Source: Candidatus Cacconaster stercorequi
Lineage (GTDB): Bacteria; Bacillota; Clostridia; Oscillospirales; Oscillospiraceae
Assembly: GCA_018064925.1 (NCBI GenBank)
Contig: JAGHUH010000002.1
Location: 1 to 42,397 of the forward strand
Direction: 5' to 3'
Length of the DNA: 42,397 nt
Both the position numbers and the translations under genes were made by a program. Of this stretch, positions 1 to 42,397 are shown one piece after another. Under the pieces are notes generated by a model. It was given only the letters and a program-made list of their open reading frames with translations. It ran no database searches and was not told the origin of the DNA. Within the stretch, counting starts at the first letter, position 1. Every line of letters starts with the position of its first letter.

Positions 1-288
1 CTCCTAAAAGTATTCGACACACTTTTAAGATTAGCTGGTCTTTAGGCGTGGGTCAATTTCTTCCCGGCGCTATGCCTCAATTATACTCCGGCCGGGACAG
101 AGGAAAGCGTCCTCATTTATTAAACGTGATACAGGAGGGTAAAATGTTCCTGCTTTTTTTAATTTTTAAAAAATTTTTATTTTTGTTTTCTGGACCAATT
201 CTATCATGGCTGTAGTACATTTTATGGGACAGTAAACCAGAATTCTGTGAACGCGAGGCGCGGTCAATTGACACCGCCTCAAAAGGAA
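1..288. other. AT-rich stretch without a clear gene
   Basis: No ORF of ordinary size is present. The visible structure is a possible 23-codon ORF with a Shine-Dalgarno (listed separately), a GC-rich inverted repeat around 77-97 (cccgg...ccggg type), and a 24-bp near-palindrome at 256-279 centred on TCAATTGA (arms AGGCG/CGCCT plus GTCAATTGAC). The palindrome could be a transposon end or an operator, but nothing shows which. The stretch is beyond the terminator of the minus-strand locus. Confidence 0.4.
144..215 (+). CDS. possible 23-aa hydrophobic peptide
   Basis: ATG at 144 is preceded by AGGAGGG (133-139) with a short 4-nt gap. The 23 codons encode a very hydrophobic, Phe/Leu-rich peptide (MFLLFLIFKKFLFLF, then SGPILSWL) that would form one membrane helix with two central lysines. 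Small membrane peptides of this sort occur as type I toxins and as phage- or element-borne peptides, but I recognise no specific family. Poly-T/poly-A-rich DNA can give such ORFs by chance, so this rests only on the ribosome-binding site and the composition. Confidence 0.2.
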   Translation: MFLLFLIFKKFLFLFSGPILSWL

Positions 289-321
289 AAGCGTCTGCCT
301 TCGTTGTGAAAGCAGACGCTT
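289..321 (-). terminator. intrinsic terminator closing the bacteriocin/tnpV operon
   Basis: Inverted repeat with 10-bp arms AAGCGTCTGC (289-298) and GCAGACGCTT (312-321) and a 13-nt loop. On the minus strand it follows the tnpV stop by about 20 nt and is followed by TTTTCCTTTT. It marks the end of the leftward transcription unit. Confidence 0.7.
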
Positions 322-340
322 ATCTTGTTTTATTCACTTG

Positions 341-691
341 TCAGCAATACACCAGCTCAGAAAGGACAACTTCCTCTGCACGGTTGCGGATGGAGTTCAT
401 AGCGCGCACCCAGCTCATCCGATCCGACGTCTTCATTTTTTCAGTGACATTCTCTGCTGCAGCGTATTGCGCTGTCAGCAGCGCAAGCATTTTCTCTGCC
501 TGTTCACCAAGCTCCGATAGGTATTGATTCAATCTCCCTGAGAAGAGAAGCTCGTTGTAAACGGGATGATTATGTTTTTTCAGATAGTCACCGTGCAGTC
601 GTCCGTACTGGTTTACCGACACTTTCTCTTTAGTCGGTATATCCAAATCGGGCAGGTAGTAATCACCGTGTTTCGTATAAGTCAGTTCCAT
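341..691 (-). CDS. tnpV: TnpV-family transposon-encoded protein
   Basis: 116-aa protein beginning MELTYTKHGDYYLPDL and ending RNRAEEVVLSELVYC. This start/middle/end pattern (xLTYTxxGDYxxPxL, GRLHxxYLKKH, SWVRxMNxIRxRAEEVVLxELVY) is that of the TnpV family found on clostridial mobilisable transposons. The molecular function is not known. The start at 691 is chosen because GGAGG lies 7 nt upstream and the family begins at MxLTYT; the longer reading frame to 748 has no ribosome-binding site. It lies downstream of the exporter genes, so a mobile element has touched or carried this locus. The start codon lies in an inverted repeat (690-699/712-721). Confidence 0.8.
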   Translation of the reverse strand: MELTYTKHGDYYLPDLDIPTKEKVSVNQYGRLHGDYLKKHNHPVYNELLFSGRLNQYLSELGEQAEKMLALLTAQYAAAENVTEKMKTSDRMSWVRAMNSIRNRAEEVVLSELVYC

Positions 692-721
692 AATCAAACC
701 TCCGTGTTTTAGTTTGATTAT
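690..721 (-). repeat. inverted repeat around the tnpV start
   Basis: Arms ATAATCAAAC (690-699) and GTTTGATTAT (712-721) are perfect complements. In the minus-strand RNA the hairpin would put the Shine-Dalgarno GGAGG in the loop and the start codon at the foot of the stem. TATAAT (minus, 723-718) within the arm could also be a -10 box, although no good -35 is seen. Confidence 0.4.
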
Positions 722-770
722 ATTGTACTGATTAACCATACATAACACAAATGTATCAAATTACAGAGCA

Positions 771-2549
771 TTAAAACAGTTTAATTTTTTCTAACAAATA
801 GCGAATGATTGTCTTTTTCTGCGTCACGATCTTTGCCTCCAATTGCATACCGACAGAAACCGAGCCAACATTGCCATCTTTGTCCTTTAACTGCCCGCTT
901 GGGATACTGCCCTCCACAAGATAATAGCCCGAATACTCTCCGTTCTGAACCAGCGTGTCGGATGATATCTTCGTAACAACACCCTCTAAAGCGCCATACT
1001 GACTGCTCGGGAGTGCAGATAGGTTGTATCTGACCACATCACCGACCTCAATATTAGCGATATCCGAGTTCTTAACATACATATTGACGCGAAACTCGCT
1101 CTCGTTAAACGGAATAATTGTCCCAATTACCGTCCCCGCGGTTATTGTATCACCCTTTACAAATATACTGTTCACGCTTATTACACCGGATCTCTTGGCT
1201 ACAATAGAGCCTTGCGCTACTTGATCTTCAGCTTGCTTTATTTGCGTATTCAGCTCATCCAGTTGCTCTTTTAAGGTTTCTTGTTGCGTGGTGATTTCCG
1301 ATAGCTGTTTTACCGTAGTTAGAGAAACCGTAATCGGTGTGCCGCTACCATCTGTATTTGAACTGTATAGTTCACTGCTTATCTGATATTGCTGTAGCGA
1401 AGACTTCGCTGCAGTCAACTCTGTTTCTGCTCCTTGAATCGAACTGTCGATCTGCGTAAGCATCTGTAGTTTTTGCTGCTCTTTTTTATTCTCATACTGA
1501 TCTTTCATCGCTGCAAGTTGTGCATCCTTGCTCTCTGAGGACGAAATCGTTGATTGTAGGTCTGCTGCCCTACTCTCGTACTCAGCCAAAGCCTGCTGAT
1601 AGTCTGCAAGCGTTTTATTCTTATATATATCGAGAGCTGTGGTGTCCTCGGCTTGCTCATAGGCGGCGACATTGGCGCAGTATTCGTCATACAGGGTTTT
1701 ACAAGTGCTTGTGTCCCCCTTTGGAAATACGGCTTTACCGTTCTGGATGGATTTCACCAGATATCCATACTCCATCGCCATAGACTGGCACTGCTCAAGA
1801 GCCTTTTTATTGTCAGTATCGCTTGTGTCCTGTTCAATCTGCTTTTTCTGGGACTGATACTCCAAATCCAAGGCATCCAAGGTGGATACATACAACTGAT
1901 ATTGCTTATCGTACTCGGGGTAGTTCTTTGCTTGATTGCTGCCTTTTTGTACGCTGGACTTAAAGCTCTTCAGCCCTGCCAGTTGATCCTCCAGCCCCTC
2001 TATCTGTGTGCGAATTGCTCCGATTTTTGCCTCGGTTGTAGATGCGTCGAATGTAAAGTTATCTTGCGCGTCCTTTCGCGACAGCTCATAATCTCTATAT
2101 CTCGTGTAATATGCGTATTCCTTACTCTCGGCATCAGAGGAAAACGGATTAGCTCCATTCTCTACCCCTTGTCGGAACTTTTCCAGCATATTTTTTTGCC
2201 ATTCAAAGTCTTTTTTCTTATCCTTTAAGGAGTCTAATAGTATCTGGCTCTCTGCGGTATCAATGGATAGTAGGATATCGCCTTTGTGAACGACCTGACC
2301 ATCCGTGTAATTTGCGTTTGTCACTCGGCCACTCAACAAGCTTGATAATGTACTCACATCGTCATTGGGCCGCACCGTACCAACCGCCGTTGCGACGATC
2401 TCTATTTCCCCTACGCAAGCGTAGAGTATGGCTGCAACAAGTAGACCGACTATGCAATAGATAAACACGGAGATAAAAGGATTAGGTCTATGACCGTATA
2501 TCTCCTTACTATCCGACATCTCATTGATATTGATTATATCTTTTCTCAT
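771..2549 (-). CDS. HlyD-family bacteriocin export accessory protein
   Basis: 592-aa membrane-fusion/accessory subunit that should work with the adjacent C39 ABC exporter to move cleaved peptides out of the cell. A single membrane helix lies at about residues 27-49 (VFIYCIVGLLVAAILYACVG). A first lipoyl-like half follows (VGTVRPNDDVSTLSSLLSGRV, DGQVVHKGDILLSID), then a very long coiled-coil region (about 85-445) rich in Gln, Glu, Lys and Asp, then the second lipoyl half (GSIVAKRSGVISV, VKGDTITAGTVIGTIIP) and a C-terminal beta-barrel (VGDVVRYNLSALP, GVVTKISSD). The length exceeds typical HlyD (about 450) because of the extended coiled coil. Its ATG overlaps the PCAT stop (ATGA), so the two are translationally coupled. 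A bacteriocin-export role follows from the neighbours. Confidence 0.88.
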   Translation of the reverse strand: MRKDIININEMSDSKEIYGHRPNPFISVFIYCIVGLLVAAILYACVGEIEIVATAVGTVRPNDDVSTLSSLLSGRVTNANYTDGQVVHKGDILLSIDTAESQILLDSLKDKKKDFEWQKNMLEKFRQGVENGANPFSSDAESKEYAYYTRYRDYELSRKDAQDNFTFDASTTEAKIGAIRTQIEGLEDQLAGLKSFKSSVQKGSNQAKNYPEYDKQYQLYVSTLDALDLEYQSQKKQIEQDTSDTDNKKALEQCQSMAMEYGYLVKSIQNGKAVFPKGDTSTCKTLYDEYCANVAAYEQAEDTTALDIYKNKTLADYQQALAEYESRAADLQSTISSSESKDAQLAAMKDQYENKKEQQKLQMLTQIDSSIQGAETELTAAKSSLQQYQISSELYSSNTDGSGTPITVSLTTVKQLSEITTQQETLKEQLDELNTQIKQAEDQVAQGSIVAKRSGVISVNSIFVKGDTITAGTVIGTIIPFNESEFRVNMYVKNSDIANIEVGDVVRYNLSALPSSQYGALEGVVTKISSDTLVQNGEYSGYYLVEGSIPSGQLKDKDGNVGSVSVGMQLEAKIVTQKKTIIRYLLEKIKLF

Positions 2550-4708
2550 CGCTGATCCCCCGTTTGAGCTTGATACAAACCGCGGTAATAGCCATCATCT
2601 TTTGACATCAATTCATCGTGCGAGCCATTTTCAATGATTCGGCCCTTTTCCATCACAAAAATCCTGTCACAACGTCGAATCGTACTTAAACGATGCGCGA
2701 TAATAATGGTTGTCATACCCTCGCTATAGGAATCCAGTGTTTCCTGAATAGCTTTTTCTGTAACGGCATCCAGATTACTGGTAGCCTCGTCCAGAATGAG
2801 AATGTCCGGTTTTTTCATCATCGCCCTGGCAATGGCAATTCTTTGCCGTTGGCCGCCGGACAGATTGCTGCCGTTTTCGTCCAGATGCGTTTCATAGCGC
2901 AATGGAAGAGTATTGACGAATTCGTGGATCTGTGCCATTTTTGCACATCGAATTACATCCTCCATGTCCGGGTGATCCAATCCGAATGTCAGATTATCCA
3001 TGATGGTTCCGCTGAACAGGAATGTCTCCTGTGGTATGTATGCGATTTTATCGCGCAGCGTCTCTAACTGAATATCCGGCAACGCATAATCCGCAACAGT
3101 AATCGTTCCGCTTTCATACTGATACAGGTTCAGAAGCAACTTTGCTATCGTTGTCTTACCTGCTCCGCTTTCGCCTACAATAGCAATGTTTTCACCCTGC
3201 TTGATATCCATAGAAAAGTGTTCCAGCGCCAACTGTCGGGTGCCATACCGGAATGAGATATCTTGGATGGAAATGTCGCCTTTCAAAGACGTGGGCGCGA
3301 CCTTATGTTGCTGAGCTTCGGTTTTTTCAATTTCCAGATCTAAAATTTCTCCCAAACGGTCTGATGCAACCATAGCTGTCTGCATGGTCGGCTGCAAGTT
3401 GATAAGATTTTTGATTGGGTCAAGGAAGTATACAAGAAGCGCATTGAATGACACCAAGCTACCGATAGTCATATCTCCTGTAAGTACGCTATGTGCGCCT
3501 ACCCAAAGGATAATCACGCCGCCAACGGCTTCCACAAATGCTTTTAAGCCTTCCTGCGCATTACCGATGCAGGATAGCTTAAAGATGCTCTTGAGCAAGC
3601 GCACAAACTTGAATTCCGTCTCTGTCTGTACTGTACGCTCTCCGTTAAACGCCTTTACTGTCTGGATACCGTTCAACGACTCTACCAGATAGGATGTCAG
3701 TTGCGAGTTGTCCTCCATCTGCTTCTGGTTGGCCTTTTTATAGGGCTTATTGAACACCAGCACAAGAACGCCGTACAGCACCACCATAACAAATGCGATG
3801 GCAAACAGTACCTTGTTTTTGAAGAACAGAATCAAACCTCCGGCAATCGCCATCAGCGTGTCGATCATCACAGTCAGCGTGGCATTGGAAATGGCATCGC
3901 GGATAGAAGATGCATCTTGAAAACGCGAGATGATCTCACCTACCTTGCGGGTACCAAAGAAGTTCATCGGCAGTTTCAGTACATGGTCATAATAGCCTAA
4001 CAGCAGGGCAATATCCAGCTTTTGACTAAGATACACTAAGAGCTGTGAGCGAAGGACGGAGAGCAATACCGAGAATAGCTTCAGCAAAATTACGCCGATT
4101 GACAGAATAGTCAGCGTTTTTTCTATACCCGCTGGTAAAATATCATCAATGATGAACTGGAAGTAAAAAGCGCCTAAGATGCCCAGAATTGTAATGACCA
4201 TTGATGCTACAAATATATCGATAACAAGGCGTTTCTGTGGCAATAGTAAACCCCAAAAACGCTCAAAGATATTTTTCGTCTCTTTATCTTTTTGGAAGGC
4301 CTGCGCCGGAACCATCAGAATCAGGAAGCCTGTCCACGTTTTGAAGAATTCCTCCGGTGTCTTTTTTACAAGTCCCTTGCCCGGATCGGCAATAATTACT
4401 TCTTTTTTTGTGATTCTATGTATCACGACATAGTGGAGCAGTGTCCCGTCCACGACCACATGGGCAATGGCGGGCAGCGGGAAATCCGAAAAGAATGCGT
4501 TCTGATCTCCCTTTACGGCCTTTGCCGTAAAACCAAGCTGCTCGGCAGCTTTTACCACGCCGTAAGCGTTGGTGCCTTGCTTGTCCGTTCCTGCCACCTC
4601 GCGGATTTTAGTAATGGACGTAGATAGTCCGTACTGTTTTGAGATGGTAGCCAAGCACGCAGCACCGCAGTCCGTAATATCATGTTGTTTTATACAGTAA
4701 TATTTCAT
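2546..4708 (-). CDS. peptidase-containing ABC transporter (C39, PCAT) for double-glycine peptides
   Basis: 720-aa bacteriocin-type exporter with three domains in order. First is an N-terminal C39 cysteine peptidase (1-130) with catalytic Cys14 (QHDITDCGAACL), His92 (LHYVVI) and Asp108 (ADPGKG). Next is a six-helix ABC membrane domain (about 160-440). Last is a nucleotide-binding domain with Walker A GESGAGKTT, signature LSGGQRQR, Walker B ILILDEATSNLD and switch His in AHRLST. C39 peptidases cut after the GG of leaders such as those encoded at 5.8-9.9 kb, and the ABC part exports the core. All catalytic residues are present, so it should be active. It is the only intact exporter in the window, so it probably serves all four precursors. 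Its ATG overlaps the stop of a CPBP gene fossil, and its stop overlaps the HlyD start. Confidence 0.95.
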   Translation of the reverse strand: MKYYCIKQHDITDCGAACLATISKQYGLSTSITKIREVAGTDKQGTNAYGVVKAAEQLGFTAKAVKGDQNAFFSDFPLPAIAHVVVDGTLLHYVVIHRITKKEVIIADPGKGLVKKTPEEFFKTWTGFLILMVPAQAFQKDKETKNIFERFWGLLLPQKRLVIDIFVASMVITILGILGAFYFQFIIDDILPAGIEKTLTILSIGVILLKLFSVLLSVLRSQLLVYLSQKLDIALLLGYYDHVLKLPMNFFGTRKVGEIISRFQDASSIRDAISNATLTVMIDTLMAIAGGLILFFKNKVLFAIAFVMVVLYGVLVLVFNKPYKKANQKQMEDNSQLTSYLVESLNGIQTVKAFNGERTVQTETEFKFVRLLKSIFKLSCIGNAQEGLKAFVEAVGGVIILWVGAHSVLTGDMTIGSLVSFNALLVYFLDPIKNLINLQPTMQTAMVASDRLGEILDLEIEKTEAQQHKVAPTSLKGDISIQDISFRYGTRQLALEHFSMDIKQGENIAIVGESGAGKTTIAKLLLNLYQYESGTITVADYALPDIQLETLRDKIAYIPQETFLFSGTIMDNLTFGLDHPDMEDVIRCAKMAQIHEFVNTLPLRYETHLDENGSNLSGGQRQRIAIARAMMKKPDILILDEATSNLDAVTEKAIQETLDSYSEGMTTIIIAHRLSTIRRCDRIFVMEKGRIIENGSHDELMSKDDGYYRGLYQAQTGDQR

Positions 4709-4764
4709 AATAATTGTTTCAATACCAATTGAGCGCCGACGACAATAGCGTTGTTTGCCGCATG
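4705..4764 (-). pseudogene. 3' fossil of a CPBP protease gene
   Basis: The minus strand reads HAANNAIVVGAQLVLKQLL-stop. This matches the end of the intact CPBP protein at 8912-9568 (HAVNNALVVGAQFLLMRGN), including the HxxxN motif. Nothing upstream continues as CPBP coding; the sequence passes into a peptide-core fossil. The stop codon overlaps the PCAT start (ATGA), exactly as the intact CPBP gene at 6791 overlaps the PCAT fossil. It is the remnant of a module deleted next to the exporter. Confidence 0.7.
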
Positions 4765-4765
4765 A

Positions 4766-4826
4766 GGCAATTTTCCCATAAAGCTGTATTTCTACAAGGG
4801 ATCATTGGGTTTCACACCCCATTCGG
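4766..4826 (-). pseudogene. fossil of a bacteriocin precursor core
   Basis: On the minus strand EWGVKPNDP, then after a one-base shift PCRNTALWEN, closely matches the C-terminal part of the precursor at 9650-9868 (NWGVQPNDPCRNTALWKIYC). A single extra T before TGT puts a stop (TTG TAG) in the frame. No leader is left. It sits between the 28-codon ORF and the CPBP tail, so deletion joined the end of a peptide gene to the end of a CPBP gene. Confidence 0.65.
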
Positions 4827-4838
4827 CACCTTCTTTCA

Positions 4839-4925
4839 TCAAAATATGCCAAAATGCATCAAAATATCAGCTGTTATTATGCCCAAAATAAAAGCAATAA
4901 CAAACCTTAACACTTTCTTTTTCAT
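4839..4925 (-). CDS. 28-aa membrane peptide, unknown function
   Basis: The ORF encodes MKKKVLRFVIAFILG plus ITADILMHFGIF: three lysines, then one hydrophobic helix. It has a good ribosome-binding site (GGAG, 7 nt before ATG). The 16 nt GGAGAATTCTTATGAA spanning its start are identical to those of the 14-codon gene at 10895-10939, which argues that the initiation region is real and shared. It is followed at once by the peptide fossil in another frame, so it may be the truncated beginning of a larger gene. No family is recognised. Confidence 0.4.
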   Translation of the reverse strand: MKKKVLRFVIAFILGIITADILMHFGIF

Positions 4926-5003
4926 AAGAATTCTCCAATACAACATTTTGTGTGCAGGTAACCCAATACATCGAAAGCAGCACATTTGTTTTTTATTTGA
5001 CAA

Positions 5004-5672
5004 TTACGGACATATCACGGTCAGTAAGATTGAAATTCCATTGTTTATCATGTGTAGAAGAATTGAGCAACAAATATTTTGACTTTTCTCATATATTCGG
5101 CAGGCAAACAGGCCAAAGATAATGGGTGGAATAATCAATATCATTCCACTTACGTTGCCGCTAAAGATAGCACTCCAAATATGATTTAATCCAAAAAGAA
5201 ATGCAGTAATGATATAGGCAAGTTTCCGATGGTGCGGATAGATCGCATTAAACATACCAAAGCGCATAGAAAGCTCCTCGGTAATCGGAGCAAAAAATGC
5301 GCCTACAAAAAGATAGCATATACGCCCCCATAGTGATGGAAATACTATTTCCGTCTCCTGTACATTTACAAAAAGGCTACAAATCACGCTTGCGGCAAAG
5401 TTGAAAAATAAAGCCATGAAAAGTAAATTTTCTACCATTTTCAAAATGCTTTTCAAGTCTTTGAAAAACATTTGTACGCTGTCCAAGAAGTCGCCCCCCC
5501 AAAACAGGAGCGTTATGGCAAGGGTAATGCTTTGCAAGATAGTCCATATGGTACTATCGTTAATACGAGGTGCTATTGCAGTAAGAATGCCATAGCCGAA
5601 TAACAGGTTAAGTGTGATTAGCAAATATAGAATAACCGCTTTTATTTTTTCCCGCTTTGAAAAAGCTCGCAT
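5004..5672 (-). CDS. CPBP-family intramembrane metallo/glutamic protease, likely immunity protein (module 4)
   Basis: 222-aa polytopic membrane protein with the three CPBP (Abi) motifs: EExxxR (EELSMR), FxxxH (FGLNH) and HxxxN (HMINN), on successive C-terminal helices. Members next to bacteriocin genes (PlnI, SkkI) give self-immunity, and that is the inferred role here. The start at 5672 (MRAFSKREK) is chosen because GGAAGG lies 8-9 nt upstream and it places the first helix near the N-terminus, as in the other three copies. The alternative ATG at 5726 lies in the loop of the upstream hairpin. It follows the precursor at 5802-5978. Confidence 0.85.
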   Translation of the reverse strand: MRAFSKREKIKAVILYLLITLNLLFGYGILTAIAPRINDSTIWTILQSITLAITLLFWGGDFLDSVQMFFKDLKSILKMVENLLFMALFFNFAASVICSLFVNVQETEIVFPSLWGRICYLFVGAFFAPITEELSMRFGMFNAIYPHHRKLAYIITAFLFGLNHIWSAIFSGNVSGMILIIPPIIFGLFACRIYEKSQNICCSILLHMINNGISILLTVICP

Positions 5673-5703
5673 ACTACGCACCTTCCATCTGTGTAGATAA
5701 TCT

Positions 5704-5745
5704 TTCAACAGGATGGTACCAGACATAGAGCACCATCCTGTTGAA
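5704..5745 (-). repeat. hairpin between precursor and CPBP gene (module 4)
   Basis: Perfect 14-bp arms TTCAACAGGATGGT (5704-5717) and ACCATCCTGTTGAA (5732-5745) with a 14-nt loop. There is no T-run after it on the minus strand, so it is not a standard terminator. It occupies the same place as the hairpins of the other three modules. Confidence 0.75.
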
Positions 5746-5801
5746 GAAAAAGCTTTGAATAAAGAGATCCGTCTCCTATCGCTAAATCAGGAGGATACTA
5801 A

Positions 5802-5978
5802 TTACCACTTGCTTACAATGCCGTAAATCTTTTTTGCGATATTCCAAATATTTTTGTAGTCATCTGCAGTCATCTTCGGGTTTGGCTTGTTACAAAGAAA
5901 TGTATAACCACCGTCGACTTCCATCATCTCGTTGGCACTCATTGCCTCGAAAGAACCCATATTCAGTTTCTTTTCCAT
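5802..5978 (-). CDS. double-glycine bacteriocin-like precursor (module 4)
   Basis: 58 aa. The leader MEKKLNMGSFEAMSANEMM-EVDGG (24 residues) has the hydrophobic spacing and terminal GG of peptides cut by C39 exporters. The predicted mature part is 34 residues, from YTFLCNKPNPK to IYGIVSKW, with a single Cys. The start is supported by AAAGGAG 7 nt upstream. The gene has its own dyad-containing promoter region (6002-6054) and is followed by a hairpin and a CPBP gene. One Cys rules out an internal disulfide; it could be a pore-forming peptide or a pheromone. Leader identity with the other precursors makes the class assignment strong; the activity is unknown. Confidence 0.85.
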   Translation of the reverse strand: MEKKLNMGSFEAMSANEMMEVDGGYTFLCNKPNPKMTADDYKNIWNIAKKIYGIVSKW

Positions 5979-6001
5979 AGTTTTTCTCCTTTGTTAAAAT
6001 A

Positions 6002-6054
6002 TTTATATCCTCTGCAATCTTTCGAGAGCTCCCAAAAGATAGCAATTGATATCC
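6002..6054 (-). promoter_or_regulatory. promoter with long dyad upstream of module 4 precursor
   Basis: On the minus strand a GATATCAATTGC half-site (right end 6054), an inner quasi-palindrome CTTTTGGGAGCTCTCGAAAG, and an inverted half-site AAAGATTGCA..GGATATAAA are followed by the gene's ribosome-binding site. TATAAA (minus, 6007-6002) is the likely -10. The same layout precedes the precursors at 7762 and 9868 and suggests a dimeric regulator site overlapping the promoter. Confidence 0.5.
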
Positions 6055-6057
6055 TGC

Positions 6058-6288
6058 TCAAATTCTAATCATACAGCATGTATTTATATATGACACTCCA
6101 TATTCATTGATCTCCTTTACATGATTATATAAAAAAATGACACTCCTATACGTTGCCTGCATTTGTAATTTTTCGTTGGAAATTGTTGCTTTTCGGATGT
6201 GGTCAGCAATTCTATTACCCCCATCAGATACAAAGAGGGCTCCGCACAAAGCAGATAAGATATATCCTATTGAAATCGACCATCGCAT
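6058..6288 (-). CDS. doubtful 76-aa ORF, possibly mosaic
   Basis: The first half (MRWSISIGYILSALCG, then ALFVSDGG) looks like a membrane helix, but there is no ribosome-binding site before the ATG at 6288. The part around 6169-6195 is an exact 27-bp copy of the promoter-side repeats of the response regulator gene (9997-10023), read backwards. The second half is therefore probably non-coding DNA brought in by recombination. It is in the same frame as the 92-aa ORF upstream, after that ORF's TAA. Confidence 0.2.
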   Translation of the reverse strand: MRWSISIGYILSALCGALFVSDGGNRIADHIRKATISNEKLQMQATYRSVIFLYNHVKEINEYGVSYINTCCMIRI

Positions 6289-6333
6289 CAAAAGATAGTC
6301 TTTAAAGAGGAAAAGGTCAACCGCGTTAGTGCA

Positions 6334-6612
6334 TTAAAACTTCAAGTCTCCAATCAGCCAGCGATAAAAAGGTATGGCAACCGAATATGAACAAATCCCA
6401 CCAATGACAATCGCGCCACCAGCAGTATCCCATTTCCACACGGAAAGCATCAAAATGAGAAAATAAGCTAGGCAAGCACATACCATAAATAAGACTTGTT
6501 TCATCGGTAACTTTGACAAATTAAATTTCTTACGGGAAAAGCCGACACAAATAAGAATGCTTGATCCTATCAACAGAATAATCGTGACTGTTTTGGCTAA
6601 AATATCTCCCAT
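6334..6612 (-). CDS. 92-aa three-helix membrane protein, unknown
   Basis: Starts at ATG 6612 with GGAGGG 6 nt upstream. Three hydrophobic segments lie at about residues 5-23 (LAKTVTIILLIGSSILICVG), 38-58 (VLFMVCACLAYFLILMLSVW) and 63-82 (GGAIVIGGICSYSVAIPFY), with a basic loop (RKKFNLSK) after the first. The small size, membrane nature and position inside a bacteriocin locus fit an immunity protein, but no family motif is visible and the role is inferred from position only. It follows the PCAT fossil by 17 nt. Confidence 0.6.
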   Translation of the reverse strand: MGDILAKTVTIILLIGSSILICVGFSRKKFNLSKLPMKQVLFMVCACLAYFLILMLSVWKWDTAGGAIVIGGICSYSVAIPFYRWLIGDLKF

Positions 6613-6629
6613 GAAAAGCCCTCCTTACT

Positions 6630-6794
6630 TCAGGCAACTCCTACATATGACGCAAGTGTTCCAACGGCAAATAAAACGGCGGCTGTTCCTCCACTATCGA
6701 CCAATCCACATGCACCACATTGCTTGGAAATAGCAGCCAGTCATGCCGCCCCGCAGTCGGTAATATCATGTTGTTTAATACAAGTATATTTCAT
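6630..6794 (-). pseudogene. PCAT 5' fossil with in-frame UGA, joined to a hydrophobic tail
   Basis: The first codons read MKYTCIKQHDITDCGAA, then UGA, then LAAISKQ, nearly the same as residues 1-25 of the intact exporter (MKYYCIKQHDITDCGAA-C-LATISKQ); UGA stands where Cys18 is. After that the similarity stops and the frame continues as CGACGLVDSGGTAAVLF plus AVGTLASYVGVA before TGA. The ATG overlaps the stop of the CPBP gene at 6791 (ATGA), the arrangement also seen ahead of the intact exporter. It is best read as a duplicated exporter gene collapsed by deletion; the tail has a GG followed by a hydrophobic stretch and may come from another peptide gene. Confidence 0.65.
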
Positions 6795-7426
6795 AATACA
6801 GTTGCCAAAAAATTATTAATCATATGGGCAAAAATCATCATAGAAAGATTATCCGTCCTTTTGTAAGCCCAGCAAATAAAAATAGATGGAACAATATATA
6901 CCAAAATATCTAATGCAAATCCACTATGGAAAAATGAAAATATCAAACCTGTAATATAAATGCTAAGCCATTGTCCGTGTTTTCCCATGGTCTTTTCCAA
7001 CCATCGCTGAAGTATATATCGAAAAACAATTTCTTCAACAACTGGTCCAGCAAAAACAGGCAGAAAGATGTGTGGCACTATCTGCATATTTAATATGCTT
7101 TCCTCATTTAAAGATGAAATGCTCGGCCAAAAACAATGAAAAGCAAAAGAAGAAAGAACATTTAATGCTAATATAATCACCGCAATAATTATGGACTTTA
7201 AACAAAAGTGAAAAAAATCTTTTTCTTTATAATAATCATCTACTATCACACGATAGTATAAGCTGATGGCAATCACAAAGAGGATTGTATAGTATATCAG
7301 CGTAACATAATCATCTTCAGCCTTTGGAATAAGTCGTCCCACTATAACAGTATTAAGCAGAATTGCTAATGGCATAGCAGAAAGGCAAGAAAAAATCATT
7401 AGTGCATTCTTCGACTTATAGCTCAA
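6791..7426 (-). CDS. CPBP-family intramembrane protease, likely immunity protein (module 3)
   Basis: 211-aa polytopic protein with EExxxR (EEIVFR), FxxxH (FSFFH) and HxxxN (HMINN). The start is a TTG at 7426 with GGAGG 7 nt before it; no upstream ATG competes. It lies downstream of the 71-aa precursor and the 18-bp hairpin. Its stop overlaps the ATG of the PCAT fossil. CPBP proteins are multi-pass membrane proteases; beside bacteriocin genes they give the producer immunity, which is the inferred role. The Lys/Tyr/Phe-rich, AT-biased codons match the other modules and differ from the purine genes. Confidence 0.87.
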   Translation of the reverse strand: MSYKSKNALMIFSCLSAMPLAILLNTVIVGRLIPKAEDDYVTLIYYTILFVIAISLYYRVIVDDYYKEKDFFHFCLKSIIIAVIILALNVLSSFAFHCFWPSISSLNEESILNMQIVPHIFLPVFAGPVVEEIVFRYILQRWLEKTMGKHGQWLSIYITGLIFSFFHSGFALDILVYIVPSIFICWAYKRTDNLSMMIFAHMINNFLATVL

Positions 7427-7458
7427 TTTATCACCTCCTACACTATTATTGTATTTAT

Positions 7459-7513
7459 AATTTCTGATCGTTTACCAAAAAACTCATGAGCATTCGGTAA
7501 ACGATCAGAAATT
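7459..7513 (-). repeat. perfect 18-bp inverted repeat between precursor and CPBP gene (module 3)
   Basis: Arms AATTTCTGATCGTTTACC (7459-7476) and GGTAAACGATCAGAAATT (7496-7513) with a 19-nt loop. No T-run follows on the minus strand (ATAAATACAATAATAG). It lies 33 nt downstream of the precursor stop and upstream of the CPBP ribosome-binding site. Confidence 0.85.
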
Positions 7514-7546
7514 ACAGAAATCAACAGTTAGTTCTGTAGTTATAGC

Positions 7547-7762
7547 TTATTTTTTCTTGCGTTGCACCTGATAATCATCCAAAAAGCGATAACCATGCGC
7601 ATTATCAAGACACTTTTTATACAAATTAACAGCCATTCCGATAAGATAATCGCGTGCAAACCCGCCAAGAACTTCCGCGACCGCGCTCGTACCGCCGTCA
7701 ACTTCCATCATCTGCTCCCGATCCAATGTCTCAAAAGCACTCAGGTTCAAAGTCTTTTCCAT
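7547..7762 (-). CDS. double-glycine bacteriocin-like precursor (module 3)
   Basis: 71 aa. The leader MEKTLNLSAFETLDREQMM-EVDGG is identical to that of the precursor at 9650-9868. The predicted mature part is 47 residues, TSAVAEVLGGFARDYLIGMAV to a very basic end (QRKKK), with one Cys. An amphipathic N-terminal half and a basic tail fit a membrane-active class II-type peptide; an inner LGG is unlikely to be cut because the leader hydrophobic pattern precedes the first GG. AAAGGAG lies 7 nt before the ATG. Promoter dyad upstream, hairpin and CPBP gene downstream. No known bacteriocin family is recognised in the core. Confidence 0.87.
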   Translation of the reverse strand: MEKTLNLSAFETLDREQMMEVDGGTSAVAEVLGGFARDYLIGMAVNLYKKCLDNAHGYRFLDDYQVQRKKK

Positions 7763-7781
7763 GTTTTTCTCCTTTCGTGAA

Positions 7782-7840
7782 ATTATAATTTATATCAACT
7801 GCAATCTTTCGTAGGCCTCCAAAAGGTTGCAGCTGATACC
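7782..7840 (-). promoter_or_regulatory. promoter with long dyad upstream of module 3 precursor
   Basis: On the minus strand GGTATCAGCTGCAA (7840-7827), inner CTTTTGGAGGCCTACGAAAG, and the inverted half-site TTGCAGTTGATATAAA (to 7789). The outer halves are complementary over about 12 bp. TATAAA (7794-7789) or TATAAT (7787-7782) would serve as -10. Same layout as at 6002-6054 and 9892-9944. Confidence 0.5.
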
Positions 7841-7851
7841 GCTGTATGGAA

Positions 7852-8550
7852 TTACAAAATTGATGCTATTATGTTTGAAAAAGAGTGCAATATAATAGGA
7901 TAGTAAATATTGCCGCACTTTTCGTAATACTTGGCATAAAAGAAACCAGAGATCCCATACGGAATGATGTACCACATTTGTGAGGGATACCCATCAACTA
8001 CAGGGCCAAGCACATGAAGTAAGCCAAACGCCATTGAGGAAATAATATAAGCGAGAACTTTACTTTTTCTACTCAACGGTTTAAAAAGGCCAAGTCGGAA
8101 GACTACTTCCTCAATAATTGGCGCCAATATAACAATAAGTATTGTTATGATTGTACTGATCCATAGATTCCCGGAAAATTGAAGCGCATCTAACCCGCTT
8201 TCGTTCATCGGTTCGCTTAAGATTTGTATATCTATTACACGGGAACATATGCCATTTAAAACCGCCGACAACAAGTAGTATGGAATAAGCCATAAAAACT
8301 TCTTCGTTTTAGACCTCTTGCTTTCATGAATAAATAGCAGCCACTCTTCCTTAATAAATTCTTTTTTCCAGATAACTATCAAGACAATGGACAGCACATC
8401 AAAAAGCGCCATGAAAGCAACTCTAATCCATACCACATCCAAGAGCCTATTAAAAGGTTCAATAATCCGGCACAATATGAATGGCAATCCCCAATATGTT
8501 AAAAAAGGGATTATCGTTGTCCAGAAATATTTTTTATCGTTTTTTTTCAT
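7852..8550 (-). CDS. CPBP-family intramembrane protease, likely immunity protein (module 2)
   Basis: 232-aa polytopic protein with EExxxR (EEVVFR), FxxxH (FGLLH) and HxxxN (HSFSN). ATG at 8550 begins MKKNDKKYFW; the ribosome-binding site is weak, so expression may depend on coupling or on the hairpin 18 nt upstream. It follows the Ser/Thr-rich precursor at 8652-8906 and ends 12 nt before the dyad of module 3, so each module downstream has its own promoter. Role as immunity protein inferred from gene pairing, as for the other three copies. Sequence divergence between the four CPBP copies is large outside the motifs, consistent with each recognising its own peptide. Confidence 0.86.
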   Translation of the reverse strand: MKKNDKKYFWTTIIPFLTYWGLPFILCRIIEPFNRLLDVVWIRVAFMALFDVLSIVLIVIWKKEFIKEEWLLFIHESKRSKTKKFLWLIPYYLLSAVLNGICSRVIDIQILSEPMNESGLDALQFSGNLWISTIITILIVILAPIIEEVVFRLGLFKPLSRKSKVLAYIISSMAFGLLHVLGPVVDGYPSQMWYIIPYGISGFFYAKYYEKCGNIYYPIILHSFSNIIASIL

Positions 8551-8567
8551 AACTATAACGGTTTTGT

Positions 8568-8602
8568 AATCCGATGTGGGCTATATTAGCCCACATCGGA
8601 TT
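8568..8602 (-). repeat. perfect 16-bp inverted repeat between precursor and CPBP gene (module 2)
   Basis: Arms AATCCGATGTGGGCTA (8568-8583) and TAGCCCACATCGGATT (8587-8602) with a 3-nt loop. It is very stable and not followed by a T-run. Its sequence is unrelated to the hairpins of the other modules. Confidence 0.87.
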
Positions 8603-8651
8603 GCTGCGTTGGACTGACATTATTTAACCATACAAGGTCTCAATGTGAACA

Positions 8652-8906
8652 TTACCAAAGCCCTGCTGCTTTAGTTTGACCAAGGGTTTTCCCAATATCA
8701 AAAAATGCATCACGCCATGTATAGGTGCTGCTTTTTGTGGAGGATTTGGAGGATGTAGACTTGGTGGGGGTGTAGTCATCAATAAACTTGTAACCGCCAT
8801 CGACTTCCATCGCTTCACGGGAATCCAGCTCCGCGAAAGCGCCCGTATTCAGTTTCTTTTCCGTGGTAAGCTTAAATTGGATAACAAATACTGTCACACT
8901 TTTCAT
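8652..8906 (-). CDS. double-glycine precursor with lost original start (module 2)
   Basis: 84 aa if read from ATG 8906. Residues 15-38 are the familiar leader (TEKKLNTGAFAELDSREAM-EVDGG), but where the other precursors have ATG GAA AAG this one has ACG GAA AAG, so the usual start codon is gone. The extra 14 residues (MKSVTVFVIQFKLT) form a hydrophobic extension. ATG 8906 lies 5 nt after the stop of the upstream CPBP gene, with GAGGG 11 nt before, so translation is probably coupled; no dyad promoter is present. The 46-residue core is Ser/Thr/Lys-rich in its middle (TPTKSTSSKSSTKSSTYTW) and lacks Cys. It may be a decayed or a re-started precursor. Confidence 0.7.
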   Translation of the reverse strand: MKSVTVFVIQFKLTTEKKLNTGAFAELDSREAMEVDGGYKFIDDYTPTKSTSSKSSTKSSTYTWRDAFFDIGKTLGQTKAAGLW

Positions 8907-8911
8907 GTTTC

Positions 8912-9568
8912 TCAATTCCCTCGCATCAACAAAAACTGAGCCCCCACAACAAGCGCATTATTTACTGCGTGAGCAAATGTAACCAATGCGAGGTTATCGC
9001 TTTTCTCATAAATAACACCAAATATAATGCCCGCGATAAAATAAGGAAAGAAATCTATTGAAAATCCACTATGAAACAAACCAAAGAGGCATCCACTCAC
9101 AACAATTGCAAATTGCTTGCTATACCTCATATTGCCTGTCCCTATTGTTCCTTGAATAATGTATCTAAACACGACTTCTTCGGTTATCGGTTTAAGGAAA
9201 ATAGTAGATAGAAGAATCGGAACGGGTAGCAAATTGAAAGATGCTTTAAAACTCATTTGGTTAGAGGTGGTATTATGGGTTATGTGCATAATCAGCGCAG
9301 AAGTTAACAGGTTGGTCGCAAGCACGACAATCACAGAAAGCATTAAGGAACGCAAGAATTTTTTGCCACGCTTAATTCCATCGCGAAGAACATCCCAGTA
9401 TAAAACATACGCACTTCCGCCTATGAGGGTGCTGATAAGTAGCGTGATGTAAGTCGTTGCAGTCTCCTCTGGTATATTGTCCATAGCACATGCGACAACA
9501 AAAGAAACGACATATGCCGCTATTATTGCGCACATCATGATTAAGTTACGGTTTTTGATATTACGCAT
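8912..9568 (-). CDS. CPBP-family intramembrane protease, likely immunity protein (module 1)
   Basis: 218-aa polytopic protein with EExxxR (EEVVFR), FxxxH (FGLFH) and HxxxN (HAVNN). ATG 9568 (MRNIKNRN) is preferred; a TTG at 9580 is in frame but has AAAGG directly against it. It sits downstream of the 72-aa precursor and the 21-bp hairpin. Its last 20 residues (HAVNNALVVGAQFLLMRGN) are the closest match to the CPBP fossil before the exporter, so that fossil came from a copy of this gene. The precursor of module 2 begins 5 nt after its stop. Immunity role inferred. Confidence 0.86.
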   Translation of the reverse strand: MRNIKNRNLIMMCAIIAAYVVSFVVACAMDNIPEETATTYITLLISTLIGGSAYVLYWDVLRDGIKRGKKFLRSLMLSVIVVLATNLLTSALIMHITHNTTSNQMSFKASFNLLPVPILLSTIFLKPITEEVVFRYIIQGTIGTGNMRYSKQFAIVVSGCLFGLFHSGFSIDFFPYFIAGIIFGVIYEKSDNLALVTFAHAVNNALVVGAQFLLMRGN

Positions 9569-9593
9569 TACTGACTTCAACCTTTCGCTTGCT

Positions 9594-9639
9594 GGTCAAT
9601 AAGTATAGTGGCGATATTTCGCCACTATACTTATTGACC
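9594..9639 (-). repeat. perfect 21-bp inverted repeat between precursor and CPBP gene (module 1)
   Basis: The left arm (9594-9614, beginning GGTCAATAAGTATAG) and the right arm (9619-9639, ending ATACTTATTGACC) are exact complements with a 4-nt loop. It begins 11 nt after the precursor stop on the minus strand and has no following T-run. Confidence 0.9.
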
Positions 9640-9649
9640 CAAATCGTCA

Positions 9650-9868
9650 TTATCTACAATAGATTTTCCACAGAGCTGTATTTCTACACGGGTCGTTAGG
9701 CTGAACGCCCCAGTTGGCTTTGTTCTTCCACGCTGCCTTTGCGATGTCATACGCAAGGCCGCCGCCAAAAATCTTGACGATTTCAGTCAGAGGGTTGCCG
9801 CCGTCAACTTCCATCATCTGCTCCCGATCCAAAGTCTCAAAAGCACTCAGGTTCAAAGTCTTTTCCAT
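9650..9868 (-). CDS. double-glycine bacteriocin-like precursor (module 1)
   Basis: 72 aa. Leader MEKTLNLSAFETLDREQMM-EVDGG, then a 48-residue core starting NPLTEIVKIFGGG and ending DPCRNTALWKIYCR. Two Cys near the C-terminus (12 residues apart) could form a disulfide; the N-terminal half is an amphipathic, Gly-containing helix. ATG 9868 has AAAGGAG 7 nt upstream. It is the first gene after the divergent promoter region shared with the response regulator and has the clearest promoter of the modules. Its C-terminal segment is duplicated as a fossil at 4766-4826, so a second copy once stood next to the exporter. Confidence 0.88.
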   Translation of the reverse strand: MEKTLNLSAFETLDREQMMEVDGGNPLTEIVKIFGGGLAYDIAKAAWKNKANWGVQPNDPCRNTALWKIYCR

Positions 9869-9891
9869 GATGTATCTCCTTTGCAAAATGT

Positions 9892-9944
9892 ATTATATCA
9901 AACGCAAATCACCGTGTCGACCCAGTTCTTTGCAGTTGATATCC
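9892..9944 (-). promoter_or_regulatory. promoter and dyad of module 1 precursor
   Basis: On the minus strand -35 TCGACA (9920-9915), 17-bp spacer, -10 TATAAT (9897-9892). The dyad GATATCAACTGCAAA (from 9943) and TTTGCGTTTGATAT (9908-9895) overlaps the promoter; 12 of 14 positions pair. The -35 region GGTCGACAC resembles part of a Spo0A box (TGTCGAA) on the opposite strand. The gene and the divergently transcribed regulator share this interval. Confidence 0.6.
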
Positions 9945-9980
9945 TAATGTCATAATAGGATAAAAAGCTTAAAATCGGTA

Positions 9981-10041
9981 TTCGTTTTCTTCGTTGTTTT
10001 TCGTTGGAAATTGTTGCTTTTCGTTGGATATTTGCTATAAT
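9981..10041 (+). promoter_or_regulatory. promoter of the response regulator with 10-bp-phased TTCGTTG repeats
   Basis: TTCGTTG occurs at 9990, 10000 and 10020, with a degenerate ATTGTTG at 10010 and TTCGTTT at 9981, so the unit repeats with one helical turn. An extended -10 (TGCTATAAT, hexamer 10036-10041) and a possible -35 TTGCTT (10014-10019, spacer 16) lie inside or just after the array. Repeats on one face of the DNA suggest cooperative binding by a regulator, perhaps the encoded one. Confidence 0.6.
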
Positions 10042-10061
10042 GCAAAAAGAGGTGATGCGTT

Positions 10062-10847
10062 ATGGAAAAACCGTTATCTATTCTTCTGGTGGAAGACGAT
10101 GCCAATACCTGCCAGGAAATCATCCGTTATATAGATGATTTGGATGATGCAGTTTTAGTTGATGTGACCAACAATTCAATGAAAGCGGAACGGATCATCC
10201 GTGACAGTTTGCCGGATGCCGTCATTCTTGACTTGGAGCTGCACTACGGCGGCGGCAGCGGCATCTCCTTGCTGCAAGCCTTGCAGCAGGACACGCCTCC
10301 GCGTATGCCATATATCCTTGTTACCACCAATAATTCCAGCGCTATTACATACGAGGCGGCCCGTCAATCCGGTGCCGATTACATTTTCTCTAAGCATCAG
10401 GCAGACTACTCGTCAAAAGCCGCGGTTGACTTTTTGCGGGCATTGAAAAATATTATTCAGAGCAACGCTGCCCTCAACGCGAGCAGCAAAGCCGCAGAAG
10501 AAAGCTCGCTGCAAAAAAGTAAGCGCCTCTCCCGCAGGATCTGCGCAGAGCTGGATCGTGTTGGCATCAGCCCCAAGGCAACGGGATATTCCTATTTAGT
10601 TGACGCGATTCAAATGATTACTGTGGCTCCCACACAAAATCTTTGCAGTATCATCGGGCAAAAATACGGAAAGACGGAATCCAGCGTAGAACGCGCCATG
10701 CAAAATGCTATTGCTAAAGCTTGGCGGACAACTCCTATTGACGATTTGTTGAAATATTACACGGCCAAAATCCGTTCGGATAAGGGAGTCCCTACCATCA
10801 CAGAGTTTATCTACTATTATGCTAACAAACTCAAAAACGAGTATTAA
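10062..10847 (+). CDS. Spo0A-type response regulator
   Basis: 261 aa. Receiver domain 1-130 with acidic pocket Glu11/Asp12/Asp13, phosphoryl site Asp57 (VILDLEL), Thr88/89 and Lys111. The C-terminal domain (about 155-261) carries the Spo0A DNA-binding pattern: LDRVGISPKATGYSYLVDAI, KYGKTESSVERAMQNAIAKAW, then GVPTITEFIYYYANKL. GAGGTG lies 7 nt before ATG 10062. True Spo0A is a housekeeping gene; this copy beside peptide, exporter and kinase genes is more likely the pathway-specific regulator of the locus. Likely targets are the dyad promoters of the precursors and its own repeat array. It is transcribed away from the peptide genes. Confidence 0.85.
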   Translation: MEKPLSILLVEDDANTCQEIIRYIDDLDDAVLVDVTNNSMKAERIIRDSLPDAVILDLELHYGGGSGISLLQALQQDTPPRMPYILVTTNNSSAITYEAARQSGADYIFSKHQADYSSKAAVDFLRALKNIIQSNAALNASSKAAEESSLQKSKRLSRRICAELDRVGISPKATGYSYLVDAIQMITVAPTQNLCSIIGQKYGKTESSVERAMQNAIAKAWRTTPIDDLLKYYTAKIRSDKGVPTITEFIYYYANKLKNEY

Positions 10848-10883
10848 AAAAGCAGGTCAGCTATGCCTGCGCGATAGCTGACC
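10845..10883 (-). terminator. terminator of the 14-codon gene, overlapping the regulator's 3' end
   Basis: Arms GGTCAGCTAT (10855-10864) and ATAGCTGACC (10874-10883), followed on the minus strand by GCTTTTTTAA. The T-run orientation shows that it mainly ends leftward transcription coming from 10939; on the plus strand only CCTTGCATTTTG follows, a weaker tail for the regulator mRNA. Confidence 0.7.
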
Positions 10884-10894
10884 CTTGCATTTTG

Positions 10895-10939
10895 TTAAAT
10901 ACCAAATTTTCCACTGATCCAATCCCAAAGCCAATTCAT
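10895..10939 (-). CDS. 14-residue Trp-rich peptide gene between regulator and kinase
   Basis: Encodes MNWLWDWISGKFGI. It has a near-perfect ribosome-binding site (AAAGGAG, 7 nt before ATG) and a strong terminator 12 nt after its stop, so it forms a minimal complete transcription unit on the strand opposite to its two neighbours. There is no leader or GG motif. The short, Trp-rich, amphipathic peptide could act on the membrane or as a signal sensed by the kinase encoded at 11052; that is inference. The 16 nt around the start match those of the ORF at 4839-4925. No known family is recognised. Confidence 0.45.
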   Translation of the reverse strand: MNWLWDWISGKFGI

Positions 10940-11051
10940 AAGAATTCTCCTTTCTTTTTTTCTATGAGTGTAGGAGAATTTCTCTAAAACTTATATTTGT
11001 TCACAGGTGTGGTTTCTTGTCGGTTTTCATTGCTTTTTGTGGTGAGTAAAT

Positions 11052-12467
11052 ATGCTGATAACTTTCGTAAAGCATCTTTTCATTATCGGATGCAGTACTT
11101 ATATAACCCCAAAAATTCTCAACAAAAAATGCTCATGGAGAGTAATCATTCTTCTGAGTTGTGCCGGCCTGATGTCTGCCGGCCTGATGATGCCGCTTCG
11201 GCAGGTGATGCGGCCAGCCAGCACTATCATCATGGTCGCCGTATCTATCATTGTCACAAAAGTTATTTACGGCCTTGAGATAGATATTTCCATTACCGCA
11301 ACGATTATCAGTTATGGCATTAGTTATATATCTTACCTTCTCGGAATAATCCTTTTGGGTTCAATATTTAGCATTATCGGCTATCATCCGGATAGGGTGG
11401 ATTTGCTTTCTACAGGTATCGTCGGCAGTATTCAAGCGGTGCTTACCATTTTGCTGTTTCGTATCAAACGACTACGCCATGGTTTCCCGTTTCTTTTGGA
11501 CTCCAGATATGGCGATCTGGGGGTTTATCTCAGCACAACTATTTTAGTGATTGTCTCCTTTTTGGGGGTCAAATCAGAGTCACAGTATATTGTCGCAGTT
11601 CTTTTTTCCGTACTTCTTATCTGCGGCTTGGTTTTGTGGTTTTGGTGGAAGAAGCGCATCACAAAAGAATATTTGGAGCAACTGCGGCAAAAGGAGCGGC
11701 AAGAACTTCAGGCAATCATTTCATCAAAGGATGACGAGATTGCTATGTTGAAAAAAGAAAACGAGACTTTTTCCAAAATCATCCACAAGGACAATAAACT
11801 GATTCCTGCTATGGAGTTAGCTGTAAAAGAGACTCTATGCGCCGTAGCGCATAACAATGATCCGGATGAGCGAATTCTGCGGGCTGAAAAGATGCTCGCG
11901 CAATTAGAATCTGTTTCTGCCGAGAGAACTGGTATTGTTAGTAATTATGAACATACTGACCATAGACTGCCATCTACAGGTGTTTTGACTTTTGATGCGT
12001 TGTTTTCCTATATGCTATATAAAGCCAGCGCAAAGGATGTATCTTTGGAACTGGATTTTGATGAAACTGTCAACGAATTGATTCCGAAAGTCATTTCTCC
12101 AGAAGATGCTTCAACCTTGTTAGCCGATCTTCTGGAGAATGCCATCATTGCCGCCGGAGAAAATAATCAGAATAGATGCGTCCGTGTAGAATTTATTAAG
12201 AAAGATACATATCCTTGTATCTGTATTAGCGACACCGGCAGTCCTTTCCCGGATAAAGTGAAGCAAAACTGGGGAATACAGCGTGTGACCACCCATGCAG
12301 ACAGTGGTGGCAGCGGAATTGGCATGATGACCACTTACGAAATCTGCAAGCAGTATTGTGCCAGCTTTTTGGTCAGTAATTTTGAGGTTGGTGAAATGTA
12401 CACAAAATGCGTATCAGTCTGCTTTGACGGCGCAGGACGCTGTTCTTTTGGGAATACGTCCAAATAG
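11052..12467 (+). CDS. GHKL (AgrC-like) sensor histidine kinase
   Basis: 471 aa. The N-terminal half has about six membrane helices (to about residue 200, ending VLFSVLLICGLVLWFWWKKR), then a coiled coil (about 205-250), a phosphoacceptor region IIHKDNKLIPAM like the HxxxN site of HPK10 kinases, and a C-terminal GHKL ATPase with N-box LLADLLENAIIAA, G1 ISDTGSPFP and G2 GGSGIGMMTTYEI. Such kinases commonly sense exported peptides. ATG 11052 follows GGTGAG by 5 nt, and a TGA just upstream in frame excludes a longer protein. It is probably the partner of the Spo0A-type regulator 204 bp upstream and controls peptide production. Confidence 0.85.
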   Translation: MLITFVKHLFIIGCSTYITPKILNKKCSWRVIILLSCAGLMSAGLMMPLRQVMRPASTIIMVAVSIIVTKVIYGLEIDISITATIISYGISYISYLLGIILLGSIFSIIGYHPDRVDLLSTGIVGSIQAVLTILLFRIKRLRHGFPFLLDSRYGDLGVYLSTTILVIVSFLGVKSESQYIVAVLFSVLLICGLVLWFWWKKRITKEYLEQLRQKERQELQAIISSKDDEIAMLKKENETFSKIIHKDNKLIPAMELAVKETLCAVAHNNDPDERILRAEKMLAQLESVSAERTGIVSNYEHTDHRLPSTGVLTFDALFSYMLYKASAKDVSLELDFDETVNELIPKVISPEDASTLLADLLENAIIAAGENNQNRCVRVEFIKKDTYPCICISDTGSPFPDKVKQNWGIQRVTTHADSGGSGIGMMTTYEICKQYCASFLVSNFEVGEMYTKCVSVCFDGAGRCSFGNTSK

Positions 12468-12717
12468 GTAATAAAAATACTCGTCGACAGCATGCCGACG
12501 AGTATTTTTTACTCATTTTGCAAAAATGACATAGATAATCCAACCACGCAGCATACAAATCCACTGTAGCTATGCCGATTACACCGTCAGGCAGCGGTGT
12601 GATTTCTCGCGTTGACTGGCTTGATGGAACAAAGAATGCCGCGCCGGATTGTGTCGCTGCAATCGCCAGCTGCCTTTCAGTCGGTGTAATCGCAACGAAG
12701 ACTTTCTTCTTTCTCAT
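12373..12717 (-). CDS. 114-aa hypothetical protein, probably with a non-native C-terminus
   Basis: ATG 12717 follows AAAGG and overlaps the end of the helix-turn-helix gene by about 40 bp. The first 60 or so residues (MRKKKVFVAITPTERQLAIAA, then PLPDGVIGIATVDLYAAWLDYL) look like a soluble protein. From about 12510 the frame runs through the kinase terminator and antisense to the end of the kinase gene, so the C-terminus is likely accidental and the gene truncated by a rearrangement. No family is recognised. Confidence 0.4.
   Translation of the reverse strand: MRKKKVFVAITPTERQLAIAATQSGAAFFVPSSQSTREITPLPDGVIGIATVDLYAAWLDYLCHFCKMSKKYSSACCRRVFLLPIWTYSQKNSVLRRQSRLIRILCTFHQPQNY
12474..12510 (+). 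terminator. intrinsic terminator of the kinase gene
   Basis: 13-bp arms AAAATACTCGTCG (12474-12486) and CGACGAGTATTTT (12496-12508), 9-nt loop, T-run to 12510; it starts 7 nt after the kinase stop. Confidence 0.85.
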
Positions 12718-13309
12718 TCCTTTTACCTTTGTCGTTCCACCTGGTCAGTTCCCAAAGCATATCGACATGCTCACGGGATTTGCGGTTGGTGCTGTTGTAT
12801 TCATCTGAGCAAAGCCAATCGACGAGATAGCATTTCGGGATCATATACTTCTGCGGAAGTACAAGCGCACGGAGCTTGCCGAGCCTGATCCACTGACTGA
12901 CAGTGCGGCGGTTGTAGCCGGTAAAGCTTACGATATCTGCGATATCGACCACATCCGGCTGAGAAGAAAGCTTGCTTTCATAGTAACGGCGTACTTTCTT
13001 TCTATCTATAGCCAGATCCGGTAGAATACGGATTTTATATGGTTTTACAGTGGCAGAGCCGTATTTATACCAATTCTTTGGTGCTATGTATTTTTCGGGA
13101 TTGACCTCGCGGTCATTCATAAAGGCGATCACATCACTCTTTTTGATGCTGTAACAGCGTGTTTTCTTTCCGGTGCAGGTATGAGGGATGAGATTAAACT
13201 GCAGCAGATACAGCGCTGTTTTCTTGCTGATATGGCAAGCAATGCGCATCTGCTCCTTGTTCATGATTTCAGGGTATTTCTTAAATTCCTTGGCATTGTA
13301 TTTCATCAT
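12677..13309 (-). CDS. helix-turn-helix (excisionase-like) protein of a mobile element
   Basis: 210 aa from ATG 13309 (AAAGGAG immediately upstream); longer frames to 13456 have no ribosome-binding site. Two helix-turn-helix-like segments are visible: residues about 15-55 (MNKEQMRIACHISKKTALYLL, then TRCYSIKKSDVIAFM) and about 120-165 (VVDIADIVSFTGYNRRTVSQW, then IPKCYLVDWL). The pattern 'pick a residue set, then a column entry naming a helix' is that of MerR/excisionase-type DNA-binding domains found on clostridial integrative elements. It is basic throughout. Overlap with the following ORF suggests an operon. Target unknown. Confidence 0.6.
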   Translation of the reverse strand: MMKYNAKEFKKYPEIMNKEQMRIACHISKKTALYLLQFNLIPHTCTGKKTRCYSIKKSDVIAFMNDREVNPEKYIAPKNWYKYGSATVKPYKIRILPDLAIDRKKVRRYYESKLSSQPDVVDIADIVSFTGYNRRTVSQWIRLGKLRALVLPQKYMIPKCYLVDWLCSDEYNSTNRKSREHVDMLWELTRWNDKGKRNEKEESLRCDYTD

Positions 13310-13784
13310 TTTACTCCTTTCAGCTTGGCCCGAAAAGGTAAAATATGGATATTTCGGAGATTTGGGGCGTTTTTTCTTGCATTTATCCGGGAGACTGCCC
13401 GTAAGGCTATACAGAGCAAGGTTTTTCTTCTTGCGTATTTTCTTGCAAACGTGCAAAAAATTAGCCGTTTTTGAGTATTTCCCATTTCCATTTGAACTCT
13501 GGATTTTTCTGTTTTGAAACTGGTCAATACTGGCCGTCTTGTCTACAAGTCATTGTGGCGCAAGGCTTTTCAGCGTTTTCGAAAATGCCGCATCTGACCA
13601 CAACGGACACGGAAATGCCAACTTCTCTTAAGACTCGAAATGTCGAGAAGCTCTGGCTGATACGTCCGCACGATTTCTTTTTCTTGCAATCACAAGGGAA
13701 AGCTCGAATTTAGAAATTTCCGAGTGTTCTTGCGTGCTTTTCTTGCAAACGTTCTGAGCAGTTTGTCGGAGTTCAATTTTATAT
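13310..13784. other. intergenic region with a 25-bp direct repeat
   Basis: No convincing gene is present. The main structure is a near-identical direct repeat: TTCTTGCGTATTTTCTTGC plus AAACGT (13428-13452) and the same with GC for A and one base more (13727-13752), 299 bp apart. The second copy ends 33 bp before the tRNA gene. It may hold the tRNA promoter and the promoter of the helix-turn-helix operon; neither has good consensus boxes. Confidence 0.4.
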
Positions 13785-13876
13785 AGAGATGTACCCAAGC
13801 GGTTGAAGGGTCCGGATTCGAAATCCGGTAGGCGGGTTCTGCCCGTGCTGGGGTTCGAATCCCCACATCTCCGCCA
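13785..13876 (+). tRNA. tRNA-Ser (anticodon CGA)
   Basis: Cloverleaf by eye: acceptor AGAGATG/CATCTCC, D stem CCC/GGG with loop AAGCGGTTGAA, anticodon stem CCGGA/TCCGG with loop TTCGAAA (anticodon CGA, reads UCG), long class II variable arm (GGCGGGTTCTGCCC), T arm TGGGG-TTCGAAT-CCCCA, discriminator G and encoded CCA. The long variable arm and G73 are as expected for serine. The first acceptor pair is A-C rather than G-C, which is unusual. It is the insertion target of the element remains to its right. Confidence 0.9.
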
Positions 13877-14063
13877 GAAAAGGAAGGCGTCCCTTGCGGA
13901 CGGCTTTCTTTTTTTGATGAGGGGGATGAGAAGTTTATGCCCGGCAGGGTAAATCCCCACATCTCCGCCAAAATGAACAGGATGCCTTTTGGCGTCCTGT
14001 TATTTTATTGATGTGGGGATGAGAAGTTTATACCCGGTAGGGTAAATCCCCACATCTCCGCCA
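13858..14063 (+). repeat. three copies of the tRNA-Ser 3' end (attachment-site scars)
   Basis: AATCCCCACATCTCCGCCA occurs as the tRNA tail at 13858-13876 and again at 13952-13970 and 14045-14063. Copies 2 and 3 are each preceded by the same block of about 50 bp (GATGAGAAGTTTATACCCGG, then TAGGGTAA). In copy 3 this forms a nested hairpin (GATGTGGGGAT 14010-14020 with ATCCCCACATC 14046-14056, inner TACCC/GGGTA). Each copy is followed by its own terminator-like hairpin. This is what repeated integration at a tRNA 3' end leaves behind. Confidence 0.75.
13884..13915 (+). terminator. terminator of tRNA-Ser
   Basis: AAGGCGTCC (13884-13892), loop CTTGC, GGACGGCTT (13898-13906, one mismatch), then a T-rich run to 13915. 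A nearly identical copy lies at 14071-14100 after the third tRNA-tail repeat, and a different hairpin (AACAGGATGCC/GGCGTCCTGTT, 13976-14001) follows the second. Confidence 0.7.
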
Positions 14064-14280
14064 GAAAAGGAAGGCATCCCTTACGGACGGCTTCCTTTTT
14101 TCCATTGCAATTTAATTGCGGATGCATGGCAATGCGTATATAGACAAAACTCAAAGCCTATGATAGATTATTATTAGAAACAAATGCATTAACTCCGCCA
14201 AGACGAGTCGGTATAGGCTTGGCGGCAGTAGCGCTGGAAGAGTCACAAACCTCTCCAGTTGCACATGCGTTTGTTTCTTT
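14064..14280. other. non-coding stretch with nested inverted repeats
   Basis: After the copied terminator (14071-14100) there are CCGCCAAG...CTTGGCGG (about 14193-14226), AAGCCTAT...ATAGGCTT (14153-14160/14213-14220) and AGAAACAAATGCA...TGCGTTTGTTTCT (about 14175-14279). They could be integrase-binding arms or the end of the lost element. No gene is recognised. Confidence 0.4.
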
Positions 14281-14680
14281 TTATGTTGTGACCCAGTAGT
14301 CGTGCTTTGTTTCGGGCAAAGTCATGATGCCGTCCATCACATTAGCAGACGCCACTTTCGACTTAAAGTCCAGATGGCTGTAAATATTCGCCGTTGTACT
14401 GATGTCACTGTGACCGAGCCATTCCTGGATCTGCTTCATCGGGAACATCATTGGCAAGAAGCAGTGAGGCACAGCTGTGCCGCAGGTCGTGAAACCGAAT
14501 ATGCCGCAGGTTATTCCGCTCCAGCAGCTTGCTGAAATTTTCGGTAACGCTTCTGGGATTGAAAATATTGCCCATGGCATCCACAAAGACATAGCCGTCG
14601 TATTTCTTGTTGTAGCAGTTGCCGCATATGCGTTTGTTTTCCTTATGCTTTACATCAGAATGCGGATACTGCCCGGTCTT
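14281..14680 (-). pseudogene. tyrosine recombinase (integrase) remnant, frameshifted
   Basis: The C-terminal catalytic part only. One frame carries ENKRICGNCYNKKYDGYVF and RHIRFHDLRHSCASLLLANDV (HxLRH box); another continues PMKQIQEWLGHSDISTTANIY (LGH box and the Tyr nucleophile) and SHLDFKSKVASANVMDGIM. The switch is one extra C in a CCC run (plus strand GGG, 14441-14443). The N-terminal two thirds of a clostridial Tn916-type integrase are missing. It lies next to the tRNA-Ser repeats, which were probably its substrate. The one-base error might be an assembly fault, but the missing N-terminus is real. Confidence 0.8.
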
Positions 14681-14768
14681 TTTCAGCCCAAAGCAGGCAA
14701 TTACAACAAAATAAGCAGAATGCACTGTCAGAACGGCGACAATGATTGTCAAAAAACATTGAGTATTG

Positions 14769-15488
14769 TCATGTCTGTTTTTCTTCGGTCTTCTTTTTTT
14801 CTCTTATCATAAACGGTGCATGGATCAGCGTAACGGATCCGTATGCGATCAGCAGCAGTACCGCAAAGTAGCAATACCAGCCGTGATTGAGGTTCAAGAT
14901 CGGAATGCCGTCAACGGGAGGCTTCCGCAGGAAGTAATAGTTTACTCCATATACGGAAAGCGCACTGTTGATATACAGCATCAACAAGATCACTACGGAA
15001 AGATATCCCAGATTTCTCTTATACGCACGCGTCCCCAGCTCGACCTGCCCGGTAATGATATGGTGCAGCGCAAACCACATAAGAGCTGAATGGTAAGCAA
15101 AATACTGATAGGTAATCACTTTGTCAAACGCAACGCCCATTGTCGGGATCAGCAGAGCAAAGATCGGCGCGACCAACCCAATGACCGTAACAGCGCTGAT
15201 GAGCTTCTCCCGTGTGCCTTCTTTTTTCGTAAATACAATAAACAGCATGGCAAATACGACCATAGAACAAAGATGCAGCGGGATGTCAAGAGGATCGAGG
15301 ATATAGCCTCCGAATTCAGACGGCACCATGCGGACCATATCTTTTGTGATCTCACTGATCACACATATCACCGTAAAGATGACCGCGGCTTTCCTGGATG
15401 AAAGCTTATATTTGACTGACAGAATCGTCGAAACAATGATTAGTGAGGCACAGATCAGCAGTAAAATCAAATGATTAACGGAAAACAT
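14769..15488 (-). CDS. YwaF/TMEM164-like integral membrane protein
   Basis: 239 aa with about seven membrane helices: SVNHLILLLICASLIIVSTIL, KAAVIFTVICVISEI, PLHLCSMVVFAMLFIVF, AVTVIGLVAPIFALLI, FHS/YFAYHSALMWFALHHI, YLSVVILLMLYINSAL, YCYFAVLLLIAYG. The pattern LDPLDIPLHLCSM, a His in the fifth helix (YFAYHSALM) and the loop near the end match the YwaF family of uncharacterised proteins. ATG 15488 follows GGGAG by 9 nt. It ends the three-gene group that begins with the GAF-ATPase at 19.3 kb, with 13 nt between it and the permease, so co-transcription is likely. Function unknown. Confidence 0.75.
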   Translation of the reverse strand: MFSVNHLILLLICASLIIVSTILSVKYKLSSRKAAVIFTVICVISEITKDMVRMVPSEFGGYILDPLDIPLHLCSMVVFAMLFIVFTKKEGTREKLISAVTVIGLVAPIFALLIPTMGVAFDKVITYQYFAYHSALMWFALHHIITGQVELGTRAYKRNLGYLSVVILLMLYINSALSVYGVNYYFLRKPPVDGIPILNLNHGWYCYFAVLLLIAYGSVTLIHAPFMIREKKKTEEKQT

Positions 15489-15501
15489 ACATACATACTC
15501 C

Positions 15502-18114
15502 CTACATTGAATTTATATCCGCCAGGCGGAAAGATCTGACTTTTCTCAGTGCTATGCGGCACATGATAAATGTGAGCACCGAGGTAAACAGCGCCCCGAT
15601 CACACACGCCTTCACATCCACACAGTTCAGAAAATGCGTTGCACTGTTGTTGAACGAGTCGAGCGATATCCCGCCCATGACGATGCCCAGAACGATCCCT
15701 GCCGCAATGCCGATGAATGTCAGGAACTTCGTGTCAACATAAATGTACTGTTCCGCATTCTTTCTGGGAAAACCGTTGATCATCAGGGTGATCAGCTCTC
15801 TCTTTTTCTCATTGACAAACATGGTAAACAGGTTGAGAAGAAGCAGGACAGAAAGGACACAGGACAGGACAATGTATACAGCCACCACAGCACGGGCTAT
15901 GCCGGCAATAGATTCAAACAAGCCTTTATTCCCGCCGTAGAAATCTCTGATGAGCAGGCCGTCCTCCTGCTCCAGCACCGCCGCTTTGATCGTTCCGAAT
16001 TCCGAGCCTTCCGTACGAAGAAGGATCGTATTTGGCTCATAAGATACGCCGAATTCCTCTTCATATAGGTCTCTCGGAAGAACGATCTGATAATTCATCA
16101 GATAGTACTCGTAAAAGCCTTCTATCGTAAATTCATGATCCTGCCCCGATGCATCTGTAAAGCACATCGTATCTCCGACAGACGCCCCGAAGGTTTCCAC
16201 ATACGCGATATTGACCCACGCGCCGTGTTCGGCCTGCTTTTCAATACCGTCATCCGCATCGTACAAATGAAACAGCTCGTAAAAATCCGCGCTGTCTGTC
16301 ACATACAGGCCGGTGACCAGTTGTTCTCCGTTTTCCGTCTGCATTGCCCCAAGGGAATAATACGAATCCGCATACGGCACGCCGTTCTCATCAAACAAAG
16401 AGCATAATTCTTCCTTTGTCTGTGTATCGCCGCTGAAATGTACGATGGTATCATACTTGCTGACTTTATCCATGTTCCGTTCGAACGAGCCGACCAAATT
16501 ATCATACATAGACAGGGCACACACCACCAATGCAGTGCATCCCATGACGCCGATCAATGTCGCAAACACCCGCCTTCGATCATTCAGACAGTTTCTGAAG
16601 ATCGTTTTCTGCATGAGCGATGTGTGGTTCCACAGCGGTATTTTTTCGAGCCATCTGTGCGTCGAACCGGGAACTTGCGTTTCTCCCGTCAACAGTTTGA
16701 GCGGCAGCTGTCTGGAGACGCGGATGCTTGCAAACAGCGCAGTGGTCAGGATCAGAGCTGCCTGGATCAAGGCAAAAATCAGCACTTCCCTGATGCCGAA
16801 ATAATAAATGACCCGACCGAACCGATAGGTCTCGCGGACGGATCCGACCATCACAGGCTCGATCACAAACCGCCCCAGAAGCACGCCGCATACAGTACCG
16901 ACTGCAACAGCGATGCCGGAATAGATCAGGAATGGTTTTAAAATATCTGTCGCAAAAAAGCCTATGGCCTTTTTCGTTCCGATCAAAACCGTCTGATCGT
17001 ATACAAGTCTTGAGACGATCGAATAGCATACCAGTATTCCGATAATCACAAAAAGGGCGACAAGCGAATACTGCATTTTGTCAAATGTATCCATCACGGA
17101 ACGGAGGCCGGCAAAGCTGCCGTTCATCTGACGGGATGCGGTATGCGCTTCATAATCCCGGACATTCTTCAGGGCAGCAAGTATCTGCCCGATGCGCGGA
17201 TTCATGTTACCGGAATCGTTTCCCCCCGGCAATTCTCCCAGCATTTTTTCCATATGTCCGGCGGCATCCCGCATATCGGCATTTCTTTGTGAGGCATAGG
17301 ACTGTGCCGCCGCCTCAACGGTGCTTTTCAGCCGATCGGACCGTTCTTTATAGGCGTCGGATGTTGTCAGGAGTCCGTTCAGTTCTTCCGTTCTGACAAC
17401 GACCTTCGGATATCCGCAGAATGCGCTTTTATCAAACGACTGTTCCGCAACATATATGACCGCTCCGACAGGCGCGGAGGAGACCGGCGACATACCGTTC
17501 GTGTCTTCATACTTTCCCATATATTCTGCCACGCCGACCAGTGCGGTCACACGGTATGAATCCGTTAATAACGCATCGCTCTTATCAGAAGCCGCCAGCA
17601 GACCGTCTATGTTTTCCTCCAAAACGGCACTTAAAAAGAAGCCGGAGTGCGCGCTGCTCTTTTCAAGCGCGATCACATCGCCGACCCGGACGCCGTTCTC
17701 GCTTGCCCAGTAAAGGTTGACGGCGGCCTCCCCTTTCCGCGTCGGAAGCGTCCCTTCCACGCAGTAAGGTCTGTCTATACTTTCCGTAAGAGAGACGATT
17801 TTCGCCTGATATCTGCTGCCGCTCTGCTGGAAATTGCGGTATGTCTCATAATAGCCTTCGGCTTCATCGGCTATGCCGTTGTGCAGCAGCGAATCTATGA
17901 ATGTCTGGTCAAATCCGTATGGATAGCTCAGTTCAAAGTGGTAAAAATGTCCGTCGGAATATTCAGCTTCCACCGAGGTGCCAAGGGAGTACCCCGTCCA
18001 TTTTATGCCGGTAAACAAACCCGTCGCCAAAGCCACAAACAGGACGACCGCAATAAACGATACAGCAGTATGCCTTATGTTGTACAGAAGCTCAATCCAT
18101 TGTGTTTTTTTCAT
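15502..18114 (-). CDS. FtsX-type ABC transporter permease
   Basis: 870 aa. An N-terminal helix (about 17-37) is followed by an extracytoplasmic domain (about 40-345). The first FtsX block has four helices (about 346-480, beginning FDKMQYSLVALFVIIGILVC), then comes a second large extracytoplasmic part (about 530-735), and the second FtsX block (about 740-865, AVVAVYIVLSCVLSVLLLLNL to the end). This is the layout of MacB/BceB-like permeases that move peptides, lipids or antimicrobials. The ATPase gene ends 3 nt before its ATG, so the pair is coupled. Substrate not shown by the sequence. Proximity to a bacteriocin locus makes a defence role possible but unproven. Confidence 0.88.
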   Translation of the reverse strand: MKKTQWIELLYNIRHTAVSFIAVVLFVALATGLFTGIKWTGYSLGTSVEAEYSDGHFYHFELSYPYGFDQTFIDSLLHNGIADEAEGYYETYRNFQQSGSRYQAKIVSLTESIDRPYCVEGTLPTRKGEAAVNLYWASENGVRVGDVIALEKSSAHSGFFLSAVLEENIDGLLAASDKSDALLTDSYRVTALVGVAEYMGKYEDTNGMSPVSSAPVGAVIYVAEQSFDKSAFCGYPKVVVRTEELNGLLTTSDAYKERSDRLKSTVEAAAQSYASQRNADMRDAAGHMEKMLGELPGGNDSGNMNPRIGQILAALKNVRDYEAHTASRQMNGSFAGLRSVMDTFDKMQYSLVALFVIIGILVCYSIVSRLVYDQTVLIGTKKAIGFFATDILKPFLIYSGIAVAVGTVCGVLLGRFVIEPVMVGSVRETYRFGRVIYYFGIREVLIFALIQAALILTTALFASIRVSRQLPLKLLTGETQVPGSTHRWLEKIPLWNHTSLMQKTIFRNCLNDRRRVFATLIGVMGCTALVVCALSMYDNLVGSFERNMDKVSKYDTIVHFSGDTQTKEELCSLFDENGVPYADSYYSLGAMQTENGEQLVTGLYVTDSADFYELFHLYDADDGIEKQAEHGAWVNIAYVETFGASVGDTMCFTDASGQDHEFTIEGFYEYYLMNYQIVLPRDLYEEEFGVSYEPNTILLRTEGSEFGTIKAAVLEQEDGLLIRDFYGGNKGLFESIAGIARAVVAVYIVLSCVLSVLLLLNLFTMFVNEKKRELITLMINGFPRKNAEQYIYVDTKFLTFIGIAAGIVLGIVMGGISLDSFNNSATHFLNCVDVKACVIGALFTSVLTFIMCRIALRKVRSFRLADINSM

Positions 18115-18117
18115 AAT

Positions 18118-19338
18118 TTACCATTTCAGTTCGTATGCTTTTGCAGGTTTGTGATTGACAATAACCTCATATGTCCTTCCGTCTCTGAACCGTATTACAC
18201 GGTCCGCCATATGGGTGATTTCCTCATTGTGGGTTACCATCAATATCGTCGTACCGGTCTCCTTGATTCTTTCAAAAACCGTCAGTATCTCGATGCTTGT
18301 TTTATAGTCAAGCGCGGCGGTAGGTTCATCCGCGAAAATAAGCTTCGGCTTTTTTACAAGCGCTCGTGCAATGGAAATGCGCTGCTGCTGGCCGCCCGAA
18401 AGCTGCGACGGATAACTTCCGGCTTTTTCACGCATCCCGACAAGTTCCAGCGCCTCATCGGTATCCATCGGTTCTTTGACAAGCTCGGCGATAAGGTCCA
18501 GATTCTGCTTTGCGGTCAGATTCGGCATCAGGTTATACGACTGGAAAACAAAACCGATATAGTCGCGCCTGTATTCGGTAAGCTCTTTCTCTGACATTTC
18601 CGTTATTTCATTCCCCATAAATGTCAGGCTTCCGCTGTCGGCATTCAGCAAGCCGCCCACAATATTCAGAAAAGTTGATTTACCGCAGCCGGATTCGCCC
18701 TGAAGGCAAAGCAACTCGCCGTCAAAGATGTCGATATTCACACCCTTGAGCACTTCCGAAATGCTCCCGCCGCTGAAAAACGATTTTCTGATCTCTTTTG
18801 CAGACATGATCACATCTCTTGGGACTTTCCGATCCGGAATCGGCGCAGCTTCCTTTATGTACATCTCGGCTATCATGGCGAGAATGGAACACATTTCCGC
18901 TTCATCGCCTGTAAACGGCGTATTTGAGCCATTTCTGATAAATTCCATGCAGCCTTCAAAATTTTCATTGATGCTGAACGGGACACAGACAACCGATGAT
19001 GCATCTACTCCTGCAAGTATTTCTTTTTCGTCAGGAGTCGCTTCAGAATTGAAATCAAAATAGCTCTCCGCTTCATGTCTTTCACAGACTCTTCCAACAA
19101 TGCCGTCACCATGCAAGTGAATCCGTGCAGTGAGGTCGGCAGGACATATCCAATAGTACGGATAACAGCGATTCCCCATTTCATGGTTCACGCGCCACAT
19201 AATAACATAATCCGCGATGCCGTTTTCAACAATGATTCTGGCCTCTCCGCGTATTGCTTCATCAAAGGCAGACGCAGTAGATATAAATGAATGTATTTTT
19301 CCTAATGTTCTATAAATTTTCAGATCGTTCTGGCGCAT
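18118..19338 (-). CDS. ABC transporter ATPase fused to an N-terminal GAF-type sensor domain
   Basis: 406 aa from ATG 19338. Residues about 10-165 look like a GAF domain (LHGDGIVGRVCERHEAESY, then ASSVVCVPFSINENFEGCMEF and FTGDEAEMCSILAMIAEMYI). Residues about 178-400 are a LolD/MacB-type nucleotide-binding domain with Walker A GESGCGKST (214-222), signature LSGGQQQR, Walker B KLIFADEPTAALD and the switch His (VTHNEE). The fusion suggests transport gated by a small ligand or redox state. Alternative starts at 19359 (ATG) and 19383 (TTG) are in frame; none has a strong ribosome-binding site, GCAGG before 19338 being the best. Partner permease is the next gene. Confidence 0.85.
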   Translation of the reverse strand: MRQNDLKIYRTLGKIHSFISTASAFDEAIRGEARIIVENGIADYVIMWRVNHEMGNRCYPYYWICPADLTARIHLHGDGIVGRVCERHEAESYFDFNSEATPDEKEILAGVDASSVVCVPFSINENFEGCMEFIRNGSNTPFTGDEAEMCSILAMIAEMYIKEAAPIPDRKVPRDVIMSAKEIRKSFFSGGSISEVLKGVNIDIFDGELLCLQGESGCGKSTFLNIVGGLLNADSGSLTFMGNEITEMSEKELTEYRRDYIGFVFQSYNLMPNLTAKQNLDLIAELVKEPMDTDEALELVGMREKAGSYPSQLSGGQQQRISIARALVKKPKLIFADEPTAALDYKTSIEILTVFERIKETGTTILMVTHNEEITHMADRVIRFRDGRTYEVIVNHKPAKAYELKW

Positions 19339-19541
19339 AATACCTGCTTCTCCCGGCATTTTTACATTGCAAATCAGCTTCAAAAATCATCCGTATTTCA
19401 GCCTATACAACTACATGGTGCATTGTATCACATCAAAGCCAGAAAATCAAAATAAGTCGGAAATCAACCCGGTCTGGCAATATTGATGAACCCTGTGTTG
19501 TGAACTGCCCCATAAACAGATCCTTTGACCGCTCTTTCACA

Positions 19542-19582
19542 AAAACAGGGAAGTCATCCACACGGGATGACTTCCCTGTTTT
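19542..19582 (-). terminator. intrinsic terminator after the SWIM gene
   Basis: Perfect 18-bp arms AAAACAGGGAAGTCATCC (19542-19559) and GGATGACTTCCCTGTTTT (19565-19582), loop of 5 nt, with T-runs in both directions. It separates the SWIM-protein gene from the ABC genes and may act for both strands. Confidence 0.9.
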
Positions 19583-19611
19583 TCCGGTTTATTTGCCGCC
19601 TGTAAGCCGTG

Positions 19612-20394
19612 TCAGGACAGGGTGATGTCCTGCTTGCCGGCAATCACCGTATTCAGGAAGAATTCGCGATCCACCGCCGTAAAGTTCTCCGCGTCCATGT
19701 TGTTCAACAGGACACGCAGCGTCATCAGCACAGCTATGGCGTGCTTGCACAGACCGGGATAAGGACAGCCGCAGTACAGCTCCGACACCGTGGCACCGTC
19801 GAAGCGGAAATTCACCTCGTACCAGCAGGTGCCCTCTACGAAGGCAGTGCCCACGCCGTTTTGCACCGACAAATAGCGCACGCGCCCCTCCTGACAGTAT
19901 TCCAGCGCACGCTCCACGATTTTCATATCTACATCATCGCTTTGCTGAAAGCCGTCCAGCGGCAGGCAGTAGCCTTCGCCCATGACGATCTGGGGCGGCT
20001 CCTGGCCCTCCGGCACCGGCGGCGTCACCCAGCCGCGGAAGGTATCCGCATCCACGCCCGCGTCGCCGCAGGCCACCATCTTATCCACCACATGGCGATA
20101 GGTGCCGTGGAAGGTGATCTTGGGGTTCGCCACCACCTTCTCATAATCGGACAGGTTGATTTTGAACTTCGTGTTCACCGAGGCCACGATGCCCATGCGC
20201 CCTGCCAGCTTGCCGGACACATACACCCTGTCCCCTACCGACAGGTCAAAGCGGTCATTATAGTAGGTGTAGTGCTTCGTGATGTCCTGAAAACTTACCG
20301 ATACCAGTGAGCGGACGGGATGCACCTCCGCCACCTGCGGAGTCTTTGGGGATATGGGTGCAGAGCTGATACCAAAACCAAGAATACTTTTCAT
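19612..20394 (-). CDS. SWIM zinc-finger protein
   Basis: 260 aa. Near the C-terminus YCGCPYPGLCKHAIAVLM is a SWIM motif (CxC...CxH), a small zinc-binding domain seen in DNA-associated and protein-interaction proteins. The N-terminal part has a predicted beta-rich domain (VGDRVYVSGKLAGRMGIVAS) and a central cysteine-poor region of unknown type. ATG 20394 (MKSILGFG) is preceded by GGGGAAGG; the longer frame to 20502 would run through the fhs terminator. It has its own likely promoter and is followed by a strong terminator. The specific role is unknown; a link to purine metabolism is not indicated apart from being next to fhs. Confidence 0.8.
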   Translation of the reverse strand: MKSILGFGISSAPISPKTPQVAEVHPVRSLVSVSFQDITKHYTYYNDRFDLSVGDRVYVSGKLAGRMGIVASVNTKFKINLSDYEKVVANPKITFHGTYRHVVDKMVACGDAGVDADTFRGWVTPPVPEGQEPPQIVMGEGYCLPLDGFQQSDDVDMKIVERALEYCQEGRVRYLSVQNGVGTAFVEGTCWYEVNFRFDGATVSELYCGCPYPGLCKHAIAVLMTLRVLLNNMDAENFTAVDREFFLNTVIAGKQDITLS

Positions 20395-20443
20395 AGCCTT
20401 CCCCTTTCTTTCTCTACGGATGAATGCTTCTTTGATTGTCTGC

Positions 20444-20470
20444 AGTATAGCAGGGGATCTGTACCAAAAT
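20444..20470 (-). promoter_or_regulatory. probable promoter of the SWIM gene
   Basis: Extended -10 TGCTATACT on the minus strand (hexamer 20449-20444), about 50 nt upstream of the start and downstream of the fhs terminator. No good -35 is seen, as is usual for extended -10 promoters. Confidence 0.4.
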
Positions 20471-20489
20471 CCGTACAGTGCGCAAAAAG

Positions 20490-20511
20490 GAGCACCCCGC
20501 ATGGGGTGCTC
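20490..20511 (-). terminator. terminator of the purine operon (after fhs)
   Basis: GAGCACCCC-ATGC-GGGGTGCTC hairpin followed on the minus strand by CTTTTTG, 38 nt after the fhs stop. It closes the purine transcription unit. Confidence 0.85.
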
Positions 20512-20548
20512 TTTTTATGATACAAAGCCGTGTTTTGGTCAGCAGGAC

Positions 20549-22225
20549 TTAGAACAGGCCGGAAATGACGCCGTTCTCGTCCACATCGATCTTTTCGGCG
20601 GCGGGAACCTTGGGCAGGCCGGGCATGGTCATAATGTCGCCGGTAAGCGCCACGATGAAGCCGGCGCCGGCGGAGACCTTCAGGTTCCGCACGGTGACGG
20701 TGAAGCCCTTGGGGGCACCCAGCAGCTTGGGATCGTCGGAGAAGGAATACTGCGTCTTGGCGCAGCAGATGGGCAGACCCGCAAAGCCCAGCTCGGTGAG
20801 CTTGGCTGCCTGCTTTTTGGCGGCGGGCGTCAGCACCACGCCGTCGGCGTGATAGATGCGGCGGCAGATGGCGCTGAGCTTCTCCTCGATGGAGCAGTCC
20901 AGCTCATAGGACTGGCGGAAATCATTGGGCTGCTCGCACAGGCGCACGACCTCCTCGGCCAGTGCCATGCCGCCCTCGCCGCCCTTGGCCCAGACTTCGC
21001 TGAGGCGGACGTTGACGCCCTTTTCGTTGCACATCTTCTCCACCAGATCGAGCTCTGCCTTGGTATCGGTGGGGAATGCGTTGATGGCCACCACGCAGGG
21101 CAGACCGTAGACGTTCATGATGTTATCCACGTGCTGCAGCAGGTTGGGCATGCCCTTTTCCAGTGCTTCCAGATTTTCGTTGTTCAGATCGGCCTTTTGA
21201 ACACCGCCGTGATACTTCAGGGCGCGGACGGTGGCCACCATCACCACAGCGGCGGGATGGAGATCGGCCAGACGGCACTTGATGTCCAAAAACTTCTCGG
21301 CACCCAAGTCAGCGGCGAACCCGGCCTCGGTGACCACATAGTCGCCCATCTTCAATGCCACGCGGGTGGCAGTGACGGAGTTGCAGCCATGAGCGATATT
21401 GGCGAAGGGGCCGCCGTGGATGAAGGCGGGTGTGCCCTCCAGCGTCTGCACCAGATTGGGCTTCAGGGCATCCTTCAGCAGCGCGGCCATGGCGCCTTCG
21501 GCCTTCAGATCATGGGCGGTGACGGGCTTGCCGTCATAAGTATAGCCCACGATGATGCGGCCCAGACGGGCCTTCAGATCCAGAATATCGCTGGCCAGAC
21601 ACAGCACAGCCATGATCTCGGAGGCCACGGTGATGTCGAAGCCGTCCTCACGGGGCACGCCCTGCATCTTGCCGCCCAGACCGTCCACGATGTTGCGGAG
21701 CTGGCGATCGTTCATATCCACGCAGCGCTTCCAGGTAATCTGCTTTACATCAATGCCCAGGGCGTTGCCCTGCTGAATGTGGTTATCCAGCATGGCAGCC
21801 AGCAGGTTGTTGGCGGCGCCGATGGCGTGGAAGTCGCCGGTAAAGTGGAGGTTGATGTCCTCCATGGGCACCACCTGGGCATGGCCGCCGCCGGCGGCGC
21901 CGCCCTTGACACCGAACACGGGACCCAGAGAGGGCTCACGCAGGGCGACAACGGCGTTCTTGCCGATCTTCCGCAGGCCGTCGGTGAGGCCCACGGAGGT
22001 GGTGGTCTTGCCCTCACCGGCGGGGGTGGGGGTGATAGCGGTAACGAGGATCAGCTTGCCGTCAGGCTTGTCCGCCAGATCCTTCAGCATCCGGTAGTCG
22101 ATCTTGGCCTTATAGTTGCCGTACTGCTCCAGATACTGCTCATCCACACCGGCGACTTTGGCGATCTCGGTGATTTTCTTCATCTTGCACTGCTGGGCGA
22201 TCTCGATATCAGACAAATAATTCAT
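20549..22225 (-). CDS. fhs: formate--tetrahydrofolate ligase
   Basis: 558 aa, the usual length. Makes 10-formyl-THF from formate, ATP and THF. Visible motifs: [14 protein letters not shown] (nucleotide loop), [51 protein letters not shown] and a C-terminal [19 protein letters not shown]. Starts at ATG 22225 with GGAG 9 nt before. It is the last gene of the purine operon; its product is the one-carbon donor of PurN and of the AICAR transformylase encoded upstream, which explains its place under the ZTP riboswitch. Confidence 0.97.
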
Positions 22226-22231
22226 AGTATA

Positions 22232-23737
22232 TTACTCCTTTCCGGCGGTGGAGCGCAGCGTCACATCATGGTAGCCGCCCTCCACGATACTGGTGGACGA
22301 TACCACCGTCAATTTGGCTTTCTTCTGGAACTCGGGAATGGTTAGGCTGCCGCAGTTACACATGGTGGATTTCACTTTGTAAAGGCTCTTGGCCACATTG
22401 TCCTGCAGAGAGCCGGCATAGGCCACATAAGAGTCCACGCCCTCTTCAAAGGCCAGACCGGTCTTGCCGCCCAGATCGTAGCGCTGCCAGTTGCGAGCGC
22501 GGTTGCTGCCCTCGCCCCAGTACTCCTTGACATACTGGCCGTTCACCAGCAGCTTGGCGGTGGGGCTCTCATCAAAGCGGGCAAAATAGCGACCCAGCAT
22601 CAGGAAGTCGGCACCCATTGCCAGCGCCAGCGTCATGTGATAGTCATGGACGATGCCGCCGTCGGAGCAGATGGGCACATAAATGCCGGTTTCCTCAAAG
22701 TATTCGTCACGGGCGGCAGCCACCTCAATCAGAGCGGTTGCCTGACCGCGGCCAATGCCCTTGGTCTCGCGGGTAATGCAGATGGAACCGCCGCCGATGC
22801 CCACCTTGACAAAGTCGGCACCGCATTCGGCCAGATAGCGGAAGCCCTCGCGGTCCACCACATTGCCTGCGCCGATCTTGACGCTATCACCGTAGTTTTC
22901 GCGGACATAGTCGATGACCTTCTTCTGCCAGACGGAATAACCCTCGGAGGAGTCGATGCACAGTACATCGGCGCCGGCCTCCAGCAGGGCGGGAATGCGC
23001 TGGGCGTAGTCGCGGGAGTTGATGCCCGCGCCTACCATATAGCGCTTTTCCTCGTCCTGTAAGCTCAGGGGATGCTCCTTATGCTGATCGTAGTCCTTGC
23101 GGAACACGAAGTACATCAGATGATCGTCCTCGTCCACGATGGGCAGGGCGTTGAGCTTGTTGTCCCAGATGATATCGTTGGCCTCTTTCAGCGTGGTAGC
23201 GGCAGGTGCCGTCACCAGCTTTTCCCGGGGCGTCATGAAGGTGCTGACCTTCTCCTCTCCGGTCATGCGGCTGACACGATAGTCACGGCTGGTGACCAGA
23301 CCCAGCAGCTTACCGTTGGGCGTGGCGTCATCGGTGATGGCGATGGTGGAAAAGCCGTACTTCTCCTTCAGTGCCAGCACATCGTTCAGGCAGTGGTCAG
23401 GGGTCAGGTTGGAGACGCTGACCACGAAGCCCGCCTTGTTGTTCTTCACCCGGCGCACCATCTCCGCCTCGCTCTCGATGGACTGGGAGCCGAAGATGAA
23501 GGACAGTCCGCCCTCCTTGGCCAGTGCCACCGCCAGCGTATCGTTGGACACCGCCTGCATGATGGCGGAGACCATGGGGATATTCAGGTTGATGGGACAC
23601 TCCTCCTGCCCCTTGCGGTACTTCACCAGCGGGGTGCGAAGGGATACATTGTCGGGAATGCAGTCCTCACCGGTGAAACCGGGGATCAGCAGATACTCGC
23701 TAAAGGTGCGGGACGGTTCGGAATAATAGAATGCCAT
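22232..23737 (-). CDS. guaB: IMP dehydrogenase
   Basis: 501 aa. Oxidises IMP to XMP, the first step to GMP. Order of parts: catalytic barrel start ([21 protein letters not shown] region), two CBS domains (about 100-215: [38 protein letters not shown]), then the barrel again with [25 protein letters not shown], the Cys loop [20 protein letters not shown], and the flap region. Catalytic Cys is in SICITR. Start ATG 23737 with GGGAGG 7 nt upstream. It lies between purL and fhs with a 6-nt gap to fhs, so guanine-branch synthesis is switched together with the common pathway. Confidence 0.95.
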
Positions 23738-23755
23738 AGCAATCCTCCCTGAAAA

Positions 23756-26700
23756 TTATTTGAAATACTTGACAGCGGAACGGAACAGACCCATATCGTG
23801 TGCACCGGGTACATTGCGGTACAGATTTTCACCCACGCGCTCACTATGGCCCATCTTGCCGAATACGCGGCCATCGGGAGAGGTAATGCCCTCAATGGCG
23901 CACAAAGAGCCGTTGGGCGTGCAGTCGGTGGCCATGGTGGCAAGACCGTCCAGACCCACATACTGGGTGGCGATCTGGCCGTTGGCGGCCAACTCCTTCA
24001 CCAGCTCCGCGCTTGCGTAGAAGCGGCCCTCACCGTGGGAGATGGGGATGGTATACACATCGCCTACTTGGGTTTCCTGCAGCCACGGAGACTTGTTGGA
24101 CGCCACACGGGTATGCACCAGACGGGACTGGTGGCGGCCGATGGTGTTATAGGTCAGGGTGGGGCAGGCGGCATCGGTGTCAATGATCTTGCCATAGGGC
24201 ACCAGACCCAGCTTGATCAGAGCCTGGAAGCCGTTGCAGATGCCCAGCATCAGGCCGTCACGCTGCTCTAAAAGAGCGGTGACCTGTTCTCTCACCGCCG
24301 CATTGCGGAAGAACGCGGTGATGAACTTGGCGGAGCCGTCAGGCTCGTCGCCGCCGGAGAAGCCGCCGGGGATCACCACCATCTGGGACTTGGCCAGCTT
24401 GCCGGCGAAGTCCTCCACGCTGCGTTCCACATCGCTCTGGCTCAGGTTGCGCAGCACCACGATCTCGGCGTCGGCGCCGGCATCCAGCAGGGCGCGCTGG
24501 GTGTCATATTCGCAGTTGGTGCCGGGGAACACGGGGATCAGTACATGGGGCTTGGCCACCTTGACGGCGGGAGCGGCAATGGTATCGGCGCGGTGGGAGA
24601 ACAGCTCCACCTTGCCGGTCTGGTCGCCGGCCACGGTGGGATATACGCCCTCCAGCACGGACTCGTTGATGGTCAGCAGCTCGGCAATGGACACGCTGTC
24701 GCTGCCGATGGTGACGGTCTTGTCATCGGTAGTATGCCCCAACAGCACGGCATCCGCCTCGCCCATGACCTCGGCCACGATGGCGCCGGGCAGGATGTCA
24801 TACCAGTCGCAGTCCGCGTTCTCGGACACGAAGCCGATCTCGTTGCCGAAGGACATCTTCATCACGGCCTCGGCCAAGCCGTTCTCCACAGCCCAGGCAG
24901 CGGCGACCTTGCCCTGACGGCACAGGCGCAGGAACTTGTCCCATGCACGCTTGCGCTCATCGGCGGTCTTGCCGTCGAACAGGTACACCTTATGATCGGC
25001 GGCCTTGAATTCGGGGGACAGCACCGCACCGGCGTTGACCGGAGCGATGGCGAAGGAGATCAGCGTGGGCGGCACATCCTTATCCAGGAAGGTACCGGAC
25101 ATGGAGTCCTTACCGCCGATGGCAGCGGCATTCAGCTCCAGCTGTGCGTCCAGTGCGCCCAGCAGGGCGGCAAAGGGCTTGCCCCAGCGATTTGGTTCAT
25201 TCTTCAGTTTCTCAAAAAATTCCTGGAAAGTCAAGTAGGCATCCCGATAATCGGCACCGGCGGCCACCAACTTCGCCATGGAGGTATACACGGCGTTGTA
25301 AGCGCCCTGATAGCAGTTGGCGGACAACTGCCGGGGATCGCAGCCCCATGCCATGACGCTGGCGGTATCGGTATGGTGACCGGGCAGGACAGGCAGCAGC
25401 GCGCACATGGCCTGTGCGGGGGTGCGCTGCGTCTTGCCGCCCAGCGGCATCAGCACACTGCCCACGCCGATGGAACCGTCGAAACGCTCGATAAGACCCC
25501 GGCGGGAGGCACTCTCCAGACTGCCGGCCATGGTACGCAGAGAGGCGTGCTTGTCGGTCTTATTCACCTTGCCGCCCTGTGCCACACTGACGCGGGTGTG
25601 CTTGGCAGCACCGTTGGTATTCAAAAAGGCGCGGCTGAGATCCACGATGGTCTGACCCTGCCAATGAATTACCATGCGAGGCTCCTCCGTGACCTCGGCC
25701 ACAGGATAGGCCTCCAGATTTTCCTTTGCCGCGGCGGCCAGGAAGCGCTCCTGATCCGCGGCGGCAATGACCACGGCCATACGCTCCTGGGACTCGGAGA
25801 TAGCCAGCTCCGTGCCGTCCAGACCCTCGTACTTCTTGCGCACGGCGTCCAGATGGATATTCAGGCCGTCGGCCAGCTCACCGATGGCAACGGACACGCC
25901 GCCGGCGCCGAAGTCGTTGCAGCGCTTGATCATACGGGTCACCTCGCCGTCACGGAACAGGCGCTGGAGCTTGCGCTCCTCGGGAGCGTTGCCCTTCTGC
26001 ACTTCGCTGGCCATGGTGACCAGAGAATTTCTGTTGTGGCTCTTGGAAGCGCCGGTGGCACCGCCGATGCCGTCACGACCGGTGCGGCCGCCCAGCAAAA
26101 TCACCACATCGCCGGGAACGGGACGCTGACGCACCACATTCTCCGCCGGCGCGGCAGCCACCACGGCGCCGCACTCCAGACGCTTGGCGATATAGCCCTC
26201 GTGATAGACCTCCGCCACATGACCGGTGGCAAGGCCGATCTGGTTGCCGTAGGAGGAATAGCCGGCCGCAGCGGTCTGGGCGATCTTACGCTGGGGCAGC
26301 TTGCCGGGCAGCGTCTCGCTCAACGCTTTGCGGGGATCGCCGCCGCCGGTGAAGCGCATGGCCTGATGGACATAAGCGCGGCCGGACAGGGGATCGCGGA
26401 TGCAGCCGCCGATGCAGGTGGCGGCGCCGCCGAAGGGCTCGATCTCGGTGGGATGGTTATGGGTCTCGTTCTTGAACATCAGCAGCCAATCCTGCTTTTC
26501 ATCGTCCACATGGGCATCCACATGGATGGAGCAGGCGTTGATCTCCTCGGACTCGTCCAGCTCGGGGAGCAGACTGCGCTTTTTCAGGGTCTTGGCACCG
26601 ATGGTGGCAATGTCCATCAGCGTCTGGGGACGCTGGGCGGCACGCTCTGCGCCATAGACCTCCTCACGGGCGGCGAGATAGCGCTCATATGCGCCCTGCA

Positions 26701-27427
26701 CGGCCTCGTCGGCAATTTCCACGCTGTCAAATTGGGTGGCAAAGGTGGTGTGGCGGCAGTGGTCCGACCAGTAGGTATCAATGACGCGGATCTCGGTGAT
26801 GGTGGGATCGCGCTTTTCCTCGTCCCGGAAATAGGTCTGCAAAAAGGCCAGATCGTCCAGATCCATGGCCAGACCCATGGAATTCAGCAGTTCATGAAGA
26901 CCGTCACGATCCAGACCGATGAAGCCCTCCACAATGGCCACGCTCTTGGGCTGGGCATATTCCACAGCCAGCGTTTCCGGCTTGTCCAGCGCGGCCTCGC
27001 GGTTTTCCACGGGGTTGATGACATGACCCCGGATCTTCTCGACATCGGCCTCGGTCAGCGCACCGTACAGGGCATAGACCCGCGCGGTGCGGACGGTGGG
27101 ACGCTCGCCCTGACGCAGAAGCTGGATGCACTGGGCGGCGGAGTCGGCACGCTGGTCAAACTGACCGGGCAGGGGCTCCACGGCGAACACAGCGGCGGCG
27201 TCTCCTGCCTCCACGACATCGGTGACGATGTCCAGCTGGGGCTCGGAGAACACAGCGGTCCTGGCGTAGGCAAAGAGGTTCTCCTCGATGCCCTCCACAT
27301 CATAGCGGTTCCAGATACGCACATTTTCCAGTGCGTCAATATTCAAAAAAGTACGGCAATCCGCCAGCAAGCCGGCGGCTTCCGGTGCAAAACCTTCTTT
27401 TTTTTCAACAAATACACGATAAACCAT
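23756..27427 (-). CDS. purL: phosphoribosylformylglycinamidine synthase, single chain
   Basis: 1223 aa. Converts FGAR, glutamine and ATP to FGAM. The N-terminal part is the substrate-binding and two-lobed ATP domain (FKNETHNHPTEIEPFGGAATC, GGRTGRDGIGGATGASKSH, GGKDSMSGTF). The C-terminal part from about 960 is a class I glutamine amidotransferase (PVFPGTNCEYDTQRALLDAGA, nucleophile Cys in MLGICNGFQAL, HGEGRFYA). Fusion of PurL with PurQ in one chain of this length is the clostridial/proteobacterial large form, so no separate purQ or purS is needed, and none is present in the operon. Confidence 0.96.
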   Translation of the reverse strand: MVYRVFVEKKEGFAPEAAGLLADCRTFLNIDALENVRIWNRYDVEGIEENLFAYARTAVFSEPQLDIVTDVVEAGDAAAVFAVEPLPGQFDQRADSAAQCIQLLRQGERPTVRTARVYALYGALTEADVEKIRGHVINPVENREAALDKPETLAVEYAQPKSVAIVEGFIGLDRDGLHELLNSMGLAMDLDDLAFLQTYFRDEEKRDPTITEIRVIDTYWSDHCRHTTFATQFDSVEIADEAVQGAYERYLAAREEVYGAERAAQRPQTLMDIATIGAKTLKKRSLLPELDESEEINACSIHVDAHVDDEKQDWLLMFKNETHNHPTEIEPFGGAATCIGGCIRDPLSGRAYVHQAMRFTGGGDPRKALSETLPGKLPQRKIAQTAAAGYSSYGNQIGLATGHVAEVYHEGYIAKRLECGAVVAAAPAENVVRQRPVPGDVVILLGGRTGRDGIGGATGASKSHNRNSLVTMASEVQKGNAPEERKLQRLFRDGEVTRMIKRCNDFGAGGVSVAIGELADGLNIHLDAVRKKYEGLDGTELAISESQERMAVVIAAADQERFLAAAAKENLEAYPVAEVTEEPRMVIHWQGQTIVDLSRAFLNTNGAAKHTRVSVAQGGKVNKTDKHASLRTMAGSLESASRRGLIERFDGSIGVGSVLMPLGGKTQRTPAQAMCALLPVLPGHHTDTASVMAWGCDPRQLSANCYQGAYNAVYTSMAKLVAAGADYRDAYLTFQEFFEKLKNEPNRWGKPFAALLGALDAQLELNAAAIGGKDSMSGTFLDKDVPPTLISFAIAPVNAGAVLSPEFKAADHKVYLFDGKTADERKRAWDKFLRLCRQGKVAAAWAVENGLAEAVMKMSFGNEIGFVSENADCDWYDILPGAIVAEVMGEADAVLLGHTTDDKTVTIGSDSVSIAELLTINESVLEGVYPTVAGDQTGKVELFSHRADTIAAPAVKVAKPHVLIPVFPGTNCEYDTQRALLDAGADAEIVVLRNLSQSDVERSVEDFAGKLAKSQMVVIPGGFSGGDEPDGSAKFITAFFRNAAVREQVTALLEQRDGLMLGICNGFQALIKLGLVPYGKIIDTDAACPTLTYNTIGRHQSRLVHTRVASNKSPWLQETQVGDVYTIPISHGEGRFYASAELVKELAANGQIATQYVGLDGLATMATDCTPNGSLCAIEGITSPDGRVFGKMGHSERVGENLYRNVPGAHDMGLFRSAVKYFK

Positions 27428-27430
27428 GGG

Positions 27431-28705
27431 TCAATTCTCCTTTGCCTGCAAGGCGCGTTGTCCAATATCACGGCGCATATACGCACCGTCGAAGTGAATG
27501 CTTTCTGCGGCGCGGTAGGCGTCAGCCAATGCCTGTTCCAGTGTTTTGGCCCGAGCCGTTACACCCAGTACGCGGCCGCCGCTGGTGACAAGGCACTCCC
27601 CTTCCCGCTTGTCGCCGGCGTGATACACGGTGACATTCTCCGGCAAATTCTCGGGGATGGTAATGGTCTTGCCCTTTTCATACGCCACGGGGTAACCGCC
27701 GCTGGCCAAAATGACGCAGGCGGCGGCGCCGTCATGCCACGCCACGGTGAGGTCATTAAGTGTCTCGTTCTCCACAGCCTGCATCACCGTCAGCAGATCG
27801 GTCTTCAGCAGGGGCAGCACCACCTGCGTTTCGGGATCACCGAAACGGCAGTTATACTCAATGACCTTGGGGCCGTTGGGGGTCAGCATTAAGCCGAAAT
27901 AGAGACAGCCCTTGAAGGGGCATCCCTCTTCCCGCATGGCTTCCAGCGTGGGCAGGAAGATGGACTCCATGCACTGCTGTGCCACCTCCGCCGTATAATA
28001 CGGGTTGGGCGCCACGGTGCCCATGCCGCCGGTGTTGGGGCCGGTATCGCCGTCGTGGGCCCGCTTGTGATCCATGGAGGACACCATGGGGCAGATGGCG
28101 GTGCCGTCGGTAAAGGACAGCACGCTGACCTCGGGGCCGGTGAGGAACTCCTCCACCACGATCTGATCACCGCTGTCGCCGAAGGTCTTTTCCTCCATGA
28201 TGGCGTGGATGGCGGCCTTGGCCTCATCAAAGCTCTGGGGGATCACCACGCCCTTGCCCAGCGCCAGACCATCGGCCTTGATGACGATGGGATAGGGGGC
28301 GCTCTCCAGATAGCGGAGCGCCGCGGCGGGGTCGCCAAACACCTCATAGGAGGCGGTGGGGATGCCGTATTTCTTCATCAGCTCCTTGGCAAAAACCTTG
28401 CTTGACTCGATGCGGGCGGCTTTGGCGTCGGGGCCGAAGCAGGGAATACCAAGGGCATGGAGCTGATCTACGCAGCCCAGTGCCAGCGGATCATCCTGCG
28501 CCACCACGGCAAAGTCCACGGGATGCGCTGCGGCAAAGTTCACGATGGCGGGAATATCCTTGGCACCGATATTCACACATTCGGCATCCTCACCGATGCC
28601 GCCGTTGCCGGGCAGACACCAGATGGTTTCCACCGCCGCATTCTCTCGCAGTTTCTTGATAATGGCGTGCTCGCGGCCACCGCCGCCGATCACCAGTATG
28701 TTCAT
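27431..28705 (-). CDS. purD: phosphoribosylamine--glycine ligase
   Basis: 424 aa, normal length. Joins 5-phosphoribosylamine with glycine using ATP (GAR synthetase). Begins [22 protein letters not shown]-grasp parts visible: [68 protein letters not shown] and C-terminal [15 protein letters not shown] 28705 has GAGG upstream. Three nucleotides separate it from purL, while a 163-nt spacer with a hairpin lies between it and the upstream purH-like gene. Confidence 0.97.
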
Positions 28706-28868
28706 ATTGTTTTCTCCTCAAATATCATTTCAAATCCGTGCGCAGCACCACCGCTTTTCCACTCCGACGCAAAACCAGCGAAGCGTTTGCGGAGGAAAAT
28801 GAGACGCAGCGGAATGAATTCGTTTTCGTGCTCTGCGCGGAAACGAATGATATGCAGCTTGTGTCGAA
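28706..28868 (-). other. spacer in the purine operon with a hairpin
   Basis: The only sizeable gap in the operon. It contains an imperfect hairpin at 28818-28848 (ATTCGTTTCCGCGC, 3-nt loop, GCACGAAAACGAAT; two mismatches) and no recognisable gene. It may be a dispersed intergenic repeat or mRNA-processing element; nothing in the sequence decides. Confidence 0.4.
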
Positions 28869-30047
28869 TCAGTGGTGGAACAGGCGCATACCGGTGAAGC
28901 ACAGCGTCATGCCGTACTTGTCGGCGGTGGCGATGACATGATCGTCACGGATGGAGCCGCCGGGCTCGGCGATATACTTCACGCCGGACTTGCGGGCACG
29001 CTCCACATTGTCGCCGAAGGGGAAGAATGCGTCGCTGCCCACGGACACGCCGGACTGGGTGGCGATCCATGCCTTCTTCTCCTCTGCCGTCAGCACCTCG
29101 GGCTTGACGCGGAAGGTGTTCTGCCACACACCCTCTCTAAGTACATCCTCGTACTCGTCGGAGGTATAGACATCGATGGCGTTGTCACGGTCGGCGCGGC
29201 GGATGCCGTCTACGAACTGCAGGCCCAGTACCTTGGGATGCTGACGCAGATACCAGTTGTCGGCCTTGTTGCCGGCCAGTCTGGTGCAGTGGATACGGCT
29301 CTGCTGACCGGCGCCCACGCCGATGGCCTGACCGTCCTTGACATAGCACACGGAGTTGGACTGGGTATATTTCAGGGTGATAAGGGCCACGATCAGGTCG
29401 ATTTTGGCCTGCCGGGGCAGTTCCTTGTTCTCGGAAACGATGTTCTGAAGCAGCTCCTCGTCGATCTTGAAGTTGTTGTGTCCCTGCTGGAAGGTGACGC
29501 CGAATACGTCCTTGTACTCCTCGGCGGCGGGCACATAGTCGGGGTCGATCTCCACCACGTTGTACTTGCCGCCCTTCTTGCTTTTGAGGATCTCCAGCGC
29601 CTCATCGGTATAGCCGGGGGCAATGATGCCGTCGGACACCTCACCCTTGAGATAGCGGGCGGTGGCGGCGTCGCACACATCGGAGAGGGCCGCCCAGTCG
29701 CCGTAGGAGCACAGGCGATCCGCACCCCGGGCGCGGATATAGGCGCAGGCGATGGGGGAAAGCTCGGCATCATCGGAAACGAAGTAGATCTTCTTATCCA
29801 CATCGCTCAAGGGTTGGCCCACGGCGGCACCGGCGGGAGAAACATGCTTGAAGGAAGCGGCGGCGGGCATGCCGGTGGCCTCCTTCAGCTCCTTGACCAG
29901 CTGCCAGGAGTTGAATGCGTCCAGAAAGTTGATGAAGCCGGGGCGGCCATTCAGCACGCGGAGGGGCAGCTCGCTGCCATCACGCATGAAGATGCGGGCA
30001 GGCTTCTGATTGGGATTACAACCGTATTTCAGTTCAAATTCTTTCAT
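28869..30047 (-). CDS. purH: stand-alone AICAR transformylase (formyltransferase half of PurH)
   Basis: 392 aa. Transfers the formyl group of 10-formyl-THF to AICAR to give FAICAR. It contains SFKHVSPAGAAVG with the paired Lys-His of the transformylase and later motifs TLKYTQSNSVCYVKDGQAIGVGAGQQSR and AFFPFGDNVERARKSGVKYI, but no N-terminal IMP cyclohydrolase domain. ATG 30047 (MKEFELKYGCNPNQ) is preceded by GGGGGA 8 nt upstream; the longer frame to 30098 lies inside the cyclohydrolase gene. Four nucleotides follow the purO stop. Works with the next-upstream gene to complete IMP. Confidence 0.92.
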   Translation of the reverse strand: MKEFELKYGCNPNQKPARIFMRDGSELPLRVLNGRPGFINFLDAFNSWQLVKELKEATGMPAAASFKHVSPAGAAVGQPLSDVDKKIYFVSDDAELSPIACAYIRARGADRLCSYGDWAALSDVCDAATARYLKGEVSDGIIAPGYTDEALEILKSKKGGKYNVVEIDPDYVPAAEEYKDVFGVTFQQGHNNFKIDEELLQNIVSENKELPRQAKIDLIVALITLKYTQSNSVCYVKDGQAIGVGAGQQSRIHCTRLAGNKADNWYLRQHPKVLGLQFVDGIRRADRDNAIDVYTSDEYEDVLREGVWQNTFRVKPEVLTAEEKKAWIATQSGVSVGSDAFFPFGDNVERARKSGVKYIAEPGGSIRDDHVIATADKYGMTLCFTGMRLFHH

Positions 30048-30051
30048 CGTT

Positions 30052-30684
30052 TCAGTCCCCCAAATTCTTATTATAAATGTGGACCTCGCCGCCCACATTG
30101 GTATACAGGGATACCTTGTTGTCGCTGTTCAGGGCGTTCCAGACCTCATCCGGCTCCGGCATGGTGACCTCGATGGGTTCACCGGCGAAGGTGGGCAGCG
30201 GAGAACCGTCGCCCTGATAGGTGCTCAAGAAGTAGCCCTTGCCCTCGTCGCAGCCCTCATAGCAGAAGAACTCACGCAGGCAGCGGCCATCCAGATGCTT
30301 CAAAATGGCCATCTCAAAGCTGCCGTCCTCATAGCAGATGGCGGAGATGCGGGGGGTGTAGTTGGGATGGTCGGGCTCATACTCCCGGGTCATCAGACCC
30401 TTGCGGAAGTCGCCGAAATCACGGATGGTATCGGTCTGGTCACCGTTGGTGACGATGAGAGCGCCATCCATCTTGCGGACGGGATGATAGATGATCAGGC
30501 TGGGGTCCTCCATCTTGGAGGCGTCATGTGCCTCGGTGCGAATGCCGTCATCGGTCAGGGTAAAGATGCGGTTGCGGCTGTTGACGCTGCGGCCCATGAT
30601 GAAGTAGTACACGCGATCCTTGCCCACCACGATACCACGGCCGGGATAGGTGTTATTCTGCAAAAGTTCCAGTAAATCTGTCAT
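30052..30684 (-). CDS. purO: IMP cyclohydrolase, PurO type
   Basis: 210 aa. Should close the ring of FAICAR to IMP, the last step of the pathway. The sequence (LLQNNTYPGRGIVVGKDRVYY, MGRSVNSRNRI, DPSLIIYHPVRKM, TNGDQTDTI, RISAICYEDGSFEMAILKHL) follows the archaeal PurO family, unrelated to the cyclohydrolase half of bacterial PurH. It is directly upstream of the stand-alone transformylase gene, so the two replace bifunctional PurH. ATG 30684 has GGAG 7 nt upstream and starts just inside the purN end. Confidence 0.9.
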   Translation of the reverse strand: MTDLLELLQNNTYPGRGIVVGKDRVYYFIMGRSVNSRNRIFTLTDDGIRTEAHDASKMEDPSLIIYHPVRKMDGALIVTNGDQTDTIRDFGDFRKGLMTREYEPDHPNYTPRISAICYEDGSFEMAILKHLDGRCLREFFCYEGCDEGKGYFLSTYQGDGSPLPTFAGEPIEVTMPEPDEVWNALNSDNKVSLYTNVGGEVHIYNKNLGD

Positions 30685-30685
30685 G

Positions 30686-31297
30686 TCAGTTCTCCTTTTC
30701 CTTCATAATCTCTGCGGAAACCTGCTCCGCGGCGGCGGGAAGCAGCAGCCATTCGGCTTGCTCCATGACCCGGCGCTGCAAGGTTTCGGGGGTATCGTCG
30801 GGGTGGACATCCACCGCCTTCTGGGCGATGATCTGTCCGCCGTCGGGGATCTCGTTGACAAAATGCACCGTGGCGCCGGTGACCTTCACGCCGTAGGCAA
30901 GCGCCGCCTCGTGGACATGGAGTCCGTACATCCCCTTACCGCAGAAGGACGGGATCAGGGCGGGGTGCACATTGATGATGCGGCGGGGATAGCGGTCGGT
31001 GAACTCCTTGCTGAGGATGCTCATGAACCCCGCCAGCACGATGAGGTCGATGCCGTATTCCGTGAGCTTCGACACGATGGCCTCCTCAAAGCCGGCCTGT
31101 CCGCCGCAGGCCTTCCTGGTCAGCACGGCGGTGGGGATCCCGGCCTTGGCGGCACGCTCCAGTGCGTAGGCATCGGGGTGATTGGACACCACCAGCGCGA
31201 TCTCGCCGCTGTGGAGCTTTCCTGCCGCCTGCGCGTCGATGAGCGCCTGCAGGTTGGTACCGCCGCCGGACACCAGTACGGCAATCTTCGTCAGCAT
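30686..31297 (-). CDS. purN: phosphoribosylglycinamide formyltransferase
   Basis: 203 aa. Transfers formyl from 10-formyl-THF to GAR. Motifs: [19 protein letters not shown] (phosphate loop), [21 protein letters not shown] (catalytic His with Asn), [19 protein letters not shown] (catalytic Asp). The ATG overlaps the purM end by 7 nt. Depends on the fhs product made at the end of the same operon. Confidence 0.96.
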
Positions 31298-32328
31298 AGT
31301 GTCACCTTTTTCTCGCCTGCGGTGATCTCACCGATGACATAGGCGTCGATGCCGCCGCTCTTGAGTGCCGCCAGTGCCGCATCAGCGGTGTCGCGGCTGA
31401 CCACCATCGTCATACCCACGCCCATATTGTAGGTATTGAACATATCGTGCTCACTGATGTCGCCCAGCTTTTGCAGCAGGCGGAAGATGGGCTGGGTGCG
31501 GATGGCAGCCTTGTCGATTTTGGCGCACAGGCCGTCGGGAATAGCCCGGGGGATGTTTTCATAGAAGCCGCCGCCGGTAATATGGCTGACGCCCCGGATG
31601 TCGGCCGCCTCCAGTGCCGCCAGCACGGGCTTGACATAGATCTTGGTGGGGGTCAGGAGGGCATCGCCCAGGGTGGTGCCCAGCTCGTCCCAGGTCTTGC
31701 CCAGGTCGGCGTGCTCGATGTCGAACACCTTGCGCACCAGTGAGTAACCGTTGGAGTGGATGCCCGTGGAGGGCAGCGCCAGCACTACATCGCCGGAGCG
31801 CATGGTGGTGTGGTCGATGATCTTCTGCTTGTCCACGATGCCCACGGAGAAGCCCGCCAGATCGTAATCGTCAGCGGCCATGGTGCCGGGATGCTCGGCG
31901 GTCTCGCCGCCGATGAGGGCGCAGCCGGCCTGCACGCAGCCCTCTGCCACGCCGGAGACCAATTCAGCCACCTTTTCCGGCTCGTTCTTGCCAATGGCGA
32001 TGTAATCCAGAAAGAACAGCGGCTTGGCGCCGCAGCAGATAATATCGTTGACGCACATGGCCACGCAGTCAATACCCACGGTGTCATGGCGGCCCATCAA
32101 TTGGGCAATGCGCTGCTTGGTGCCCACGCCGTCGGTGCCGGAGACCAGCACCGGTTCCGTCATGCCGGAAAGCTGCGGGATAAACAGGCCGCCGAAGCCG
32201 CCCAGATCACCCACCACGCCGGGGATCACGGTGCGCTGCACATATTTTTTCATCAGCTTCACGCCCTGATAGCCGGCCTCGATATTGACGCCGGCGGCGG
32301 CGTAAGCCGCGGAGTGAGAATCATTCAT
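31291..32328 (-). CDS. purM: phosphoribosylformylglycinamidine cyclo-ligase
   Basis: 345 aa, normal for AIR synthetase; closes the imidazole ring of FGAM with ATP. Motifs: [102 protein letters not shown]. Four nucleotides follow the purF stop. All expected motifs are present and no oddity is seen. Confidence 0.97.
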
Positions 32329-32332
32329 GGTG

Positions 32333-33757
32333 TCATTCCTTTCCTGTCCAACAGTAGGTGCAGACCTGATCGCGGTCTATGCCGATGGCCTCCAGCAAGC
32401 TGTCAAGCGATTGATAGCCCAGTGAGTCGAAGCCAAACTTTTTGCAAATGGCATCCAGCAGGCACTTGCCGCGTTCCGTGTCACGGTCCACATATTCGTC
32501 CAGATGCCGCAAGCCCTCGTCGCCCTCCAGCTCCTGCGCCACCCGGCGCACCAGCAGCTCCATTTCGGACTTGCTGCGGGAGAAGTTCAAGTACTTGCAG
32601 CCATAGGCAATGGGGGGACAGGCGGAGCGCATATGTACCTCCTGCGCGCCGGAGTCGTACAGAAACTGTACCGTCTCCTGCATCTGGGTGCCCCGGACGA
32701 TGGAGTCGTCCACCAGCATCAGCCGTTTGCCGCGGATCAGCTCCGGCACGGGGAGCTGCTTCATATTCGCCACGCGGTTGCGCATTTCCTGGGTGGTAGG
32801 CATGAAGGAACGCGCCCAGGTGGGGGTGTACTTGATAAAGGGGCGGGCAAATGCCTTGCCGCTGCGGTTGGCATAGCCGATGGCGTGGGGCACGCCGGAG
32901 TCCGGCATACCGGCCACGAAATCCACCTTGGGCAGATCGCCCCGGGCGATCTCGTCACGGGCCATCAGTTCACCATTGCGGTAGCGCATGACCTCCACAT
33001 TTTTCCCCTCATAGTTAGAGTTGGGATAGCCGTAATAGGTCCACAAAAAGGCACAAATCTTCATCTTGTCGCCGGCGGGAGCGAGCGTTTCAAAGTCATC
33101 CGCCGTCATGCGGACGATCTCGCCGGGGCCCAGCTCGTAGGCCACTTCATAGCCCAGCTTCTGGCAGACGAAAGACTCGAAGGATACGCAGTGACCCTCG
33201 TCATTCTTGCCGATCAGCACCGGCAGGCGTCCCACCTTGTCCCGGGCGGCGAGGATCTCGCCCTTCTCCGTCAGGATCAGCAGCGTCAGGGAACCGTTAA
33301 TCAGCTCCTGCGCCCGGCGGATGCCGCTTACCAGATCCTCCGACTGATTGATCAGCGCCGCCACCAGCTCCGTTTCGTTGACGGAGCCGGAGGACATGGC
33401 CATGAACTGATGGTCGTGGTCGGAAAAATAATCGGCGATGAGCTCCTCGGCATTGTTGATGAGTCCCACGGTGGTGATGGCGTACAGTCCCAGGTGGGAG
33501 CGCACCAGCAGCGGTTGGGGATTGGAGTCGGAGATGCAGCCGATGCCGGCGCAACCGTGGAAATCCGCCAGATCTCTGGCAAATTTCGTGCGGAAGGGCG
33601 TATTCTCGATGGAGTGGATCTGGCGCTGAAAGCCGCTTTCCCGGTCATAAAAGATCATGCCGGCGCGGCGGGTGCCCAGATGGGTGTGATAATCCACGCC
33701 AAAATACACATCCAGCACTGTATCGCGGTGTGATACCGCACCGAAGAAACCACCCAT
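32333..33757 (-). CDS. purF: amidophosphoribosyltransferase, with atypical N-terminus
   Basis: 474 aa. The first committed enzyme (PRPP to phosphoribosylamine). The phosphoribosyltransferase part is normal: PRPP loop [18 protein letters not shown], and the end-region [16 protein letters not shown]. The glutaminase part is odd: the chain starts [10 protein letters not shown] where class II glutaminases start M-C-G (the Cys becomes the nucleophile), and the usual oxyanion Asn-Gly segment (HNGN in E. coli PurF) reads [12 protein letters not shown]. The protein may use ammonia or another amidotransferase. The same MGGFFG start is known to me in related Clostridia, but I cannot check frequency. 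It shares one base with purC. Confidence 0.9.
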
Positions 33758-34437
33758 CAGGCAAAGAACAGCTCACTGAGCGTCATGGGATCGATGTACT
33801 TACCATCCTTGTAGACGCGCATATTGCCGCTGGCGATCTCGTCGATGAGCATCACGCTGCCATCGGGCGCGTAGCCGTACTCGAACTTGATGTCATAGAG
33901 CTCCATGCCCTTGGCCTTGAGATCCTCGGCCACGATGGCAGTGATCTTCTGGGTCATATCCTTGATATCCTCATACTGCTTGTCGGTCATGACGCCCAGT
34001 GCCACCAGTGCGTCCTTGGTGACCAGAGGATCGCCCTTTTCGTCGTTCTTGAAGGTGGTCTCCACATAGGCGGGCAGATCGGCGCCCTCCTCGATATACT
34101 CACCGTAGCGGCGCAGGAAGCTGCCCACGGCCTTGTAGCGGCAGATGACTTCCAGACCCTTGCCAAACACCTTGGCGGGCAGGACTTCCATGGTGGTGTC
34201 CTGCAGATCGGCGCTGACATAGTGGGTGCGGATGCCGGCGGCATTGATCTTTTCGAAGAAGTAGATGGACATCCGCAGGTTCACATCGCCCACGCCGTCG
34301 ATGGTCAGACCCACGCTGTTCTCACCGGGATCGAACACGCCGTCCTTGCCGGTGCAGTCATCCTTGAACTTCAGCAGATAGTTGCCGTTTTCCAGTGCGT
34401 ATACATTCTTCGTCTTACCGGTGTAAACCAGTTCCAT
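33757..34437 (-). CDS. purC: phosphoribosylaminoimidazole-succinocarboxamide synthase
   Basis: 226 aa, normal. Ligates CAIR with aspartate. Motifs: [68 protein letters not shown] 34437 follows GGGAGG by 8-9 nt. purB, needed for the next step, is not in this operon. Confidence 0.97.
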
Positions 34438-34481
34438 TGTCGTTTCCTCCCAAAAATTTATTGTACAGCTTGTTTGTGCTC

Positions 34482-34973
34482 TTACTGATACTGTGCGCGC
34501 ATTTCCGCGTCGATGGCCAGGAGCTTCTCCCGCTCGGCCCTGCGGGCATCGTCCAGCTTCTGCGCCAGATCGCCGTCGGTGACAGCCAGGATCTGCAGTG
34601 CCAGCATGGCGGCATTCTTGGCTCCGTCGATGGCTACGGTGGCCACGGGGACGCCGGAGGGCATCATCACCGTACTCAGCAGCGCATCCATGCCGTCGCT
34701 TCCCGCGCTGCGGCAGGGGATGCCGATGACCGGCAGCGTGGTGTTGGCCGCCAGTGCACCGGCCAGATGCGCCGCCATGCCCGCCGCGGCGATCAAAACA
34801 GAAAATCCGCTCTCCCGCGCCGACGCAGCAAAGCTCCTTGCCTCATCGGGACAGCGGTGAGCGGACAACACGCGCACTTCCACACCCACACCGTATTCCT
34901 GCAGAACACGGATCGCCTTTTCTACCACGGGCAGATCACTCTTGCTGCCCATCACAACGCCAACCTTTCCCAT
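34482..34973 (-). CDS. purE: 5-(carboxyamino)imidazole ribonucleotide mutase
   Basis: 163 aa. First gene of the operon. Motifs: [68 protein letters not shown] contains the catalytic His. No purK is seen in the window; class II PurE works directly on AIR and CO2, but class cannot be decided here by eye. AAAGGAGG lies 6 nt before the ATG. The leader carries the ZTP riboswitch and terminator. Confidence 0.96.
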
Positions 34974-34993
34974 TGTGTGCCTCCTTTACCGTC

Positions 34994-35037
34994 AAAAATG
35001 AAACAGACAGACCAATCCCTTCTCAATGAATCGGTCT
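34994..35037 (-). terminator. riboswitch-controlled terminator before purE
   Basis: On the minus strand the stem AGACCGATTC (35037-35028) pairs with GGATTGGTCT (35018-35009, G-U pairs included), then TTTCATTTTT (35003-34994). The 5' arm begins inside the final pseudoknot element of the aptamer, so aptamer folding and terminator folding exclude each other, the usual ZTP arrangement. Confidence 0.8.
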
Positions 35038-35108
35038 GCCCAGACAGTCGGCTTGTTCCACGGCATGGCTCCCATGTGGTGCTCCACTTCTCTGCCAGTT
35101 ACCCTGCC
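35036..35108 (-). promoter_or_regulatory. ZTP (pfl) riboswitch aptamer
   Basis: On the minus strand the conserved elements appear in order: GGGTAACTGGC (35104-35094), a GTGG-loop-CCAC hairpin (about 35084-35073), GGGAGCC (about 35071-35065), and GCCGACTGTCTGGGCAG (35052-35036), which supplies the second half and the pseudoknot CTGGG. This matches the pfl motif that binds ZTP/AICAR 5'-phosphates, signals of 10-formyl-THF shortage. With its terminator it should turn on the operon containing purN, purH and fhs. Confidence 0.85.
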
Positions 35109-35132
35109 GCGCGCAAATTTTTCGCTATCATG

Positions 35133-35161
35133 ATGATAACAGGAGATCGCTCCGTTGACAA
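35133..35161 (-). promoter_or_regulatory. promoter of the purine operon
   Basis: -35 TTGTCA (35161-35156), 17-bp spacer, -10 TATCAT (35138-35133) on the minus strand. Transcription would begin near 35126, about 20 nt before the aptamer. Confidence 0.75.
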
Positions 35162-35164
35162 TGG

Positions 35165-35204
35165 AAAAAAGGACATATTTTCAACGAAAATATGTCCTTT
35201 TTTT
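35165..35204 (-). terminator. terminator of the pyrimidine operon
   Basis: 12-bp perfect arms GGACATATTTTC (35171-35182) and GAAAATATGTCC (35186-35197), loop of 3 nt, T-run on the minus strand from 35170. It lies 73 nt after the pyrI stop and directly upstream of the purine promoter, so it isolates the two operons. Confidence 0.9.
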
Positions 35205-35276
35205 CTATGCTTTTGTGGAATAGTGAACTTTAATACTTGAAATTTGTTTTACTTATCGCAAATTCGCTTTCATTAG

Positions 35277-35690
35277 TCATTCTGCTTTTGTTTCGCAGTA
35301 GAGGCAGCGATAGACCTTGTGCTCCCGGTCGGCCAGCTTGAAGATGTGGCGGATCTCCTGCTCCACAGAGGTAATGCAGCGGGGGTTTTTGCAGAAGATG
35401 ACATTGGTGAGCGTCTCCGGCATATCAATATCCCGCTTCTCCACCAGCTTGCCATCCTTGATGATGTTGATGGTCACGCCGGGGTCCACATAGCCGATGA
35501 TGTCCAGATCGACATCCAGATCCTCGATCTTGATGATGTCCTTTTTGCCCTGCTTGCCGCTGTGGACATTCTTGATGATGGCCACGGAGCAATCCAGCTT
35601 ATCCAATCCCAGCAGGTCGTACAGCTTCATGCCGTTGCCCGGGGTGATATGGTCGATGACGATACCGTTTACAATGGAATCAATGTTCAT
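35277..35690 (-). CDS. pyrI: aspartate carbamoyltransferase regulatory subunit
   Basis: 137 aa. N-terminal allosteric part ([36 protein letters not shown]), C-terminal zinc domain with four Cys (CKNPRC...CLYC). It pairs with PyrB in the E. coli-type holoenzyme controlled by CTP/ATP. ATG overlaps the pyrB stop by 4 nt (ATGA). Slightly shorter than E. coli PyrI (153 aa) and with all four zinc ligands. Confidence 0.94.
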
Positions 35691-36607
35691 TTTGCCGCCT
35701 CCTCCAACAGTTTCAAAATCAGTGCCATGCGCATATATTTGCCGTTGAGCACCTGCTTGAAGTAGCAGGCGCGGGGATCGTCATCCACCGCCACGCTGAT
35801 CTCGTTGACACGGGGCAGCGGGTGCATGATGCACAGATCCTGCTTGGCATTTGCCAGCTTCTCCGGGGTGAGGATATAGCTGTCCTTCAAGCGCAGGTAA
35901 TCCTCCTCGTTGAAAAAGCGCTCACGCTGCACGCGGGTCATATACAGCACATCCAGCTCCGGCATCACCGACTCCAGATCGGTGGTCTGGGTATAGGGGA
36001 CGCCCTTCTTCTTCAGTGCCTCGGCCTTGACATAGCTGGGCACCTTCAGCTCCTCCGGGGAGATCAGCACGAACCGGTTGCCGGTATAGCGGCTCATGGC
36101 GGCGATGAGGGAGTGGACGGTGCGGCCGAATTTCAAGTCGCCGCACAGACCGATGGTCAGGTTGGTGAACCGACCCTTTTCCCGCCAGATGGTCAGAAGG
36201 TCTGCCAGCGTCTGGGTGGGGTGGTTATGGCCGCCGTCACCGGCATTGATCACCGGCACGGTGGCTGCGCCGGCGGCTACCAGCGGTGCGCCCTCCTTGG
36301 GGTGGCGCATGGCGATGATATCAGCGTAGCAGCTGATGGTCTTGGCGGTGTCCGCCACGCTCTCGCCCTTGGCGGCAGAGGAGCTGTTGGCGGAGGAAAA
36401 ACCGATGACATTGCCGCCCAGCTCGTACATGGCCGCCTCAAAGCTCAAGCGGGTACGCGTGGAGGGCTCAAAGAACAGCGTGGCCAGCTTCTTGCCGTGG
36501 CACTTCTCGGCGTAGGCATCGGGGTGGTCGATGATGTCGCAGGCCGTGGCGATGAGCTGATCCAGCTCCTCCAGCGACAGATCCAGAATATTGATCAGAC
36601 TTCTCAT
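35687..36607 (-). CDS. pyrB: aspartate carbamoyltransferase catalytic subunit
   Basis: 306 aa. Makes carbamoyl-aspartate. [21 protein letters not shown] carries the carbamoyl-phosphate loop [34 protein letters not shown] and [11 protein letters not shown] follow in order. Overlaps pyrE by 4 nt and pyrI by 4 nt. Confidence 0.97.
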
Positions 36608-37254
36608 TTTACTTCCTCCTTGATCCAGCTTTCATCGGAGGGGTTGGCGCGGAAGGCAAGCAGGCGCTCCACATCCTCCTTTTTGATATAGCCCTCCTGC
36701 GCGGCGATGGCCACGATGTGGTCAAAGTCAGACAGGGAGTGGTTGATCACATCGGCTTCGGCCATGCGGCGGAGGCCCTTTTCCATACCATAGGTGAAGA
36801 TACTGGCGATGCCCAGCACCTCGGCGCCGTGATCACGCAGGACATTCACCACCTCGATGGCACTGCCGCCGGTGGAGATCAGATCCTCCACCACCACCAC
36901 CTTCTGTCCTTTTTCCAGCCGCCCCTCGATCTGATTGTGGCGGCCGTGATCCTTGGCGCCGGAGCGAACATAGCCCATGGGCAGTCCCATAAGATGTGCC
37001 ACGATGGCGGCGTGGGCGATACCGGCGGTGGAGGTGCCCATCAGCACTTCCACATCGGGATAATAGGCGCGGATGATGGCGGCCAGACCGTTCTCCACAT
37101 CGTTGCGTACCTGCGGCGCCGTCAGCGTCAGGCGGTTATCGCAGTAAATGGGGCTTTTGATGCCGCTGGCCCAGGTAAAGGGCTCCTGGGGACGAAGAAA
37201 TACCGCCCGGATGCTCAGCAGATCTTTTGCGATTTGATTTGCCAGATGTTCCAT
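36604..37254 (-). CDS. pyrE: orotate phosphoribosyltransferase
   Basis: 216 aa. Converts orotate and PRPP to OMP. PRPP motif [21 protein letters not shown]; orotate-side motif [30 protein letters not shown] 37254 sits 12 nt after the pyrF stop on the same strand. No unusual feature. Confidence 0.95.
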
Positions 37255-37266
37255 GTCGTTCTCCTT

Positions 37267-37965
37267 TCAATCCACAAACTCGCGCAAACACCGCTCATAG
37301 GCGGCCACGGGGTCGGCGGCCTTGGTGATGGGGCGACCCACCACGATGTAATCCGAGCCGATCTCCTTTGCCTGCGCCGGGGTCATAACACGCTTCTGAT
37401 CGCCCTTGTCGCCGTCTGCAAAACGCACGCCGGGGGTGACGGTCAAAAAGTCGCCGCCGCAGCGCTCGTGCACCTTGCCCGCCTCCATGGGGGAGCAGAC
37501 CACGCCGTCCAGTCCCGCCTGCTTGGCGGTCATGGCGTAGTGCATCACCACCTCGTCCATGGGCTTTTCAATGAGGATATCCTTTTCCATGCTCTCCTGA
37601 TCGGTGGAGGTGAGCTGGGTCACGGCGATCAGCAGCGGGCGGGTTCCGTCGGGGCGGGTCAGACCCTCCAGCGCCGCCTCCATCATGGCGGTGGTACCGG
37701 CGGCGTGGAGGTTGCAGATATCCACATCCAGACCGGACAGCACGGCCATGGCCTTTTTCACGGTGTTGGGAATGTCATGGAGCTTCAAGTCCAGAAAAAT
37801 CTGATGCCCTCTTGCCTTCAGCTCCCGCACGATGGCGGGGCCCTCGGCGTAGAAAAGCTCCATGCCGATCTTCACAAAGGGCTTTTTGCCGGTAAACTGA
37901 TCCAGAAATGCCAGTGTTTCTTTGGCGGTGGGGAAATCACACGCCACGATTACATCTTTACCCAT
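37267..37965 (-). CDS. pyrF: orotidine 5'-phosphate decarboxylase
   Basis: 232 aa. OMP to UMP. VIVACDFPTAKETLAFLDQ, the catalytic block FLDLKLHDIPNTVKKAM (Asp/Lys of DLKLHD), and TPGVRF near the end. ATG 37965 is used because AGGAGG lies 8 nt before it; GTG 37974 would abut the ribosome-binding site. The start overlaps the pyrD stop by 8 nt. Confidence 0.95.
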   Translation of the reverse strand: MGKDVIVACDFPTAKETLAFLDQFTGKKPFVKIGMELFYAEGPAIVRELKARGHQIFLDLKLHDIPNTVKKAMAVLSGLDVDICNLHAAGTTAMMEAALEGLTRPDGTRPLLIAVTQLTSTDQESMEKDILIEKPMDEVVMHYAMTAKQAGLDGVVCSPMEAGKVHERCGGDFLTVTPGVRFADGDKGDQKRVMTPAQAKEIGSDYIVVGRPITKAADPVAAYERCLREFVD

Positions 37966-38875
37966 TTCTTGCACCTCCTATGATGTCGCGTAAATTCTCT
38001 ATTCCGTACTGCTCCATAACGCGGGGCAGGTCTTCCACAATTTTCTTGCAGGCGTAGGGATCCACCAGATTGGCGGCGCCTACCTCCACGGCGGTGGCAC
38101 CGGAGAGCATCATCTCCAGTACATCCTCGGCGCAGGATACGCCGCCGATGCCGATGACGGGGATGCTCACCGCACCGGCCACCTGATACACCATCCGCAG
38201 TGCCACCGGGAAGATGGCAGGGCCGGAAAAGCCGCCCATAGTATTGGCGATGACGGGTTTTTTCGTTTTCAGGTCAATGCGCATCCCCAGCATGGTGTTG
38301 ATCAGGCTGATACCGTCAGCTCCCGCCTCCTGGCAGGCTTTGGCAATGGCCACGATGTCGGTGACATTGGGGGTCAGCTTCACGAAAACGGGCTTGGTGG
38401 TGACTTTCTTCACTGCCCGTACCACCTCCGCCGCCGCGGCAGGGTCGGTGCCGAAGCTCATGCCGCCGCCGTGAACATTGGGACAGCTGATGTTGACCTC
38501 CAGCCAGCCTACCTGCGCCTCACGATCCAGCTTCTCGCAGGTATAGGCGTAATCCTCCACGCAAAAGCCGCTGACATTGGCCATGACGGGCTTATGGAAG
38601 CACTGCTTCAATTTCGGCAATTCCTCCGCAATGACCTGCTCCACGCCGGGATTTTGCAGACCCACCGCGTTGATGAGTCCCGATGTGCACTCGGCAATGC
38701 GGGGGGTGGGATTGCCGAAGCGGGGATCACGGGTCGTCCCCTTGAAGGAAAAGGTGCCCAGCATATTGATATCGTACAGCTCCGCAAACTCGTAGCCGTA
38801 GCCGAAGGTGCCGCTGGCAGGGATGACGGGATTATCCAACTCGATGCCGCAGAGAGTCACTTTCGTATTCACCAT
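37958..38875 (-). CDS. pyrD: dihydroorotate dehydrogenase, class 1B catalytic subunit
   Basis: 305 aa. Oxidises dihydroorotate with FMN; class 1B because PyrK is encoded just upstream. Motifs: GIELDNPVIPASGTFGYG, EVNISCPNVHGGG, FVKLTPNVTDIV, IGIGGVSCAEDVLEMMLSGA. Start ATG 38875 (MVNTKVTLCG) has GGAGG 7-10 nt upstream and overlaps the pyrK stop by 7 nt; the longer frame to 38959 is within pyrK. Confidence 0.95.
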   Translation of the reverse strand: MVNTKVTLCGIELDNPVIPASGTFGYGYEFAELYDINMLGTFSFKGTTRDPRFGNPTPRIAECTSGLINAVGLQNPGVEQVIAEELPKLKQCFHKPVMANVSGFCVEDYAYTCEKLDREAQVGWLEVNISCPNVHGGGMSFGTDPAAAAEVVRAVKKVTTKPVFVKLTPNVTDIVAIAKACQEAGADGISLINTMLGMRIDLKTKKPVIANTMGGFSGPAIFPVALRMVYQVAGAVSIPVIGIGGVSCAEDVLEMMLSGATAVEVGAANLVDPYACKKIVEDLPRVMEQYGIENLRDIIGGARNG

Positions 38876-39603
38876 ATGATCTCCTCCTTTGAAAGCACCG
38901 GGCCGTCCTTGCAGATGCGTTTTGCGCCGTATTTCGTTTCGCACGAGCAGCCCATGCACGCGCCGAAGCCGCAGCCCATGCGCTCTTCAAAGCTGAACTG
39001 GCCGGAGGTGCGGCACGCGCCGTACACCGCCTTCAGCATGGCCTCCGGGCCGCAGGTGTAGAGGTGGGTATACGCCCCCGCCTGCGCCATGCCATCGGTG
39101 ACGAAGCCGGGAATGCCCAGACTGCCGTCGGCGGTGGTGCGGATGACCTGCACGCTCAGTGCCGCAAATTCCTCCGTCAGAAACTGATCGGCGGCCTTGT
39201 TGAAGCCCAGCACGGCGGTGGGGTGCTTGCCCTGCGCCACCAGACGGCGGGCAAGGCCGTACAGCGGCGGGATGCCCACGCCGCCGCCTACTAAGAGCGG
39301 TCTGTCGCCGCTTTTGTCCATGTCGTAGCCGTTGCCCAGGCCCGTCAGCACATCCAGTTCCTTGCCCGCCGGGAAGGCGGTCATGGCTTGGGTGCCGCGG
39401 CCCAGTACCTTATAGATCAGCGTCAGCTTGCCCTCCTCCCAGTCGCACACCGAGATGGGGCGGCGGAGGAAGAAGCCGTCCAGCTTGATATTGACAAACT
39501 GACCCGGCGCGGTAATGGCGGAGGTATCGCCGCAAAGCACCAGTCGGTAGATGTCCGGCGCGATGGCGGTATTCTCCGCGATGGTAAAGATCGTTTGCCG
39601 CAT
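38869..39603 (-). CDS. pyrK: dihydroorotate dehydrogenase electron-transfer subunit
   Basis: 244 aa. Passes electrons from PyrD to NAD+. FAD/NAD-binding reductase fold (FFLRRPISVCDWEEGKLT, GRGTQAMTAFPAGKEL, LLVGGGVGIPPLYGLARRL) and C-terminal 2Fe-2S cluster with four Cys (GCGFGACMGCSCE...ICKDGPV). The start is ATG 39603 (MRQTIFTIAEN), 6 nt after AAAGGAG; an ATG two codons earlier abuts the ribosome-binding site. Confidence 0.94.
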   Translation of the reverse strand: MRQTIFTIAENTAIAPDIYRLVLCGDTSAITAPGQFVNIKLDGFFLRRPISVCDWEEGKLTLIYKVLGRGTQAMTAFPAGKELDVLTGLGNGYDMDKSGDRPLLVGGGVGIPPLYGLARRLVAQGKHPTAVLGFNKAADQFLTEEFAALSVQVIRTTADGSLGIPGFVTDGMAQAGAYTHLYTCGPEAMLKAVYGACRTSGQFSFEERMGCGFGACMGCSCETKYGAKRICKDGPVLSKEEIIW

Positions 39604-39615
39604 AGGCATCTCCTT

Positions 39616-42397
39616 TCACGAATTGATGGTGGACACCCGCAGCGCCGTTTCCTCCAGTACATCCAGTACAATGGCGGCGGTATCCAGTGAGGTAAAGATG
39701 GTGGCGTTGTTCTCCGCGGCGCAGCTGCGGATGGCCTCGCCGTCGCGATAGTGGACGCCGGAGAGGATGGCGCGGGTGTTGATGATATAGCTGATCTGAC
39801 CGGTGCGGATAGCGTCGAGGATCTCCTCGCTGCCCTCGCTGATCTTGCCCATGATACGGGCGGGGATGCCGCACTTGCTCAGGAAGCCGGCAGTGCCCAC
39901 GGTGGCGGCAATGTCATAGCCCAGCGCGCAGAACCGCTGCACCAGCGGCAGCGCCTCGGCCTTGTCCTCGTCCGCCAGCGTCACCAGCACGGTGCCGTGG
40001 TCGGGGAGCTTCATGCCGCCGGCCTGCAGCGCCTTGAACATGGCGTGGGACAGCGTATCGTCATAGCCGATGGCCTCGCCGGTGGACTTCATCTCCGGAG
40101 AGAGGTAGGCGTCCAGTCCCTTGATTTTATTGAAGGAGAACACCGGCACCTTCACATAGCGGCGCTTCTTCTCGGCGGGATAGAGGTCGAAGATGCCCTG
40201 CTCCTTCAGGCTTTTGCCCAAAATCACCTCGGTGGCAATATCCGCCAGCGAATAGCCGGTGGCCTTGCTCAAGAACGGCACGGTACGGGAGGAGCGGGGA
40301 TTGACCTCGATGATATACACATCATCGTGCTCGTCCACGATGAACTGGATGTTGTAAAGTCCCACGATGCCGATGCCCAGACCCAGCTTTTTGGCATACT
40401 GCAAAATGGTGCCCTTGACCTTGTCGGAGATGGAAAAGGGCGGGTAGACACTGATGGAGTCGCCGGAATGGATGCCGGTGCGCTCCACCAGCTCCATGAT
40501 GCCGGGCACAAACACATCACGGCCGTCGCAGATGGCGTCCACCTCTACCTCCTTGCCCTGAATGTACTTATCCACCAGCACCGGCTTGTCGGCGTCGATC
40601 TCCACGGCGGTCTGGAGGTAATGGCGCAGGTCAGTCTCCTTGGCCACGATCTGCATGGCACGGCCGCCCAGCACGAAGCTGGGACGCACCAGTACGGGAT
40701 AACCGATCTCCGCGGCGGCGCGGACGCCGTCCTCAATATTGGTGACCGCCTGTCCTCTGGGCTGGGGGATGTTCAGCTCCAGCAGCAGCTTTTCAAAGCA
40801 GTCGCGGTTCTCCGCCCGCTCGATGGCAGCGGTGTCCGTGCCGATGATGGTCACGCCGCGTTCCATCAGCGGCTGCGCCAGATTGATGGCGGTCTGGCCG
40901 CCCAGTGAGGCAATGACGCCCTCGGGCTGCTCAAAGTCCAGAATGGCCATGACATCCTCCGGCGTCAGCGGCTCGAAGTACAGCTTGTCGGCGGTGGTAT
41001 AATCCGTGGACACGGTTTCGGGGTTGTTGTTGATGATAATGGCTTCGTAGCCGGCGCGGCGGATGGTCTGCACGGCGTGGACGGTGGAGTAGTCGAACTC
41101 CACGCCCTGTCCGATGCGGATGGGCCCCGCGCCCAGCACCACGATCTTCTTTTTCTCCGTCAGGCGGGACTGATTTTCGCCGGTATAGGAGGAATAGAGA
41201 TAGGCGATATACGCGCCGGTATGCAGCGTATCCACCATGCGGAAGCAGGGCACGATGCCGTTCTCCTTCCGCTTGCGGTAGACCTCGATCTCATTGAGGT
41301 GCCAGCAGGAGGCGATGAACTTATCGGAAAAGCCCATGACCTTGGCCGAGCGCAGGGTAGGCACATCGTTGACCTTTTCACGAAGCGTCTCCTCCATGTC
41401 CACGATCTTGCGGAAGGACTCCAGAAACAGCTCCGTAATTTGGGTGACCTCATGGAGGGTTTCCACGGTGACGCCGCGGCGCAGCAGCTCAAACACGGCG
41501 TACACGCCGTCGGCATGGAACTGGCGCAGGTAGTCAAACAGCTCCTCGTCGCTCATCTTGTCGAACAACGGCAGATGGAAGTGGCACACGCCGGTCTCCA
41601 GCGAACGCACGGATTTCAGGAAGCACTCCTCCAGCGTGGTGCCGATGCCCATGACCTCGCCGGTGGCCTTCATCTGGGTGCCCAGTTCGTTGGAAGCGGA
41701 GGTGAACTTGTCGAAGGGGAAGCGGGGCAGCTTGGCGACCACATAGTCCAGGCTGGGCTTGATGGCCGCGGTGCCGCCGGCCACGGGAATCTCTTCCAGA
41801 GCCATGCCCATGGCGATCTTGGCATTTACGCGGGCGATGGGGTAACCGGAAGCCTTGGAGGCCAAAGCGGAGGAACGGGACACGCGGGGGTTGACCTCGA
41901 TGAGGAAGTACTCGGAGGAATGAGGATTCAGAGCAAACTGAACATTGCAGCCGCCCTCAATCTTCAGTTCACGGATGATCTTAATGGCAGAGTCGTTCAG
42001 CATCTTCAGGTCATGATCGTTCAGAGTCATGATGGGAGCCACCACGATGGAGTCGCCGGTGTGAACGCCCACGGGGTCAACGTTCTCCATGCCGCAGATG
42101 GTGATGGCATGGTCGTTGGAGTCACGCATGACCTCAAACTCGATTTCCTTGTAGCCCTTGACGGACTTCTCAATCAGAACCTGATGAACGGGGGACAGAT
42201 TGAAGGCGTTGATACAAACCTCCACCAGCTCTTCTTCGTTGTAAGCGAAGCCACCGCCGGTGCCACCCAGAGTGAAGGCGGGACGCAGAACACCAGGATA
42301 GCCGATCCGCTGTGCAGCAGCCTTGGCCTCTTCCGGGTTGTAGGTGATCTCAGAGGGAATGACGGGCTCGCCGATGGACTGACACATCTCCTTGAAC
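39616..42397 (-). CDS. carB: carbamoyl-phosphate synthase large subunit, 5' end outside the window
   Basis: About 927 residues of a protein usually near 1070; the N-terminal 130 or so are beyond the right edge. Both synthetase halves are visible: first ATP-grasp (GYPGVLRPAFTLGGTGGGFAY, ECGMENVDPVGVHTGDSI, VNPRVSRSSALASKASGYPIA), then the oligomerisation region, then the second half (VVLGAGPIRIGQGVEFDYSTV, VRPSFVLGGRAMQIV, HSGDSISVYPP, EVNPRSSRTVPFLSKATG), and a C-terminal allosteric domain (about the last 140 residues). Makes carbamoyl phosphate for PyrB. First gene seen of the pyrimidine operon; carA is presumably just outside. Confidence 0.96.
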   Translation of the reverse strand, partial: FKEMCQSIGEPVIPSEITYNPEEAKAAAQRIGYPGVLRPAFTLGGTGGGFAYNEEELVEVCINAFNLSPVHQVLIEKSVKGYKEIEFEVMRDSNDHAITICGMENVDPVGVHTGDSIVVAPIMTLNDHDLKMLNDSAIKIIRELKIEGGCNVQFALNPHSSEYFLIEVNPRVSRSSALASKASGYPIARVNAKIAMGMALEEIPVAGGTAAIKPSLDYVVAKLPRFPFDKFTSASNELGTQMKATGEVMGIGTTLEECFLKSVRSLETGVCHFHLPLFDKMSDEELFDYLRQFHADGVYAVFELLRRGVTVETLHEVTQITELFLESFRKIVDMEETLREKVNDVPTLRSAKVMGFSDKFIASCWHLNEIEVYRKRKENGIVPCFRMVDTLHTGAYIAYLYSSYTGENQSRLTEKKKIVVLGAGPIRIGQGVEFDYSTVHAVQTIRRAGYEAIIINNNPETVSTDYTTADKLYFEPLTPEDVMAILDFEQPEGVIASLGGQTAINLAQPLMERGVTIIGTDTAAIERAENRDCFEKLLLELNIPQPRGQAVTNIEDGVRAAAEIGYPVLVRPSFVLGGRAMQIVAKETDLRHYLQTAVEIDADKPVLVDKYIQGKEVEVDAICDGRDVFVPGIMELVERTGIHSGDSISVYPPFSISDKVKGTILQYAKKLGLGIGIVGLYNIQFIVDEHDDVYIIEVNPRSSRTVPFLSKATGYSLADIATEVILGKSLKEQGIFDLYPAEKKRRYVKVPVFSFNKIKGLDAYLSPEMKSTGEAIGYDDTLSHAMFKALQAGGMKLPDHGTVLVTLADEDKAEALPLVQRFCALGYDIAATVGTAGFLSKCGIPARIMGKISEGSEEILDAIRTGQISYIINTRAILSGVHYRDGEAIRSCAAENNATIFTSLDTAAIVLDVLEETALRVSTINS

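Follow-up and report, generated by a model that had tools for sequence, protein, structure and literature searches.

CPBP (Abi/CAAX) immunity genes occur in class II bacteriocin loci with double-glycine (GG) leader peptides, among them pln of plantaricin and blp of pneumococci, and the regulator of loci of this type belongs to the LytTR family. Abi proteins were reportedly the subject of a study by Kjos et al. in 2010. In the orphan cdiA-CT/cdiI and rhs-CT/rhsI arrays, mutually unrelated toxin–immunity modules lie next to a single delivery gene, of which they contain pieces of variable length, according to the available passages of PMC3150448. SilX of Streptococcus anginosus is a CAAX protease encoded beside the angicin locus, and the available part of the work describes one silX gene, whose product acts on the signal, has glutamine in place of the arginine of the EExxxR motif, and had no immunity role that was found (PMC9298176). 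Rumen isolates of the Hungate1000 survey have double-glycine precursors, with 21 two-component bacteriocin clusters predicted, and the main text of that survey contains neither CAAX, CPBP nor the word 'truncated' (PMC13289728). The passages available from PMC13059744 hold nothing on truncated exporter genes (exporter stubs). Titles and abstracts, in a partial coverage of the literature, gave nothing on point for exporter stubs, Spo0A-type bacteriocin regulators or Trp-rich leaderless signals.

The window, the whole stretch of 42,397 nt of Candidatus Cacconaster stercorequi DNA analysed here, shares with the pln and blp loci its GG precursors, a C39-ABC exporter with an accessory protein, CPBP genes and a two-component system. 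It differs from them in repeating the order of peptide, hairpin and one CPBP gene four times, in having cores for which no relatives were found, in its regulator of the Spo0A family instead of the LytTR family, and in the exporter stubs that lie beside cassettes in related loci and once in the window. The layout is also like that of CDI/Rhs arrays, with stubs in 10 of 37 loci and differing partner genes in what would be toxin–immunity modules. However, what is conserved here comes from the exporter gene (its 5' end) and not from a toxin gene, and the modules lie upstream, mostly retain promoter as well as leader, and could be served by one exporter in common. As the delivery gene is a C39-ABC exporter and not one for a CdiA or Rhs protein, the island may work like a CDI/Rhs array, but is not one. 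It resembles the SilX locus (PMC9298176) in that a CPBP-family protease is encoded next to a bacteriocin, here a putative one, and to a two-component system that may sense a peptide, although the window has four CPBPs, all with an intact EExxxR motif.

The region is probably a class II (GG-leader) bacteriocin island built from peptide–immunity cassettes, with putative functions in immunity and killing. The original prediction, several bacteriocins served by one common exporter, is well supported by the partner genes that follow GG peptides and by the stubs in relatives. Its impression of an undescribed locus holds for the cores, which within the searches made matched no family at cut-off and gave weak families of unknown function, but not for the general type, which is already known; the exporter stubs and the promoter element look new.

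Peptide cassettes and their partner genes

Table 1. Features of the island, with positions in the window.
Feature	Position	Strand	Remarks
HlyD-like accessory protein of exporter	771..2549	-	PF13437, 54.9 bits
C39 peptidase-ABC exporter	2546..4708	-	only full copy in the island; PF03412, PF00005, TIGR01193
Fifth CPBP remnant, C-terminal end	4720..4764	-	73% over 15 aa to CPBP4
Frameshifted P4-like core remnant (GVKPNDP / CRNTALW)	4773..4836	-	69% over 13 aa, 75% over 12 aa
28-aa hydrophobic ORF	4839..4925	-	with ribosome-binding site
CPBP1	5004..5726	-	PF02517, 56.7 bits; start likely near 5672
Module 1 hairpin	5704..5745	-	perfect 14-bp stem
Precursor P1	5802..5978	-	24-aa leader, 34-aa core
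P1 promoter dyad	6001..6051	-	aligned with other cassettes
Copy of regulator-gene box, upstream of P1	6174..6195	+	exact match to 10002
92-aa membrane-type protein	6334..6612	-	no Pfam family; possibly immunity-like or a leftover gene
Exporter 5' stub	6714..6794	-	codons 1-27, stop at codon 18; ATG overlaps CPBP2 stop
CPBP2	6791..7426	-	PF02517, 69.7 bits
Module 2 hairpin	7458..7514	-	22-bp stem
Precursor P2	7547..7762	-	24-aa leader, 47-aa core
P2 promoter dyad	7788..7838	-	aligned with other cassettes
CPBP3	7852..8550	-	PF02517, 69.4 bits
Module 3 hairpin	8568..8602	-	perfect 16-bp stem
Precursor P3	8652..8906	-	38-aa leader; no promoter dyad of its own
CPBP4	8912..9580	-	PF02517, 74.7 bits
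Module 4 hairpin	9594..9639	-	perfect 21-bp stem
Precursor P4	9650..9868	-	24-aa leader, 48-aa core
P4 promoter	9880..9936	-	TGGGTCGACAC (9914-9924) and TATAAT; cassette alignment, motif counts
Box before response regulator gene	10002..10023	+	exact copy at 6174
Response regulator, Spo0A-type DNA-binding domain	10062..10847	+	PF00072, PF08769
Tiny ORF MNWLWDWISGKFGI	10895..10939	-	own ribosome-binding site; followed by an inverted repeat (by eye)
GHKL sensor kinase	11052..12467	+	PF14501

The four precursors and four CPBP genes lie where they had been predicted, all on the minus strand. P1, P2 and P4 start at the proposed common 24-residue GG leader, but P3 has ACG at the codon homologous to the start of the other precursors; its usable ATG (8906) lies 5 nt past the stop of the preceding CPBP4 gene and gives a leader of 38 residues. 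The leader DNA of P4 and P2 is 99% identical over 72 nt, ribosome-binding sites stand before the precursors, and the cores (34–48 aa) are dissimilar to each other by eye. All four are thus short GG-leader precursors with cores in the class II range of about 30–60 residues, and the peptidase C39-ABC exporter nearby passes the cut-off of TIGR01193 (710.7 against 523.85 bits). The HlyD protein resembles TIGR01000, but below the cut-off (164 against 258.85).

Three precursors score 15.3–22.4 bits against Bacteriocin_IIc of Pfam (PF10439), P2 being the best, all below the cut-off of 27.1, and the same three stay below that of TIGR03949 in NCBIfam; P3 matches no family of either collection. With P4 as the only query, plasmids gave no match and solved structures a single insignificant one (E 0.87). 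PHROGs returned weak families of unknown function for P1, P3 and P4 but had no match to P2, and tblastn of the four cores against the fetched loci gave one chance-level match (P1, E 0.29). A DNA pattern for the leader motif MEVDGG matches the four leaders alone in the window's genome; among 150 genomes of the family, eight had matches, the window's own (4) and seven others with one each, none of them a GG precursor on inspection, so that the pattern led to no relatives. No modification enzyme was seen among the genes scanned at 771–13456, a subset of the ORFs.

All four CPBP proteins exceed the PF02517 cut-off of 22.4 bits and have, as read by eye, the EExxxR, FxxxH and HxxxN motifs of CPBP/Rce1-like glutamic membrane proteases. 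They are mutually diverged (25–41% identity over aligned parts), and the 1.83-Mb genome, which is 88.5% complete, holds no further PF02517 match. The start of CPBP1 is probably downstream of the listed one, because the latter falls inside the hairpin (by eye). The expected linkage of CPBP genes to such precursors extends to the related loci L021, L022, L023 and L031, where a CPBP gene lies directly behind GG precursors. Altogether 58 precursors were gathered, the window's four included; up to seven were recognised in one locus of the relatives (L015), and several relatives have paired peptides with glycine-rich cores that by eye resemble two-peptide bacteriocins. The next gene, selected on the simple criteria of ribosome-binding site and length and not from full annotation, was scored for 54 of them and was another precursor in 22 and something else in 32. 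Proteases of four unrelated families account for 13 of these 32 (eight CPBP, with the window's four counted, three S41, one M48 and one DUF3267), and other small proteins also fill the slot. The partner gene varies from cassette to cassette, as expected for an immunity slot.

A hairpin was also correctly predicted in each gap between peptide and CPBP gene, with stems of 14–22 bp (p 0.00–0.01, 100 shuffles each), and hairpins are retained across the modules although their sequences differ. When scored as stem length minus 2 per mismatch, and counted from a score of at least 10 within 110 nt of the stop, they are found at 18 of 32 peptide-to-partner ends, being absent at 14, and at none of 22 peptide-to-peptide ends (Fisher 5e-6), on a background of 12 in 300 random windows; they occur elsewhere too, behind 8 of the 23 HlyD genes and 4 of the 19 CPBP genes scored. 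That they are canonical intrinsic terminators was rejected, as no T-run is seen by eye. The hairpin would probably yield more peptide than immunity message, by halting or shielding transcripts there.

Promoters and the adjacent regulators

Modules 1, 2 and 4 each have a promoter of their own, and module 3 has none. The element TGGGTCGACAC has 8 exact copies in the window and 30 loci (538 kb), every one just before a GG peptide, against 0 or 1 in each of 10 base shuffles, and copies with one mismatch are absent from the real sequence. Outside the window its exact copies are limited to 4 of the 30 loci, all from close relatives, and another 16 loci lacked the element; within the window the exact form stands at P4, and P1 and P2 carry looser ones. 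The element fits as a match for the adjacent Spo0A-family regulator, and the neighbouring two-component system would most likely turn the cassettes on through this Spo0A-box-like site at −35. The box that precedes the response regulator gene has a looser copy (4 mismatches in 22 nt) before that gene in L051. Copies with 6 mismatches stand there in L053 and L028 and may be chance, because at this level the match in L054 is distant from the regulator and a second one in L053 lies elsewhere; L052, L055 and L068 had none.

Between the response regulator and GHKL kinase genes lies a tiny ORF. Such an ORF with two or more Trp codons occurs in 8 of 18 scored loci, compared with 2.5% of 4,000 random windows, a criterion that was fixed after five cases were known; the other 13 loci include three with it, and five of these 13 (no matches) had been inspected beforehand. 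Of a three-component quorum layout, kinase and regulator are present, and the tiny Trp-rich ORF is a candidate for the inducing peptide; if it is a signal, it would be a new autoinducer type.

Exporter stubs and the proposed assembly of the island

Truncated 5' ends of the exporter gene were found beside cassettes in 10 of 37 loci, 17 in all, and the same scan gave no HlyD fragments. All 17 begin at codon 1 or 2 on the strand of the exporter, and 16 lie upstream of it; at least 10 of the 27 stub-free loci hold less than 2.5 kb upstream. DNA alignments of 11 stubs from seven loci show that each becomes similar to the full exporter of its locus within about 20 nt of the ATG. The window has one stub between modules, 81% identical to its full exporter gene, and modules 2, 3 and 4 adjoin without stubs. 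The variable 3' ends of the stubs (44 to about 270 nt) make site-specific recombination there unlikely. An assembly artefact is also unlikely in general, with L101 as a possible exception, because of the divergence of the window stub and because the three stubs of G973 lie on one 3.1-Mb contig.

We propose that a cassette is made up of a precursor gene, the hairpin behind it and a partner gene most likely conferring self-immunity, here a CPBP membrane protease. Judging by the protein families, the one C39-ABC exporter, together with HlyD, would cleave every precursor behind the GG and export it. Cassettes would build up ahead of the exporter gene: each new arrival would carry a copy of the exporter 5' end, and recombination there would strand the old 5' end as a stub, as the stubs themselves suggest, with the last cassette remaining directly joined to the intact exporter. 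Tentatively, these may be mobile cassettes with two conserved arms, the Spo0A-box promoter and leader on one side and the exporter 5' end on the other, in an array that is switched on by a leaderless Trp-rich signal of 14–17 residues. A newcomer would then be at once regulated, exported and immune, the first ~45–270 nt of the exporter would act as the docking site, leaving stubs, and the signal, with its gene lying between those of the Spo0A-family regulator and the GHKL kinase, would be of a new kind. If true, this would explain how gut Clostridia build and alter their sets of small antibacterial peptides; exporter stubs and, in close relatives, the TGGGTCGACAC promoter would serve as DNA signatures for finding unknown precursors without core similarity, and natural peptide–immunity pairs, some with unrelated protease families, would be at hand for studying membrane-protease immunity.

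Tandem duplication and decay within one lineage, instead of cassette import, could also have produced the exporter fragments, although we consider this rather unlikely. The case of L101 does look like tandem duplication, from the spacing of its two stubs (3,001 bp) and their 100% identity to the full exporter, and in L102 the genes before the stub and before the exporter are duplicates, the gene having been copied along with the stub. The three linkers of L031 (376–386 nt), each made of a stub, a terminator-like sequence and a promoter, are 93.5–96.9% identical, and 6 of the 11 stubs compared are closest to their own exporter. Yet the L033 stub, 96% identical to the full exporter, is preceded by precursors and a membrane protein and followed by an S41 gene, where a recent duplication would have left like genes. 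Stubs of L018A, L020 and L031A are 4–6 identity points closer, over short stretches, to foreign exporters than to their own, and G1001 has a stub about 1.4 Mb from its exporter, accompanied by two precursors and a small membrane protein, all of which speaks against duplication.

SilX and SagE have been proposed to be processing enzymes; that the CPBPs likewise act in the maturation of the peptides or of a signal, and not as immunity factors, is improbable. Deletion of SilX abolishes activity, the mature signal peptide rescues it and the cell stays insensitive, as the available part of that study reports (PMC9298176); but in the window a C39 peptidase is already part of the exporter, one enzyme would suffice where four diverged CPBPs each stand behind one peptide, and unrelated or non-protease genes fill the same slot in relatives. 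It is very improbable that the modules no longer have a function and are only decaying remains: one module has decayed, one stub has a stop codon and P3 has lost its start codon, but the exporter, HlyD and all four CPBP motif sets remain intact, ribosome-binding sites stand before the precursors and the hairpins persist despite their differing sequences. GG peptides can be pheromones, and a sensor kinase and a regulator adjoin the island; nevertheless, dissimilar cores, up to seven precursors per locus, the single sensor kinase noticed beside the island and the glycine-rich pairs of several relatives make it extremely improbable that the peptides are signals, or act on the host, with the CPBPs tuning the signal.

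Besides the four cassettes of the proposed bacteriocin island, a remnant of a fifth module lies between the exporter and module 1 (about 4720–4836), and the stop codon of its CPBP part overlaps the exporter ATG (by eye). This decayed module, the exporter stub and the regulators (10062–12467) were absent from the original prediction. GC content is 36–46% across the first 15 kb and 55–63% from about 19.5 kb on, and the low values fit acquisition.

Organization of the island

The island in the window is of class II bacteriocin type, with predicted antibacterial activity and immunity. The original prediction read it as peptides that each have their own CPBP (PF02517 family) immunity gene and share one exporter. 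In form this arrangement was borne out, as four precursor–CPBP pairs (P1–P4 with CPBP1–CPBP4) are present with a hairpin in each gap, and we infer that the function assigned to them is probably right. This genome (88.5% complete) has no PF02517 matches besides the four CPBP genes, and no matches to the MEVDGG leader pattern besides the four leaders. The leaders of P2 and P4 are 99% identical as DNA over 72 nt, whereas their cores look unrelated. P3 is the exception: it carries ACG at the codon homologous to the start codons of the other precursors, it is devoid of the promoter dyad, and its usable ATG lies 5 nt past the CPBP4 stop. The GC content is 36–52% until about 19.5 kb of the window and 55–63% past that point, a contrast that, together with the adjoining tRNA-Ser(CGA) and excisionase-like HTH genes, suggests that the island was acquired.

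Features of the island and its borders in the window
Feature	Position	Strand	Remark
HlyD	771-2549	minus	
C39-ABC exporter	2546-4708	minus	
28-aa hydrophobic ORF	4839-4925	minus	
Four precursor-CPBP pairs	5004-9868	minus	
Tiny Trp-rich ORF	10895-10939	minus	MNWLWDWISGKFGI; between regulator and GHKL kinase, on the opposite strand; strong ribosome-binding site
Excisionase-like HTH gene	12677-13456	minus	adjoins island
tRNA-Ser(CGA)	13785-13876	plus	adjoins island

Exporter stubs and the origin of the cassettes

Searching named genomes with the exporter yielded 27 loci (two of them distant, at 26% and 29% identity, and one with 14 residues only), most of which belong to uncultured Clostridia, many ruminant by title, and one to Lachnospira multipara ATCC 19207 (L018). 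Counting the window's own genome each time, the regulator was found in 10 of 300 family genomes (E up to 1e-25), the exporter in 5 of 300 (E up to 1e-150) and the exporter N-terminus in 45 of 391 class genomes (E up to 1e-4). tblastn of the exporter has revealed extra pieces of it in these loci, and such stubs, truncated exporter 5' ends beside a cassette, are, as far as searched, new as a record of cassette traffic. A scan of 37 loci, in which the exporter and HlyD of each locus served as its queries (E up to 1e-3, pieces below 45% identity dropped), gave 21 exporter pieces that make up 17 stubs in 10 loci: the window, L015, L020, L027, L033 and L106 with one each, L101 with two, and L018, L031 and L102 with three. 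One piece is internal (residues 195–219) and abuts stub A of L018. All 17 stubs start at codon 1–2 on the same strand as the exporter, and 16 lie upstream of it, that of L015 being downstream; the same scan of 37 loci found no HlyD fragments. Among the 27 loci counted as stubless, at least 10 hold less than 2.5 kb of upstream sequence, and L034, whose contig ends within its last exporter copy, is included since the scan did not report its two earlier N-terminal pieces seen by tblastn. Remote stubs are found in the genomes G973 and G1001 (L103 and L104).

When 11 stubs from seven loci were aligned as DNA, similarity to the local full exporter started no more than about 20 nt from the ATG and ended 44–203 nt into the gene. 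It extends to about 270 nt in L101, and further upstream in L102, because there a gene for a 155-aa protein, which precedes both stub and exporter, is also present in duplicate. By eye, the window stub begins with an ATG that overlaps the stop codon of CPBP2 (ATGA), and the intact exporter is joined in the same way to the remnant CPBP immediately ahead of it. In L031, four cassettes, with a small membrane protein, a DUF3267 protein, a CPBP and a membrane protein as partners, are parted by three linkers of 376–386 nt (93.5–96.9% identity), each consisting of a stub, a terminator-like sequence and a promoter.

Import of cassettes carrying an exporter 5' end fits L033, where stub and full gene are 96% identical yet the flanking genes on the two sides of the stub differ, and G1001, where a stub lies far from the exporter together with two precursors and a small membrane protein. 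Duplication also fits L101 and L102. The L015 stub is 95% identical to its full gene, with CPBP genes on both sides that differ in sequence by eye. Compared with 26 exporters, 6 of 11 stubs match their own best (L015, L018B, L018C, L031B, L031C, L033), another exporter is clearly closer for L018A, L020 and L031A, and the window and L027 stubs give near ties. In L101 (G731:C25, 5738–11740), which was outside the leader-regex scan and in which no GG precursor was noticed, two stubs lie exactly 3,001 bp apart ahead of the full exporter, with the same 271-aa protein after each; a genuine tandem repeat or an effect of the assembly may account for this.

The partner slot and its hairpins

The precursor set comprises 58 members including the four of the window (60 by leader regex, minus 4 false, plus 2 added by hand), and a simple rule scored the next gene for 54 of them: another precursor in 22 and something else in 32. 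A protease fills the slot in 13 of these 32, namely CPBP in 8 (four in the window; that of L023 called from a local profile alone), S41 in 3, M48 in 1 and DUF3267 in 1, a range that is new as far as searched. The exporter itself follows in 6; by eye, most of the remaining 13 are unknown or small membrane proteins, and one is an ABC ATPase. The S41 peptidases stand directly behind GG precursors in L029 (twice) and L014; in L033 one lies one gene and a stub further on. A slot holding unrelated proteins behind changing peptides has the look expected of a cognate immunity gene, and would extend the CPBP idea to other families. A protein of about 155 aa, without an assigned function, appears alike by eye in L102, L022 and L033, and in L102 it is directly ahead of both stub and full exporter.

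Each peptide–CPBP gap of the window harbors a strong stem of 14–22 bp lacking a T-run. Within 110 nt past the stop, at a score of 10 or more, hairpins were found at 18/32 peptide-to-partner ends (4/4 in the window's modules), 0/22 peptide-to-peptide ends and 12/300 random windows, and at other gene ends in 4/19 (CPBP), 0/5 (S41), 2/30 (exporter) and 8/23 (HlyD). The Fisher value for this contrast, 5e-6, overstates independence because the loci are related. Stem sequences differ among the window modules, so that structure rather than sequence is kept there; two L031 modules have one stem sequence in common.

Promoter elements and the tiny Trp-rich ORF

Alignment of upstream regions has revealed a promoter, new as far as searched, that is common to the window (P1, P2, P4), L027, L028, L031 and L033. 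Across 538 kb, made up of the window and 30 loci (24 exporter, 6 regulator), its element TGGGTCGACAC has eight exact copies (window P4, L027, L028, four in L031, L033) and no one-mismatch copies, and each of 10 base-shuffled controls contained at most one exact copy. All eight come with a TATAAT-like box and are just ahead of a GG peptide; P1 and P2 have looser forms only and P3 none. Since it is absent from 16 further loci, the element marks only the close relatives, whose exporters are 84–86% identical, and not the group as a whole. In reverse complement it includes, at about the -35 position, TGTCGA, the Spo0A box core, and a Spo0A_C domain is present in the neighboring regulator (80.9 bits). 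A second, distinct box, CGTTGGAAATTGTTGCTTTTCG, has exact copies at 6174 and 10002 and a looser one (4 mismatches of 22) ahead of the L051 regulator gene; L053 and L028 have copies with 6 mismatches, which chance may explain.

The tiny Trp-rich ORF, also new as far as searched, is a candidate leaderless autoinducer. In relatives, the regulator–kinase gap holds MLKWFWDLAIFWFWI, MDWLIGIMRSWYHT and MWWKEWWYWFCRFFQSA on the opposite strand and, in one case, MWAAVLATVRWFFSF on the same strand; the 59-nt gap of L051 has no tiny ORF. Distant regulators (31–34% identity) are followed downstream by MAFWDWLIRLMVGKT, MNWLDALIRWMRKWGQP and MRKQGDWLDDLFDYWSRHN on the same strand. Of the 18 loci with enough sequence (L045 excluded), 8 have an ORF of 10–25 codons with at least two Trp no further than 400 nt downstream of the regulator, compared with 2.5% of random windows; this definition was set after five of the 8 were known, leaving 3 hits among the other 13 loci. 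The 16-nt start region of the Trp-rich ORF (TTCATAAGAATTCTCC, plus strand) is shared by the 28-aa hydrophobic ORF.
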